64,000 nt of DNA from Lamellibrachia columna (Eukaryota > Annelida > Polychaeta > Sabellida > Siboglinidae): NCBI GenBank assembly GCA_963662155.1, contig OY759273.1:28496566-28560565 (forward strand), in the 5' to 3' direction. The position numbers and the translations under genes are program-made. This document shows positions 1 through 64,000 of the stretch, piece by piece. The stretch's first letter is position 1. Each line of letters opens with the position of its first letter. The notes beneath the pieces were generated by a model, which did no database searches, was not told the DNA's origin, and saw only the letters and a program-made list of their open reading frames with translations.

Positions 1-1130
1 AAAAATAAATCTTGCAGGAATATTACAATTTGACATTTTAAAATTATATAAAGCACAATATGTCAGTTTTGGCCGACGCACCTATAAGAGTTAATACAAC
101 TAACCATTTGGATACACCAACCACGTGACCTAGAGCCTGCCTCTCTCGATTTCCAAGTTACCTTGTGTCGTTGTGAGACCTTTGCGCTGCAAATATTTCG
201 TTATTTCTATTGTTACTGATTAATCTTTATCGCTGAATTTGTTGATTTTATTGCAAGATCAGTTTTGTTGTTCGGTTTATTCCGCTCCGTTTGAAAAATC
301 CCACCCTCCCTCCCTAATATTGGGTTAACAGTTGTTACCCAGTTGCTATCTAATAAATCAAGTGGTGCATTATGTAGGGATACACTGTGAAACACTGAAG
401 ACAGAGAGGTAGTTCACAAAGTTTTAGAATTTTTTTTTGGACACTTTTCCCCGTTATAGTTTGGTACACGAGGTTTTGCATTAACGCTTTTCCCTCCACT
501 AAGTTTTCGGTTGTGTACACAGGGTTTTTAGTGCGGGTACTTTTTACGAGTACATTTGTGTGGCTGTTTGGCCCTACCTCTCGGTCTGATGTGTTAGTAG
601 TTATTGGTTGACTAATGTCTAGATATGTAAAACCTTTATACATTGTTTGTTGTTTTACCATAATTTTCCTTATGAATTTTTCACGAATGTTGGGTGATTA
701 GGGCGGAGTGACCCCCACCCACATGGTAAAATAAACATATTAGCTTATAGTGATTTATTTAGTAGTCATAATATTGTTACCATTGATTGACACTTATTAC
801 GATGTCGAGTTATATCTATTAGGTGAAATTAGCAGTCTGGGGCCGGCATGCTTGCTGTGGTTATTTGTCACTTGATTATTGATGTTTACACGATTATTAT
901 TAATAAAACTACATGTCATTAAGTTGGCCTACTTCAATCTACACCTGACTTGCGTTGTTGTTCTGCATAAATATATATCTAAATATACTCCGATAAAACA
1001 TACAACGCGTAATGATTGCTATGTTTATGGATCCATATACTAATACAATTTCATAAACATAATGCACATAATATAATTCTAAAGGTCCGAGTAATATCCC
1101 AAACAATCACAAATATACGTGTACGTATAC
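1..1130. other. no recognisable gene
   Basis: AT-rich sequence. Minus-strand reading frames of up to about 100 codons occur at 213-661 but have no recognisable domain, splice context or codon pattern. I see no repeat or RNA gene here. Confidence 0.4.
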
Positions 1131-1564
1131 CGGTAGCTACACATTCGCCCGTATTTCAATCCTTAGCCCTTTATATAATCCCATAATCAGTTTCGTCACA
1201 GGGGATGGAACTTTTGCGTACATATTCCTCTTGGCAGGCGGCGATGCGTTGCTGGATGACTTCTTAGAGTTCGTCCTGAACACCGTACAAATATGCGGTA
1301 GGTGAAACATAACTATTGGCTTTCCACTTGGAGTCACTTGCTTTTGTGATGGTCTAATAACGTGGATGTACCAAATATGGACCATGCTATCAATTTCTTC
1401 CCAGAAGAGAGAGAAAGATAGAGACATATTAATTTAGTGGGGAAAAAAGTAACAATTATTTATGAAGATACTAGTATAACGTACCATAGGCCTGCATACT
1501 AAAATAAACAACGTGCAAAAGCATGACTTCTGATGAACGGTGTAGTGGAATCTTGGAATTATAC

Positions 1565-1567
1565 ACA

Positions 1568-1627
<60 letters not shown>

Positions 1628-1628
1628 C
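1565..1628. repeat. (ACGC)n microsatellite
   Basis: About sixteen uninterrupted ACGC tetranucleotides, flanked by short CA-type variants. Confidence 0.95.
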
Positions 1629-1639
1629 AAACACGCAGA

Positions 1640-2560
1640 CGCACATATTTTTGGGTGGGCTCGAAACTGTTGAGCGAATTTTTTTTAACTGTAACATTTT
1701 GCAGAAATCATCCGAGAAAACCACGGCTGATTCTGTACGCTCGAACCCGTCTATTAATGCTAATCTAAAAGATGTGACAATACTGTTATTGACATTTGTT
1801 TATTTCATAGCTACAAACCAACTATCTCAGAAGCGAAAAAAACATTGGAGAAGGGAAATACGGAGCTCAGTACGTAAATCGTGTCTTTCCGTTGTCACAA
1901 AATTAATAATGTCTTATAATACAAGCAACCCAAATAATACAAGTGGTCTTAAATTACGACCGTTCGTAGAACTTTTAATTATTCTATTGGGTTACACCCT
2001 CATGAGAAAATATAACTTCCACATTTTAAAAGATAACTTTCCTAAAAACCAACAATGTTATGATAGTTATCATGACGAAAGTATGGAACAATAATTTCTT
2101 TACCATTGTTACGTACAAAGGTTAATCGTGGATAAAAATCTATAGCGTTGGTAATTATTTTGACAAGGATGTTTACAACTATTAATTCTGTAGGTCTTCC
2201 CAAGATGGGAGGAACATCGACTGCCGTGATGACGTTCGTCAAAGCCGTCTGTAATGGGTGAATATACACAAACGCAGAATTTTATGGGTGGCAACAATTT
2301 TGAAATTAATTGACAGTTTGTTTGCGTTTTCTGAATTCAGAGCCGTTCTACGGACTTTCAGTTATCTAAAAACAATATTGCCCACAACAACATTTGTAGG
2401 AATTATATACGGGTGTAATGTTTTTTCTCGTATATTTAACATATTTTTATTATTCCTACTTTTATGACAAGACTAGCTTGCCATACTTCTACCACAAAAA
2501 GGGATATTCTTGTCACGTGGCCACGAACGAGACATGCGTCAGCAGACGCTCTGTAGTCAC
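1640..2560. other. no recognisable gene
   Basis: AT-rich sequence with a plus-strand open frame at 1651-2094 and shorter ones beyond. None shows a known domain. If gene B continues, this is its 3' flank or an intron. Confidence 0.35.
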
Positions 2561-2567
2561 TGGATGG

Positions 2568-2749
2568 CTATACTGGTGACGACAAGGTGGAGGGAGAGGG
2601 TGATGGTGGCTCAGCTAATGGGACATCGTCTGGAGTCTTCTTGGGTGTGGAAATAAGACAGGGTGGCTCAAGTTGAATGTCGACAGAGATATCATCCAAG
2701 CTGTACTGTGTCCCTGTGTCACATGTCACCACCATGTCTGTCTGAATCT
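2568..2749 (-). CDS. gene B: possible last exon, Pro/Ser/Thr-rich end
   Basis: On the minus strand a good acceptor (ctacattccag) at 2750 opens a frame of about 59 codons. It begins QTDMVVTCDTGTQYSLDD and runs into an acidic, then Pro/Ser-rich segment (EPPSPSPSTLSS) that stops at TAG, 2570-2568. Such an end fits an exposed or cytoplasmic tail, but it matches no domain I know. The exon is the most downstream one in the window on this strand. Because gene B exons carry lesions, the TAG may be a premature stop rather than the natural end. Assignment to gene B rests on strand and order only. Confidence 0.45.
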
Positions 2750-3002
2750 CTGGAATGTAGAATAATCATTTATGGAAAAACAAAGTTCATAATAATTATG
2801 TATGTTTGCTGACATACAGACTAGACTACACGACAAAGATAAAGTAGTAATGATGCTGAGAGAAATACAATTGTGATTTATTTTCTTATTTTTGATGGAG
2901 AAATTCATCTTGTATGGTATATAAAAGTACTAATAATTATGCTGGTGAAGTCAGACATACCAGACACAATTCCATACAAATATTAATGATGTTTTCACTC
3001 AC

Positions 3003-3100
3003 ATTTCCACTGTCTTCTGGCTTTATATATCAGGCACTGTCTGATTTTTGGTCTGCAGGTGGTATAAATCTACCACAGTTGCTACAGGGCATTCACAAAG
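3003..3100 (-). CDS. gene B: weak candidate exon
   Basis: The minus strand has an acceptor (attgtatag) before 3100 and a donor (GTGAGTG) after 3003. The best frame reads CPVATVVDLYHLQTKNQ and then meets a TAA. Its phase matches neither neighbouring exon, so this may be a degraded exon or chance. Confidence 0.22.
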
Positions 3101-3608
3101 CTATACAATTATGATATACTGGGGGTCTGACCTGGCTCGAGCTCCCTCCCTAAAACTGCATGCCATAAGGTGTGAAAATGTTGAACAGTTAACTTGAAAA
3201 TTGTAGATTTTGGGTCATCTCACCCATGTTAATTTCCCTGCCCTTTCCGCCTGCGATTGGAGACAAAATATGTGTAATTTTTTTAATAGTTGGTAGCAAA
3301 AATTGCAATTGAATTGTTGCACAATCATTCTGATATTTGACAGATGCTGCGGAATTTTAGATCTATGCCAAAAAATATACTTCTAGGCCCACTAGTACAT
3401 CTACATTGTACATTTCCAATTTATTGCCAAAGTCAAGGAGAGGTTTTGGGGTAAATCATCCTAATATAATCAGCTAATGACATATTTTCCATCAATGCAC
3501 CGATTATCGATTGCCATTAAAAAAATCCTGGTATACTGTTAGACTATTGGCAGTCTCAAGTAGTTATACTCCAAACAGCCAAATCTTGGGCTAATCATGC
3601 AAGCCTAC

Positions 3609-3729
3609 CAGACATGTGCCACACCATAAAATCTAAAAGCAAAAAACATTCTAGATCTATCTTGGACGTCACCACTACTGCCACTGGCGCTGGTCACATG
3701 ATCGTCAGCCATGGGAATGATTATATCTT
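3609..3729 (-). CDS. gene B: exon just downstream of the megasatellite
   Basis: A 121-nt minus-strand exon bounded by an acceptor (tggtttacag) and a donor (TG followed by GTAGGC). It encodes about 40 residues including EDIIIPMADDHVTSASG, DVQDRSRMFFAFRFYG and VAHV. No domain is recognised. The 27-bp array ends against its acceptor: the array unit (ctgtgtgtggtgtctccag) resembles the intron end (ctgtgtgaagtggtttacag), so the array may have grown from this splice site. The exon is open throughout. Membership in gene B is inferred from strand and position. Confidence 0.45.
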
Positions 3730-3734
3730 CTGTA

Positions 3735-6700
3735 AACCACTTCACACAGACACATGGCTGGAGACACCACACAGACACATGGATGGATACACCAGACACA
3801 GACACATGGATTGATACACCAGACACAGACATATGGCTGGATACACCAGACACATGGATGGATACACCAGACACAGACACATGGCTGGATACACCACACA
3901 GATAAATGGTTGAATGCATCACACACAGACATATGGCTGGAGGCACCACACACAGATACATGGTTGGAAACACCACACAGAGATACATGGCTGGAGGCAC
4001 CACACACAGGCACATGGTTGGACACACCACACAGATACACATGGCTGGAGGCACCACACACAGACATATGGCTGGAGGCACCACACACAGACATATGGCT
4101 GGAGGCACCACACACAGATACATGGTTGGAGACACCACACAGAGACACATGATTGGAGACACCATACACAGACACATGGTTGGAGACACCACACATAGAC
4201 ACACGGTTGGAGGCACCACACAGACACATGTTTGGAGACACCACACACAGACTGATGGCTGGAGACAACACACACAGACTGATGGCTGGAGACACCACAC
4301 ACAGACACATGGCTGGAGACACCACACACAGACACATGGCTGGAGACACCACACACATACTGATGGCTGGAGACACCACACACAGACACATGGTTGGAGA
4401 CACCATACACAGACACATGGCTGGAGACACTACACACAGATTGATGGCTGGAGACACCACACACAGACTGATGGCTGGAGACACCACACACAGACTGATG
4501 GCTGGAGACACCACACACAGACACATGGTTGGAGACACCACACACAGACTGATGGCTGGAGACACCACACACAGACACATGGATGGATACACCACACACA
4601 GACTGATGGCTGGAGACACCACACACAGACACATGGCTGGACACACCACACACAGACTGATGGCTGGAGACACCACCCACAGACTGATTGCTAGAGACAG
4701 CACACACAGACTGATGGCTGGAGACACCACACACAGACATATTGTTGGAGACACCATACACATACACATGGCTGGAGACACTACACACAGATTGATGGCT
4801 GGAGACACCACACACAGACTGATGGCTGGAGACACCACAAACAGACTGATGGCTGGAGACACCACACACAGACTGATGGCTGGAGACACCACCCACAGAC
4901 TGATTGTTAGAGACAGCACACACAGACTGATGGCTGGAGACACCACACACAGACTGATGGCTGGAGACAAGATACATAGACAGATAGCTGGAGACACCAC
5001 ACACAGACACATGGCTGGAGACACCACACATACACATGGCTGGAGAAACCACACACAGACACATGGTTGGAGGTACCACACACAGACATATGGCTGGATA
5101 CACCACACACAGGCACATGGTTGGAAATACCACACAGATACACATGGCTGGAGGCACCACACACAGACACATGGTTGGAGACACCACACACAGACATATA
5201 GTTGGCGGCACCACACACAGACATATGGCTGGAGACACCACACACAGACACATGGTTGGAGGCACCACACACATACATATGGCTGGATACACCACACACA
5301 GGCACATGGTTGGAAATACCACACAGATACACATGGCTGGAGGCACCATACACAGACACATGGCTGGAGACACTACACACAGATTGATGGCTGGAGACAC
5401 CACAAACAGACTGATGGCTGGAGACACCACACACAGACTGATGGCTGGATACACCACACACAGACTGATGGCTGGAGACACCACACACAGACACATGGTT
5501 GGAGACACCATACACAGACACATGGCTGGAGACACCACACACAGACTGATGGCTGGAAACACCACACACAGACTGATGGCTGGAGACACCACACACAGAC
5601 ACATTGTTGGAGACACCACACACAGATTGATGGCTGGAGACACCACACACAGACTGATGGCTGGAGACACCACACACAGACACATGGTTGGAGACACCAT
5701 ACACAGACACATGGCTGGAGACACTACACACAGATTAATGGCTGGAGACACCACACACAGACTGATGGCTGGAGACACCACACACAGACTGATGGCTGGA
5801 GACACCACACACAGACACATGGTTGGAGACACCACACACAGACTGATGGCTGGATACACCACACACAGACACATGGATGGATACACCAGACAGAGACACA
5901 TGGATGGATACACCAGACACATGGATGGATACACCAGACACAGAAACATGGATGGATACACCAGACACAGATACATGGTTGGAAACACCACAAAGAGATA
6001 CATGGCTGGAGGCACCACACACAGGCACATGGTTGGACACACCACACAGATACACATGGCTGAAGGCACCACACACATACATATGGATGGAGGCATCACA
6101 CACAGATACATGGTTGGAGACACCACACAGAGACACATGATTGGAGACACCATACACAGACACATGGTTGGAGACAACACACATAGACACACGGTTGGAG
6201 GCACCACACAGACACATGTTTGGAGACACCACACACAGACTGATGACTGGAGACAACACACACAGACTGATGGCTGGAGACACCACACACATACACATGG
6301 CTGGAGACACCACACACAGGCTGATGTCTGGAGACACCACATATATACACATGTCTGGAGGCACCACACCCAGACACATGATTGGAGACACCATACACAG
6401 ACACATGGTTGGAGACACTACACACAGACACATGGCTGGACACACCACACACAGACTGATGGCTGGAGACACCACACACAGACACATGGCTGGAGACACC
6501 ACACACAGGCTGATGTCTGGAGACACCACATATATACACATGTCTGGAGGCACCACACCCAGACACATGATTGGAGACACCATACACAGACACATGGTTG
6601 GAGACACTACACACACAGACTGATGGCTGGAGACACCACACACAGACACATGGCTGGACACACCACACACAGACTGATGGCTGGAGACACCACACGAAGA

Positions 6701-9700
6701 CTGATGGCTGGAGACACCACACACAAACTGATGGCTGGAGACAACACACATAGACAGATAGCTGGAGACACTACACACAGACACATGGCTGGAGACACCA
6801 CACATACACATGCCTGGAGACACCACATACAGACACATGGTTGGAGGCACCACACATAGACATATGGCTGGATACACCACACACAGAGACATGGTTGGAA
6901 ATACCACACAGATCCACATGGCTGGAGGCACCACACACATACACATGGCTGGAGACACCATACACAGACACATGGTTGGAGGCACCACACACAGACACAT
7001 GGTTGGAGACACCACACACAGACATATCGTTAGAGACACCACACACAGACACATGGTTGGAGGCACCACACACAGACACATGGTTGGAGGCACCACACTC
7101 AGACACATGGTTAGAGACACCACACACAGACACATGGTTGGAGGCACCACACACAGACATATGGCTGGATACACCACACACAGGCACATGGTTGGAAATA
7201 CCACACAGATACACATGGCTGGAGGCACCACACACACACAGACACATGGTTGGAGACACCATACACATACACATGGCTGGAGAAACTACACACAGATTGA
7301 TGGCTGGAGACACCACACACAGACTGATGGCTGGAGACACCACACACAGACACATTGTTGGAGACACCACACACAGATTGATGGCTGGAGACACCACACA
7401 CAGATTGATGGCTGGAGACACCACACACAGACTGATGGCTGGAGACACCACACACAGACACATGGCTGGATACACTACACACAGATTGATGGCTGGAGAC
7501 ACCACACACAGACTGATGGCTGGAGACACCACACACAGACTGATGGCTGGAGACACCACACACAGACACATGGTTGGAGACACCACACACAGACTGATGG
7601 CTGGAGACACCACACAGACTGATGGCTGGAGACACCACACACAGACACATGGATGGATACACCAGACACAGACACATGGATGGATACACCAGACACAGAC
7701 ACATGGCTGGATACACCAGACACATGGATGGATACACCAGACACAGACATATGGATGGATACACCAGACACAGACACATGGCTGGATACACCAGACACAT
7801 GGATGGATACACCAGACACAGACACATGGATGGATACACCAGACACAGACACATGGCTGGATACACCAGACACAGACACATGGATGGATACACCACACAG
7901 ACACATGGTTGGAGGCATCACACACATACATATGGCTGGATACACCACACACAGATACATGGTTGGAAACACCACACACATACTGATGGCTGGAGACACC
8001 ACACAGACTGATGGCTGGAGACACCACACACAGACACATGGCTGGAGGCACCACACACAGATATATGGTTGGAGACACCACACAGAGACACATGATTGGA
8101 GACACTATACACAGACACATGGTTGGAGACACCACACATAGACACACGGTTGGAGGCACCACACAGACACATGTTTGGAGACACCACACACAGACTGATG
8201 GCTGGAGACAACACACACAGACTGGTGGCTGGAGACACCACACACAGACACATGGCTGGAGACACCACACACAGGCTGATGGCTGGAGACACCACATAGA
8301 TACACATGTCTGGAGGCACCACACACAGACACATGATTGGAGACACCATACACAGACACATGGCTGGAGACACTACACACACAGACTGATGGCTAGAGAC
8401 ACCACACACAGACACATGGCTGGACACACCACACACAGACTGATGGCTGGAGACACCACATACAGACTGATGGCTGGAGACAACACACATAGACAGATAG
8501 CTGGAGACACCACACATACACATGGCTGGAGACACCACACACAGACACATGGTTGGAGGCACCATACACAGACATATGGCTGGATACACAACACACAGGC
8601 ACATGGTTGGAAATACCACACAGATACACATGGCTGGAGGCACCACACTCAGACACATGGTTAGAGACACCACACACATACATATAGTTGGAGGCACCAC
8701 ACATAGACATATGGCTGGATACACCACACACAGAGACATGGTTGGAGGCACCACACACATACATATGGCTGGATACACCACACACAGGCACATGGTTGGA
8801 AATACCACACAGACACACATGGCTGGAGGCACCACACACAGACACATGGCTGGAGACACCACACACAGACACATGGTTGGAGGCACCACACACAGACATA
8901 TGGCTGGATACACCACACACAGGCACATGGTTGGAAATACCACACACAGACTGATGGCTGGAGACACCACACACAGATATATGGTTGGAGACACCACACA
9001 GAGACACATGATTGGAGACACTATAAACAGACACACGGTTGGAGGCACCACACAGACACATGTTTGGAGACACCACACACAGACTGATGGCTGGAGACAA
9101 CACACACAGACTGATGGCTGGAGACACCACACACAGACACATGGCTGGAGACACCACACACAGGCTGATGGCTGGAGACACCACATAGATACACATGTCT
9201 GGAGGCACCACACACAGACACATGATTGGAGACACCATACACAGACAAATGGTTGGAGACACTACACACACAGACTGATGGCTGGAGACACCACACACAG
9301 ACACATGGCTGGACACACCACACACAGACTGATGGCTGGAGACACCACACACAGACTGATGGCTGGAGACACCACACACAAACTGATGGCTGGAGACAAC
9401 ACACATAGACAGATAGCTGGAGACACCACACACAGACACATGGCTGAAGACACCACACATACACATGGCTGGAGACACCACACACAGACACATGGTTGGA
9501 GGCACCATACACAGACATATGGCTGGATACACCACACACAGGCACATGGTTGGAAATACCACACAGATACACATGGCTGGAGGCACCACACTCAGACACA
9601 TGGTTAGAGACACCACACACAGACATATAGTTGGAGGCACCACACATAGACATATGGCTGGATACACCATACAGAGATACATGGTTGGAGGCACCACACA

Positions 9701-12700
9701 CAGACATATGGATGGATACACCACACACAGGCACATGGTTGGAAATACCACACAGACACACATGGCTGGAGGCACCACACACAGACACATGGCTGGAGAC
9801 ACCACACACAGACACATGGTTGGAGGCACCACACACATACTTATGGCTGGATACACCACACACAGGCACATGGTTGGAAATACCACACACAGACTGATGG
9901 CTGGAGACACCACACACAGATATATGGTTGGAGACACCACACAGAGACACATGATTGGAGACACTATACACAGACACATGGTTGGAGACACCACACATAG
10001 ACACACGGTTGGAGGCACCACACAGACACATGTTTGGAGACACCACACACAGACTAATGGCTGGAGACAACACACACAGACTGATGGCTGGAGACACCAC
10101 ACACAGACACATGGCTGGAGACACCACACACAGGCTGATGGCTGGAGACACCACATAGATACACATGTCTGGAGGCACCACACACAGACACATGATTGGA
10201 GACACCATACACAGACACATGGTTGGAGACACTACACACACAGACTGATGGCTGGAGACACCACACACAGACACATGGCTGGACACACCACACACAGACT
10301 GATGGCTGGAGACACCACACACAGATTGATGGCTGGAGACACCACACACAAACTGATGGCTGGAGACAACACACATAGACAGATAGCTGGAGACACCACA
10401 CACAGACACATGGCTGGAGACACCACACATACACATGGCTGGATACACCACACACAGACACATGGTTGGAGGCACCATACACAGACATATGGCTGGATAC
10501 ACCACACACAGGCACATGGTTGGAAATACCACACAGATACACATGGCTGGAGGCACCACACTCAGACACATGGTTAGAGACACCACACACAGACATATAG
10601 TTGGAGGCACCACACATAGACATATGGCTGGATACACCACACACAGAGACATGGTTGGAGGCACCACACACAGACATATGGATGGATACACCACACACAA
10701 GCATATGGTTGGAAATACCACACAGACACACATGGCTGGAGGCACCACACACAGACACATGGTTGGAGGCACCACACACAGACATATGGCTGGATACACC
10801 ACACACAGGCACATGGTTGGAAATACCACACAGATACACATGGCTGGAGGCACCACACACACACAGACACATGGTTGGAGACACCATACACATACACATG
10901 TCTGGAGACACTACACACAGATTGATGGCTTGAGACACCACACACAGACTGATGGCTGGAGACACCACACACAGACTGATGGCTGGAGACACCACACCCA
11001 GACTGATGGCTGGAGACACCACACACAGACACATGGTTGGAGACACTAAACACACAGACTGATGGCTGGAGACACCACACACAGACACATGGCTGGGCAC
11101 ACCACACACAGACTGATGGCTGGAGACACCACACACAAACTGATGGCTGGAGACAGCACACACAGACTGATGGCTGGAGACACCACACACAGACTGATGG
11201 CTGAAGACAACACACATAGACAGATAGCTGGAGACACCACACACAGACACATGGCTGGAGACACCACATATACACATGGCTGGAGACACCACACACAGAC
11301 ACATGGTTGGAGGCACCACACACAGACTTATGGCTGGATACACCACACACAGGCACATGGTTGGAAATACCACACAGATACCCATGGCTGGAGGCACCAC
11401 ACACAGACACATGGCTGGAGACACCACACACAGACACATGGTTGGAGGCACCACACACATACTTATGGCTGGATACACCACACACAGGCACATGGTTGGA
11501 AATACCACACACAGACTGATGGCTGGAGACACCACACACAGATATATGGTTGGAGACACCACACAGAGACACATGATTGGAGACACTATACACAGACACA
11601 TGGTTGGAGACACCACACATAGACACACGGTTGGAGGCACCACACAGACACATGTTTGGAGACACCACACACAGACTAATGGCTGGAGACAACACACACA
11701 GACTGATGGCTGGAGACACCACACACAGACACATGGCTGGAGACACCACACACAGGCTGATGGCTGGAGACACCACATAGATACACATGTCTGGAGGCAC
11801 CACACACAGACACATGATTGGAGACACCATACACAGACACATGGTTGGAGACACTACACACACAGACTGATGGCTGGAGACACCACACACAGACACATGG
11901 CTGGACACACCACACACAGACTGATGGCTGGAGACACCACACACAGATTGATGGCTGGAGACACCACACACAAACTGATGGCTGGAGACAACACACATAG
12001 ACAGATAGCTGGAGACACCACACACAGACACATGGCTGGAGACACCACACATACACATGGCTGGAGACACCACACACAGACACATGGTTGGAGGCACCAT
12101 ACACAGACATATGGCTGGATACACCACACACAGGCACATGGTTGGAAATACCACACAGATACACATGGCTGGAGGCACCACACTCAGACACATGGTTAGA
12201 GACACCACACACAGACATATAGTTGGAGGCACCACACATAGACATATGGCTGGATACACCACACACAGAGACATGGTTGGAGGCACCACACACAGACATA
12301 TGGATGGATACACCACACACAAGCATATGGTTGGAAATACCACACAGACACACATGGCTGGAGGCACCACACACAGACACATGGTTGGAGGCACCACACA
12401 CAGACATATGGCTGGATACACCACACACAGGCACATGGTTGGAAATACCACACAGATACACATGGCTGGAGGCACCACACACACACAGACACATGGTTGG
12501 AGACACCATACACATACACATGTCTGGAGACACTACACACAGATTGATGGCTTGAGACACCACACACAGACTGATGGCTGGAGACACCACACACAGACTG
12601 ATGGCTGGAGACACCACACCCAGACTGATGGCTGGAGACACCACACACAGACACATGGTTGGAGACACTAAACACACAGACTGATGGCTGGAGACACCAC

Positions 12701-14062
12701 ACACAGACACATGGCTGGGCACACCACACACAGACTGATGGCTGGAGACACCACACACAAACTGATGGCTGGAGACAGCACACACAGACTGATGGCTGGA
12801 GACACCACACACAGACTGATGGCTGAAGACAACACACATAGACAGATAGCTGGAGACACCACACACAGACACATGGCTGGAGACACCACACATACACATG
12901 GCTGGAGACACCACACACAGACACATGGTTGGAGGCACCACACACAGACTTATGGCTGGATACACCACACACAGGCACATGGTTGGAAATACCACACAGA
13001 TACCCATGGCTGGAGGCACCACACACAGACACATGGCTGGAGACACCACACACAGACACATGGTTGGAGGCACCACACACATATATATGGCTGGATACAC
13101 CACACACAGGCACATGGTTGGAAATACCACACATATATACATGGCTGGAGGCACCACACACAGACACATGGTTGGAGACACCATACACAGACACATGGCT
13201 GGAGACACTACACACAGACTGATGGCTGGAGACACCACACACAGACTGATAGCTGGAGACACCACACACAGACTGATGGCTGGAGACACCACACACATAC
13301 TGATGGCTGGAGACACCACACACAGACACAAGGTTGGAGACACCATACACAGACACATGGCTGGAGACACCACACAGAGTGATGGCTGGAGACACCACAC
13401 ACAGACTGATGGCTGGAGACACACCACACACAGATACATGGTTGGAGACACCACACACAGATTGATGGCTGGATACACCACACACAGACTGATGGCTGGA
13501 GACACCACACACACAGACACATGGTTGGAGACACCATACACAGACACATGGCTGGAGACACTACACACAGATTGATGGCTGGAGACACCACACACAGGCT
13601 GATGGCTGGAGACACCACACACAGACTGATGGCTGGAGACACCACACACAGACACATGGTTGGATAACCATACACAGATACATGGCTGGAGACACCACAC
13701 ACAGACTGATGGCTGGAGACATCACACAGAATGATGGCTGGAGACACCACACACAGACACATGGTTGGAGACACCACACACAGATTGATGGCTGGAAACA
13801 CCACACACAGACTGATGGCTGGAGACACCACACACAGACACATGGTTGGAGACACCACACACAGATTGATGGCTGGAGACACCATACACAGACACATGGC
13901 TGGATACACTACACACAGATTGATGGCTGGAGACACCACACACAGACTGATGGCTGGAGACACCACACACAGACTGATGGCTGGAGACACCACACACAGA
14001 CACATGGTTGGAGACACCACACACAGACTGATGGCTGGAGACACCACACACAGACAGAAAAA
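3735..14062. repeat. 27-bp megasatellite, about 380 units
   Basis: Continuous tandem array whose unit has the core ggagacaccacacacaga followed by acatggct or ctgatggct. The plus strand is rich in A and C. Variants such as ggatggatacaccagac, gttggaggcaccac and gttggaaataccac recur in the same order, giving higher-order blocks. A 27-bp unit equals nine codons and few variants make stops, so several frames stay open for hundreds of codons on both strands. The plus frames repeat HRLMAGDTT-like 9-mers and the minus frames repeat SPAISLCVV-like 9-mers. These open frames follow from the period and are not evidence of a protein. Confidence 0.97.
9770..13013. repeat. 1622-bp higher-order tandem doubling inside the megasatellite
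   Basis: The order of variant 27-bp units at about 9770-11391 recurs at about 11392-13013 with an offset of 1622 bp. Marker variants show it: agatatatgg at 9920 and 11542, and the rare aagcatatgg at about 10700 and 12322. The agatatatgg marker also occurs at 8061 and 8977, giving older and shorter spacings of 916 and 943 bp. 1622 is close to 60 units. Confidence 0.85.
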
Positions 14063-14184
14063 TGGAGGTGCAATGGAATTGATCGAAGGATAAGATTTGT
14101 TGTGCACATTTTTGTGTTGTGCACATTTGTACAACATTATGCATTACATGTGATGATTAACTGATGGTAAATCTACTTTGATAT

Positions 14185-15612
14185 ATTTGAGAAAAAAACA
14201 GAATGGCATAAACCATAACGATCTAGTCGGACCACAAACACAGCATGGCATCAACTGTAAACATTTAGTCAGACCACAAAAAAACAGGATGCCATGAACT
14301 GTAACGAGTTAGTCAGACCACAAAAACAGGATGGAATCAACCGTAACCAGTTAGTCGGACCACATAAAACAGAATGGCATAAACCATAACCATCAAGTCA
14401 GACCACATAAAACAGGATGGCATAAACCGTAACCAGTTAGTCGGACCACATAAAACAGGATGGCATAAACCGTAACCAATTAGTAGGATCACATAAAACA
14501 GGATGGCATAAACCGTAACTAGTTAGTAGGACTAAATAAAACAGGATGGCATCAACCGTAACCAGTTAGTTGTACTACATAAAACAGGATGGCATAAACC
14601 GTAACCAGTTAGTCGTACTACATAAAAATGGATGGCATAAACCATAACCAGTTAGTCGTACTACATAAAACAGGATGTCATCAACCGTAACCAGTTAGTA
14701 GGACCACATAAAACAGGATGACATAAACCGTAACCAGTTAGTAGGACCACATAAAACAGGATGGCATCAACCGTAACCAGTTAGTAGGACCACATAAACA
14801 GGATGGCATCAACCATAACCAGTTAGTAGGACCACATAAAATAGGATGGCACCAACCGTAACCAGTTAGTAGGACCACATAAAACAGGATGGCATAAACC
14901 GTAACCAGTTAGTAGGACCACATAAAACAGGATGGCATAAATCGTAACCAGTTAGTAGGACCACATAAAACAGGATGGCATAAACCGTAACCAGTCAGTA
15001 GGACCACATAAAACAGAATGTCATAAACAGTAACCAGTTAATAGGACCACATAAAACAGGATGACATAAACCGTAACCAGTTAGTAGGACCACATAAAAC
15101 AGGATGGCATCAACCGTAACCAGTTAGTAGGACCACATAAACAGGATGGCATCAACCATAACCAGTTAGTAGGACCACAAAACAGGATGGCATAAACCGT
15201 AACCAGTTAGTAGGACCACATAAAATAGGATGACATCAACCGTAACCAGTTAGTAGGACCACATAAAACAGGATGGCATGAACCGTAACCAGTTAATAGG
15301 ACCACATAAAACAGGATGGCATAAATCGTAACTAGTTAGTAGGACCACATAAAACAGGATGGCATAAACCGTAACCAGTCAGTAAGACCACATAAAACAG
15401 AATGTCATAAACAGTAACCAGTTAATAGGACCACATAAAACAGAATGGCATAAACCGTAACCAGTTAGTAGGACTACATAAAACAGGATGGCATAAACCG
15501 TAACCAGTTAGTAGGACTACATAAAACAGGATGGCATAAACCATAACCAGTTAGTCGTACTACATAAAACAGGATGGTATAACCGTAAATAGTTAGTCAG
15601 ACCACATAAAGT
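14185..15612. repeat. 43-bp minisatellite, about 33 units
   Basis: Tandem units combine aaaacaggatggcataaac with gtaaccagttagtaggac. The period is 43 bp (for example successive aaaacagg at 14881 and 14924). The first and last units are more diverged. The array lies in the same presumed gene B intron as the 27-bp array, separated from it by about 120 bp of unique sequence. Confidence 0.95.
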
Positions 15613-15728
15613 CCAGCACTTATGATTGGTCATTGTTACTCAACATTACATTGATGCAAGTAACTGTAACTTTTGACAAGTTTGTACAATTTTCAAGAAT
15701 TCATGGAACATCTCAAGATTTGCCTTAC

Positions 15729-16497
15729 CTTAATGACATCTTCACCAAAGTATCCTTCAAACGGCCTGTATTTGAACATTGTGACAACCCAGGCTAGCTT
15801 GCACGTCACAAAATCCGTGCCACATGGGTTTGGCAGTGACACCTCCGGTATAGTGACCGAATCAGAAAATAGTCTGGTGAGTTTATCCCACAGAGGACGC
15901 CTTATATCCCAAGGCTGTGAGCAATCTTGTTCAATGAGGTTGATAATCTTTACTTGGTGGTACAGTGTCAGATTACCATGTTCAGGTGGATCAAACTTCA
16001 GTGATACATCATCCGTGTAGTCAGGATCATAAGCAGGAAGGATGTAAACCATATATGGGGAAGCTGAATTCTTCCCACTGTTTTCCGGCATTGTTACCAT
16101 GGTGACAGATGATGGGAAAGACATCACATCCCCTCTCAAACATCTGAAGAGTTGGATAATCTGGTGTATTCCTTATGTTGACTAACAATTTCCCTTCAAC
16201 AGAGTGCTGGCTCCTCATCCGCACACGGAGTACAAGTCAACATACCATCAAGAGCTAAGCTCACATTGCCCATCGATGCTGGCGCAGTCTCATTAGACAG
16301 GAATGAGAGGTTTTTATCATCTGAATCTTCTGCTGATAGTTTGAATTGATACAGATTGATTGATTCAGATGTTATGCGTGGTGGTGTGTTGACAAACGTT
16401 TCGTTGGTGCTAGAGACACCGTATATAGCTGAGCTACTAATGATTGGTGCATATGTAGCCCGCTGCCTTCTGCCTGGCTTCTTGGGTTGTGACACAC
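15729..16497 (-). pseudogene. gene B: two tandem cadherin-like repeats, frameshifted exon
   Basis: The minus strand opens at an acceptor (tatgtgatag) before 16497 and closes at a donor (AAG then GTAAGG) after 15729. The first part is membrane-proximal-looking or linker sequence (KKPGRRQRATYAP), then a cadherin-like repeat (VNTPPRITSESINLYQF, LSAEDSDDKNLSFLSN, LDGMLTCTPCADE). It continues in another frame (VEGKLLVNIRNTPDYPTLQ). A second repeat follows in a third frame (SVTMVTMPENSGKN, PAYDPDYTDDVSLKF, CKLAWVVTMFKYRPFEG, YFGEDVIKV). Two frame changes are therefore needed, near 16200 and near 16110-16130. Each repeat keeps the family pattern of an acidic AEDSDD-type loop and a closing Y-x-G-E-D strand. 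Genomic decay or assembly indels are both possible. Confidence 0.6.
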
Positions 16498-16862
16498 CTA
16501 TCACATAAGCACATACACATTAGCTGTGACACACCTGTCACACAAACACATACACATTAGTTGTGACACACCTGTCACACAAACACAAAACACTTGAGCT
16601 GTGACACCTGTCACACAAACACTTGAGTTGTGACACATCTGTCACACAAACACAAAACACTTGAGCTGTGACACACCTGTCACACAAACACTTGAGTTGT
16701 GACACATCTGTCACACAAACACTTCAGCTGTGACATACTTGTCATACAAACACTTGAGCTGTGACACACCTGTCACGTAAACACTTAAGTAGAGAAACAT
16801 CTGTCACACAAACACAAACACTTGAGCTGTGACACACCTGTCACACAAACACATCAAGAAAA
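16498..16862. repeat. about 31-bp array copying the gene B acceptor
   Basis: On the minus strand each unit reads tgtgacag followed by GTGTGTCACAGCTCAAG. The exon itself begins tgtgatag followed by GTGTGTCACAACCCAAG. About nine to eleven units, some with an extra ACAAA, abut the exon start at 16497, so each unit carries an acceptor-like AG and the first bases of the exon. Confidence 0.85.
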
Positions 16863-17172
16863 CTGTTATATTGGAACTTAACCAATGACATATTAAATCA
16901 ATGGTCACCTGACCAATTAATTGATCAAGAAATGTAATGGATGAGAAAACCCTATGGACAATTTGTTTAATAATCCAACATTACAATAATCAATATATTC
17001 ATCAATGAGTTCTTCATCAACGTATTAAACAAAACAACCAGCCAGCCAACCCATGAAATTACTCATTCTGTGGGTGAATGAATGTAGTAAAACCTCTGTT
17101 AGTGGTTAGCTATAACTGTTCACAAACCAATGCTTCTCACTTCAAAGTCTCCTTTACACAAGTTGTGCAGGT

Positions 17173-17436
17173 TTATTCTGACATCTGTCTAAAAATGTGC
17201 GATATTATGGGGGATATCTTTTTAGCAGTTTCCTTCAGTATTTTGGCAGGTGCTTTGTTGGAGTTTAAAGCTTCAAATTGTTTTATGATGCCGTTTAGTC
17301 CGATTTCTAGGGTTTGAAGTGAGGGAGATGGTGATGCGTTTAGGCTAAAGCCTTGCCTTAACACAGTCAATAGAAAACTTTCCATTAATTTATTGTTCTC
17401 TGTGAGAACAAGTTCTTTCTCATATCCAACCTGCAC
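17173..17436 (-). mobile_element. LINE reverse-transcriptase N-terminal fragment
   Basis: This minus-strand frame of about 87 codons contains LNGIIKQFEALNSNKAP and then ILKETAKKISPIISHIF. That is the pattern at the start of many non-LTR reverse transcriptases (K-A-P, then L-K-E-x-A-x-x-I-x-P-I-x-x-x-I-F). The usual GPDGIP between the two is missing, and the frame stops soon after. No endonuclease or YADD region is attached. It lies just past the gene A terminal exon. Confidence 0.55.
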
Positions 17437-17446
17437 TGTTCCTCTA

Positions 17447-17577
17447 CTAGTGCTGTTTTGTGCCCTGTAGTTCTATTACCTTTTTAACTATGAAGAACAT
17501 CCACGCCAACAAGGATGCTGTCATTAACACTGAGATGATGCTTTGACTGGAAATGTATCTCTCCCAGTTGAACTGAG
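17447..17577 (-). CDS. gene A: terminal exon with transmembrane helix
   Basis: After an acceptor (atccctgcag) at 17578, the minus strand encodes a polar stretch (QFNWERYISSQS), a hydrophobic helix (IISVLMTASLLAWMFFIV) and KK, the classic order of a type I membrane anchor with a positive stop-transfer. The entering phase (two bases) matches the single base left by the exon ending at 23095. If the coding frame is read through, it ends VIELQGTKQH and a TAG at 17449-17447, a short cytoplasmic tail. A possible donor (GTAATAG) at 17479 would instead continue to another exon. I favour the terminal reading because the next exons look extracellular. Confidence 0.6.
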
Positions 17578-17589
17578 CTGCAGGGATAA

Positions 17590-19580
17590 ATTAATTTGTG
17601 TGCAGCATATTGACTCAACAAAACAGTCCATGACAATGAGTCATGGACTGTCGATGGAAACAATCTTGACAAGGTAATAAGATGAAATGTGGCACATAAT
17701 GCTATGTCAACAGCAGAGGTGTATTAGTTTGACGTTTGCAGATTGGGTGAAAGTAATTCACCATAGAGGGGCTGCACTATTGCTAGCATGTTGTTCTGTG
17801 TTAATTTGTTGGCTCGAACTTCATTAATTTTGATTTATTGGTGAATAATGTCTGACTTGTCAACTGTGTGACAAGAACGCCTTACACAGCTTTAAAACTG
17901 CCAGTGAATATAATTCAACTATAAAACAGGCTTGTTATCAAATGCATGTCAATACCATTTTCCAGGATCACATTCACATTCAAATACATTATATATGCAT
18001 CATAATTATATTAGCAAAGCTACTTGTTCTAATATAAGCATCAGTCAATGTAATACAACTATATACACCACGGTCTTACTTAGAAAGTGGATTTACAGGT
18101 CAGACAATGATTCTAAAATCTGCTGAGGAGTTTGTTAACTACAGGGCACTTTTTCAAAGTCTGACAAAAAGCATGTTTTGTAACTGTATTTACAATTCAT
18201 ACAATGTGAATGTTGATTTTATTAATGATGAATTTTGGCGTTTGAAATATAAAATGTTTCGGGGTTGCATTCAAATACATGCTCTCTGTTGAGTCTGGAT
18301 AATTTTTTTTTAGCTATTGCACGAATAGAAATTTTTTAATGTAAATGTTTGTTTTATGCAATCAAATGCACTGAAAATGTAACGACTGCTTTTGAATGTG
18401 CATGGCTACTGCATACCATCCAAAATGTGCATTCAAATGCATTTGTATCTGTTAACAAGTCCGCTACCAAATAATAGTTAAATGTAATATTATTGATTAT
18501 CATTTTACTCAAATATTTTTTATATACTATCAGATCACAATATGAGTGAAATTTCCAACATAAGTTTTTTGCTATTGACTCTTGGAGTAAAATATATATT
18601 GGTTCTATTGCATTAATTATTTCTGACGGGCAGATGCTTATAAACTACTAGAGCTATGATACGATGCAAAATATCTGATCCAAGCATAATTTTCAGTAAT
18701 CAAAAACACATGAAATAAAAATTTATTAATCTGGTATTCAGCATAAGTGTGATCTTTGTTCAGCATACTTTGATTTAAAAATACTGTCAATATGTGTGCT
18801 CTATAAATGTATGCCTGACATGAGAATTAGATTTAGGTCAGTCTCCCATGACATAACACTTATGACACACATGCCCCAGTGGTCTCATTAAGGGTCTGCT
18901 AATGAGGGTTATGAGGGTCACCAGTTATAATAATCTAGTACCAGGATGGTAGTAGAAGCCCTGCTGCTTGTACAACTGGTAGGAAATACATGATAAAGAA
19001 GACTTCTGATTGATTGATTTGTATCCTGTTCATTCCATGAGACAAAAGGTAAGAATGTTGTCCAGGCATATTCTTTTATAGCAATTTCACATGTCGCCCG
19101 GCCATGCGATAAACACTGCAAGTACATTTTGTGTGCAGCAGCCGGGCTGTTTGAAAAATGGCAGTTTGCATTTGTTATTATATTCAGTACTTTCAACTTG
19201 TCAACTTGATCATGAATAAAAATGAAAATAACCATTAACATGTCATCATTCTGACTGTTTTAACTTTCATAAAAGCTAATTTGTAATAAAATAAATCTAT
19301 GGATGAAATCCTTGCCTTTCACATACTAGGAAGTTCACTAACTGTATCTTCTGGCAATGTATTGTTCCTTCTTTGGTGTGTGCAGAATGACATGGACATC
19401 TAAATCATGCCACTGCTACGATTTCTTTGAAATTGTACACAATTCAAATACTTTTGAAATTTCAACTAATTGTTACTACGGCAATTTAGTTTTGCATTTG
19501 TTTGTACTTTACTGTGCCAGTAGTCCCCTCTTATAAGGTCACCCGTTCTGTAGAGGTACAAGGGCTGTAATGTGTGTGTG
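17590..19580. other. no recognisable gene
   Basis: AT-rich sequence with no convincing exon. If genes A and B are separate, this belongs to the last intron of gene A. A short stretch at 18080-18120 (acaggtcagacaatgatt) resembles one at 51395-51425 and may be a small dispersed repeat. Confidence 0.4.
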
Positions 19581-19589
19581 TTTGTGTGC

Positions 19590-19930
19590 GTTTGGTGTTT
19601 AAATCTGTGATCTTACATTTTACAATATACTGCAGTGAAATGACAAAAGTGAGCAAGTGACGATGGTTTTTTAAATATCGGACAAAACATATTTTGGTTT
19701 GCTCTCTTGTGCATATTACAGCACAGTAATTGTACACTATTCTTTGGACCATTTGACAAGGTGTATTTATAAAAATTATTAGTACTTTTTTGTGACATGG
19801 TTATTTGGTGACTTTGTGTCACTTGCTCCCTTTTGTCATTTTATAAATTAAGTTATTGACACAGAAAAATTTTGTGACATAGAGCAGCAAGTGCAATCAA
19901 ATCACCCTTGAATAACTCCCCTTAAGAAAC
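19590..19930 (+). repeat. dispersed repeat, inverted relative to 39110-39660
   Basis: Segments such as gagcaagtgacgatgg, ggacaaaacatattttgg, ttatttggtgacttt and ttgaataactccccttaa recur as reverse complements at 39110-39660. The two copies are diverged and keep the same internal order except for local rearrangement. Confidence 0.65.
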
Positions 19931-20179
19931 AATGAGGCAGGTCTTATGACAGAAATATGTGGCCAGTTGTCGTTTTTTTTAATTGGCAATGCTCAAAGTT
20001 CAGGCATGCGACGTTTTCCAGTTTTTGTGTCAATAAGGTATAGCTGTTGCTATTTGTTGTTGTGCAGTAAGAGTTTCATAAATTTGTCACTCGCCAATTT
20101 TGGAGAAAATATAATTAGACAGAACAGTGATATTTCAGCTGCAGTATGTAAAGGATTGTGCACAGTGCAAATACGATGA

Positions 20180-22745
20180 TCATAAGAATTGTCCCACATT
20201 TTATTCTGAAAGTTGAAATTTGTAAAATATCGAGTTTAAGGCTGAATTTTTCTGAAGATATAGTAACTACATTCCTATTGAACTAAGAAGTCATTGCAAG
20301 TATCCCTGACAGTATACAGTAGCACTTTGGAATTTGTCCTATAAAATAACAATTTGAAATACAGACTGCTAAAATCAGTCTCAGCAACAAAAACAAAATT
20401 AATGTTTGTACATACATTATCCTTCTCGTTATCATTCTTTAATTTTGTGATGCACATCTATACGAATATATCTAGACATTCAGCAAATTTAAGCTCTGTA
20501 GTTAGAGGCATATATAACAATTGCATTTACCCTTTAGCTTAGTTTTTTTGCAATGTTGCTCAGATATATCCATTTGCTAATTGGTTAAAATGTTCTGAGA
20601 CATCACCTTTTTTAATTTCCTGAAAATTGGTTGACTTGACAAGGAATGACCTTACTGGATATGAGAGCTGCAGACTGATTGCATGGTTGTCGCAATAACA
20701 TGTGATTCTATTGGTCACACACTTACTGCCTTTTCTCATAATAAAACACCATTCCATTGTCACTTGGTCCTTTATGCAGTGTCATCTGTAGAAAACTGCC
20801 ATCTAAAAGGTTTTATAATGTTAAAATATCAGTGATCAGTAGTTTTCCTTTTTTTAATAAAAATATTTAAATGAGAAAATGTTTCTTATTCCAAGAGTCT
20901 TTCTGGTGGTTTTTCTTGTTTTCAGAAAAATATTCTTACTAACGTAAAACATCCAAAATGACTACACGAAAAATATTCTTATTAAATTTAAGAAAACATT
21001 TCTTGATTTACAAATTTGAAGAAAAATTTTCTTGCTTTTCTTTTATTTAAGAAAACGCTTTTCTTATTTAAGAAAAAACATTTCTTACATAGGAACAATT
21101 TCCTTGGATAAATAAGAAAATATTTCTATAGTCTTTTCTTGATTTTTGTGAACTATTTTCTTTCTTTCTTTAATCACGAAAATGAGAGTATGCAACCACG
21201 GTTGCATACAGGATTTTAAGCTAGCAACAGTGCGAGCAGGGCACGGAAGGGTCAATAGGTCATGCTAATTTATGCTAATTTAGGGGTAGGCAAAGAAACC
21301 TGGATTATTGACTAAGCGCTCCCGTGACACCGCTAAACCAATCAGAGCGCAGCTGTCATTCGAATGACGCAGTTTGAAATTAAGCAGCTTCACTCCAAAT
21401 GTTCGATGCATGCGGAGTAGACCTGCTTTCTCGGTTTTAGTAATTTTTCGACCCCCCCTCCTCCCCACTTTATCCTGCATACGGTTACATTAATGTGTTT
21501 AGTAGTGTTGTGCTTGGTAACATTTTGTACATTGACGGTGGAAGTGAAGTCACCACCTTCCATATGACGCTTTCCCAGTGGACATTGCGTTTTTAATTTG
21601 GCTATCTGCCCGTTCACGTAGGGTTTTGGTGCGGAGTGGAAGATGACTTCCCTTCCATCGATGTTGGGATGGTTTATTGATAATTGGCGTTATGGCCCCA
21701 CCTTTTAGGTTACTAAAATATATAGAGTAGGAATTTTAGCAAGTAGTGTAGTCCAGTGCTGTATGCAAATAGGTATTGTGTCAAATATTGTCGGTGTTGG
21801 GTTAATGTTTTAATGTGCTGGTGACGATGCCATGAATTGTCTTGTGTTGTAGCAATATTACTACATGTACTGTATTGCTATGTCGAAATGTGGGCTCTGG
21901 GAGCATTGTGTCCAGGTGGCTTTGTATGAGGCTCAGCCACAGGCTTGGCATGTTACAGGGTCCACATTTCATGCTCTTAATCAGAATAATATGCCATTTG
22001 GCCTTTTCATATCTTTACATCTGGCTTGCGTTGTTGATTGCATAAATAATTGTCTTACATGGCTCCCTAGAAAATATTTCTTGTTTTAAGTTTTGTTTCT
22101 TAAAACAAGAAAACAATTTTTACCAGTGCAGCGCCAACTGGAATCAAAAGCAAGCCAGTTCAAGTGATGCATAAAATAATTGTGTATAAATATTTAAATG
22201 CTAGTGTATGAAGGGGAAACCTAATGATTTAGCATTAACACGTTGCATAAATAACATCTTGGTGCATAGAAATTATGTATGTACTTACCCGGTTTTGTTA
22301 ATTTGGTGGTGGAATACTGGAGGAAACTCCACACCCTGCAAATCTTCAGCCACAAATTTACATTCCTTTCAGAAAAGAACATTAATTATAACAAGCATCT
22401 ACAACTTTTAAAATGTGATCAAATACCCCATAAACAAATGTCTTGGTATATAAATATTGTATAAGCACATCTTTTTCCAACAAAGTTACAAAACATATTT
22501 CTTTTATAAGTCAACACAATGTTCAGATTTGTTTGATGATAATAATACTGTTCCTCAGATGTAATAAGTAAAGTAATTTAATTAATATATATGAACACTG
22601 TACTATCGTGACAGTAGCATTTACGAACATACTTGTGAGTTTAGATTTAATTTAATTGACCTGATAAATGTGTGAGGTTAATTTAATTTAATGGGAACAT
22701 TTCTGAGTTAATTGTAATTTAATTAATTAACTTTTCAAGTTAATT
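20180..22745. other. intron-like AT-rich region, no gene
   Basis: No exon, RNA gene or known element recognised. Between about 20868 and 21175 the sequence alternates AAGAAAA- and TTTTCTT-type blocks, giving short inverted motifs. Confidence 0.4.
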
Positions 22746-22754
22746 GCCCCATGC

Positions 22755-23094
22755 ATACCTGTCACTATGAGACAGGAGATGACAATACAGTCTCTAACCG
22801 GTCACTACGAGACAGGAAATGACAAGACAGACATAATCCTGTCACTATGCGAGAGGAGATGACAAGACAGTCAACAACCTGTCATTATGAGACATTATGA
22901 GACTGAGACATGAGATGACAAGATAGACACTAACCTGTCGCTATGAGACAGGAGATGACAAGACAGACACTAAAATGTCACTATGAAACAGGTGATGACA
23001 AGACAGACATAAACCAGTCACTATGAAACAGGAGATAACAAGACAGACACTAACCTGTCATTATGAGACAGGAGATGACAAGACAGTCACTAAC
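22755..23094. repeat. 40-bp array copying the donor of the 23095 exon
   Basis: About eight units of roughly 40 bp. On the minus strand the exon ends TGTGCAG and the intron begins GTTAGTGACTGTCTTGTC. The array repeats ACAGGTTAGTGTCTGTC at each period, so each intact unit carries a donor-like CAG/GTTAGT. The first unit starts at the splice site itself. Confidence 0.85.
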
Positions 23095-23287
23095 CTGCAC
23101 ACCAGTGCAGTATCCATGCGTGAATGTCTTGCATGAAGTCTTCCAGCTGAGTTTTGTCAAATGGCATAGTGATGCTGAGTGGCTTGTTGACCGTCTGATC
23201 TGGGAGGGTCGACACAGTTGTTCCGTCCCATCGTTGTATCCTGGATACAGTCAATAACACTGTACGTTGAAAGTCTGACAGTGTCAA
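23095..23287 (-). CDS. gene A: extracellular exon
   Basis: Minus-strand exon between an acceptor (ttccctgtag) and a donor (GTGCAG then GTTAGT). It is open for 64 codons: TLSDFQRTVLLTVSRIQRW, DGTTVSTLPDQTVNKPLS, ITMPFDKTQLEDFMQDIHAW and ILHWCAG. No named domain is recognised. It looks like a folded extracellular module just before the membrane anchor. Its leaving phase (one base) fits the transmembrane exon. Its entering phase (zero) does not fit the two bases left by the exon ending at 23780, so a one-base lesion or a different splice site is likely between them. Confidence 0.6.
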
Positions 23288-23475
23288 CTACAGGGAACAC
23301 AGGGGTCTCACGGTGTGGTGAATGAGAATTATGTTATTTATGAAGACATCAAGTAATGCTATATTGGTAACATAGTATATTTAGACAAAATGTTATTGAA
23401 ATAACATTGAAATACCAACATTATAAATATGAACATCACTTTTGAATAACACTGCAAACTAAAACACAAAAGTAC

Positions 23476-23779
23476 TTATACTAAGTGACCTTTTACAAAT
23501 CAATCTCCCACCTGTTCTTTTAGTAAAAGGAGCCTACAAGAGCAATATACTAAGTCATCTTTCACAAGCCAATATCCCACCTGTTCTTAAGTAGGAGCCT
23601 ACAAGAGCAATATACTAAGTGACCTTTTACAACCCAATCTCCCACCTGTTCGTTTAGTAAAAGGAGCCTACAAGAGCAATATACTAAGTCATCTTTCACA
23701 AGCCAATCTCCCACCTGTTCTTAAGTAGGAGCCTACAAGAGCAATATACTAAGTGACCTTTCACAAGCCAATCTCCCAC
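23476..23779. repeat. 65/69-bp alternating array copying the donor of the 23780 exon
   Basis: Five occurrences of cccacctgttc at 23507, 23576, 23641, 23710 and 23775 give alternating spacings of 69 and 65 bp. On the minus strand each is GAACAG followed by GTGGGAGATTGG, the same as the exon/intron border of the preceding exon (GGAACAG/GTGGGAGATTGG). Each unit therefore holds a full donor-like site and also a tgtag acceptor-like site. Confidence 0.88.
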
Positions 23780-23975
23780 CTGTTCCTCAAGTATCTGTCT
23801 GTTTTGTCCCTGGTTGACTCGGGGGCGACAATGAATGACTTGAATGTGTCCGATGTCCTTGATAGGTACTGGGCAGTAAAGTCATCAGCTGACAGAAAAC
23901 CCCCGGTCAGCATCTTGTCACTGGTCTGGGCTGTGAGAGCAAGAATCACTTTACCCTTCAAGTTAATTGTAATGT
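23780..23975 (-). CDS. gene A: extracellular exon flanked by arrays on both sides
   Basis: Minus-strand exon with acceptor gtctttacacag and donor AACAG/GTGGGA. The frame reads DITINLKGKVILALTAQTSD, KMLTGGFLSADDFTAQYL, SRTSDTFKSFIVAPESTRD and KTDRYLRN. Its entering phase fits the upstream exon ending at 26568 (one base plus two). It resembles no domain I can name. Both its acceptor and its donor have been amplified into tandem arrays in the adjoining introns. The length (196 nt) is not a multiple of three, unlike the symmetric exon upstream, so a one-base lesion is possible. Confidence 0.6.
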
Positions 23976-26535
23976 CTGTGTAAAGACTGACTGGGCTGTG
24001 AGTACAACAATCACTCTACACTTCAAGTAAGCTGTAATGTATGTGTATAGACTGACTGGGCTGTGAGTACAACAATCACTCTACACTTCAAGTAAGCTGT
24101 AATGTCTGTGTAAAGACTGACTGGGCTGTGAGTACAACAACCACTCTACACTTCAAGTAAGCTGTAATGTCTGTGTAAAGACTGACTGGGCTGTGAGTAC
24201 AACAACCACTCTACACTTCAAGTAAGCTGTAATGTGTGTGTAAAGACTGACTGGGCTGTGAGTACAACAATCTCTCTACACTTCAAGTAAGCTGTAATGT
24301 CTGTGTAAAGACTGACTGGGCTGTGAGTACAACAATCAGTCTACACTTCAAGTAAGCTGTAATGTCTGTGAAAAGACTGACTGGGCTGTGAGTACAACAA
24401 TCACTCTACACTTCAAGTAAGCTGTAATGTGTGTGTAAAGACTGACTGGGCTGTGAGTACAACAATCTCTCTACACTTCAAGTAAGCCGTAATGTCTGTG
24501 TAAAGACTGACTGGGCTGTGAGTACAACAATCAGTCTACACTTCAAGTAAGCTGTAATGTATGTGTATAGACTGACTGGGCTGTGAGTACAACAATCACT
24601 CTACACTTCAAGTAAGCTGTAATGTCTGTGTAAAGACTGACTGGGCTGTGAGTACAACAACCACTCTACACTTCAAGTAAGCTGTAATGTGTGTGTAAAG
24701 ACTGACTGGGCTGTGAGTACAACAATCTCTCTACACTTCAAGTAAGCTGTAATGTCTGTGAAAAGACTGACTGGGCTATGAGTACAACAATCTCTCTACA
24801 CTTCAAGTAAGCTGTAATGTCTGTGTAAAGACTGACTGGGCTGTGAGTACAACAATCAGTCTACACTTCAAGTAAGCTGTAATGTCTGTGAAAAGACTGA
24901 CTGGGCTGTGAGTACAACAATCACTCTACACTTCAAGTAAGCTGTAATGTATGTGTATAGACTGACTGGGCTGTGAGTACAACAATCACTCTACACTTCA
25001 AGTAAGCTGTAATGTCTGTGTAAAGACTGACTGGGCTGTGAGTACAACAACCACTCTACACTTCAAGTAAGCTGTAATGTGTGTGTAAAGACTGACTGGG
25101 CTGTGAGTACAACAATCTCTCTACACTTCAAGTAAGCTGTAATGTCTGTGAAAAGACTGACTGGGCTATGAGTACAACAATCTCTCTACACTTCAAGTAA
25201 GCTGTAATGTCTGTGTAAAGACTGACTGGGCTGTGAGTACAACAATCACTCTACACTTCAAGTACGTTCTAATGTCTGTGTAAAGACTGACTGGGCTGTG
25301 AGTACAACAATCTCTCTACACTTCAAGTAAGCTGTAATGTCTGTGAAAAGACTGACTGGGCTGTGAGTACAACAATCTCTCTACACTTCAAGTAAGCTGT
25401 AATGTCTGTGTAAAGACTGACTGGGCTGTGAGTACAACAACCACTCTACACTTCAAGTAAGCTGTAATGTCTGTGTAAAGACTGACTGGGCTGTGAGTAC
25501 AACAATCTCTCTACACTTCAAGTAAGCTGTAATGTCTGTGAAAAGACTGACTGGGCTGTGAGTACAACAATCACTCTACACTTCAAGTAAGCTGTAATGT
25601 CTGTGTAAAGACTGACTGGGCTGTGAGTACAACAATCTCTCTACACTTCAAGTAAGCTGTAATGTGTGTGTAAAGACTGACTGGGCTGTGAGTACAACAA
25701 TCTCTCTACATTTCAAGTAAGCTGTAATGTCTGTGAAAAGACTGACTGGGCTGTGAGTACAACAATCACTCTACACTTCAAGTAAGCTGTAATGTGTGTG
25801 TAAAGACTGACTGGGCTGTGAGTACAACAATCAGTCTACACTTCAAGTAAGCTGTAATGTCTGTGTAAAGACTGACTGGGCTGTGAGTACAACAATCACT
25901 CTACACTTCAAGTAAGTTCTGATGTCTGTGTAAAGACTGACTGGGCTGTGAGTACAACAATCACTCTACACTTCAAGTAAGCTGTAATGTCTGTGTAAAG
26001 ACTGACTGGGCTGTGAGTACAACAATCACTCTACACTTCAAGTAAGTTCTAATGTCTGTGTAAAGACTGACTGGGCTGTAAGTACAACAATCAGTCTACA
26101 CTTCAAGTAAGCTGTAATGTCTGTGTAAAGACTGACTGGGCTGTGAGTACAACAATCTCTCTACACTTCAAGTAAGCTGTAATGTGTGTGTAAAGACTGA
26201 CTGGGCTGTGAGTGCAACAATCTCTCTACACTTCAAGTAAGCTGTAATGTCTGTGTAAAGACTGACTGGGCTGTGAGTACAACAATCACTCTACACTTCA
26301 AGTAAGTTCTAATGTCTGTGTAAAGACTGACTGGGCTGTGAGTACAACAACCACTCTACACTTCAAGTAAGCTGTAATGTCTGTGTAAAGACTGACTGGG
26401 CTGTGAGTACAACAATCACTCTACACTTCAAGTAAGCTGTAATGTCTGTGTAAAGACTGACTGGGCTGTGAGTACAACAATCACTCTACACTTCAAGTAA
26501 GTTCTAATGTCTGTGTAAAGACTGACTGGGCTATG
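23976..26535. repeat. 65-bp array of about 40 units filling an intron
   Basis: The unit contains ctgactgggctgtgagtac, aatcactctacacttcaag and taagctgtaatgtctgtg. The period is exactly 65 bp (for example gactgactggg at 23985 and 24050). On the minus strand each unit is gtctttacacag plus ACATTACAGCTTACTTGAAG plus about 30 further bases, matching the acceptor and first 45-50 bases of the 23975 exon. The array occupies almost the whole intron between 23976 and the donor at 26567. Variants (cact, ctct, cagt; tgtgtg or tctgtg) recur in longer patterns. Confidence 0.95.
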
Positions 26536-26567
26536 AGTGCAATAATCAGCATGAGCCAAGAACTTAC

Positions 26568-26741
26568 ACACACTGTCGATGTTCTCATCCTTGGGTGGTT
26601 TGTCCCAGATGACACCAACGCCATCCTGTCGTGACATCTTTACTGCTGGTACGTCAGTTCTTGTGTCATCGAATGGCTCCATGTCGTCCATTGATGTAGT
26701 CATGTTGTCTACATTTGGCGACTCAGTTTTGATGGTGACAC
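26568..26741 (-). CDS. gene A: acidic extracellular exon
   Basis: A 174-nt symmetric exon (two bases in, one base out) with acceptor atcattccag and a strong donor, GTAAGT. It encodes VTIKTESPNVDNMTTSMDD, MEPFDDTRTDVPAVKMSRQ, DGVGVIWDKPPKDENIDSV. The frame is open. The W-D-K-P-P motif with acidic flanks resembles a linker between fibronectin-III-like repeats, but I cannot name a domain. It is the first exon after the Mutator-like element in transcription order. Confidence 0.6.
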
Positions 26742-27667
26742 CTGGAATGATGACATCAAGTCTATACAGGCAATACATATCAGTAAAAGTGTTGTAGTTT
26801 GGTCATTGTAATATTTGACAGAAACTACTTGGTCATTGTAATATTTGACAGAAATTACAAAATAACTTGACTTATCAAGCAGCTTTCTGTCAGTAAAAAA
26901 AGAATTTTCTCATCGTTTAAGGCGTCGCTTGGGTCTAAACACATTTTATTTTCTTATTTCATTATCACTGAACCTACAGAGCTGAAACTTTCAGAGATTG
27001 CAAGTGCAGGTAACAGTAATGCTGTGAATTTTTTTCAGAAAGTTTCGTACAGATTTTCCCACGGTAGGCAGCCATCTTGGATTAAATGTTGCGTGTGACT
27101 TATATCAGTAACCATTGGGTTTAGAGGGCTCAAATTTTTTGTGTAGTTACTCCACATAACCCTAATGAAAACAGTCTGTTGACTTTCTTAGTTTTCAAAA
27201 AACTTTTTTTAAGGATTTTTTTTACATCTGAATGTATTTTTTCATCATGAAATTTTACATTGATGGTTCATTATATAAAATATAGGTAATGTTTTCTAAA
27301 AAGTTACTACATAGTTTTCAAGAGTATACTATCAAGAAACACTGTGGAAAGTTTCAGGCAATTCTGTCAAACAATAGCCGAGATAAGTGACACGGGAGGC
27401 AGTAGGTGTGAGGCAAAACATGTTTTTGAGAAAATCGCGTTCAAAGTTTATGTACATTGGCACATACATTTCAACATCTGAAAAGCAACCTAGATGATTG
27501 AAACTTTGCACACACATTACTGAATGTATAATTTATCAAAAGGCACATTTCAGAGTCATTGGCAATGTAAAATAATAAAAATATATCACAAACTAAGCAA
27601 CTTATCACAATAAATGTACCAAACAGAAAAACGTCTGGAAAATAGCACACCAGTCCATAGTTCATAC

Positions 27668-27757
27668 AGATAAAGTTTACTGGAGCATATGTAAAGTTCA
27701 CTGGAGCATATGTAAAGTTCACTGGAGCATATGTAAAGGTCACTGGAGCACAGCAAA
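27668..27757. repeat. 21-bp tandem repeat after the transposase stop
   Basis: Four units of actggagcatatgtaaagt plus two bases, period 21 bp, end five bases before the transposase stop codon on the complementary strand. They lie in its 3' untranslated part. Confidence 0.9.
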
Positions 27758-27761
27758 ATCC

Positions 27762-29497
27762 CTAAAACGCCCCAGGTGCATAGGTGGAGGCATCTCGAGC
27801 CATTGTTCGAGCAACCTTTCGTGCCCGACGGGCCTCCATCGTGCTGGCCTGCACTTGCCGCACAGACTCTCGCAACCGACGACTGTCTGCCTCTGCAGCT
27901 GACACTTTCAGTCGACTGCCACACTGCAGCCCCATTATTGCATAGCTGCGCGTCACCGTCGAACCAATCCCCTGATTGAATTCCGCAATCGCCAAACAGG
28001 TTGCAGCACAAACACGCATCAGGCCAACGAAGCCTGTCTTTGGACATTTGAGCCACACCTTCGAGTGCAGGCTCTCGTTAGCGTTCTGCGTCTTGCCCTG
28101 CAAGCAGCGATCCAGCAGGTCAGGATGGCCGAGACGGACGTACACCTCCTTGACCTTCTCTGCAACGTCCTTTGCTAAGGGTGTGCCAACTTTGTCCCGG
28201 TGGTAGCCTGGCTCCTCTCCCTTTGCCAGTGCCCGCTGGAAGAAGCACCAGCTGTTGCGGCCAATGGGGCAGTGGTTGTGGTGGGGTTCCTCATCGGTGG
28301 ACGCCGCATGGAAGAAAGACGCGAAGACTGCACTCCGCATCGCGTCCTTGTCACCCGTGCAGCTCCGAATTGCCTTTCCATAATACAATGTCAGCTTGTT
28401 GATGGCTGCCAGGGTGAGCTTTCCGTGCCCGCGTCCACCGAGAGTCACTCCAGTCTTCTTGGTGTCCTTGGTGAGGTTACGCAGTGCCGTCCCCATTCGC
28501 TTTGCAACATGGTTGATGCACTCCTCCTTGCGGATGTCCACACCTGCGCCATACACCTTCAAGTCACACACATGTTTGTAGGTGCTAGAGTCTCCATCTG
28601 ACAACATTGTCGTGAGCGGAAGTTGTGCTTCCCGAGAGAGTTGTTCCACAGAATCTCTGCAGCCGTTTTCTCCATTGCGTTGGAGGACCCGGTGTAGTTT
28701 GCTGTACAGTTGTCATGCGCCTTGTACCACTTCTTGAAGTCGTCAGTGTCCCGGCCTCCATAGCGTGACGCTGCGCATGCACAGCGCTGGCAGTAGAGCG
28801 ACAGGATGGTGAAGTCGATCACCAGTCCTGTCACCACCTCCACGACGCATCCGATGCCATACATAGACCAGTGGCCTCGGGTCATCCAGGAACCATCGAA
28901 ACTGACCATGAGGTCCATGACACCGGATTCGTCAATGGAGGGGTCAAGTTCTTTGTACACTCTGCGCACGATTTGGGCAGACTCGCACATAACATCGTTC
29001 GCAACACGCATACTTGCATTGGTAATTGCTGTCTCATGTGTGATGTAGGTCGTGTGGTGCATCACTGGCATGTCGAGGTAGCGGCAGAATTTCACAAGTC
29101 CCGAGTACCCGACACCCATGTCCATCGTTGCAGACACAGCTGATCTCACCACGACAAACGGGGCATTCGTCGCCTGAGTCCCATCGGTACGGTCTGATGA
29201 CAGAGTTGCATTGATGACCTTGTCGCAACTGGTGCAGACAGTCTCGAGGCGACACACCATGCCAAGGGTGCGGTCGACAGCTCGGATGGAGAGTGTACGC
29301 TTCCTACACAACGTGCATGGCAGGTTCGCGACAAGTGATGGCAACACGGCACAGCGTACAAGTACTGTTGAAAGATCAGCATCTGTCTCATCCTCAACCA
29401 GGAAGCGCGGGACACCTATCTCCTCCAGAAGATCTGCATAACCAAACTTCTGTTCAGTGGCAGACAGTCTCCGAGATGCTGATGGCCGCCTTGAAGC
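27762..29497 (-). pseudogene. Mutator-type transposase, exon 2, one frameshift
   Basis: Two overlapping minus-strand frames together encode about 575 residues of a DDE transposase of the Mutator-like group (resembling the Pfam Mutator family found in marine invertebrates). In order: a CxxC pair (LPCTLCRK), a second (CTSCDK), FCRYLDMPVMHHTTYITHE, the first catalytic Asp in MVSFDGSWMTRGHWSMYGIG, CQRCACAASRYGG, NYTGSSNAMEKTAAEILW, then the second Asp in TTMLSDGDSSTYKHVCD, ECINHVAKRMGTALRNLTK and the probable catalytic Glu in QNANESLHSKVWLKCPKTG. The frame changes by one base near 28610, between NFR and TTMLSDGD. Everything else is open, so the insertion is young or only recently inactivated. The stop is TAG at 27764-27762. 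Confidence 0.85.
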
Positions 29498-29842
29498 CTG
29501 GAAAAAAATACACAATCTAAATGTATTTCATGAACAAAAATGTTCAACAACATGCGCGTGTGTGTATATAGGCTATGTATACGATAATTATCAATGCAAG
29601 TTGAGGCAATATAATAAACCATAGTCACAACTCTGCCTCTGGTGTGCCTGGATGGCCCCTAGGCCTGAATGTCAACACAGCCACGAACATCAACAGCATG
29701 AACTAGATCAGCGTCAAATCGTTTATACAGCAATAGTTATGCCACAAAGGCTAACGGTGTTTGGATAAAACACAAATGTATATAAATCTTAATCATATGC
29801 ACTATCATAATGAATATATGAAATATAAGAAATTAAACTTAC

Positions 29843-30016
29843 ACTGCGTTCCATTCTCGCTGGCACCATGGACATGGTCGAAGACGAAGTTGTCGCTGTA
29901 GGTTCATTAGCGTATTCAACCCTCGATACCTTCGCACAGCGCGCTAACTGCAACGATGCAAGCTTTCGCTTCCTCCCAGTAACGTAACCGCCCACTCGCT
30001 TTCGACAAAACGGCAT
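29843..30016 (-). CDS. Mutator-type transposase, exon 1
   Basis: Begins ATG at 30016 and encodes 58 residues, basic at first (MPFCRKRVGGYVTGRKRKLA), then TATTSSSTMSMVPARMERS. It ends at a consensus donor (AGT then GTAAGTTT) in phase 0. The acceptor tttttttccag before 29497 resumes in phase 0 with ASRRPSASRRLSATEQKFG, so the splice keeps the reading frame. The basic start could be a nuclear localisation signal (inference). Confidence 0.75.
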
Positions 30017-30019
30017 AAT

Positions 30020-30860
30020 GTCGTTTCACAAAGCGATATAAATGAACGAAACGCAGAGGATAAAAAATTCGATCGAATCGAACGTAGCTGGTATTTCAAG
30101 CTGACGTCAGATGATGGAAATTAATATTACAACCAATTAGAGCGCTTGATTTGAGGGAATCCGACATCATGTGATGCTGCCCGGCGAATCGTCGTGGGAT
30201 TCCCCATTCCTTTGTCACCGAGATGGTTGAAAGGCAGTCATTTATAGTCGGGATTACACGGATACCCGCCGCGCAAATTTTTAAACTGTTTGTACCATCA
30301 TGCAGAGCGAATATGGGGCTTTCCCGTGATATGCGCCATGTTGGAATGGCAGCGTTTTCTGGCATGCAATCGCTGGCGGAAAATCACCTAATGTTCCATT
30401 AGTCTCGGTTCATTTGACAAAAACAAAGACTTCGCAATGATAGGTATCATACAAAAGACATGTTTTATGACAGAAACGTGTTTATTTACATGAATGGCAA
30501 GTTGAATAATATTTATACACGGAAATGGCAACAACTCGAAATTCATTTTATTGTCAAAAATCCGTCAAATCTGACCCGAGTCTCGTTAAAACAATCTGTT
30601 TTCCAGAACAAAGAACGATGCTTTGGCAGTTCATGTAGAAGTATTTCCTTGTTATAAACAACCATTTGTCTCAAAGAATTTAGAATGGTTGAACTGACAG
30701 GTTAATGTTGAAGTATTTCACTGACAAGCAGAGATTGCAGAGAATGGAGAAAGGATGCACTGGCAGTTAAATGTAGTAGAATACATATTACCTCTCTCTC
30801 GCTGTTAGCTGTAGTTGCGACTATGACTGCTTACTTATAGTTCACAATAAGTCCTCTCCA
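30020..30860. other. transposon 5' flank and gene A intron
   Basis: A minus-strand open frame at 30096-30365 has no recognised domain and probably belongs to the element's 5' untranslated or terminal region. Nothing else is seen. Confidence 0.35.
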
Positions 30861-31049
30861 GATTGGTCTTTCATTGGCAACTAAGTACAACTGCTTTTTC
30901 CTGCAAGTTTCCCTTTACTATGTCTTTGAATATAAGTTTGGGGTGACCTCTGTTTCTAGTACCCTCTGACAGTTGGGAGTGCTGAAGAAAACCACACTTC
31001 CATAAACAACTGGAACATATTAAAGAGTAATGAAGTGAGTGACTTTGCG

Positions 31050-31233
31050 ATGAGTTGGTTGTATTTAGTCCAGCATCGTTGACACACACCAACGTCACAT
31101 AGTAGGTGTGGTTCTCAAACAGCAAGCCTTCTAGCGAAGTGTTGCTCACAAATGACTCGGCTCCAATGTTGACAAAGGGCTGCACATCAGTGCCACCTGG
31201 TGACCTGCCAATAGACCACCATGTTTCGACCAC
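31050..31233 (-). CDS. gene A: fibronectin-III-like exon
   Basis: Minus-strand exon after acceptor cttagtgtag. It reads VVETWWSIGRSPGGTDVQP, FVNIGAESFVSNTSLEG, LLFENHTYYVTLVCVNDAG and LNTTNSS. This is the second half of a fibronectin-III-like module: a W-S-I-G-x-x-P-G-G-x-D-V strand and then the YYVTLVCVNDAGL strand. N-glycosylation sequons (NTS, NHT, NTT, NSS) support an extracellular location. The downstream donor is not sharp (GTCACT near 31045). Confidence 0.65.
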
Positions 31234-31570
31234 CTACACTAAGATAGCCGATAGTCCTGAGAGTCAATTATAGTTTTGTGAGTTACCAAGTTATTAATAA
31301 ATGAAGATGAAAATGACTTATGGCATGTGTACTGGACTGAGAAACATAATTGGGGAAACTGAACAAACATTTTCAGAATAAATACTCAATTTTATAAATA
31401 TTCTAATATTATTGCAAACAATGTACATTACTGATGGTTATTATTTGTTGTGATATTCTATTATATATTGGTTACTTGACCCCAGCTTTTAACACAACAG
31501 ATCTTACTTTTGAATGAATCTATGAAGGCTGGGTGGTTTCAATCAAATGAAGCGTGAGAGAGAGAGAGAG

Positions 31571-31865
31571 AGGTACGGTAGTGTAGTGGCAAGCACATCT
31601 GCTTTACACGACTGAGTTCTCAGTTCAAGACCAGGACCAGGCAAGGATATGTTTGGTGTAAAAAACTAGTCCTCAACATTGAGGACCTTGTATCTCTCGT
31701 GACTCGGATGATCATGTTAATGTTGGTCCCGTCTCATTTAATTGGGGACATAAAAGAACCATTGAGGACAACATGCACCCTGGCAGCGACCACCCTCAAT
31801 GTCGGCATATAAAAAGGTCGGCTTGGTGATATTGTTCTGAAAAAGGGTGGCTAGTTGAATGAGGC
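31571..31865 (+). mobile_element. tRNA-derived SINE
   Basis: An A-box-like stretch (gtgtagtggcaagca, from 31581) is followed at the right distance by a B-box-like gttcaagacc (31623-31632), the internal promoter layout of tRNA-derived SINEs. The body continues with ctcatttaattggggaca and ccaccctcaatgtcgg. The 5' end directly follows a (GA)n run. It sits in a gene A intron. Confidence 0.7.
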
Positions 31866-32101
31866 CGCGTGACAACATAAAATTGTAGTAACCACAACAT
31901 ACAGACTAGTTAGTTAATAGAACATTGCCAAGTGCTGGAAACAACAAACATATAAACAAACAAACAAACACACGATACACTACCTGGCTCTCTCCCTCTC
32001 GACCACTTCATAGTAGATGATTAGATGGCAATGGACGAGTTGTCTCCCTGAAAGGTTGTGGGCTCGGACTTACTCCAGGAGAAATCAATATGGAATATCA
32101 C

Positions 32102-32292
32102 CTGAATGACGGGTGGTGTCGTATCAATGTAGACCCCAGTTGAAGACACTGTCACGGAACCCAGTGACAGCCTTGACAGTCATAAAGTACGGCTGCAGGA
32201 GACTCTCATTGCTGTGTCTCATCAGCCTGACAGGATGGTGCACAGACAACTTGATCACATACACTCCTGCAGGGAAGACAAGGTCGGCTGAT
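32102..32292 (-). pseudogene. gene A: fibronectin-III-like exon with a frameshift
   Basis: Acceptor tgtgtttcag and donor CAG/GTGATA bound this minus-strand exon. One frame gives SADLVFPAGVYVIKLSVHH, RLMRHSNESLLQPYFMTVK and AVTG. A second frame gives VSSTGVYIDTTPPVIQ, the standard linker of this module family. The frames meet at about 32150-32160 and differ by one base. The entering phase also disagrees with the preceding exon. As assembled it cannot be translated in one frame. Confidence 0.65.
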
Positions 32293-32526
32293 CTGAAACA
32301 CAGGACAGTCAGGATTTTGGTAATTAGGTCTGATCTGAAACACCACCACAGTCAGATGAGGACAGTCATGACTTTGGTAAACAGGATCAAGAGTTGACCT
32401 GATCTGAAACACCACCAGTCAAATTATGAGGACAGTCATGATTTTGGTAATCAGGATCTAGATAGAAACATCACCACACTGTCAGATGATGAGGGCAGTC
32501 AGGGCTTTGCTAATCAGGATCCAGAG

Positions 32527-32542
32527 AGAGAGAGAGAGAGAG
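32527..32542. repeat. (GA)n microsatellite
   Basis: A short GA run within a gene A intron. Confidence 0.9.
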
Positions 32543-32685
32543 ATCATATTTACTGTTGCGTAGGGATATCTTGTTGATGAATTACGTAGGAATGACTTAA
32601 TTTATTTTGGAAAAAAAAACATATAGGTTTATATTTATATGCAATACAGTGTGATATATCTGAACACTTGATAAGTCTGAATTAC

Positions 32686-32889
32686 CTTGTGGAACATGAC
32701 TACATCCTGAGAATAGGCAGTTGTTCCAATGGCTGCCTGGAATTCAACTACTGGGTGAGAGCTTCCTTGGAATGTGGCTCCAAAATGACACAGCTGAGTG
32801 GACGAGGGAGGAAACTTGCAAGTCACACCAACATAGGTTAAACAATGCCACATCAACAGAGGTGAGGCCAACTTGAACTCCCAGTTCTC
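32686..32889 (-). CDS. gene A: fibronectin-III-like exon
   Basis: Minus-strand exon, acceptor ttgatttgcag and donor CACAAG/GTAATT, exactly 68 codons and open. It reads ENWEFKLASPLLMWHCLTY, VGVTCKFPPSSTQL, then VVEFQAAIGTTAYSQDVVM and FHK. The AIGTTAYSQDVV signature is typical of the centre of these modules; the first part fits the end of the preceding module. The 51-bp array in the preceding intron ends about 10-20 bases before this acceptor. Confidence 0.68.
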
Positions 32890-32894
32890 CTGCA

Positions 32895-33560
32895 AATCAA
32901 CACAGACATCACACACAAGACAACAAACACTGTGTCTGACAGTGATAGCAACACAGACGTCACACACAAGACAACAAACACTGTGTCTGACAATGACAGC
33001 AACACAGATGTCACACACAAGACAACAACCACTGTGTCTGACAATGACAGCAACACATATGTCACACACAAGACAACAAACACTGTGTCTGACAGTGATA
33101 GCAACACAGATGTCACACACAAGACAACAAACACTGTGTCTGACAATGACAGCAGCACAGACGTCACACACAAGACAATAAACACTGTGTCTGACAATGA
33201 CAGCAAAACAGTTGTCGCACACAAAACAACAAACACTGTGTCTGACAATGACAGCAACACAGATGTCACACACAAGACAACAACCACTGTGTTTTGACAA
33301 TGACAGCAAAACAGATGTCACACATGAGACAATAACCATTCTCTGACAATGACAGCAATATAGATGTCATATACAAGACAACAAAACACTGTGCCTGACA
33401 ATGACAGCAAAACAGACGTCACACACAACAACAACCATTGTGTCTGACATGACAGCAACACAGACACCACACATAAGACAACAACCACTGTGTCTGACAA
33501 TGACAGCAACAGAAACGTCACACACAAGACAACAATCACTGTGTCTGACAATGACAGCGC
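32895..33560. repeat. 51-bp array next to a gene A acceptor
   Basis: About twelve units with aacactgtgtctgacaatg, acagcaacacagatgtcac and acacaagacaac; period 51 bp (32926 to 32977). The intron end before the 32889 exon (gatgtctgtgttgatttgcag on the minus strand apart from the last bases) is a diverged copy of the unit, whose own minus strand carries ctgtcag/ACACAG. 51 bp is 17 codons, so long open frames appear by period alone. Confidence 0.92.
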
Positions 33561-33931
33561 CACCTGGCCTTGACCCTTGCCAACACCTGCATGTAAGGGT
33601 CACAGTAAGTTTATTGTTATTTCATAAAATTTGCTGCAAATAAGAAATACATTTGCTTTGTTTGATCCAAATTAGTTTAATATGCAATACTGAATAATGT
33701 ACTGATGATATCAACATTACAATACACATTCTAGTTAAATACCAAAGGTATGAAGTCATGACATTTCCATTCCTTCTTAATTAGTTAATGTGAGACATGG
33801 TCTAAAATAATTTTTTATGTCTGATAATTAAGGAGAAACATGAAAATAATCCTGCTGGTTTAATTTGATTCCACTATTTATGTCACTTAAAAGAAATGAT
33901 TTAATGCACAATAAAGTCTGTGTCATCTTAC

Positions 33932-34173
33932 CCAGCATTCCATCTGTGCCACCGTCCTCCTTGATCAGGTTGACATATGACGTCATGAAGTTTTGGAGCC
34001 GAGCCAACTGCCCGCTGATAATGAGCCACGCTATCTCTCTCACTCTCATAGCCACTGAATGTCACTGTCACCTCAGACTTGTCGATTTGGTAGTCAATGT
34101 CCAGCTGAGTGTCCGGTCCATCACTGAGTCACTGACCACTCCAGCCACATTTCCAGACACCATCTTAATGGCA
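33932..34173 (-). pseudogene. gene A: fibronectin-III-like exon with an 8-bp duplication
   Basis: Minus-strand exon, acceptor gttgtag and donor GCTGG/GTAAGA. The first frame reads AIKMVSGNVAGVVSD. A second reads GPDTQLDIDYQIDKSEVT, VTFSGYESERDSVAHYQR, AVGSAPKLHDV. The junction contains AGTGACTC directly followed by AGTGA. Leaving out one 8-bp copy puts GVVSDGPD into frame, the expected family motif, so a tandem 8-bp duplication is the simplest cause. A further shift may precede SYVNLIKEDGG near 33990. The WSGFES-like core is kept as FSGYES. Confidence 0.7.
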
Positions 34174-34335
34174 CTACAACATACAATGGACAGTTATTTA
34201 ATACTTGATGTCACTACAAAATACAATGAACACTTAGTTAATACTTTGGTGGCACTACAACATACAATGAACACTTATTTAATACTTGATGGCACTACAA
34301 CATAAAATGAACACTTATTTAATACTTGATGGCAC
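34174..34335. repeat. 40-bp array copying the acceptor of the 34173 exon
   Basis: Four units with period 40-41 bp (gcactacaac at 34171, 34211, 34252, 34292). On the minus strand each unit is tgtatgttgtag plus TGCCATCAAG; the exon itself starts gttgtag/TGCCATTAAG. Acceptor and first exon bases are thus repeated upstream of the exon. Confidence 0.85.
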
Positions 34336-34734
34336 TAAGATGTAAATGTACAATGAACAACTGCATTAATAAATCCAACAGTAAATCACTCATCTAATGC
34401 AACACCAAGCAGCTGTTTAATTAATGTTTTGCAATCATTAGAAATTCTATCTAAAACTGTTCACAAATAAATTGTATTAAACCAAAGTTGGTGGTGACAA
34501 GTTATAAACAATTTCTTTTTAAACACCTTCCGAACAGGAACCTATTTCACTAAAGTTCTAAATGACACATATTTCCCAATTCAATTGAAATCAGCTCATC
34601 ATTATTTTAGTGAAATGTATTGCTGTTACTTTAATTTACACTAATGTAATATTACAATTTCACAGTAATAAAGTGTAATGATGAAGGTTCCCACTGTGAA
34701 GACACAAGAGTGCTCTCTCTCTGCCAGCTCCATT

Positions 34735-35670
34735 CACTGCCTTTGCTACTATTATGATGGAAGTGATGTCTCTCCAGAGAGTTGAAAGATGGAACTATGT
34801 TCTTCTCTGTGTGTTGTACAACCTTCCTGCTACTGGGGCATACAATATTAAGGGTCTATTAGGATGTAAGTGATGTCTCTCAAGAGGGTTGAAAGATGGA
34901 ACTATGTTCTTATTTGTGCGTAGCACAACCTTCCTGCTACTGGTGCCTAAAATATTAAGGGTCTATTAGGATGTAAGTGATATCTCTCCAGAGAGTTGAA
35001 AGATGGAACTATGTTCTTCTCTGTGTGTAGTACAACCACCCTGCTACTGGGGCCTAAACATTAAGGGTCTATTAGGATGGCAGTGATGTCTCTCAAGAGG
35101 TGTGAAAGATGGAACTAAGTTCTTCTCTGTGTGTAGTACAACCTTCCTGCTACTGGGGCCTAAAATATTAAGGGTCTATTAGGATGGCAGTGATGTCTCT
35201 CAAGAGGTGTGAAAGATGGAACTATGTTCTTCTCTGTATGTAGTACAACCTTCCTGCTACTGGGGCCTAAACTATTAAGGGTATATTAGGATGTAAGTGA
35301 TGTCTCTCCTGAGGGTTGAAAGATGGAACTATGTTCTTCTCTGTGTGTAACACAACCTTCTTGCTATTGGGTCTAAAATATTAAGGGCATATTAGGATGT
35401 GTGTAGTACAACCACCCTGCTACTGGGGCCTAAACATTAAGGGTCTATTAGGATGGCAGTGATGTCTCTCAAGATGGTTGAAAATTGGAACTATGTTCTT
35501 CTCTGTGTGTAGTACAACCGTCCTCCTACTGGGGTCTAAAATATTAAGGATCTATTAGGATGGAAGTGATGTCTATCAAGAGGGTTGAACGATGAAGCTA
35601 TGTTCTTTTATGTGTGTAGTACAACCTCCCTGCTACTGGGGCCTAAAATATTAACGGTCTATTAGGTTAT
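34735..35670. repeat. about 107-bp array, 8 units
   Basis: Units contain gtgatgtctctc, ttgaaagatggaactatg, ttcttctctgtgtgtag and ctactggggcctaaa. Successive starts are 34763, 34870, 34978, 35083, 35190, 35297, 35459 and 35566, so the period is 105-108 bp with one partial unit at about 35400. The array lies in a gene A intron. Unlike the others, it does not obviously copy a splice site. Confidence 0.9.
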
Positions 35671-35782
35671 TTGATCTGCAACTTAAATACTAGCAACTGT
35701 TGAATGACACTGCCGGATTTCTCATTTGTACTGAGTAAGTACAGTTAGTGTGCAATCATGAAATATAACATTATATATTTAC

Positions 35783-36017
35783 CTGTAGGTTTTCTGTATA
35801 TGTTGACAAGATAACTTTTTATGTCAGATTCTGGGTCAGCAAATTGCTTCCAGGTGCTGGCAACAGTGGACGCCTCTGAGGAGTACCTCTCATCCTCATT
35901 GGGGTCCTTGTCGTCTTTCACAACACCCCTCACTGGGGGTGTCTGGTCAACAGACAGTGCAACAAATGTGGGGTGACTTCCATGTCAGTCAGAATGATGA
36001 AGACAGGAGAATAACTT
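35783..36017 (-). pseudogene. gene A: fibronectin-III-like exon with a frameshift
   Basis: Minus-strand exon, acceptor ctctttcacag and donor CTACAG/GTAAAT. The first frame reads SYSPVFIILTDMEVTP and the second TFVALSVDQTPPVRGVVK, DDKDPNEDERYSSEAST, VASTWKQFADPESDIKSYLV, NIYRKPTG. The frames meet in a run of four G (plus strand 35970-35973), the kind of place where either a polymerase slip or an assembly error occurs. The W-K-Q-F-x-DPES motif and the VDQTPP linker are diagnostic of the module family. Confidence 0.68.
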
Positions 36018-36141
36018 CTGTGAAAGAGATTTTAATGTGACACATTCTATAAATAACACATTAGACCCCGGCTGTACTTATTTAATAAACCATTGCTTAT
36101 AGACACATTGGTGCTTGTAAATACATACAGTTGTACCCTAC

Positions 36142-36333
36142 CTCCATCTGAGTTCACCGTCACGTTCCTTTCAACGAGTCCTCAAGAGACTGCGGTGACA
36201 CTGACAAAGTAGACAGCTTTGTATTGTAAGTGTAGGCTGCCCATACACTGACTTGTCACATCATATGACAGTCATGTGTAAGGTACAATGTCATCTGAGC
36301 CAGCAGACGTCCTCAGGGTGATTAAATATTTGG
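36142..36333 (-). pseudogene. gene A: fibronectin-III-like exon with two in-frame TGA codons
   Basis: Minus-strand symmetric 192-nt exon, acceptor ggctttcag-type (36334) and donor GGAG/GTAGGG. Read in one frame it gives KYLITLRTSAGSDDIVPYT, stop, LSYDVTSQCMGSLHLQYK, AVYFVSVTAVS, stop, GLVERNVTVNSDG. Both stops are TGA, at 36274-36272 and 36184-36182. Sequence on both sides keeps the family motifs GTSAGSDDI and YFVSVTAVN-x-GL, so the frame is right and the stops are substitutions, not frameshifts. Recoding of TGA is possible in principle but nothing supports it. Confidence 0.72.
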
Positions 36334-36727
36334 CTGAAAGAAAACCACGCATAGTGCAGTGCAACTTTTGAACTGATTAACAATACAAAACACCATTATA
36401 TCTATATCACAATAGTCACTCAGTGACATACCTATAAGTATACTAGTTTGATTGAACCATAGGTAAGTATTATACTTCTGTTCACACTCTTTCCAATAAA
36501 CTATTACTTATACCTAAATTCCAAATGCTGCAAAAAAATTATTTTCGTCATCATGAATGTGTACTGTTGTTGGAAATAAATTATCAACTGATCTATCTAT
36601 TTTGCAAACACTGAAACATTGTGTTAACAGCTAATTTCTTTCTGCTTCAGTGCAGTTTATGCTTGAATAAACCAACATATTTTAGTTTAATATTAAAATT
36701 CACTGATTTTAAAAAGTATTACACAAA

Positions 36728-37061
36728 TGAATAAGATCAGCAGTCTGCCCATTGCTGCAGGGAGCAACAAAAAGGGGACACGCCACCATAATTTGACAAT
36801 ATTTTCCCACTCTGTAAACATATTCAGTCCACTCTCTGGGTCTCCAAACCCGTTCCAGTTGGCACAGTATTGAGAGGAAGATGACTGGAAGGAGATATCC
36901 TTTTTTAGGTTGTCACCATCAGAAACAAGAGCATTTGCCCATATTAGTGACGAACACCGACCAGTGCTCGCTCTAATCACAACCAACTTAAGCAGAACGC
37001 ATTCTGTCTGATCTGGCTTTGTCAGAATTACTTCAGACTGACCAACCAACATTTCTGCCAC
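36728..37061 (-). pseudogene. gene A: fibronectin-III-like exon, broken near its end
   Basis: Minus-strand exon after acceptor caccacctgcag. It reads VAEMLVGQSEVILTKPDQTE, CVLLKLVVIRASTGRCSS, LIWANALVSDGDNLKKDIS, SSSQYCANWNGFGDPESGL and NMF. The expected continuation appears in another frame (YRVGKYCQIMVACPLFVAP), so a one- or two-base change near 36825 is likely. The N-W-N-G-F-G-DPESGL motif is a clear module core. No good donor was found, and the downstream boundary is approximate. A 25-base piece (caagagcatttgcccatatt) is repeated at 37138-37160. Confidence 0.6.
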
Positions 37062-37462
37062 CTGCAGGTGGTGAAAGCTCTGGTAAACCACTGGTCAACA
37101 TGCCAACCGAGACAGTGTCATAGGAAACAAGTAGACAATGACAAGAGCATTTGCCCATATTGCTTTCATCTTCTTCGTTATCGTTTTTGTTTGATAATAT
37201 ACATATTTGCTTGTCTCTGCTGCGAAACAACCGGCGTTGACAAGTTCTTGTTTGGTTTAGATTTGTCAGATGGACATGTACTCAAGTGTCATGTTGGTTT
37301 TGTTCACAAGTCGGTAAGTCAAACTAGACCTAGATGTAATAGCATCACTACTGGAATGATAATGGAACAATACAATGTTCAAATTTTCCTGTTTGCCATG
37401 ACAGTTTTAAAGGTTAGAAAGAACTGTTAGCGTAGAAACAGTTATTTACCTGGGTTACTTAC

Positions 37463-37575
37463 CCGGCAGTCCGAGTGGGAATGCGACGCCGATGATTGTC
37501 CATTCAGGGGCTGATGCCAGGTGTTGATGGGGATCATTGTGTGGTAGAATGTCATCTCCACACCTGACAGTGTAC
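37463..37575 (-). CDS. gene A: most upstream exon recognised
   Basis: Minus-strand exon with acceptor aacattaag and a strong donor (CCGG/GTAAGT). It reads YTVRCGDDILPHNDPHQHLA, SAPEWTIIGVAFPLGLPG. It is open. It resembles part of a fibronectin-III-like repeat only loosely. No start codon or signal peptide was found upstream, so the 5' end of gene A is missing or undetected. Confidence 0.5.
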
Positions 37576-37634
37576 CTTAATGTTTGCTCTAAATTTTCGT
37601 AAATATTTTACATAAATGCAAGTTATTTTCAACA

Positions 37635-37712
37635 CACACGCACACACCCACAAACACACACACACAGGCATGCGCACACACACAGACACACACACACGCA
37701 TGCACACATATA
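37635..37712. repeat. (CA)n microsatellite
   Basis: Imperfect CA repeat with scattered CG and CATG. Confidence 0.9.
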
Positions 37713-37719
37713 TGGATAC

Positions 37720-40600
37720 AGGATTTGACAGCTTAATAAATAAATATTTTTTTATAATGATTGTATGAATTAGATTAGCATGCTTATTAATGAATAAAAC
37801 TCCTTCCTGATTTCTGACAATGCGATCTTGCTTCGTGTTTATCCATTATTCACTTGTGTTACACTTCACAAAATGTATCTGGCAGAATCCAAAGTAACAA
37901 TTTAACAAGGAATTAGCCAACTATGCAAATTACAAATGAAACAAGCATATATAACAAACAAAGTCATACAATTAAATGGGATCGGGATAGTCCAATGTGC
38001 AGAGATAGAAGGCTCTTTACACCCTAAACTTACAGATATGCAATAGTATCAAAATCAGAATATAATCGTGTTATAACGTTAGAGATCACACAATCCTAAA
38101 CCAAATTTACTTAATCAGCTGCGTTTACCTTGCTTAACAACGAACATAAATCAAGATGACGGATGTAAACAACAGTTGTTAAAACACGTGAAACCCAAAT
38201 CATCCCCAACACAACTAAAAATAGTGCATGTATTCAAATTTAAAATACTGTGTATTAGTTATAAATATAAACTAAATACATTTAAATATACTCCTAGCTT
38301 AGAATTTCAATCAAATCCTACTGTGTTTATCACATCTTGTACTAACAAACAGGCCCTTCTGCGGGTGCTTCATTTCCACCCGTTTTTTTCGTATACTCGG
38401 AGTTCCTGAGTTGGCCCAGGACCACATACATAACACACACCTAGATTTCCTACTGTCTATCTGTCTTTGTTTGCACTAGCCCAAACCCTGCACATGCACT
38501 TTTAAACAGTTTAGTACATACATGTAATATTTATCTAATGTGACTTTAGCGCTCTAAATAATATTTATCTAATGTGACTTTAGCCCTCTAAACGCAAGTT
38601 ATAGCAAACATCTGCAAATACATACTTTCGCAAGAAAATTCTAAAGCACATTACAGGGTTTTTGTTAAGTGTGGTTATAGCAGGGACCATGAACCCCAAA
38701 GCAGGGATCACTTATTATGTTCAGCCTGTGGCCGAGTCACTACGTATCAAAGACCACTGTGGACACACCAGGAACTTATATATGTAATTGTACCTTAAAA
38801 CTTCAGGAGTTTATGTAGCAATAAAAAATTGCTGTTTTGCCTAATCACCTTTTTCTCCCAAATAGGCCAATAATGCCCACGTTCATGACTGTTTATTAGT
38901 GTGTAACAAATTAATGAAAATATTACAAATTATCGCACAGCAACAAATAGCAAAGGTTACTAATAGTACCTTGTTGACATGAACATTGGAAATGGTCATG
39001 CGTCCAAACTTTGTTCATTTCCAAATTAAAAAAAAACTTGTATTACATAACTGTTAAAATGTACATCGTTTGCCACAATTTGTCACATAATTGTTCTGCT
39101 TTGGTGTTTGTTAAGGGGGATTATTCAACGTTGATTTGTTAGCACTTGCTTCTTTGTCACACATTTTTTCCAAAAGGAAACAAGTGACACTAAGTCACCA
39201 AATAATCAACGTCATAAACTGTGTAGTAACATAGGCAAGAATTGTTGCGCCGAGTCAGTCACTATACATAATATAATAAGCCATTTTCACAAAAATCTGA
39301 AGAAACTTTTGCATAAGACATCCATATTTTAAATCACTAACAATTATTTCATTGTTGCAGTGCAAACAAATTGTTAGAAAAGTTGTTTTTAATGAAAATA
39401 TTACGATTATCGAACGACACAAATTATATTAATATTGTTATGTACTAGTCTATAACCTAGGGCCTAGGCTATAGCGAATGGTGCAGTAACCAGCATGCAA
39501 GTAATTTTTATAAAATACACAGTCAAATAGTCCGTAGAATTGTGGATAATTACTGTGCCATAATATGCAAAAGAGAGCAAAGCAATAGTATGTTTTGTCT
39601 GATATCCCCAAAACACCTCATCGTCACTTGATCCTTGTTGCCATTTCATGGCAGTGTAGACATTTTGTGTGTTTTTCGCGGCTCAATACCCCGTCGACTC
39701 ACGGTGTATTTGTGTTTACAATGAAATGGGGACACGCTCATGCAGACCTTTCTCTGTTTGTATAAATACACCAACTACTTGGTAGGTTGGTAACGGGCAA
39801 TCCAATTTTATTCATACCCAACAAGGATTGCAGCTGTGCACACAATAATAGTGACAAAATCTGCCACAAATTGTGCACAGCCTGGTATATTACTGATTAA
39901 GCTGGTGTGCATGACCAATTAGTAAACAATACCAGATAAGATTTAACATTAGTGATATTTTCTACTGTAGCTAGCAACTGCCGAAGACAGTCTTTACCAA
40001 AAACCCTTCCTGCTCTTAAACAAAGCGACAGCATACAAAGAGGGAAAAGATACCTATTTGCAGATAAGCATACATAGTGATATGTATATAGTGCTAGGTA
40101 GAGTATTTGCAATGATATACACAAAAGTGGGGGAATAAACCCCCCGGCCCCACCTGTGTGCAGTGGGGATTAAATATGCTTTGGTGACGCGTAAAATGTC
40201 TGTGCGAATGATTTAAAAACTGCTGTTTATTAACGCAAAATGACATTCGTTGACCGGCGCTGTTTTGCTGCCACGTCATGATATTCAACGATCGCTGACC
40301 TGCATGCTTTTAGAACGTCGACGCTACAATGATTTACGCAAAAGCAGGTCGGTCATTAGCCGATGCGACGGATAATAAAAATCGTCCTTCCTCTACGATA
40401 GCCGGGTAAATTACCCGGGTCCCGGCTCTTAGGAATAACCCTGTGTTTATTTAACACCCCTCTCGCCTAACGTCAACATAAAGTTCATTCTCATAACACT
40501 ATGCTTCCTGGCAGCAAACATGCATAAGTACCTCTGTCAAATTTCCACCAACAATGAGGATTCCACAACAACATTCTCAGCCATGCTGACAAGAAACCTG
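37720..40600. other. no recognisable gene
   Basis: Flank of gene A. Apart from the dispersed repeat at 39110-39660, I see no exon, RNA gene or named element. Confidence 0.4.
39110..39660 (-). repeat. dispersed repeat, inverted copy of 19590-19930
   Basis: Reverse-complement matches include gacaaaacatactattg, tatggcacagtaatta and ttgaataatccccc. The stretch at 39121-39215 also has internal inverted similarity (gcacttgcttctttgtcac and gtgacactaagtcacc). Confidence 0.65.
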
Positions 40601-40637
40601 CCACAATTCCCCATATTCTCACCAAAAAAAAAACAAG

Positions 40638-40877
40638 ATGCTGCCAACTAAGCCCCATACCCTATCTCTATTATATCTGTGTGGACTTATAATACAAGCA
40701 GGGGACCTTCATCCAAATCCTGGTCCCACCTCAGATCCCTCTCCAAAATATCCATGTGGCACCAGCAGCCATGAGGTACATGATCACCACCATGCCATAC
40801 AGTGTGACGAATGTGACTGTTGGTACCATACTACATGTGTCCAAATTAATGACACCACATACCATACGAACGAATAA
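40638..40877 (+). mobile_element. CR1-like LINE 5' fragment: 2A-like motif and PHD finger
   Basis: A plus-strand frame from ATG 40638 reads a hydrophobic start (LSLLYLCGLIIQ), AGDLHPNPGP, then KYPCGTSSHEV, HAIQCDECDCWYHTTCVQ. CR1-type LINE proteins often begin this way: a 2A-like GDxxxNPGP and then a PHD-type zinc finger. The second zinc ligand is Ser instead of Cys (CGTSS), and the frame stops at 40877 shortly after the finger. Nothing of the endonuclease or reverse transcriptase follows, although LINE copies normally lose the 5' end first. Confidence 0.75.
40701..40727 (+). other. 2A-like translational recoding motif
   Basis: Encodes GDLHPNPGP. The NPGP core with an upstream GD is the pattern at which ribosomes skip a peptide bond in viral 2A peptides and in some non-LTR retrotransposon proteins. 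The canonical motif is D-V/I-E-x-N-P-G-P; here Leu-His-Pro replaces V/I-E-x, so activity is uncertain. Confidence 0.55.
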
Positions 40878-40899
40878 AATATCAAACTCTTGAGTGCTG

Positions 40900-41470
40900 A
40901 ATAAGCGTCCCTATGCACGTACTTATTTGATGAAAAATGCCACCCTATATGGCACTATTCTATTATTAAATTTAAACATTTGTGCCAGCCTATATTCTCC
41001 GATAATCGTGGCAAATTATGCAGGGTATCATTTTTAGGAGAGCAATCGCTCTCACTCCATATTACTAGCGCTAATCAATTATCCACGTAGCGGTTTACCG
41101 CTCGCGCTAAAGGGTTCAGGATAGTTACATTTTCCATGCCATTGGTGGCCATGTTATCGTTCTGCATGATTATAAGAAAACTTTACCATCAAAAATTCTG
41201 AAATTTCCTACCTGCCGTTATCATCATTTCATTGACATGGTAATCGAGTTTAGTCAAAATTAGAAATTTCTAACTCTTTTAAAATGGCTGAGCGTGTCAT
41301 GTCCGTCAATGTTTACCAATTTCTGCATGAATTACTATGCACACAAGCCTTGTGGTGAAAAAATTGCAAAAAAATCCTTCCGCCTATTGAAATCATCTAA
41401 GTCTTGTTACACTGTCAACAGGTTCTACGATAATCGTTTACTTAACTGGCCTAAATTATTAGGACTTTAT
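40900..41470. other. no recognisable gene
   Basis: Sequence between the LINE fragment and the first dispersed-repeat copy. Nothing supported. Confidence 0.35.
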
Positions 41471-41480
41471 GCCGTCGGTT

Positions 41481-42260
41481 TTTCCAGCATTTTTGTACCT
41501 GAATGCGTTCTTTACATCATTCCCCATATGTTCCAGTAAAAAAGTTCATGTATTCTTTAAAAATATTGTTTTTTAGGCCACTTTTAATCAGTTTTACACC
41601 TCAAAACAGCGGAACCGATCGCATAATAAACATGATGCGTGTGATTTGCGCATTAGTCACGCCTCGGTGACATCAGAACCACGAAGGCAATGTTTGTGTG
41701 TATTGGGCATACAATTACGCATCGTAAAAAAATTAAAAGAAAATATTTAGAAAATTGGCTCCAAAAATGTTTCAAACGAAGAAATTCTACAAAAAAAATT
41801 AAAACATTCTCCAGTTTTCATATTAAATGCAACATTTATAGAGCACATACAGTCACTTCTAACGTAATATTTCATTTAATGAAATATTTGATGTTGCAAA
41901 TATTATTTGTATGAAAATTATGTGGTCGATATTAGATGTTATACGCATGCGCAACCACAAGGGGACATCTCATTGCATGTCATTGTTAATATAATTAAAT
42001 TTAAAAGAATGCATGGGTTAAATTATCTGTCATTTGGTGAATTAAGATTATTGTTTTTTAATTAAAAATTATACTGATGATATTGCATGTCATGTGCATC
42101 TTTAAAGGGAAAATTCACTGCGTGTCACTGTTAATATAATTAAATTTAAAAGAATGTATTGATTAAATTATCTGTCGTTTGGTGAACAAATTTTTTTTAA
42201 TTTTAATTATGCTGATATTCCATGTCTGGTTTCTTTCTGATGGGGAGGGGTATTGTTAAT
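41481..42260 (+). repeat. dispersed repeat family, copy 1 (left arm)
   Basis: Contains ttaggccacttttaatcag, gcattagtcacgcctcgg, tagagcacatacagtcac and acgcatgcgcaaccaca. From about 41980, units of about 118 bp (ttgttaatataattaaat, atctgtcatttggtga) occur in tandem. Matches the reverse complement of 43660-44285 and, over its first third, the direct copy at 45620. Confidence 0.85.
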
Positions 42261-42357
42261 ATAATTAAATTTAAAAGAATGTAGGGTTAAATGATCTGTA
42301 GTTTGGAGAACAAAGGTTGTTTTTAAATTATGCTGATATTGCATGTCTGGTTTCCTT

Positions 42358-42396
42358 CTGATGGGGAGGGAGGGAGGGGGAGAGGGAGGGAGGGAG
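42358..42396. repeat. GGGA-rich run
   Basis: Short (GGGA)n-like sequence at the inner end of copy 1 of the dispersed repeat. Confidence 0.85.
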
Positions 42397-42399
42397 GTA

Positions 42400-42790
42400 T
42401 TCTACGTTTGTAATTGTTCATATTAAATAACATTAATTAGTTTCTCATAATACATGTGAATTAAAAGCATCCTGTCATTGCGCATACACACATTCAACAA
42501 AATATATAATATTAACATATTAGTAATTAATTAATCCAGGTGCTACACTATTGTAACTGCTAGTGTGATTTTAATGTGTAATAAATAAAACACAAAAGTT
42601 TACAGTTATTTAGCTTTCTTAAAGGGATGGAGTCGTCACAGAGTATTCAATATCCTTGCCAAAATAATTACTTAAAAACAGAAATGTATTATTATCATTA
42701 TGGGACTACATAACTTTTCATTATCATTACAAGCCATCATTGTCAGTTTCGTTATCATTACCATCAATGGCCAGTTATATGTAAAGAACT
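42400..42790. other. spacer of the inverted repeat, no gene
   Basis: AT-rich sequence between the arms; nothing recognised. Confidence 0.4.
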
Positions 42791-43093
42791 AAAGGCCACA
42801 AGGCTGAGGTTCAGACGGATAGTTTTAGTTTTGAGTGTAGGGGATGTACAAGGATGAAGGAACTTGAATTGGAGTTAGAACAGATGAGGCTGCTCGTTGT
42901 GGCAGTGGTGGGAAGGGAGCAGGTGGTTTGTGCCAGTGGTTCTGGTGAGGGGACAGTGGATAAAGTGGGGGAAGACGACGAGAGAGATGCTAGGGTGAAC
43001 TCACCTCAGCCTGGGAGGAGGTTTAGAGGAGGTAAGGTGACAGGTAGTAGGGAGATGGGACGGAAGGGGACGGGACATAGGGAGACAGGATGA
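42791..43093 (+). CDS. unidentified open frame with Cys pair and coiled coil
   Basis: Plus-strand frame of about 100 codons reading KGHKAEVQTDSFSFECRGCT, then MKELELELEQMRLLVVAVVG, then Gly/Arg-rich sequence to a stop at 43093. The CxxC followed by a Leu/Glu heptad stretch resembles the N-terminal part of proteins carried by some retroelements, but I cannot name it. It lies between the two arms of an inverted repeat, so it may be cargo or a remnant of an element. Confidence 0.3.
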   Translation, partial: KGHKAEVQTDSFSFECRGCTRMKELELELEQMRLLVVAVVGREQVVCASGSGEGTVDKVGEDDERDARVNSPQPGRRFRGGKVTGSREMGRKGTGHRETG

Positions 43094-43659
43094 AAGGAAT
43101 AAGGTAAATTGTTGCAGGAAATCCTTGCCCAAGCCTAAATAATAACACTATTTAGTAAGTATTTACATCGTGTGGCTTTCTTCCGCGCACCGAGGGCCTC
43201 GGTCCGAGGCAGTTGCACAAAAGAAATTGTGCAGCATTTGCACGAACTGCCGTGACGAGCGCATAACCATCGAATACACATTGAATGCACAGGATTATGT
43301 ATCCGCTGGATGTGAGCTGTGAATGTGTTATCAGTCATTCGATCAAGAAATGTGTATTCAGACAAATCGGTGATACTACAACTGCACATAGCACAGCATA
43401 TACGTGAAAAGCAATATATATGTGGTTTGGTTACTCACCAGTTTAGAATTATTGAAAAAACTAAATATGTATTTGGTGTACCCCAAAAATATGAATATGC
43501 ATATAGTTTAATTATTATATGTAAATTATTTAAATGAACATGTTAATGTAGAAATTATATTAAATTGTAAATTTAAATAAATTGACTTAAATTTATATAA
43601 ATTGACTTAATTAAATTAAAGTACTCCTTCACTCCCTCCTTAAAGTTGCGCATGACATA

Positions 43660-44285
43660 CAATATCATCAGTATATTTTTTTATTACAAAAACAATAACC
43701 TTTGTTCACCAAATGACAGATAATTAACCCATGCATTCTTTTCAATTTAGTTATGTTAACAATGACATGCGATGAGTTGTCCCTTTAAAGTTGCACATGT
43801 ACATGATATGCAATATCAACAGTATAATTTTTAATTACAAAAACAATAGTCTTTGTTCACCAAACGACAGATAATATGAATTAAATGAAATAAAATTGTA
43901 TTATATTAACAATGAAATGCAATGAGATGTCCCCTTGTAGTTGCGCATGCGCATAACATCTAATATCAACCAAATAATTTATAAAAAAACAATATTAGCA
44001 ACATCAAATATTTAATTAAATAAAATATGAAACATTATGTTACAAGTGACTGTATGTGCTCTATAAATGTTGCGTTTAATATAAAAACTGGGGAGATTTT
44101 TTTTTGGCGTAGAATTCTTTCGTTTTGAAACATTTTTTGAGCTTACTTTCTCTTTTTTTATGCAATAGTACGCGCGATACACACAAAGATCGCCTTTGCG
44201 GTTCTGATGGCACCGAGGCATGACTAAAAAGAAAAAAAAACTATATACCCTACAGAGACATTTTAAAACTTGGTGTCTATTTCTA
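43660..44285 (-). repeat. dispersed repeat family, copy 2 (right arm, inverted)
   Basis: The reverse complement reproduces copy 1: tagagcacatacagtcact, gatattagatgttatgcgc, aggggacatctcattgca and about 118-bp tandem sub-units with atctgtcatttggtgaac. With copy 1 it forms arms around a spacer of about 1.4 kb. Confidence 0.85.
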
Positions 44286-44289
44286 AGCA

Positions 44290-45610
44290 TGATTGACATG
44301 TATAGATCATTAGCATTATTATGTATATGAAAATATTGTTTACAAGGTTTTAACTGCGAACTATTATGCAGATTTTGACAGAAGCCTTTTCACAGCTGTA
44401 TCATGTAGGATGAAATGTAAGCTTTTATTGTCATACTTATTGCATTATCTGGGTGTATTAGTAGTTAAAATAAGAAACAACTACTATAAATATGTACGTC
44501 ATTACAAGTATATCATATTAATATGTGAGGAGCGTTGAGTAAATAACTATTCTGACACAATATTGCATACCAACTATCAGTTGTACATCATTTTTAGAGT
44601 TTCATACACCTTCACCCATCATCTAGGCCATCATCATATCAAAAATAGATAAATTTGGCATAAACAAATATTTACATTACTACTAATTATAATACTAGTC
44701 ATTATATAGTCACTATACATAAGTCGTATCCACAGTTATGATAGTACTTATAATGAAAAACAATCAGAAAGCACAGTTTAAATCATATTAACATTCCAAG
44801 TGTAAGACTGTCAGCTTTGAGCTTAATGTGAGTAATGGATGCCTTTCTTCGTCTTGTCTGCTGGGACATCGTTTGACAGGTCAGTCGCGCCGTCACTTTG
44901 CAAGTTTGTTTACATGTTTTATCTCCCGCCAAAATGAGCAAAACACCCTTCAGAACTTCAAACATACACTGCTACACGATAATATAGTTAGATAGATCAA
45001 TTATTACTTACACACGTACTTGAAGAACGGATGTTTATGAACTTTCACCAACTACGACGAGAAAGACGAACTTGAAACAACAGCGGGCTAGGACATCGCC
45101 TAATTTATTATTCTGACATATGTGTGGCGCCACCTAACGTTCAAATAGCTAGATAATTCTTGGCGTCAGTGGATAGTGATAGGGGGTTGTTTTAGTTGTA
45201 CAGTACATTACTAGCCAGACCTAGCCAAAATCAAAAAAAATATTTTTGTGTTAATAAATGACCAATAAAAGACATACAATTGTTTTTTTCGTGAATCAAG
45301 GTGAATCCCGGATTTGCGAGAATCGTGAAATTTTCACCTTAAAAAACAAAATACTTTCACCTAAAGAAATAAAACAGGGTGTACATCAGAGTAAAGAACG
45401 TTTATTCAGCTTTACAGGCATATGCGCACTTTTATCATGGGTGGTCTATGTCAGTTGCTATGGACCGTTAAAGGCACCCCCTGTAAACGAGCCTCTCTGG
45501 GGACACGTTTTGGTCGACTTGCCGATCATAGCACAACTAGCGCCGCCTAACGAGCTCCGGCATTGCTACTACCAGCAAACTTACGAATGTGCATGCTCAA
45601 ATGCAGTTGT
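44290..45610. other. no recognisable gene
   Basis: Two short open frames (minus 44783-44965, plus 45258-45617) have no recognised domain. Nothing else supported. Confidence 0.35.
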
Positions 45611-45619
45611 CAGATGATT

Positions 45620-45985
45620 TTTCCTGCATTTTTGTACCTGAATGCGTTCCTTGTACCATTCCGCATGTGTTCCAGTAAAACATTTCATATATTCTTTAAA
45701 AATATTGTGTTTTAGGCCACTTTTAATCAGTTTTACACATCAAAGCGGCGTAACCGATTTCATGATAAAGATGGTGCGATTTGCGCATTAGTCACGCCTC
45801 GGTGCCATCAGAACCGCGAAGGCGATCTTTGTGCGTATCGAGCGTAGACTTACGTATCGTAAAAAAATTAAAAGAGAAAAAAGAGAAAGTAGGCTAAAAA
45901 AAAATTACCGAAAGAGTTCTAAAAAAAAAATATTCTCCACAGTTTTTATATTAAACGCAACATTTGTAGAGCACATACAGAGAGG
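45620..45985 (+). repeat. dispersed repeat family, copy 3
   Basis: Direct match to the first part of copy 1: tttgtacctgaatgcgtt, ttaggccacttttaatcag, gcattagtcacgcctcgg, tagagcacatacag. It ends in a short GGGA run at 45981-46002. Confidence 0.85.
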
Positions 45986-46291
45986 GAGGTAGGGAGGGAG
46001 GGAAACAAATTAGAAAGCTAAAATATTGAACAGTTATGTATTTGTAACGTAACTATTTATGGTAGAAACAATTACTTGTATTAGGGTTTATGTTACTTTC
46101 AATATAAATTAATTGACTTGGTTTTCGTTAAATTGACTGTGAAAATTCTAATTGGTTTTGAACGTAAATCAAGTTACTAATTCACGTTCGGCCGGCCATG
46201 AATGGATATGAACAGTATCTTTTGGAAACAATTTGTTACATGCGTACAATAATTATGGTATACTGTATATTATTCGGTGTTATGTAGTTTC

Positions 46292-47123
46292 TTGGAATAC
46301 CCATTAAGAACTGCGATTGATGACAGAGAAGGACTAACCCTAACCAGACGCAGAAGCTCCAGACATCCTGCCTCACATCTCTCTGACCTGGATTATGCCG
46401 ATGACATCGTTCTGTTCGCTGACATGATACAATAAGCAGAACTTTTACTTCATCAAGTGGAAAGTGCTTCCAAATCTACTGGACTATTTCTCAACCCAAG
46501 CAAAACAAAGTACATCCATATCTATCCTTCTGCTAATGATAGCGTTCACTCATCAGATGGGAGTCAAATTGAGAAAGTAGAGGTTTTTCAATATCTCGGA
46601 TCCTATACAAACTCTCAGCATGACATCCAGTGCAGAAACGAACAGGCATAGGCAGCAGTTCACGTCCTTGACAAAGTTTGGAGAGCGCCCATCTGCAGAC
46701 TCACCAAACCGAAGATTTTCAGGACGATGGTTGAACCGATCGTGATATATGGATACGATTCGTGGTCACTAACGCAATCAGTAAAAAAATGCACTGGATG
46801 GCACCTACACAAGAATGCTGCAGAAAATTCTAAATGTGTCATGGCGCCACCACATGACCAACCACGAACTGTACGGCTCCCTCCCACGGATCACCACCAT
46901 CGTGAGAAAACGGCATATTCGTCTCGCAGGTCATGTGATGCGCTATGACGAAGCAGCCAACAAAGTCCTGCTCTGGAAGCCCGATGGCCCTCGTAGAAAA
47001 GGTCGACCAACAACTACTCTACAAAACATACTAGAGAAAGACACGAACCTCAGCGGGACAAATCTAATAGCGGCTATGAAGAACCGAAACCTCTGGAAAG
47101 AAATCATAATGTCACCACATTAA
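46292..47123 (+). mobile_element. LINE reverse-transcriptase C-terminal half, broken
   Basis: The plus strand encodes the back half of a non-LTR reverse transcriptase. It runs LEYPLRTAIDDREGLTLT and the catalytic YADD in DLDYADDIVLFADM (46394-46405), then LNPSKTKYIHI, VFQYLGSYTNSQHDIQC, VWRAPICRLTKPKIFRTMV, YGYDSWSLTQ. After a frame change near 46790 it continues ILNVSWRHHMTNHELYGSLP, RHIRLAGHVMRYDEAANK, VLLWKPDGPRRKGRP, ending with a stop at 47121-47123. In-frame stops lie at 46433 (TAA) and 46649 (TAG). The 5' part is absent, as usual for LINE insertions. Confidence 0.85.
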
Positions 47124-47129
47124 GTGGAT

Positions 47130-48530
47130 GACATAAGTAAGTAACTATGTAGTTTTATTTGTACATGTATTAATTACACTTCTTCTTTCCTTTGTTAAAG
47201 TTATTGATAAATTTAATTGTTTCATTCAACTAGATTTTGAAATAAATTTCTATAAGAGGTTTATGTGATGATGCAATTGAGTATTAACAACATTTGAAAA
47301 GGACGTGACAGCCATGAAATGTTGACCAGTGGTTTGGTGACGTCATACTAACCCACTGTGATGGTGTATACAGGTGCAAGTTTTAAGGAGCAGCAGCGAC
47401 TTGAGTAGACCATAGTCTGTGGAGTAGACAGATCTAAACTACGATCTTAATAAGAACATGAAACAAATCTGCCATTTTCATATTTATATAAGTAACTGAG
47501 TAGTTAGTTTGTCTACATTTACTGATGAATTTATTTAAATTTTAATCCATAAGGCGATGGTAAATAATATGAAGCTGCTATAAATTGATTGTTTGTAAAC
47601 GTCAAAATTATACTATTGTTTTTGGTAGGTCTGTAGTGGTTTCTTTTATATTTGGGTAATTACATTAATATCTTTAGTGTGCTGATATTAAGTATACGGA
47701 AACCCCCCCCCCCAACGGATAACTAGGTATTTCGTATTTAAATTTTTTTAGGATACATAATATTGAAATATCCATCTATGCCTTGGTACTTGTTGCTGCC
47801 CGTCAATATTTCTCGAAATTGCGACCTAATGCTGGCAGCTATAGTAACGTCTATTGACGCCTTGCCCTTGTATTACGTAACTTTGGACAATCGAAGAAAA
47901 TACGCATGACGTTGTCAGCAATTGAACGTAATTGTTTTCACAGCGTTGCGGATAATTTGCACGTAATAATTGCATCGGGTAATTGCATTGTTCGTAAAAA
48001 ACGTAATACCGATGGGAATTTCGAAACAAATAACACTGAGACGAGCTGACTCTGGGGTCGTACAAGAAACCCTGAAAGTGTGTCGCCCGAGATGCAAAGC
48101 GTCTAGGAGGTATAGCATTTATATTCAAGATAAATTAGAATAAGGTTAGTAACGAAATCCACCATCGTATTAAACCGGGTAATTCTGGCATCATCAGCCG
48201 TACAAATAAAACGCGTCTATTCAATAAGTCTTCTTCCCGTGTTCGTCAACATGTAAGTAGTACATTCAAAGGAAGTTAAACGTGTTTTTATGTGCTCCAA
48301 AGGTCAGTGCTTCCGTCAGACATTCGCGGCATCAGCCAGTCATCAATGGAAGACCAGAGCAAGATGACGGAGGACGACGAGAGCGCCACCTTGTTGACAG
48401 ATATCGCGATGGTGTTTTGTACTTTGCCTCACTACTAGCCTCGGAACACCGTATGTATATGATATGTTTATTCAAGCGAAGCTATTTCATATATTATATT
48501 ATTATGTACAAATGCTTTTACGTTTATCTA
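47130..48530. other. no recognisable gene
   Basis: Includes a homopolymer C run at 47706-47714. Short frames on both strands have no domain. Nothing supported. Confidence 0.4.
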
Positions 48531-48544
48531 TGACATTCAAAATC

Positions 48545-48625
48545 ACATGATCACATTCACGTCATCACATTTACGTCATCACATTCACATCTTCACATTC
48601 ACACCATCACATTCACGTAATCACA
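48545..48625. repeat. 14-bp tandem repeat
   Basis: Five to six copies of atcacattcacgtc with small changes. Confidence 0.85.
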
Positions 48626-48634
48626 TCACATGTA

Positions 48635-48855
48635 CAAACGCGGGAATCGATAAGACGGCGAGTTTGTAGAAACGCGGGAAAATTGAGAAAACACCAAGTT
48701 GGTAGAAACGCGGGAGAATTGAGAAAAGGCGTGTAGAAACGTGGGAAAATGGAGAAAACGGTGATATTGTAAAAATGCGGGAAATGGAGAAAACAGTGAA
48801 TTTGTAGGAACGCTGGAAAATGGAGTAAGCGGCGAGTATGTAGAAACGCAGGGAG
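48635..48855. repeat. about 36-bp tandem repeat
   Basis: Around six diverged units containing tagaaacgcgggaaaat and tgagaaaac, directly after the 14-bp array. Confidence 0.8.
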
Positions 48856-49170
48856 CCACCCAGCCATTAGAAACGCTACAGTACGTTGATCCTCGGAAAC
48901 CGCGAGAAATGCGCGAGGATTGCCGATGATGTCATGTTATGGACTTCAAAGAATTGACGCAAAACGACTGCTTTGTTCAGCAGTTCTCCAATGAGTGGTC
49001 AGATTTTTTATGTGTGGGGTTAACTGCAAAGGGCAATAACTTCTATCGAGAGTGCCGGACTATCAACGTGGGGCCTAGTAGAAACGGTTTGCTGGTGCAC
49101 GTAACGATACCTTCATCAACAAATACCTGAGCAGAATCTTACATGTAAAAATTATGATCAAACAAGGCAT

Positions 49171-49541
49171 AAAACCCTATGCTATGGGAAAGGACCGAAA
49201 AAGAGGTAGTGCCGAACGTTTGGGATAGCTACTTCAAGGAGCTACTGAACCAGGAATGAAATAACAACGATCTGGAGTTACCGCTGGATGTAGAGGGGAA
49301 AGAGAAGTTAACTGATATTACGGATACAGAGATGCAAACCGGGATGAAAGGGATGAAGTAGGAAGAGCACCTGGTATCGATGATATGCATGTGGAGATGG
49401 TAATCGCAGCGGGGGAGAGTGGAATCAGCTGGACAAAGAGGCTGCTGAATACATGTATGAGGAAAGGTAAAGTACCAGAGGAGTGGCGAACATGGCTAAC
49501 TGTCCTAATATGGTAAAAGAAGAAAGATGTGCAAGACGCAG
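49171..49541 (+). mobile_element. LINE reverse-transcriptase N-terminal fragment, broken
   Basis: The plus strand reads LWERTEKEVVPNVWDSYFKE, LLNQE, stop, NNNDLELPLDVEGKEKLTD. After a frame change near 49360 it continues GRAPGIDDMHVEMVIAAGE, SGISWTKRLLNTCMRKGKV, PEEWRTWLTVLIW, stop, KKKDVQD. This is the region from the linker into the first reverse-transcriptase motifs of a LINE family common in marine invertebrates (A-P-G-x-D, then EEWRT...L...P-x-x-KK). It breaks off exactly where a duplicated block starts (49543). Confidence 0.8.
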
Positions 49542-49542
49542 A

Positions 49543-49592
49543 AACACACAAGTTACATAGAACTGCTTCAATGACACATCACACACTCATCA

Positions 49593-49636
<44 letters not shown>

Positions 49637-50075
49637 CACACACACTTTGGTATTCTGCTGAGGAAAATTTCAGAATCGACCAATTATATGTGTCTCCGTT
49701 AGAGCGATATCCATTTTACCAAATGGTTGTACTCATATATAAATGACGTACTCTTCTTGACTACAGCATGCTTATCAAAATAAATATATCCGTTGACAAG
49801 AGGGATGCACAGGAAAAGGATAAATAACAACATCAAAAAATCAAGCAGGTAACCAAAACAAAAGCCATTACCATTCGGCACAAATACTGATTTATTAGAA
49901 CAACTGTAAAAGTGAGTTTTTCACTCTAATGTGACATTCTCCCCCCTCCCTACCATTCATCATTACAGTGTTTTGTAATGTCTGTTCCAGTCATGAATCC
50001 AATGTATTTCCAAGAGGACCAGGACTGGTTTGCTTGCAAGGCGGTTATATCTAGTTATACAAACTAGGGGCAAGC
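49543..50075 (+). repeat. segmental duplication block A, copy 1
   Basis: Closely matches 61173-61640, sharing aaacacacaagttacat, gtattctgctg, atggttgtactcatat, actcttcttgactacagca and aaatactgatttattagaa. Copy 1 carries an inserted or expanded (ACGC)n that copy 2 lacks. Confidence 0.9.
49589..49636. repeat. (ACGC)n microsatellite
   Basis: About eleven ACGC units within block A copy 1; absent from block A copy 2. Confidence 0.95.
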
Positions 50076-50429
50076 CGTACTTAAATTAAGCTCAACATAT
50101 GAGTGTAAGAAATTTCTAGAAATGAAAAACAACTCAAAGGTAATACACAAGAATATGTTTACAATTAATCAAAGCCTAAGTGAAATGGTACAGATGAAAT
50201 AAAGAAACTATAACTCTGGATCAAGTTGTCAATACCCTCAAACCAAATAAACAAAAAACCTATGTTTTCCTTTACGTTCACCGATGAGGCTATTCCCCTG
50301 CAAGACCGTACCACAGACATCAGTGTTAATAAATTCGTCACAAGCAGAAAGGCGTATTTCACACTTATAATACAATGTTCCGAAAAAAAATAGTCACAGT
50401 AGCGTGCCTTACGCCGCACAAAGTCAACA

Positions 50430-51150
50430 ATACCCATCGCGTCATTCTGCTGGGTTGAGTAGAACGATAACTAATGTGGCCGTCGGTCGCATGATCTCAC
50501 CGCCAGCTGAATAAGTTCGACCGCAGTGATATCGATATTGTTGCGGTTGGATGATAGTAGGCCGGATGTCAATAGATCGTGGAGACGGCGACGTTTCGTG
50601 ACGACGGCTGACGCGGACGGTTTGATGTCGCACAGGGGGAAGACAGTTGAACTGTCGGATGGACGCACAGTACGCCAGCCGTCAATGTGTCGTAGAGACA
50701 GCTAACGTGTCGTGACGACGGCTTGTGCGGACGAACTGGTTGTCGCGCTCGCGGGAAAGGCAGTTGAACAGTCGGCTGAACGCTATGTATGTCGGCCGTC
50801 TACATGACGTGGAGACGACGAATGTGTCGTGAAGATGGCTCATGCGGGACGCAGTGTTGTCTTACATGGAGAGATAGCTGAACAGTCGCAAGCAGTCAGT
50901 AGACAGCAGAAGACAAGATACAGCCGATGCAGACAGTCAACGCATACAGTCAAACAATGCGCAGTAATTAATTGCGTTGTATTGTGTTGTCTGGGTTTTC
51001 ACTCGCCGTTGTCAATGCGAGCAAAGTTGTCTTTATATCAGGCCTTGCCGGACATCACCGTGAATATCCGAGCACTTGCTGCGCATTATTCCTTCAATAC
51101 AAAGAAACAAATGACCAATAGTTGTGTAGTAAATTAAGAAAGTGAACTAC
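50430..51150 (+). mobile_element. possible LTR end with primer-binding-site-like sequence
   Basis: GC-richer sequence with internal tandem repeats ends in gaactaca followed by tggcgacgat, like an LTR ending in CA followed by a primer-binding site. A second gaactacatggcgacgg occurs at 52061. No gag or pol lies nearby, so this may be solo or chance. No clear TG start was fixed. Confidence 0.25.
50560..50900. repeat. about 115-bp tandem repeat, 3 units
   Basis: The pattern cgtggagacg, acgtttcgtgacgacgg, cagttgaac-gtcgg recurs from 50578, 50691 and 50810. It is rich in CG dinucleotides compared with its surroundings. Confidence 0.8.
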
Positions 51151-51159
51151 ATGGCGACG

Positions 51160-51595
51160 ATACTACTGCTGCTGTTTACTCCCCCAAATGAGCTGTCACG
51201 CGAAACCACCCCAACAGTGTCAACACAACACAAGGGAGTCATGCATTGTTTAATTTGTTTCAATGAACAGGTAATCTCTGAAGCCATAATCCTACAGATC
51301 AGTTGGTATTTTCATGTTGTATAAAAAACAGCTCAGGCATTGAACATTTGACACACAGAGCACTTTTTAAGGAGCACGGTGTGAAAGTGAATTCACAGGT
51401 CAGACAACGATTTCATAATCAGTTGAAGGTCCTGCTCACTTCAGAGAACTTTTTTTAATGGTATGTGAAAGTGAATCTAACAACAATAATTATTCAAAGA
51501 ATTACGCATGCATTTGATCATACATTTGATTGTGCATTTCAAATGTTTGTGGGTCGCATGCAAATGCTGGAACGACCGACTCCTGATGTCACGTC
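51160..51595. other. no recognisable gene
   Basis: Contains acaggtcagacaacgatt (about 51398), resembling 18095. Nothing else supported. Confidence 0.35.
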
Positions 51596-51598
51596 AAT

Positions 51599-51900
51599 AT
51601 GGAGGGAGGGAGGGAGGGAGGCAGGGAGGGAGGGAGGCAGGGAGGGAAGCAGGGAGGGAGGCAGGGAGGGAGGCAGGGAGGGAGGCAGGGAGGGAGGCAG
51701 GGAGGGAGGCAGGGAGGGAGGCAGGGAGGGAGGCAGGGAGGGAGGCAGGGAGGGAGGCAGGGAGGGAGGCAGGGAGGGAGGCAGGGAGGGAGGCAGGGAG
51801 GGAGGCAGGGAGGGAGGCAGGGAGGGAGGCAGGGAGGAAAGGCGGGAGGGAGGGAGGGAGGGGGAAAGTAGGGAGGGGATGGAGGGGAGGGAGAGGGAAA
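51599..51900 (+). repeat. G-rich 12-bp array (segmental duplication block B, copy 1)
   Basis: Tandem ggcagggaggga units, about twenty, with GGGA runs at both ends. The plus strand has repeated runs of three G at short spacing, a pattern able to form G-quadruplexes. It is followed by sequence (tacgacattgtggttctgta) also present after the array at 62033-62375. Confidence 0.95.
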
Positions 51901-51904
51901 TGGA

Positions 51905-52435
51905 GAGGGAGAGGTAAAGACTACGACATTGTGGTTCTGTAATTCCAACACGCCGCCAACCCTGTCTATCATGACAACGTCGGCGCCTCGCAAAAAGGCG
52001 GCTTCGACGAGGCGACAAGGTGGTCGCATGTTTGATGTGAAAGTTCATCCACGACAGCGAACTACATGGCGACGGCGCTCGGCAGCACCAAACTGATGCC
52101 CAAGTATATATTTGTCTTGTTCGACGTCATCCAAGCGTCATCCAATCTCCGACGTCTACAGCAACTGCTCTTGAAAGATTCTGCCTCCATCCAGGCCACT
52201 TCAATCATCTTTGATATAGCATTCAACGCTCCCCAACACGGACACCGCGTGTTACACTAGTGTTGACTTCGTACCAGGATACACGTGTGTAACAAACAGT
52301 GATACGCAGACACGTTCCCCGCCGACGTTTAATAATATCCAAATGATAAGATCTGAGCTGGTACGCTCATTGAGCTATACATGCCTATGTTGGAACATTT
52401 GTTTTTGCGCGGTTTATTATTTTGCTCTTCGTACT
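51905..52435. other. no recognisable gene
   Basis: Includes the second gaactacatggcgacgg (52061). A plus-strand frame at 52066-52260 has no known domain. Confidence 0.35.
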
Positions 52436-52439
52436 AATA

Positions 52440-52990
52440 TTAGCAGTAAGATGCACGCATGAGGAAGCTACAGTGTGGTGTGAACCATTGCATATTAAAT
52501 ATTGCTAAACACGTATACTCGTCTGCATTAACAAACACACGCTCTGTCTCCCTCCCGCGATGCCTCCTTTCCATCGGTCGCTTCTTCTCGGCCCCCCCCC
52601 CACCCGCGTCTCCTTCTCTCCCATCGAATAAGGCGTGGTAGCGTTCCGGATAGCATTTCAAACTCTCTGTCGTGAAAACCTTACTTTGAACCCTCTTCCT
52701 GCCGTTTCGAAGCTTTGGCAATTTGTTTCACCAAAGGTTACCACAACTCATTCATTTATATCAATGAATACTTGGCTAAATGGGCGGTGAATATATGTAA
52801 AAATGGACTTCGTGCAGTAATTTCAGCATGGCTGAGTGCTTCCCAGAGAAGTCGAGATTGAGTTGGAATGGAAAGGTGTGCTAGAGGGTCAAGTGTAAAA
52901 CATTTTGAACAAAACAAATGACTGGATACAACGAACATACTTTTCCTGCCTATATGCCTGCCACCCACCCTGTCTACTTCCATTCCCGCC
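52440..52990 (+). repeat. segmental duplication block C, copy 1
   Basis: Matches 62495-63020, for example cgcatgaggaagctacag, atattaaatattgct, tctgcattaacaaaca, agctttggcaatttgtt and gagtgcttcccagaga. Confidence 0.88.
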
Positions 52991-53029
52991 TACATCCCTC
53001 ATGCGTGCGTGTGTGCGTGTCAATCATAT

Positions 53030-53470
53030 GTAAGGAGCGGTCCTATTCTGTCCACATTGAAGTCACACGTACATTTACTGCAGAACACTGAATGCACACC
53101 AACTGATGTGTACTGTTGGTTTTTGTGTGTAAATGTTTTGAGAAAATTGCTTTAAACAGAATGATTACGTATTCTCGACATAAAGATATGTATGTGTCGA
53201 TGCAATTAGGATACCAGAATAATTGCCTACCTCCATCATGCATGCGTGTGTGCGTGCGTGGGAGTCCAATGTAAGGGGCTGTCATTTTCTGCCCACATTT
53301 AAGTCACATTTACATCAGAACACTGAACGTACACCAACAGATGCGTACTATTATTTTTTTTATGTAACCGTGTTGAGAAAATTGCTGTAAACAGAACGAT
53401 TACGTATCCTCAATAGAACAACACGCATGTGTCGATACAATTAGGATACCAGACTAATTGCGACATAGAA
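53030..53470. repeat. about 230-bp tandem duplication
   Basis: The stretch at 53047-53225 (aagtcacacgtacattta, gagaaaattgctttaaac, tgtgtcgatgcaattagg) recurs at 53300-53462 in diverged form. A partial third copy occurs at 63024-63072. Confidence 0.8.
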
Positions 53471-54015
53471 ATTGCGCTTCTAAGTGAGAATTATAACGTT
53501 ATTCAGGGCGTTGAAAGGTGTCAAGGCGTGGTGCTGCAAAAGATTATCTGATGCAAACAGGTCAACGCCGTCCGAGCGCATGGACAATGCCTGTCGTGGT
53601 TCGTTGATTACCCCCGCCAGCACAGACAACAGACCACAGGGGTTCATTCCTGTTTACCAGCCAGCATGAGGGGAATTCTTGCATTTCGCGGGTCTTATAT
53701 AGCAATCCATGCGAAGTTGGTGATTCTTCTTCCAAAAATGGGTATACTTTGTACGTCCTTCCATGACTGAAGAATGATCAATTGGAGAAATATGGAGGAG
53801 TGTGCAAGATAGCATTTCGTGTGCTACATCCGTGTTGGCGTGCATGTTATCTGTTTCAACATACGTTGTATATCAATAGCACACGCTGCTTGCTTCCTGT
53901 GGTGTTCTCTGTAAAAGCTGATCTCATCTAGATATGTAGAAATGCATTGCGTTGACAGCCAGTCGGACGAAATTGGTGAAGAAAGAGGTGATTCGAGACA
54001 GCTACTAACAAAAGG
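53228..54015 (+). repeat. segmental duplication block D, copy 1
   Basis: Matches 63219-64000. Between 53655 and 54015 I count only about five differences by eye. It contains tgctgcaaaagattatctga, cattcctgtttaccagcc and tcaatagcacacgctgct. Confidence 0.93.
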
Positions 54016-54019
54016 TTCA

Positions 54020-55370
54020 TTATAAACAGGGACTTTTTGACGCACCAGAATGCGGAAGGTTTGTGTATAAACATTATTTGGCTTTGTAGATAAATAATAT
54101 CTATACTACGGAGTACACATATTTGATATGGTATTAATTCTGATACTTATTTTATTCATTCTACAAACGATTGATCATTTCATATGGAGTTTGGAATAAC
54201 GTATTGGGACAGATTACTTATTAGTGACAACTATGGTTTTCTGCTTCTGATGCAATTCATGACTGTGTATTAGTCGCACGAAAATTTGGCTAGACTATTG
54301 CTGGCAAGGCGACGAGACACTTTCTAGACGTTTTGGCTTATTGTTGGCTAGCGTAACCGTTATGTGCATTTGTTCAACAAAGTAACGGCGGTGGGAATTG
54401 CTAGATGCATATATAATAAACAGACATACCAGTTAACACAACTGTTCGATGATACTGTTGCTAATATAATAAACCTTTTCCACTTGGAGTGTGTTGTATT
54501 CCTAAGACAGGGTTTTGTAGGGTTGTTGATATCAATTACACGGCCAACATTCCAGTAGACGCCATTTTAGAGTGATCACTTCCGGCGCATGCGCATAATT
54601 TTCACCACTATATCTGCATAATTCAATATCAATAACATAGACTAGTAATATTATTTATGCATGTTATACACTTTGCTGCATTACAACATGAACTATGCCA
54701 TATAAGAAACATTCTAATTAACTAAATTGTTTAATTAATAGTTGTTATATCAGTTAAATGTAAAGTTAACATGTTTCAAGAGTTCACACCACAAATTCAC
54801 ATAAAAAGGGTGTACCTACTATATAAACGGGTAGTCGCGTTGTCATAAGATAAGTTGATAGCTCAACACATAGGGATTGTCAGTGGTTTTGGTGGAGAAC
54901 TACTAGCGTCTGGGGGCCGACATATCTCTCCCCTGAGAGCTGCTCGATACGCAACTGTAAGAGATTCGGTGACTGTGGATTGGTCTCTCCACCGACCGAT
55001 AGGAGGTGCAACCAAATAGCAGATACTGCTAAGTGTCACTCACGTCATTGGTCTCTTATTTTTTAAACAAAAGAACATCGATCATTACATATTCAGATAA
55101 AGGTTATTATTCTCGATTCGCATTAGTTGGTCAATCGGCATCAGTTTTATTGTCATCGTAGCAAACGTCTGTCAATCCGTAATCAATTACATGTCAATTA
55201 TTATGTTGATGTGCTTCCTTGCATTTTAGTAAATCAATGCTTTCATTATATCACTCTACGTCACTCCCAAAACAAAAAGGCTATATAATATTAGTGTTTT
55301 GTGGCACTCCAGCACATATGCAAATTTGTTCTCTTCGAAGAACTGCCAGGTGACACTGTTAAGCTAATGC
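54020..55370. other. no recognisable gene
   Basis: AT-rich. A TATA-like ctatataaacgg at 54820 precedes sequence with no identified product. Nothing else supported. Confidence 0.4.
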
Positions 55371-55374
55371 TTTC

Positions 55375-56050
55375 CACACGTTTTGATTTAACTGTGCTTC
55401 TCTACATGCAGTCTAAAGTCTGACACTTCAAGAAACGTGTCTTGCAACATATTGTGCACACATAATCGATTCAAATACACATGCCAAATTTACTCCACCA
55501 ATAATAACAAACTCGGATTTACTTGCATTTAACTTTAATGTGGTCTCTGTCATCCAATGGAAGATTTTGTGGAGACAATCTCTGAGCTAGTTTTGGAAGT
55601 GATTTTGTATCTCGTGTAGCCAAAATAGCATAGGTCTGTGATTTATTAGCATACACTTGGTGATCCAAGTTGTGACGTTGGATAACAGAGCCAAGTATAG
55701 TAGCGTAGAGAGTGAAACATCCTGAGGAACATTACGTGAAGTAGGGAGGGCAGCTGAGAAACAATTCGCTATCTTCATTCTTTTGTATCTATCAGTTAAA
55801 TATTATGAGAACCAGCTCTGTTCCAGATATGCCACATCACAATGACACACTATTAATAAGTTGTCCTGTGACCAATGGTATCAAATGCGGCAGATAGCTT
55901 CAGCAAGGGAATGGTCTCCTTCCATACACTTCCTGGACCCACTACCCAGTGTGTAGATCCGCTCATGTCTGGTCAATAACAGATTTAACACTTACACATG
56001 GGTCACTGAATGGTATAAATTCAGTCAACACTTGATCATTTGCTGTGTCG
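55375..56050 (-). mobile_element. CR1/L2-like LINE reverse-transcriptase fragment, badly decayed
   Basis: On the minus strand, across several frames, I read LKLSAAFDTIGHRTT (usual LSAAFDTxDH), SWFS-stop-YLTD, VPQDVSLSTLLYLALLS (usual VPQGSVLGPLLF), then LRDCLHKIFHWMTETTLKL and NASKSEFVIIGG (usual WM..N.LKLN..KTEFI). This is the standard order of the central reverse-transcriptase motifs. The YADD motif is not preserved. The element is old, with many stops and frame changes. Confidence 0.65.
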
Positions 56051-56059
56051 CCAGAACGG

Positions 56060-56620
56060 TCTGCACTGATTGTCCTTAAACACTTCCAGGAGAAACCATG
56101 TGGCAATATATTCATTTTGTTGGACCCCCGACTGCAACGTTATTTTAAAAATAATATAATAAGTTATAACATTTACATACATTAAATTTAACAAAGGTAA
56201 TAATAAATACATTTGTATGTGGGCGTTTTCACGTACAGGGTACACTTTTGCCAAAATGAACTTTCCCGCATAGTATTGAAATAATTAATGGTGTAATATT
56301 AATTCAGTCTAATTACCATGCAATTTTTTAGGCTGAGCGGGATTGAGAGACTTTACATGAAACCGCCAATACTGTGTATATCTAAACAGACGTCTTTAAA
56401 AACAAAGGCGCTAAAATACGATTAGATGGAACGTGATACGTCTCTTTCATGGTTTCCTCAATTATAGCAAAAGCAAATTAATTAATTTTCACCTAAATTA
56501 GCTAAGGAAGCTCCAGCATATGATCACAGAACAGAATAAACTAATGAAATCTAAATATATATTCCTCGCTCACTTACCATATGCTTCTTAGAAAATCTCA
56601 GCTGATGGATGCACAACAAC
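56060..56620. other. no recognisable gene
   Basis: AT-rich; may hold more of the decayed LINE. Nothing supported. Confidence 0.35.
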
Positions 56621-56628
56621 CAACTCAC

Positions 56629-56685
56629 TTCTTCGTGGTGATGTCCTCCTCATGAGAGATGGAGTCCACAGCTGACCCATTGTGT
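56629..56685 (-). CDS. gene C: small candidate exon
   Basis: A 57-nt minus-strand stretch between acceptor atcattccag and donor GTGAGTTG. The phase that fits the upstream exon gives TMGQLWTPSLMRRTSPRR; the phase off by one gives NGSAVDSISHEEDITTKK, which looks more protein-like. The borders are good but the reading is uncertain. Confidence 0.35.
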
Positions 56686-56699
56686 CTGGAATGATATTA

Positions 56700-57730
56700 A
56701 CAGACGTCGTCATTTCATCCTCCCAAAGGCAAATAAATGAATGGGACAACTTTTCTACAGTTTCTCTTAATGCAGGCCATGTGAATATGTTACAAACACA
56801 ATTTACAAATATCTTGTTACACATAGGTGTAAGAAAACCTGTCTAATTAAATAGCTTCCTTTTCTGTCTGAATCAACCAATGGTTCCATTCCAAATATAT
56901 ACATAATTCTAACTCGACCAAACATTACATCTATATTACACATCTGTTGAATAATAGTGGATTGATAGGATGAACATTTGAAGCAGTGTGCCGACGACCA
57001 TAAAAGGATGAACATTTGCAGCAGTAAAAATACCCCAAAAAGCCATCTTGGTGCACCCTGGGGCAAGACAGCCACCCGTATACCTGAGCCAGTTCGGTCT
57101 ACAACTCCTTCCCCCGTGTTTCTAGTTATGTCATGTTTGATAGCCCCGACAGCACATGGCAAAGTCAGTTTAGGTTGCCCAACCATGGCATTGTGTTTTT
57201 TTGACTGTCGAGGACATCAAATATACGTCATGCCTGGACGATTCTGATCGAACGCAGCAACAAGTTGAATGTTAAACATCTAACCATGCATAAAATACCG
57301 AAATAAGGAGTTATGTACCATATTGGTTCGTCCATATAAACATGGTTGATGAGACAATATCTCTTCAGAAGTATATCCTGGATATTGTTCTGCTACTGCA
57401 TTACACACAGAATGTCTGCAAATTGTACAATTACCGAAGTTGATTGAAAGCGTATAATTGAATTACGGTTAGTTGATAGTAAGTTATTATAACATCAACA
57501 ATGTAATTTGCTGGTTCAGTAAATTGATTAAATGCAAATTTTTAGGTGGCTCCTCGAATGTGAATTTTATTTGTTTTCCTAAATAACAACATTCTTCTTC
57601 TCATAACGGGCGGGTCCAGTCTCATAAAAAAGGGGTGCCCAGTTTTCCAATAAAAAAAATTATTACGTAACTTAATATATAATCTAATTTACTGAAATAT
57701 CTAATTATTGTAATTCTAGATCCTGTCAAT
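56700..57730. other. intron-like region, no gene supported
   Basis: A minus-strand frame at 56803-57186 includes a hydrophobic stretch, but it has no splice context and looks accidental. Confidence 0.35.
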
Positions 57731-57739
57731 GTGACTTAC

Positions 57740-57895
57740 CAAAGTTGTTACTGTGGATATACTGAAGGTGTGGTTCCATTCTCTCTATGGAGATACACTT
57801 GAATGATGCCAAGGCAACTGAGCCGGGCTCTGTGCTAGTCATGCCAAGGAATCAGATCACGTTCCTCGTATGTACATGGTTGTACTCAGAGCACA
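57740..57895 (-). pseudogene. gene C: extracellular-type exon with an in-frame TGA
   Basis: Minus-strand 156-nt symmetric exon, acceptor ctgtgttttcag and donor TTTG/GTAAGT. It reads CSEYNHVHTRNVI, stop (TGA 57854-57852), FLGMTSTEPGSVALASFK, CISIERMEPHLQYIHSNNF. Its phase follows on from the 58200 exon. The long open part after the stop suggests a real exon. No named domain. Confidence 0.5.
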
Positions 57896-58199
57896 CTGAA
57901 AACACAGCAGTGAGCTACAGTGATATACTTTCCATTATTCAAGGACCTGATACTGATAAGCCGCGTCATATCAAACAAAAGTTGATATGATCATAATCAA
58001 TGCTTCAATTTGGATAACTTGAAAAGAAAACCAAACTTTTACTTGTATATTTTATATGACTGTGGATGTCACAGTATATGTAATTGATGGCCCACTAAAA
58101 ATCAACCAATAAACGTGACATGGGCTTCATCATGAATTAAAGCTTTTCCATATATATTTGAATATTTTCCAAAGAAATATACTTGAGAATTGATCCTAC

Positions 58200-58301
58200 C
58201 AGAGACGCAATGCTTCGTTGACAACATCACCTTGGTGATGGGATTGGTGTGTACAGAGAATATCTGGAAGAGCTGTGGCCCTGTCCAACTGACTCTGGTT
58301 G
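58200..58301 (-). CDS. gene C: extracellular-type exon
   Basis: Minus-strand 102-nt symmetric exon, acceptor gattctgcag and donor CTCTG/GTAGGA. It is open and reads TRVSWTGPQLFQIFSVHTN, PITKVMLSTKHCVS. The entering two bases complete the codon left by the 58563 exon. A Trp in the first strand and a Cys near the end fit an extracellular beta-sandwich, but I cannot name the family. Confidence 0.5.
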
Positions 58302-58562
58302 CTGCAGAATCACCTGCGCAGCCCCCGAAATTGTCCAGTAGGCTATCTCAATACATTTCCCACTCAGGGCTGAAAACAGTCAAGCAATGTACAATATCAA
58401 AACAGCCCTGCTTCAAAGGAGCAACTTGCACATTAGCATAACAAATATAATCAACACATCTAAATGAGACGTTAGTCTTAATTGTAGTTTCTATGAATTA
58501 GTCAGTATTCATAACTTTTATTTGTAACATTCTAATCAAATGTAACACGCAGGAAGACTCAC

Positions 58563-58652
58563 CTGTTGTGGGGGCGAGATAGAAACTGAGGTCTGTGACA
58601 CGGTCCCTACTATGGTATATCTCCTTCATACGCAGCGGAAACTTCTGCATGT
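58563..58652 (-). CDS. gene C: extracellular-type exon
   Basis: Minus-strand 90-nt symmetric exon, acceptor cctacctacag and strong donor ACAACAG/GTGAGT. It is open and reads MQKFPLRMKEIYHSRDRV, TDLSFYLAPTT. It takes two bases from the exon ending at 61003 and gives one base to the 58301 exon, so three consecutive junctions agree in phase. Confidence 0.55.
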
Positions 58653-58969
58653 CTGTAGGTAGGATGCAGAAACAACAACACTCAATCAGCTTTAGTTTTC
58701 CATGTCTGCATACAGATATTCTGTGTATTCTATCTAACATATAAATAATTTATGATGGTCTGTGTGTTGTGTCCTATTCCCCTTCTGACTAACATAGAGG
58801 GTCAAATGGGGAACCGTCCATCAAACATCTTCTTCCTTGTAATGTGGCCAAAGTACCCAAGCTTTCTTGTCATCACTTTTCTCAATAGTCAACAATTGTT
58901 TTCGATTTTACTTATATAATCATTTCTTTTCTATCCAGCCAATAAACAACCACCTTCTTCCACCCCGAC

Positions 58970-59740
58970 ATTACCTGTCCTACTGAGTATAGCCACCTTG
59001 AGATAATTAACTGGTAGTTCTGTGCCATGGCATGCCACACCCCGACCTTGCCTCACCTTCTGAGTACAGCCACCTTAATAGAATTACCTGCCAATTTTGT
59101 GTCATGGCATAACACACCCCGACCTTGCCTGTCCTATTGAGTACAGCCACCGTGAGAGAATTACCTGCCAGGTCTGTGCTATGGCATGCCACACAACGAT
59201 CTTGCCTCTAATACTGAGTACAGCAACCGTGAGAGAATTATGTGCCAGTTCTGTGCCATGGCATGCCACACCCCGAATTTGCTGTCCTACAGAGTACTTC
59301 CACCATGAGAGAATTACCTGCCAGATCTGTGCCATGGCATGCCACACAACGACCTTGCCTCTACTACCGAGTACAGCCACCGTGAGAGAATTACCTGCCA
59401 GATCTGTGCCATGGCATGCCACACAATGACCTTGCCTCTCCTACCGAGTACAGCAACTGTGAGAGAATTATGTGCCAGTTCTGTGCCATGGCATGCCACA
59501 CCCCGAATTTGCTGTCCTACAGTGTACATCCACCATGAGAGAATTACCTGCCAGATATGTGCCATGGCATGCCACACAACGACCTTGCCTCTCCTACCGA
59601 GTACAGCCACCTGAGAGAATTACGTGGCAGTTCTTTGCCATGGAATACCACACCCCGACATTGCTTGTCCTACCGAGCACAGCCACCGTGATAGATTTAA
59701 CTGCTAGTTCTGTGTCAAGGCGTGCAACGCCCAGACCTCT
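58970..59740. repeat. 77-bp array, about 10 units
   Basis: gccatggcatgccacac recurs at 59023, about 59100, 59177, 59254, 59331, 59408, 59485 and 59562, so the period is 77 bp. Units also contain ccttgcctctcctaccgag and tacagccaccgtgagag. It lies in the presumed gene C intron. Confidence 0.93.
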
Positions 59741-59834
59741 CCTGTTCCTGAGAACAAAAAGAAGGGTTGTGGTTGGTTCTGGGTTGTTGGAAGAGTTTCC
59801 AGTTAACATCGGTTAGAGGCAAGGAAGTGACCCA

Positions 59835-60715
59835 TTACTGTTTATAATGGTGCTAGCACTAATCAGCAGGAAGATCACCATGAAGGATGTTCTCAGGAAG
59901 GTGATGTATGCAAACGATCTAGCCATGATAGCAGACAACAAACAAGAACTACAGGAAGTGTTGGAGGAATGGAAGGGGGTGTTCATAAAGCCCGGACTGA
60001 GAATGAGCCGGGAGAAGACAGAAGTGATGTGGGTTTGACATCAGAGAGAGAGGACTTGATCATTAGTTTGGATGATAAAGAGATCAACCACGTGGATGGC
60101 TTTGTGTAATTTGGAGGAATGGTTAATGAGGATGGGCATTCAGAGGTAGAAATGCGATGTCGGATACAACAGGGAGCGAATGCTCGAGGAAAGGTAGAGG
60201 GAGTCATGTTGGAGAGAAACATTTAGAAAAAGCTGAAAAGGAAACTCCTGAGAGCTTACGTTACACCAGCATGCCTGTATCTGTATATGTATCTGTATAT
60301 GTATCTGGAGACAGTGGCGTTGACAGAACAACAACAGCAGCTGCAAGTTTTGTTCTGGTTTCATCGAATAATCAGAACAAAGAGGGTTGATGAAAGAAGG
60401 ATGAACGAGGAAAGATGGGATGCAACAGGACAGCTGAACAGGAATATTGGTGAGAAGCAAGGTGAGATGGGCAGGCCACATGCCACATGGTAAGGATGGA
60501 TGCAGACAAAATAGTAAAGAGAGTGGAAGAGAGAGGTGGAAAAAACATCAAGGATGCAAGAAAAGGGAAAGCGAACAGCTAAGATCGAAGGACTGCGTGA
60601 GGTGGGATACGAGAAGATCGGGGGAAGATGAAAGATGGAGAGGGGGTGGCCGATAGAAGGTATGGAAAGAAACAACAGAAAGAGTGACTCGTCAATATTT
60701 TACCTGACCCTAAAT
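59835..60715 (+). mobile_element. LINE reverse-transcriptase C-terminal half, broken
   Basis: The plus strand carries the YADD region as YAND in VMYANDLAMIADNKQELQE, then VLEEWKGVFIKPGLRMSRE, KTEVMWV. In shifting frames follow pieces of the distal domain: HVDGF, VALTEQQQQLQV, IIRTKRV-type, VRWAGHM and GEDERWR with a closing ERVTRQYF. YADD to YAND removes a catalytic Asp. The order matches the same LINE family as the 49171 fragment, which holds the N-terminal part. Confidence 0.75.
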
Positions 60716-61002
60716 CATGAATAACAGTGAACAAAGAGGAAAAGCACCGTTAGTTTGGTAAAAAAAAGTTATGTTTAATAAATTCACGAATATGGTCAAC
60801 ATTTTCATAAACAGTGTATAAATTGCTGATGAGAAAAAAACATTTCAATACAACATTTGCTAAATTTTAGCACCCCTCTACAGACATGGTGTTGTGTGAC
60901 TATGATGCGCCATTTAGAAATCTGGTGTCTGTGACAGTGACATGATTCTCTCCAGAGCCTTTTTCTCATGACACACCTATCTCACTGACTGACTTATCTC
61001 AC

Positions 61003-61162
61003 GTGTGATGAGGCTGCCATCATTGTTGACCATTACGCTCCACAACTGTATAGTGGACTGGAAGTAGTGTTGAGCACCTTGGCATTGAGGATAACCTGAT
61101 CTATCAAATCCATCAGACACGGAATAGTCCACGAAAATTGGCAGCGTGCAGAGTCCTTCATC
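61003..61162 (-). CDS. gene C: extracellular-type exon
   Basis: Minus-strand 160-nt exon, acceptor atgtgagacag and donor ATCACAC/GTGAGA. It is open and reads DEGLCTLPIFVDYSVSDGFD, RSGYPQCQGAQHYFQSTIQ, LWSVMVNNDGSLIT. The single leaving base completes a codon with the 58652 exon. It looks like part of an extracellular repeat (paired Cys, VSDG turn). Block A of the segmental duplication begins eight bases upstream of its acceptor. Confidence 0.55.
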
Positions 61163-61172
61163 CTGTCTCACA

Positions 61173-61640
61173 TAAACACACAAGTTACATCGATCTGTAG
61201 ATCTGCGTCAATCAAACGGTTCACACACCCACACTTTCGTATTCTGCTGTGGAAAATTACAAAATCTCCCATATGTGTCTCTGTTTGAGCAATATGCATT
61301 TTACCATATGGTTGTACTCATATAAATGAAGTACTCTTCTTGACTACAGCATTCTCATACAAATCATATATCCTTTGACAAGAAGGATGTACAGTGAAAG
61401 AATAAATAAAAACATTAAACAAATCAAACAGGTTACCAAAACATAAGCCATTACTACTCAGTGCAAATACTGATTTATTAGAACAGCTGTAAAAGTTAGT
61501 TTCTCAATCTAATGTGACATTCTCCCCTCCCCCACAATTCATCGTTACAGTTGTCTGGTCCACTCATAATCCAATGAATTTGCAAGAGGTCCATGAATGG
61601 CCTGCTTCTAATGTGGTTACGTCTACTTATGACACCAACC
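61173..61640 (+). repeat. segmental duplication block A, copy 2
   Basis: Counterpart of 49543-50075, without the (ACGC)n expansion. It ends near gtctacttatgacaccaac. Confidence 0.9.
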
Positions 61641-61645
61641 TGTAC

Positions 61646-61745
61646 CAACACACAAAGTGGGGATAGGCAAGAGCGATCCGATTGAAGTGACCCTTGATAT
61701 TGTTCACTCTTTGTCCACCAAAATTGTTCCTGGCTGCCGCAGCAC
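61646..61745 (-). CDS. gene C: candidate exon
   Basis: A 100-nt minus-strand stretch with acceptor tctttttacag and donor GTTG/GTACAG. The most protein-like frame reads AAARNNFGGQRVNNIKGHF, NRIALAYPHFVCW. Its phase does not match the 61162 exon in the frame I prefer there, so membership is uncertain. Confidence 0.35.
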
Positions 61746-61790
61746 CTGTAAAAAGACTTCAAGTAACGGTATGTTTTTGTTTACACAGCA

Positions 61791-62010
61791 CTGTATCCAG
61801 TCCTTGGGATTGTTCAACGTGCTTAACAGTTCACCCCCTGGCTGACCTGTTCATTCCAACACCTTTTGAATTTCTCTGGGAAGCATTCAGCAATGCTGCA
61901 ATTACTGTGCGAAGATTTTTCGTTCACATTTCCACAGTTGTCTGTACCTGGGTACTCATTTACAGCTGAGTGAACTGTGGTAATGTGGGGGAACAAAATT
62001 GTCAAAGCTT
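61791..62010 (+). repeat. inverted repeat, left arm
   Basis: Reads tatccagtccttgggatt, ttctctgggaagcattcag, aatgctgcaattactgtgc; the reverse complement occurs at 62745-62965. Confidence 0.8.
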
Positions 62011-62032
62011 TGATACTTCAACAATTGGGTTT

Positions 62033-62375
62033 GAGGGAGAGGGGGAGGGAGGAAGGGAGGGAGGAAGGGAGGGAGGAAGGGAGGGAGGAAGGGAGGGAGG
62101 AAGGGAGGGAGGAAAGGAGGGAGGAAGGGAGGGAGGGAGGAAGGGAGGGAGGAAAGGAGGGAGGAAGGGAGGGAGGGAGGAAGGGAGGGAGGAAGGGAGG
62201 GAGGGAGGGAGGGAGGGAGGGAGGGATGGAGGGAGGGAGGGAGGGGAAGGGGAAGGAGGGGAGGGAGAGGGAAATGGAGAGGGGGGGGCATTAAGAGGGA
62301 GAGGGAGGGAGGGAGGGAGGAAGGAAGGGGAAGGAGGGGAGGGAGATGGAAATGGAGAGGGAGGGGGGATTAAGA
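62033..62375 (+). repeat. G-rich GGGA/GGAA array (block B, copy 2)
   Basis: Tandem gggagggaggaa units and longer GGGA runs, interrupted near 62290 by cattaagagg. It lies between the two arms of the inverted repeat. The plus strand has many runs of three G. Confidence 0.95.
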
Positions 62376-62494
62376 GGGAGAGGGAGAGACTACGACACTG
62401 TGGTTCTGTAATTCCTACACGCCGCTAACTGTGTATATCACCAGGGCGACTTCGCGATAGTCTCGCGCTAAATTTGCAGGCAACTGTTGAAACA

Positions 62495-63020
62495 CGCATG
62501 AGGAAGCTACAGCGTGGTGCGAACCATGGCCATATTAAATATTGCTACACACTTGTACTTGTCTGCATTAACAAACAAACGACATATCTACCTCCCGCGC
62601 TGCCTCCTCTCCCTCCCTCGCTTCTTCTCTGACCCCCTCGCGTCTCCTTGTCTCCCATCGAATTGGGCGTGATAACGTTCGAGATAGAACGTCAGGCTCC
62701 CAGTCGTCAAAAACCTAGTTTGAACCGTCTTGCTGCCGTTTGGAAGCTTTGGCAATTTGTTTTACCGAACGTTGCCACAGCTCATTCGTTTGTATAAATG
62801 GTACCTGGCTATATGCAGTGGTGATTATACGTATGAATGGTCTTCGTGCAGTAACTGCAGCATGACTGAGTGCTTCCCAGAGAACTCGAGATGGAGTTGG
62901 AATGAATAGGTGTGGTAGGGGGTGAAGTGTGAAACACTTCGAACAATACAAAGGACTGGATACAATGAACATAATTTTCATGCGTATCTGTCTGCCTCCC
63001 TCCCTGTCTGCTTCCATCCC
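62495..63020 (+). repeat. segmental duplication block C, copy 2
   Basis: Counterpart of 52440-52990; includes the right arm of the local inverted repeat. Confidence 0.88.
62745..62965 (-). repeat. inverted repeat, right arm
   Basis: The reverse complement reads tatccagtcctttgtatt, ttctctgggaagcactcag, catgctgcagttactgcac, matching the left arm at 61791-62010. A further fragment (aatcccaaggactggatacc, 63141) belongs to the same family. Confidence 0.8.
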
Positions 63021-63218
63021 CGATTACGTATTCTCGACACTACAATATGCAGGTGTCGATACAATTAGAATAGTTGCTTCCCGGAGAAGATTTGTTAACG
63101 AACATTTATGACAGTTTTTGAAGTGTAAAGCACTTTGAACAATCCCAAGGACTGGATACCACGAGAGCAATATTCCTGCCTGTCTGCCTGCCTTCCACCT
63201 GTCTGCTACCATCCCCGC

Positions 63219-64000
63219 CTACCTCTAACATACAAGCGTGCGTGCGTGGGAGTCCAAAGTAAGGCTGTCCTTTTCTGCCCACATTTAAGTCACATTTACA
63301 GCAGAACACTGAACGTACACCAACAGATGCGTACTATTATTTTTTTGTGTAACCGTGTTGAGAAAATTGCTGTAAACAGAACGATTACGTATCCTCAATA
63401 GTACAACACGCATGTGTCGATACAATTAGGATACCAGAATAATTGCGACATAGAAATTTCGCTTCTAACTGAGGATTACAACGTCACTCAGGGCGTTGAC
63501 AGGTGTCAATGCGTGGTGCTGCAAAAGATTATCTGATGCAAACAGGACATCGCCGTCCGAGCGCAAGGACAATGCCTGTCGTAGTTCGTTGATTACCTCC
63601 GCCAGCACAGACAACAGACCACAAGGGTTCATTCCTGTTTACCAGCCAGCCTGCGGGGAATTCTTGCATTTCGCGGGTCTTATATAGCAATCCATGCGAA
63701 GTTGGTGATTCTTCTTCCAAAAATGGGTATACGGTGTACGTCCTTCCATGACTGAAGAATGATCAATTGGAGAAATATGGAGGAGTGTGCAAGATAGCAT
63801 TTCGTGTGCTACATCCGTGTTGGCGTGCATGTTATCTGTTTCAACATACGTTGTATATCAATAGCACACGCTGCTTGCTTCCTGTGGTGTTCTCTGTAAA
63901 AGCTGATCTCATCTAGATATGTAGAAATGCATTGCCTTGACAGCCAGTCGGACGAAATTGGTGAAGAAAGAGGTGATTCGAGACAGCTACTAACAAAAGG
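63219..64000 (+). repeat. segmental duplication block D, copy 2, cut by the window end
   Basis: Counterpart of 53228-54015. The match runs up to the last base, so the duplication continues beyond the window. Confidence 0.93.

Follow-up and report, generated by a model that had tools for sequence, protein, structure and literature searches.

Tandem arrays whose units span an exon-intron junction are present at nine splice sites of one gene family in the tubeworm Lamellibrachia columna, both in and around the window (the whole stretch of 64,000 nt that was analyzed) and in paralogues. They copy four donors (23095, 23780, L021:3393, which lies 6.6 kb before the window, and the e4 donor in paralogues) and five acceptors (16497, 23930, 32292, which is that of exon e8, 34173, and the e4 acceptor in paralogues). 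Both 5' and 3' exon boundaries carry such site-copying arrays, and the unit sequences differ between the nine sites. The arrays are most likely minisatellites of the 'mirage' type, born by tandem duplication across the junction and subsequently grown, with the original outermost site presumably the one that is used. Repeats of this type were first described in lancelets, where the phenomenon was already named. In this dense annelid set there are paralogues from all stages, from the state preceding the first duplication to expanded arrays, so that two questions can be put to the test: whether minisatellites arise preferentially at junctions, and how splicing ignores a series of good site copies.

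Arrays that copy splice sites

All of the named arrays in the window were recovered by TRF, and their borders were set by reading the minus-strand sequence and scoring the units. The original prediction that arrays begin at exon borders and copy the site was confirmed for the five arrays it listed, four of them with exact coordinates: the donors with last exon bases at 23095 (40-bp unit) and 23780 (65/69 bp), and the acceptors with first exon bases at 16497 (31 bp) and 34173 (40 bp). The fifth had been placed at 23975, and the first exon base of the true acceptor is 23930 (65 bp). The nine sites are made up of these five, together with 32292, L021:3393, and the e4 donor and acceptor of paralogues. 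The site-copying arrays in the window are as follows.

16481..16853, minus strand: 31-bp array copying acceptor 16497; AG kept in 9 of 10 extra copies, none of these 9 scoring below the real site
22757..23097, minus strand: 40-bp array copying donor 23095; GT kept in 6 of 8 extra copies
23477..23793, minus strand: 65/69-bp array copying donor 23780; GT kept in 4 of 4 extra copies
23926..26548, minus strand: 65-bp array with copies of acceptor 23930; fills intron E1-E2; AG kept in 40 of 40 extra copies
32293..32529, minus strand: 70/63-bp array with two extra copies of acceptor 32292 (exon e8); absent from the earlier list
34164..34337, minus strand: 40-bp array copying acceptor 34173; AG kept in 4 of 4 extra copies, 3 of which equal or exceed the score of the real site

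The array at L021:3393, also missed earlier, has 38-bp units with 12 extra copies, 8 of them with GT. The claim that every unit repeats the border does not hold throughout, as some units at 23095, 16497, and L021:3393 have lost the splice site. Viewed by eye in the printed sequence, the edge units of the 65-bp array look spared from homogenisation.

The exons to which these borders belong are listed below; the match to the Lamellibrachia satsuma gene model P0001 stops no more than a few bases from 26568, 23930, 23780, 23240, and 23095, and the exon joins of this gene model lie near the outermost borders. P0001 terminates shortly past 23095, and it was the splice motif that fixed the exact base of a border. 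For 16497, 34173, and 3729 the assignment uses motif and reading frame only.

26568..26741, minus strand: exon E1; 95% amino acid identity to P0001 144-203
23780..23930, minus strand: exon E2; 94% amino acid identity to P0001 202-252, also matched by Ptychodera P0004
23095..23240, minus strand: exon E3; 98% amino acid identity to P0001 251-300
32686..32889, minus strand: exon e6/e7, with acceptor 32889; 93% amino acid identity to P0001 35-104; apparently fused in this copy, judging from the paralogues
33932..34173, minus strand: exon disrupted by a tandem duplication of 8 bp, as judged by eye; each of the five compared block copies has the identical string

The copies had been described as decoy sites, and at several sites most of them do fit the consensus no worse than the real site does; a functional series, serving splicing regulation or isoforms of a fast-evolving family, could be imagined. 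The presence of an array at the position of the 23095 donor in the homologue P0003 (63% amino acid identity) would fit this, as P0003 runs past the corresponding exon end into 10.6 units of 43 bp, in which back-translation gives CAG|GTCAGTG (a 40-bp period does not fit). However, no copy is as strong as the real site at 23930 (0/40) or at 32292, where the two copies, at 32334 and 32403, both have AG and are both weaker. Copy number also varies from 33 to 65 units, the paralogue L031 lacks extra copies at e4 or e8, L033 has lost the AG in its e8 acceptor copies at that position, and the gene in the window is broken. We therefore regard a functional decoy series as very improbable.

Position of arrays relative to exon borders

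Arrays lie at borders more often than chance predicts. Eleven of 19 independent arrays have an edge no more than 20 bp from a splice border, where 3.36 are expected if each is placed at random within its own intron (P=1.9e-6); the protein-supported subset gives 7 of 11 with 3.02 expected (P=0.0036). Three arrays, with units of 51, 25, and 27 bp, adjoin a border without copying the site. Two of these had been put forward as a sixth array and perhaps a seventh, ending against acceptors they resemble, and the acceptor positions (32889 and 3729) stand, but neither array copies a splice site. Eight of the 19 arrays are off the border, and a 38-bp array in L027 lies inside sequence that is exon elsewhere. 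Arrays in the window that do not copy a site include the following.

3743..14056, minus strand: 27-bp array (383 copies); adjoins acceptor 3729, stopping 14 bp before it; AG not copied
32898..33558, minus strand: 51-bp array; adjoins acceptor 32889, 9 bp short; AG not copied; unit also found in paralogues L032 and L033 on C9
14195..15610, minus strand: 43-bp array; off border, 118 bp away
34749..35666, minus strand: 107-bp array; off border, 119 bp away
At 26799 (30 bp, two copies) and at 20984 (29/21 bp): further off-border arrays

Ordinary intron minisatellites might instead have filled their introns up to the exons, with the likeness to a site arising where the last unit meets the border. 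The three adjoining arrays are compatible with this, as is the 65-bp array, whose position is uninformative because it fills its intron (null probability 1.0). However, the 31-bp and 40-bp arrays sit at the border of a 6.6-kb intron with a null probability of 0.013 each, and when arrays with a null probability of at least 0.3 are left out, 8 of 15 are at the border with 1.23 expected (P=1.5e-6). A duplication in L033 also spans the donor already in its two-copy state (see below). Filling of introns is a distinctly unlikely origin.

A different possibility is that splice junctions are hotspots of minisatellite birth here, with breakage or template switching biased to junctions by a motif or by transcription or splicing. 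This is suggested by the nine independent sites in one family, by the preference of arrays for intron edges over interiors, and by the exon share of the unit, which is less than one third at seven of nine sites (P=0.008 under evenly spread breakpoints), although the nine sites are those encountered and not a sample, and at one of them the unit extends 50 bp into the exon. A weak motif test of such a bias across the genome finds no clear excess: three perfect donors 20-50 bp apart have 442 matches against 485 for the reversed pattern, and counted as arrays on contigs C1-C4 there are 10 against 5 reversed (P=0.15). The equivalent acceptor test carries no information, because 97 of the 100 matches listed fall in one stretch of C9. 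A process targeting splice sites is thus not demonstrated, and we consider such hotspots in this animal unlikely. The broader proposal is likewise unlikely: junctions would be minisatellite hotspots across distant animals rather than a peculiarity of lancelets, and junction-spanning duplication would be a main source of intron growth in the tubeworm lineage, followable event by event in a family with one to dozens of copies.

Copy number in paralogues and comparison with known mirages

Three paralogues on C9 (L031, L032, and L033) in which five exons were checked provide closely related states of the same junction. The e4 donor is present in one copy in L031, two in L033, and twelve in L032, which on the sequences compared is a birth series. 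The duplication in L033 is 82 bp long and lies in a gene whose five exons, those covered here, read without a stop; L031 likewise has none, and L032 has one. Two of the three paralogues contain site-copying arrays, and L031, the best preserved relative, has none within the stretch fetched. The five exon lengths (250/158/176-179/130/366) are equal to within 3 nt, or one codon, and no new intron was found in these exons of the three genes; this kept gene structure fits the preferred reading given below.

Under the preferred reading, that of junction-spanning duplication followed by growth, a segment of 31-82 bp, in most cases mostly intron with a few exon bases, would have been duplicated in tandem at successive sites, a step reflected in units that span the junction and in paralogues with one, two, or many copies. 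The array of P0003 past the 23095 donor position is further support. The array would then gain and lose whole units like any minisatellite, and growth and shrinkage in unit steps are visible among the genomic copies. All of the new copies are on the intron side, such that continued use of the outermost original site would remove the whole array by splicing and would leave the protein unchanged. The copies are probably tolerated because, without exon sequence behind them, they would be poorly defined as exons. Standing against this reading are the off-border arrays, the three that adjoin without copying, the absence of an array from L031, the exon array of L027, and the flat motif test.

Mirages are reported in amphioxus in Adh3, the globins BflGb6 and BflGb9, and troponin C, with similar repeats in PGBD5 (PMC3087553, PMC3902484). 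As here, a donor or acceptor is copied, length is unstable, and many but not all units have splice signals (PMC3087553, PMC3902484). Mirages had been suspected of being widespread in cephalochordates as a general trait, and of giving rise to new introns. The tubeworm arrays differ in being found in an annelid, at nine sites of one family, with nascent to mature arrays in paralogues and also in broken dispersed copies, and in being known from DNA alone. In intron 7 of human factor VII the donor lies in the first unit with like copies downstream, as here, and only the most upstream donor is reported to be used in the normal condition; it is a single donor of one gene (PMC6627357), whereas the tubeworm arrays involve several exons, at donors as well as at acceptors. 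Intron gain in the potato RdRp gene is attributed to a tandem duplication that likewise crosses an intron-exon boundary, but a new intron resulted there and the five exon lengths are kept here (PMC4974935). Intron minisatellites are described in an earthworm metallothionein, without mention of their spanning splice sites (PMC12783039), and tandem repeats are reported in human segmental duplications (PMC2812944). A literature search of titles and abstract openings found no mirage in a tubeworm or other annelid.

The dispersed block and the state of the gene

The gene copy in the window is broken and sits in a block of at least 77 kb that is repeated on many chromosomes, and the arrays in the window are passengers carried with this dispersed block. 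The same arrays are at the same borders in all five block copies compared (the 27-bp array was measured in four only, where it is 10.3-18.2 kb long), which rules out a separate origin in each copy and places each event once in an ancestor. The view that the arrays stem from independent duplications across junctions, then expanded, is thus borne out by the unrelated units and the series of 1, 2, and 12 copies, with the qualification that each event occurred once and was inherited. The 65-bp array has 33, 36, 40, 51, and 65 units in the five block copies, with lengths of 2168-4312 bp; this instability is one among genomic copies and paralogues rather than alleles.

Frame breaks common to the block copies rule out a working gene in the window, and both of the genes originally proposed there (A and B) are broken. 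In the pieces of the family covered by a Pfam scan no domain exceeded the cut-off, and P0001-P0004 had no match at E<=0.1. A viral origin was rejected, as the content that could be identified comprises LINE-like fragments and a MULE besides a protein family of host-like character. The block copy in the window also contains a nested insertion that is missing from the copies on C14 and C12 (a gap in L001 and L006).

26922..30582, minus strand: nested Mutator-like transposon insertion (PF20700)

Splice borders and the arrays beside them

The window lies on C13, one of 30 contigs of the 880-Mb genome, and all of its placeable exons are on the minus strand. Their top match in a protein search is P0001 of Lamellibrachia satsuma, with four exon matches that are 93–98% identical, which points to a siboglinid tubeworm close to Lamellibrachia; other homologues include P0002 (L. 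satsuma, 616 aa, 9 member sequences) and P0004 (Ptychodera flava, 781 aa). There are no Pfam matches at E≤0.1 for P0001–P0004, and motifs of the 'DTTPP' and 'DPESG' type suggest a repeated extracellular protein. Matches to P0001 or P0002 stop at, or a few bases from, 23930, 23780, 23240, 23095, 26568 and 32292, the exact base of these protein-matched borders being fixed by the splice motif; the borders at 16497, 34173, 3729 and L021:3393 (upstream of the window) were placed mainly by motif and reading frame.

Arrays copying a splice site in and near the window
Acceptor 16497, minus strand: 31-bp array, unit spans acceptor, border sequence inspected
Acceptor 23930, minus strand: 65-bp array, unit spans acceptor, border sequence inspected
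Acceptor 34173, minus strand: 40-bp array, unit spans acceptor, border sequence inspected
Donor 23095, minus strand: 40-bp array, unit spans donor, border sequence inspected
Donor 23780, minus strand: 65/69-bp array, unit spans donor, border sequence inspected
Acceptor 32292, minus strand: 70-bp array, unit spans acceptor, not in the original prediction
Donor L021:3393, 6.6 kb before the window: 38-bp array, 12 extra copies with GT intact in 8, not in the original prediction

All of the arrays named in the original prediction were recovered by TRF. Units span both predicted donors (23095 and 23780) according to TRF and border sequence, and the predicted acceptors at 16497 and 34173 are likewise copied; the third acceptor array, assigned to 23975, is real but its border is at 23930. 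Of the arrays said to end against acceptors they resemble, the 51-bp one (32889) and the tentative 27-bp one (3729) abut the acceptor without copying it, ending 9 bp and 14 bp short, respectively. A 77-bp array at 58961–59738 has a donor-like GGCAG|GTAATT (minus strand) in its consensus unit, with no known exon nearby.

Nineteen independent arrays, one locus per array, were compared with random placement inside their own introns; an array was counted when one of its edges came no more than 20 bp from a splice border. Eleven lie at a border versus 3.36 expected (P=1.9e-6), as do 8 of 15 once arrays of null probability ≥0.3 are removed (1.23 expected, P=1.5e-6) and 7 of 11 when only protein-supported borders are used (3.02 expected, P=0.0036); a 48-bp array in L032, a relative on contig C9, falls 3 bp outside the limit. 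Left out of the 19 were microsatellites, periods <20 bp, arrays within a Mutator-like transposon (MULE), a 64-bp array of L032 whose intron was only partly fetched, a 39-bp repeat in two copies where L031 (also on C9) ends, and the arrays of window 36–64 kb, L025–L027 and L029, because borders there are not known. The 38-bp array in an exon region of L027 goes against a pure border rule.

A genome-wide preference for splice sites did not emerge from a low-power motif test, which gave no clear excess of splice-motif arrays for the donor and acceptor patterns. Three perfect donors 20–50 bp apart have 442 genome matches versus 485 for the backwards control, and on C1–C4, where the donor and control lists are both complete, donor arrays number 10 versus 5 (one-sided P=0.15). 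The acceptor pattern gives 120 versus 48, but 97 of the 100 listed places are one C9 stretch (39540118–39625965), where the matches, three CTTTTCAGG each, extend over ~86 kb and are often 49 bp apart; this repeat is probably a satellite.

Paralogues on C9 and the strength of copied sites

The exon corresponding to P0002 407–541 has 13 C9 matches in a protein search, all 13 without a stop. Four of these relatives were fetched (L031–L034), and splicing was read over five successive exons in L031–L033, which are stop-free in L031 and L033, have one stop in L032, and are 250, 158, 176–179, 130 and 366 nt long; this reading fixes the paralogue borders. At the e4 donor, a unit of 82 bp that spans the site is present once in L031, twice in L033 and 12 times in L032. 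The 64-bp unit spanning the e4 acceptor reaches 2.3 copies in L032 and survives as a remnant in L033, whereas L031 and L034 lack it. At the e8 acceptor, L032 has a repeated 76-bp unit across the site that is decayed in L033 and absent from L031 and L034. L032 and L033 each have 51-bp and 25-bp arrays abutting the e6 and e7 acceptors, and the single array between the examined borders of L031 lies 38 bp from a border. By eye, the L033 duplication joint has ~3 bases absent from either flank, which fits end joining.

Sites were scored with an approximate metazoan splice matrix, and the count was of extra copies with an intact site whose score equalled or exceeded that of the real one. These number 4/4 in the 65/69-bp array, 9/9 in the 31-bp array, 3/4 at 34173, 2/6 at 23095, 4/8 in the 38-bp array of L021, 10/10 (L032) and 1/1 (L033) in the 82-bp array, and, with a loose pattern, 4/5 in the 76-bp array of L032. 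None of 40 extra copies reaches the real score at 23930 (9.9, versus a median of 7.3 for the copies), nor does either of two at 32292. Some decoy series are thus a match for the real site while others fall below it, and the predicted dozens of decoys are partly supported: the copies are as good as the real site at several borders, but none is at these last two.

Origin of the arrays and known counterparts

Units span the junction, copy number runs from one to two to many, and the five exon lengths are kept in the paralogues, in agreement with the proposal of tandem duplication across exon–intron junctions followed by expansion. The first step would be a short tandem duplication; the exon may still be defined by the outermost original site, copies lacking exon context would be tolerated, and later growth could proceed by slippage or unequal exchange. 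At 7 of the 9 sites exon sequence makes up less than one third of the unit (P=0.008 under evenly spread breakpoints). P0003, a homologue with 63% aa identity, also has an array at the 23095 donor (10.6 units of 43 bp), the period showing 96% lag agreement versus ≤81% in 500 shuffles.

The tubeworm arrays are best placed in an already known class, the mirages of amphioxus, with which they share three settled features: a unit spanning the border, both kinds of border, and unstable length. They differ in phylum, in density and in the birth series of copy number. A counterpart confined to one donor is intron 7 of human factor VII.

The dispersed block and its broken gene

A 481-bp exon piece gives at least 59 match rows in the genome (from 40 scored of 151 candidates). 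Among these, 20 cover the piece wholly or almost wholly, and three of the 20, one being the window itself, reach the full 868 bits. The block recurs on many chromosomes at ~98–99% identity, and the exon piece has full-length matches of ≥96% on C1, C2, C3, C4, C7, C9, C12, C13 and C14. The window and the C14 copy are ~98–99% identical along their length except for fast-changing arrays and a nested MULE, and the match extends at least 13 kb upstream (L021, L029), so that the block is at least 77 kb, its ends not being reached; a probe 15 kb upstream has ~100% matches on C2, C14 and C9. All five block copies compared share a string in which an 8-bp duplication breaks the frame; another frame-breaking string occurs in four of them, and a third string in all five.

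Array lengths were compared over eleven stretches in five block copies. They are constant to within 1 bp for the 40-bp (23095), 65/69-bp, 40-bp (34173) and 107-bp arrays and to within 12 bp for the 70/63-bp and 51-bp arrays, and differ by roughly one unit for the 43-bp array. Four copies have a 31-bp array of 373 bp and one has 592 bp; the 65-bp array spans 2168–4312 bp among the copies, and the 27-bp array, measured in four of the five, 10.3–18.2 kb. The MULE region is also unequal in length; the element (window 26922–30582) is nested in the block in the window and on C13b and C2, and absent from the copies on C14 and C12. The gap between exons 26568..26741 and 23780..23930 varies from 541 to 4320 bp in 13 copies, from exon matches paired by eye.

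Two 85–86% copies, L025 and L026, retain the 31-bp array, and L025 also has a 40-bp array. The subfamily copy L027 (C5:51814600–51819599) lacks window 16270–26770 and has a 56-bp array besides its own 38-bp array in the exon region. Similar stretches ~10 kb apart (51.5–54.1 kb and 61.5–64 kb) both contain GGGA-rich arrays and near-identical short frames, and between them is a weak reverse-transcriptase match, below the Pfam cut-off.
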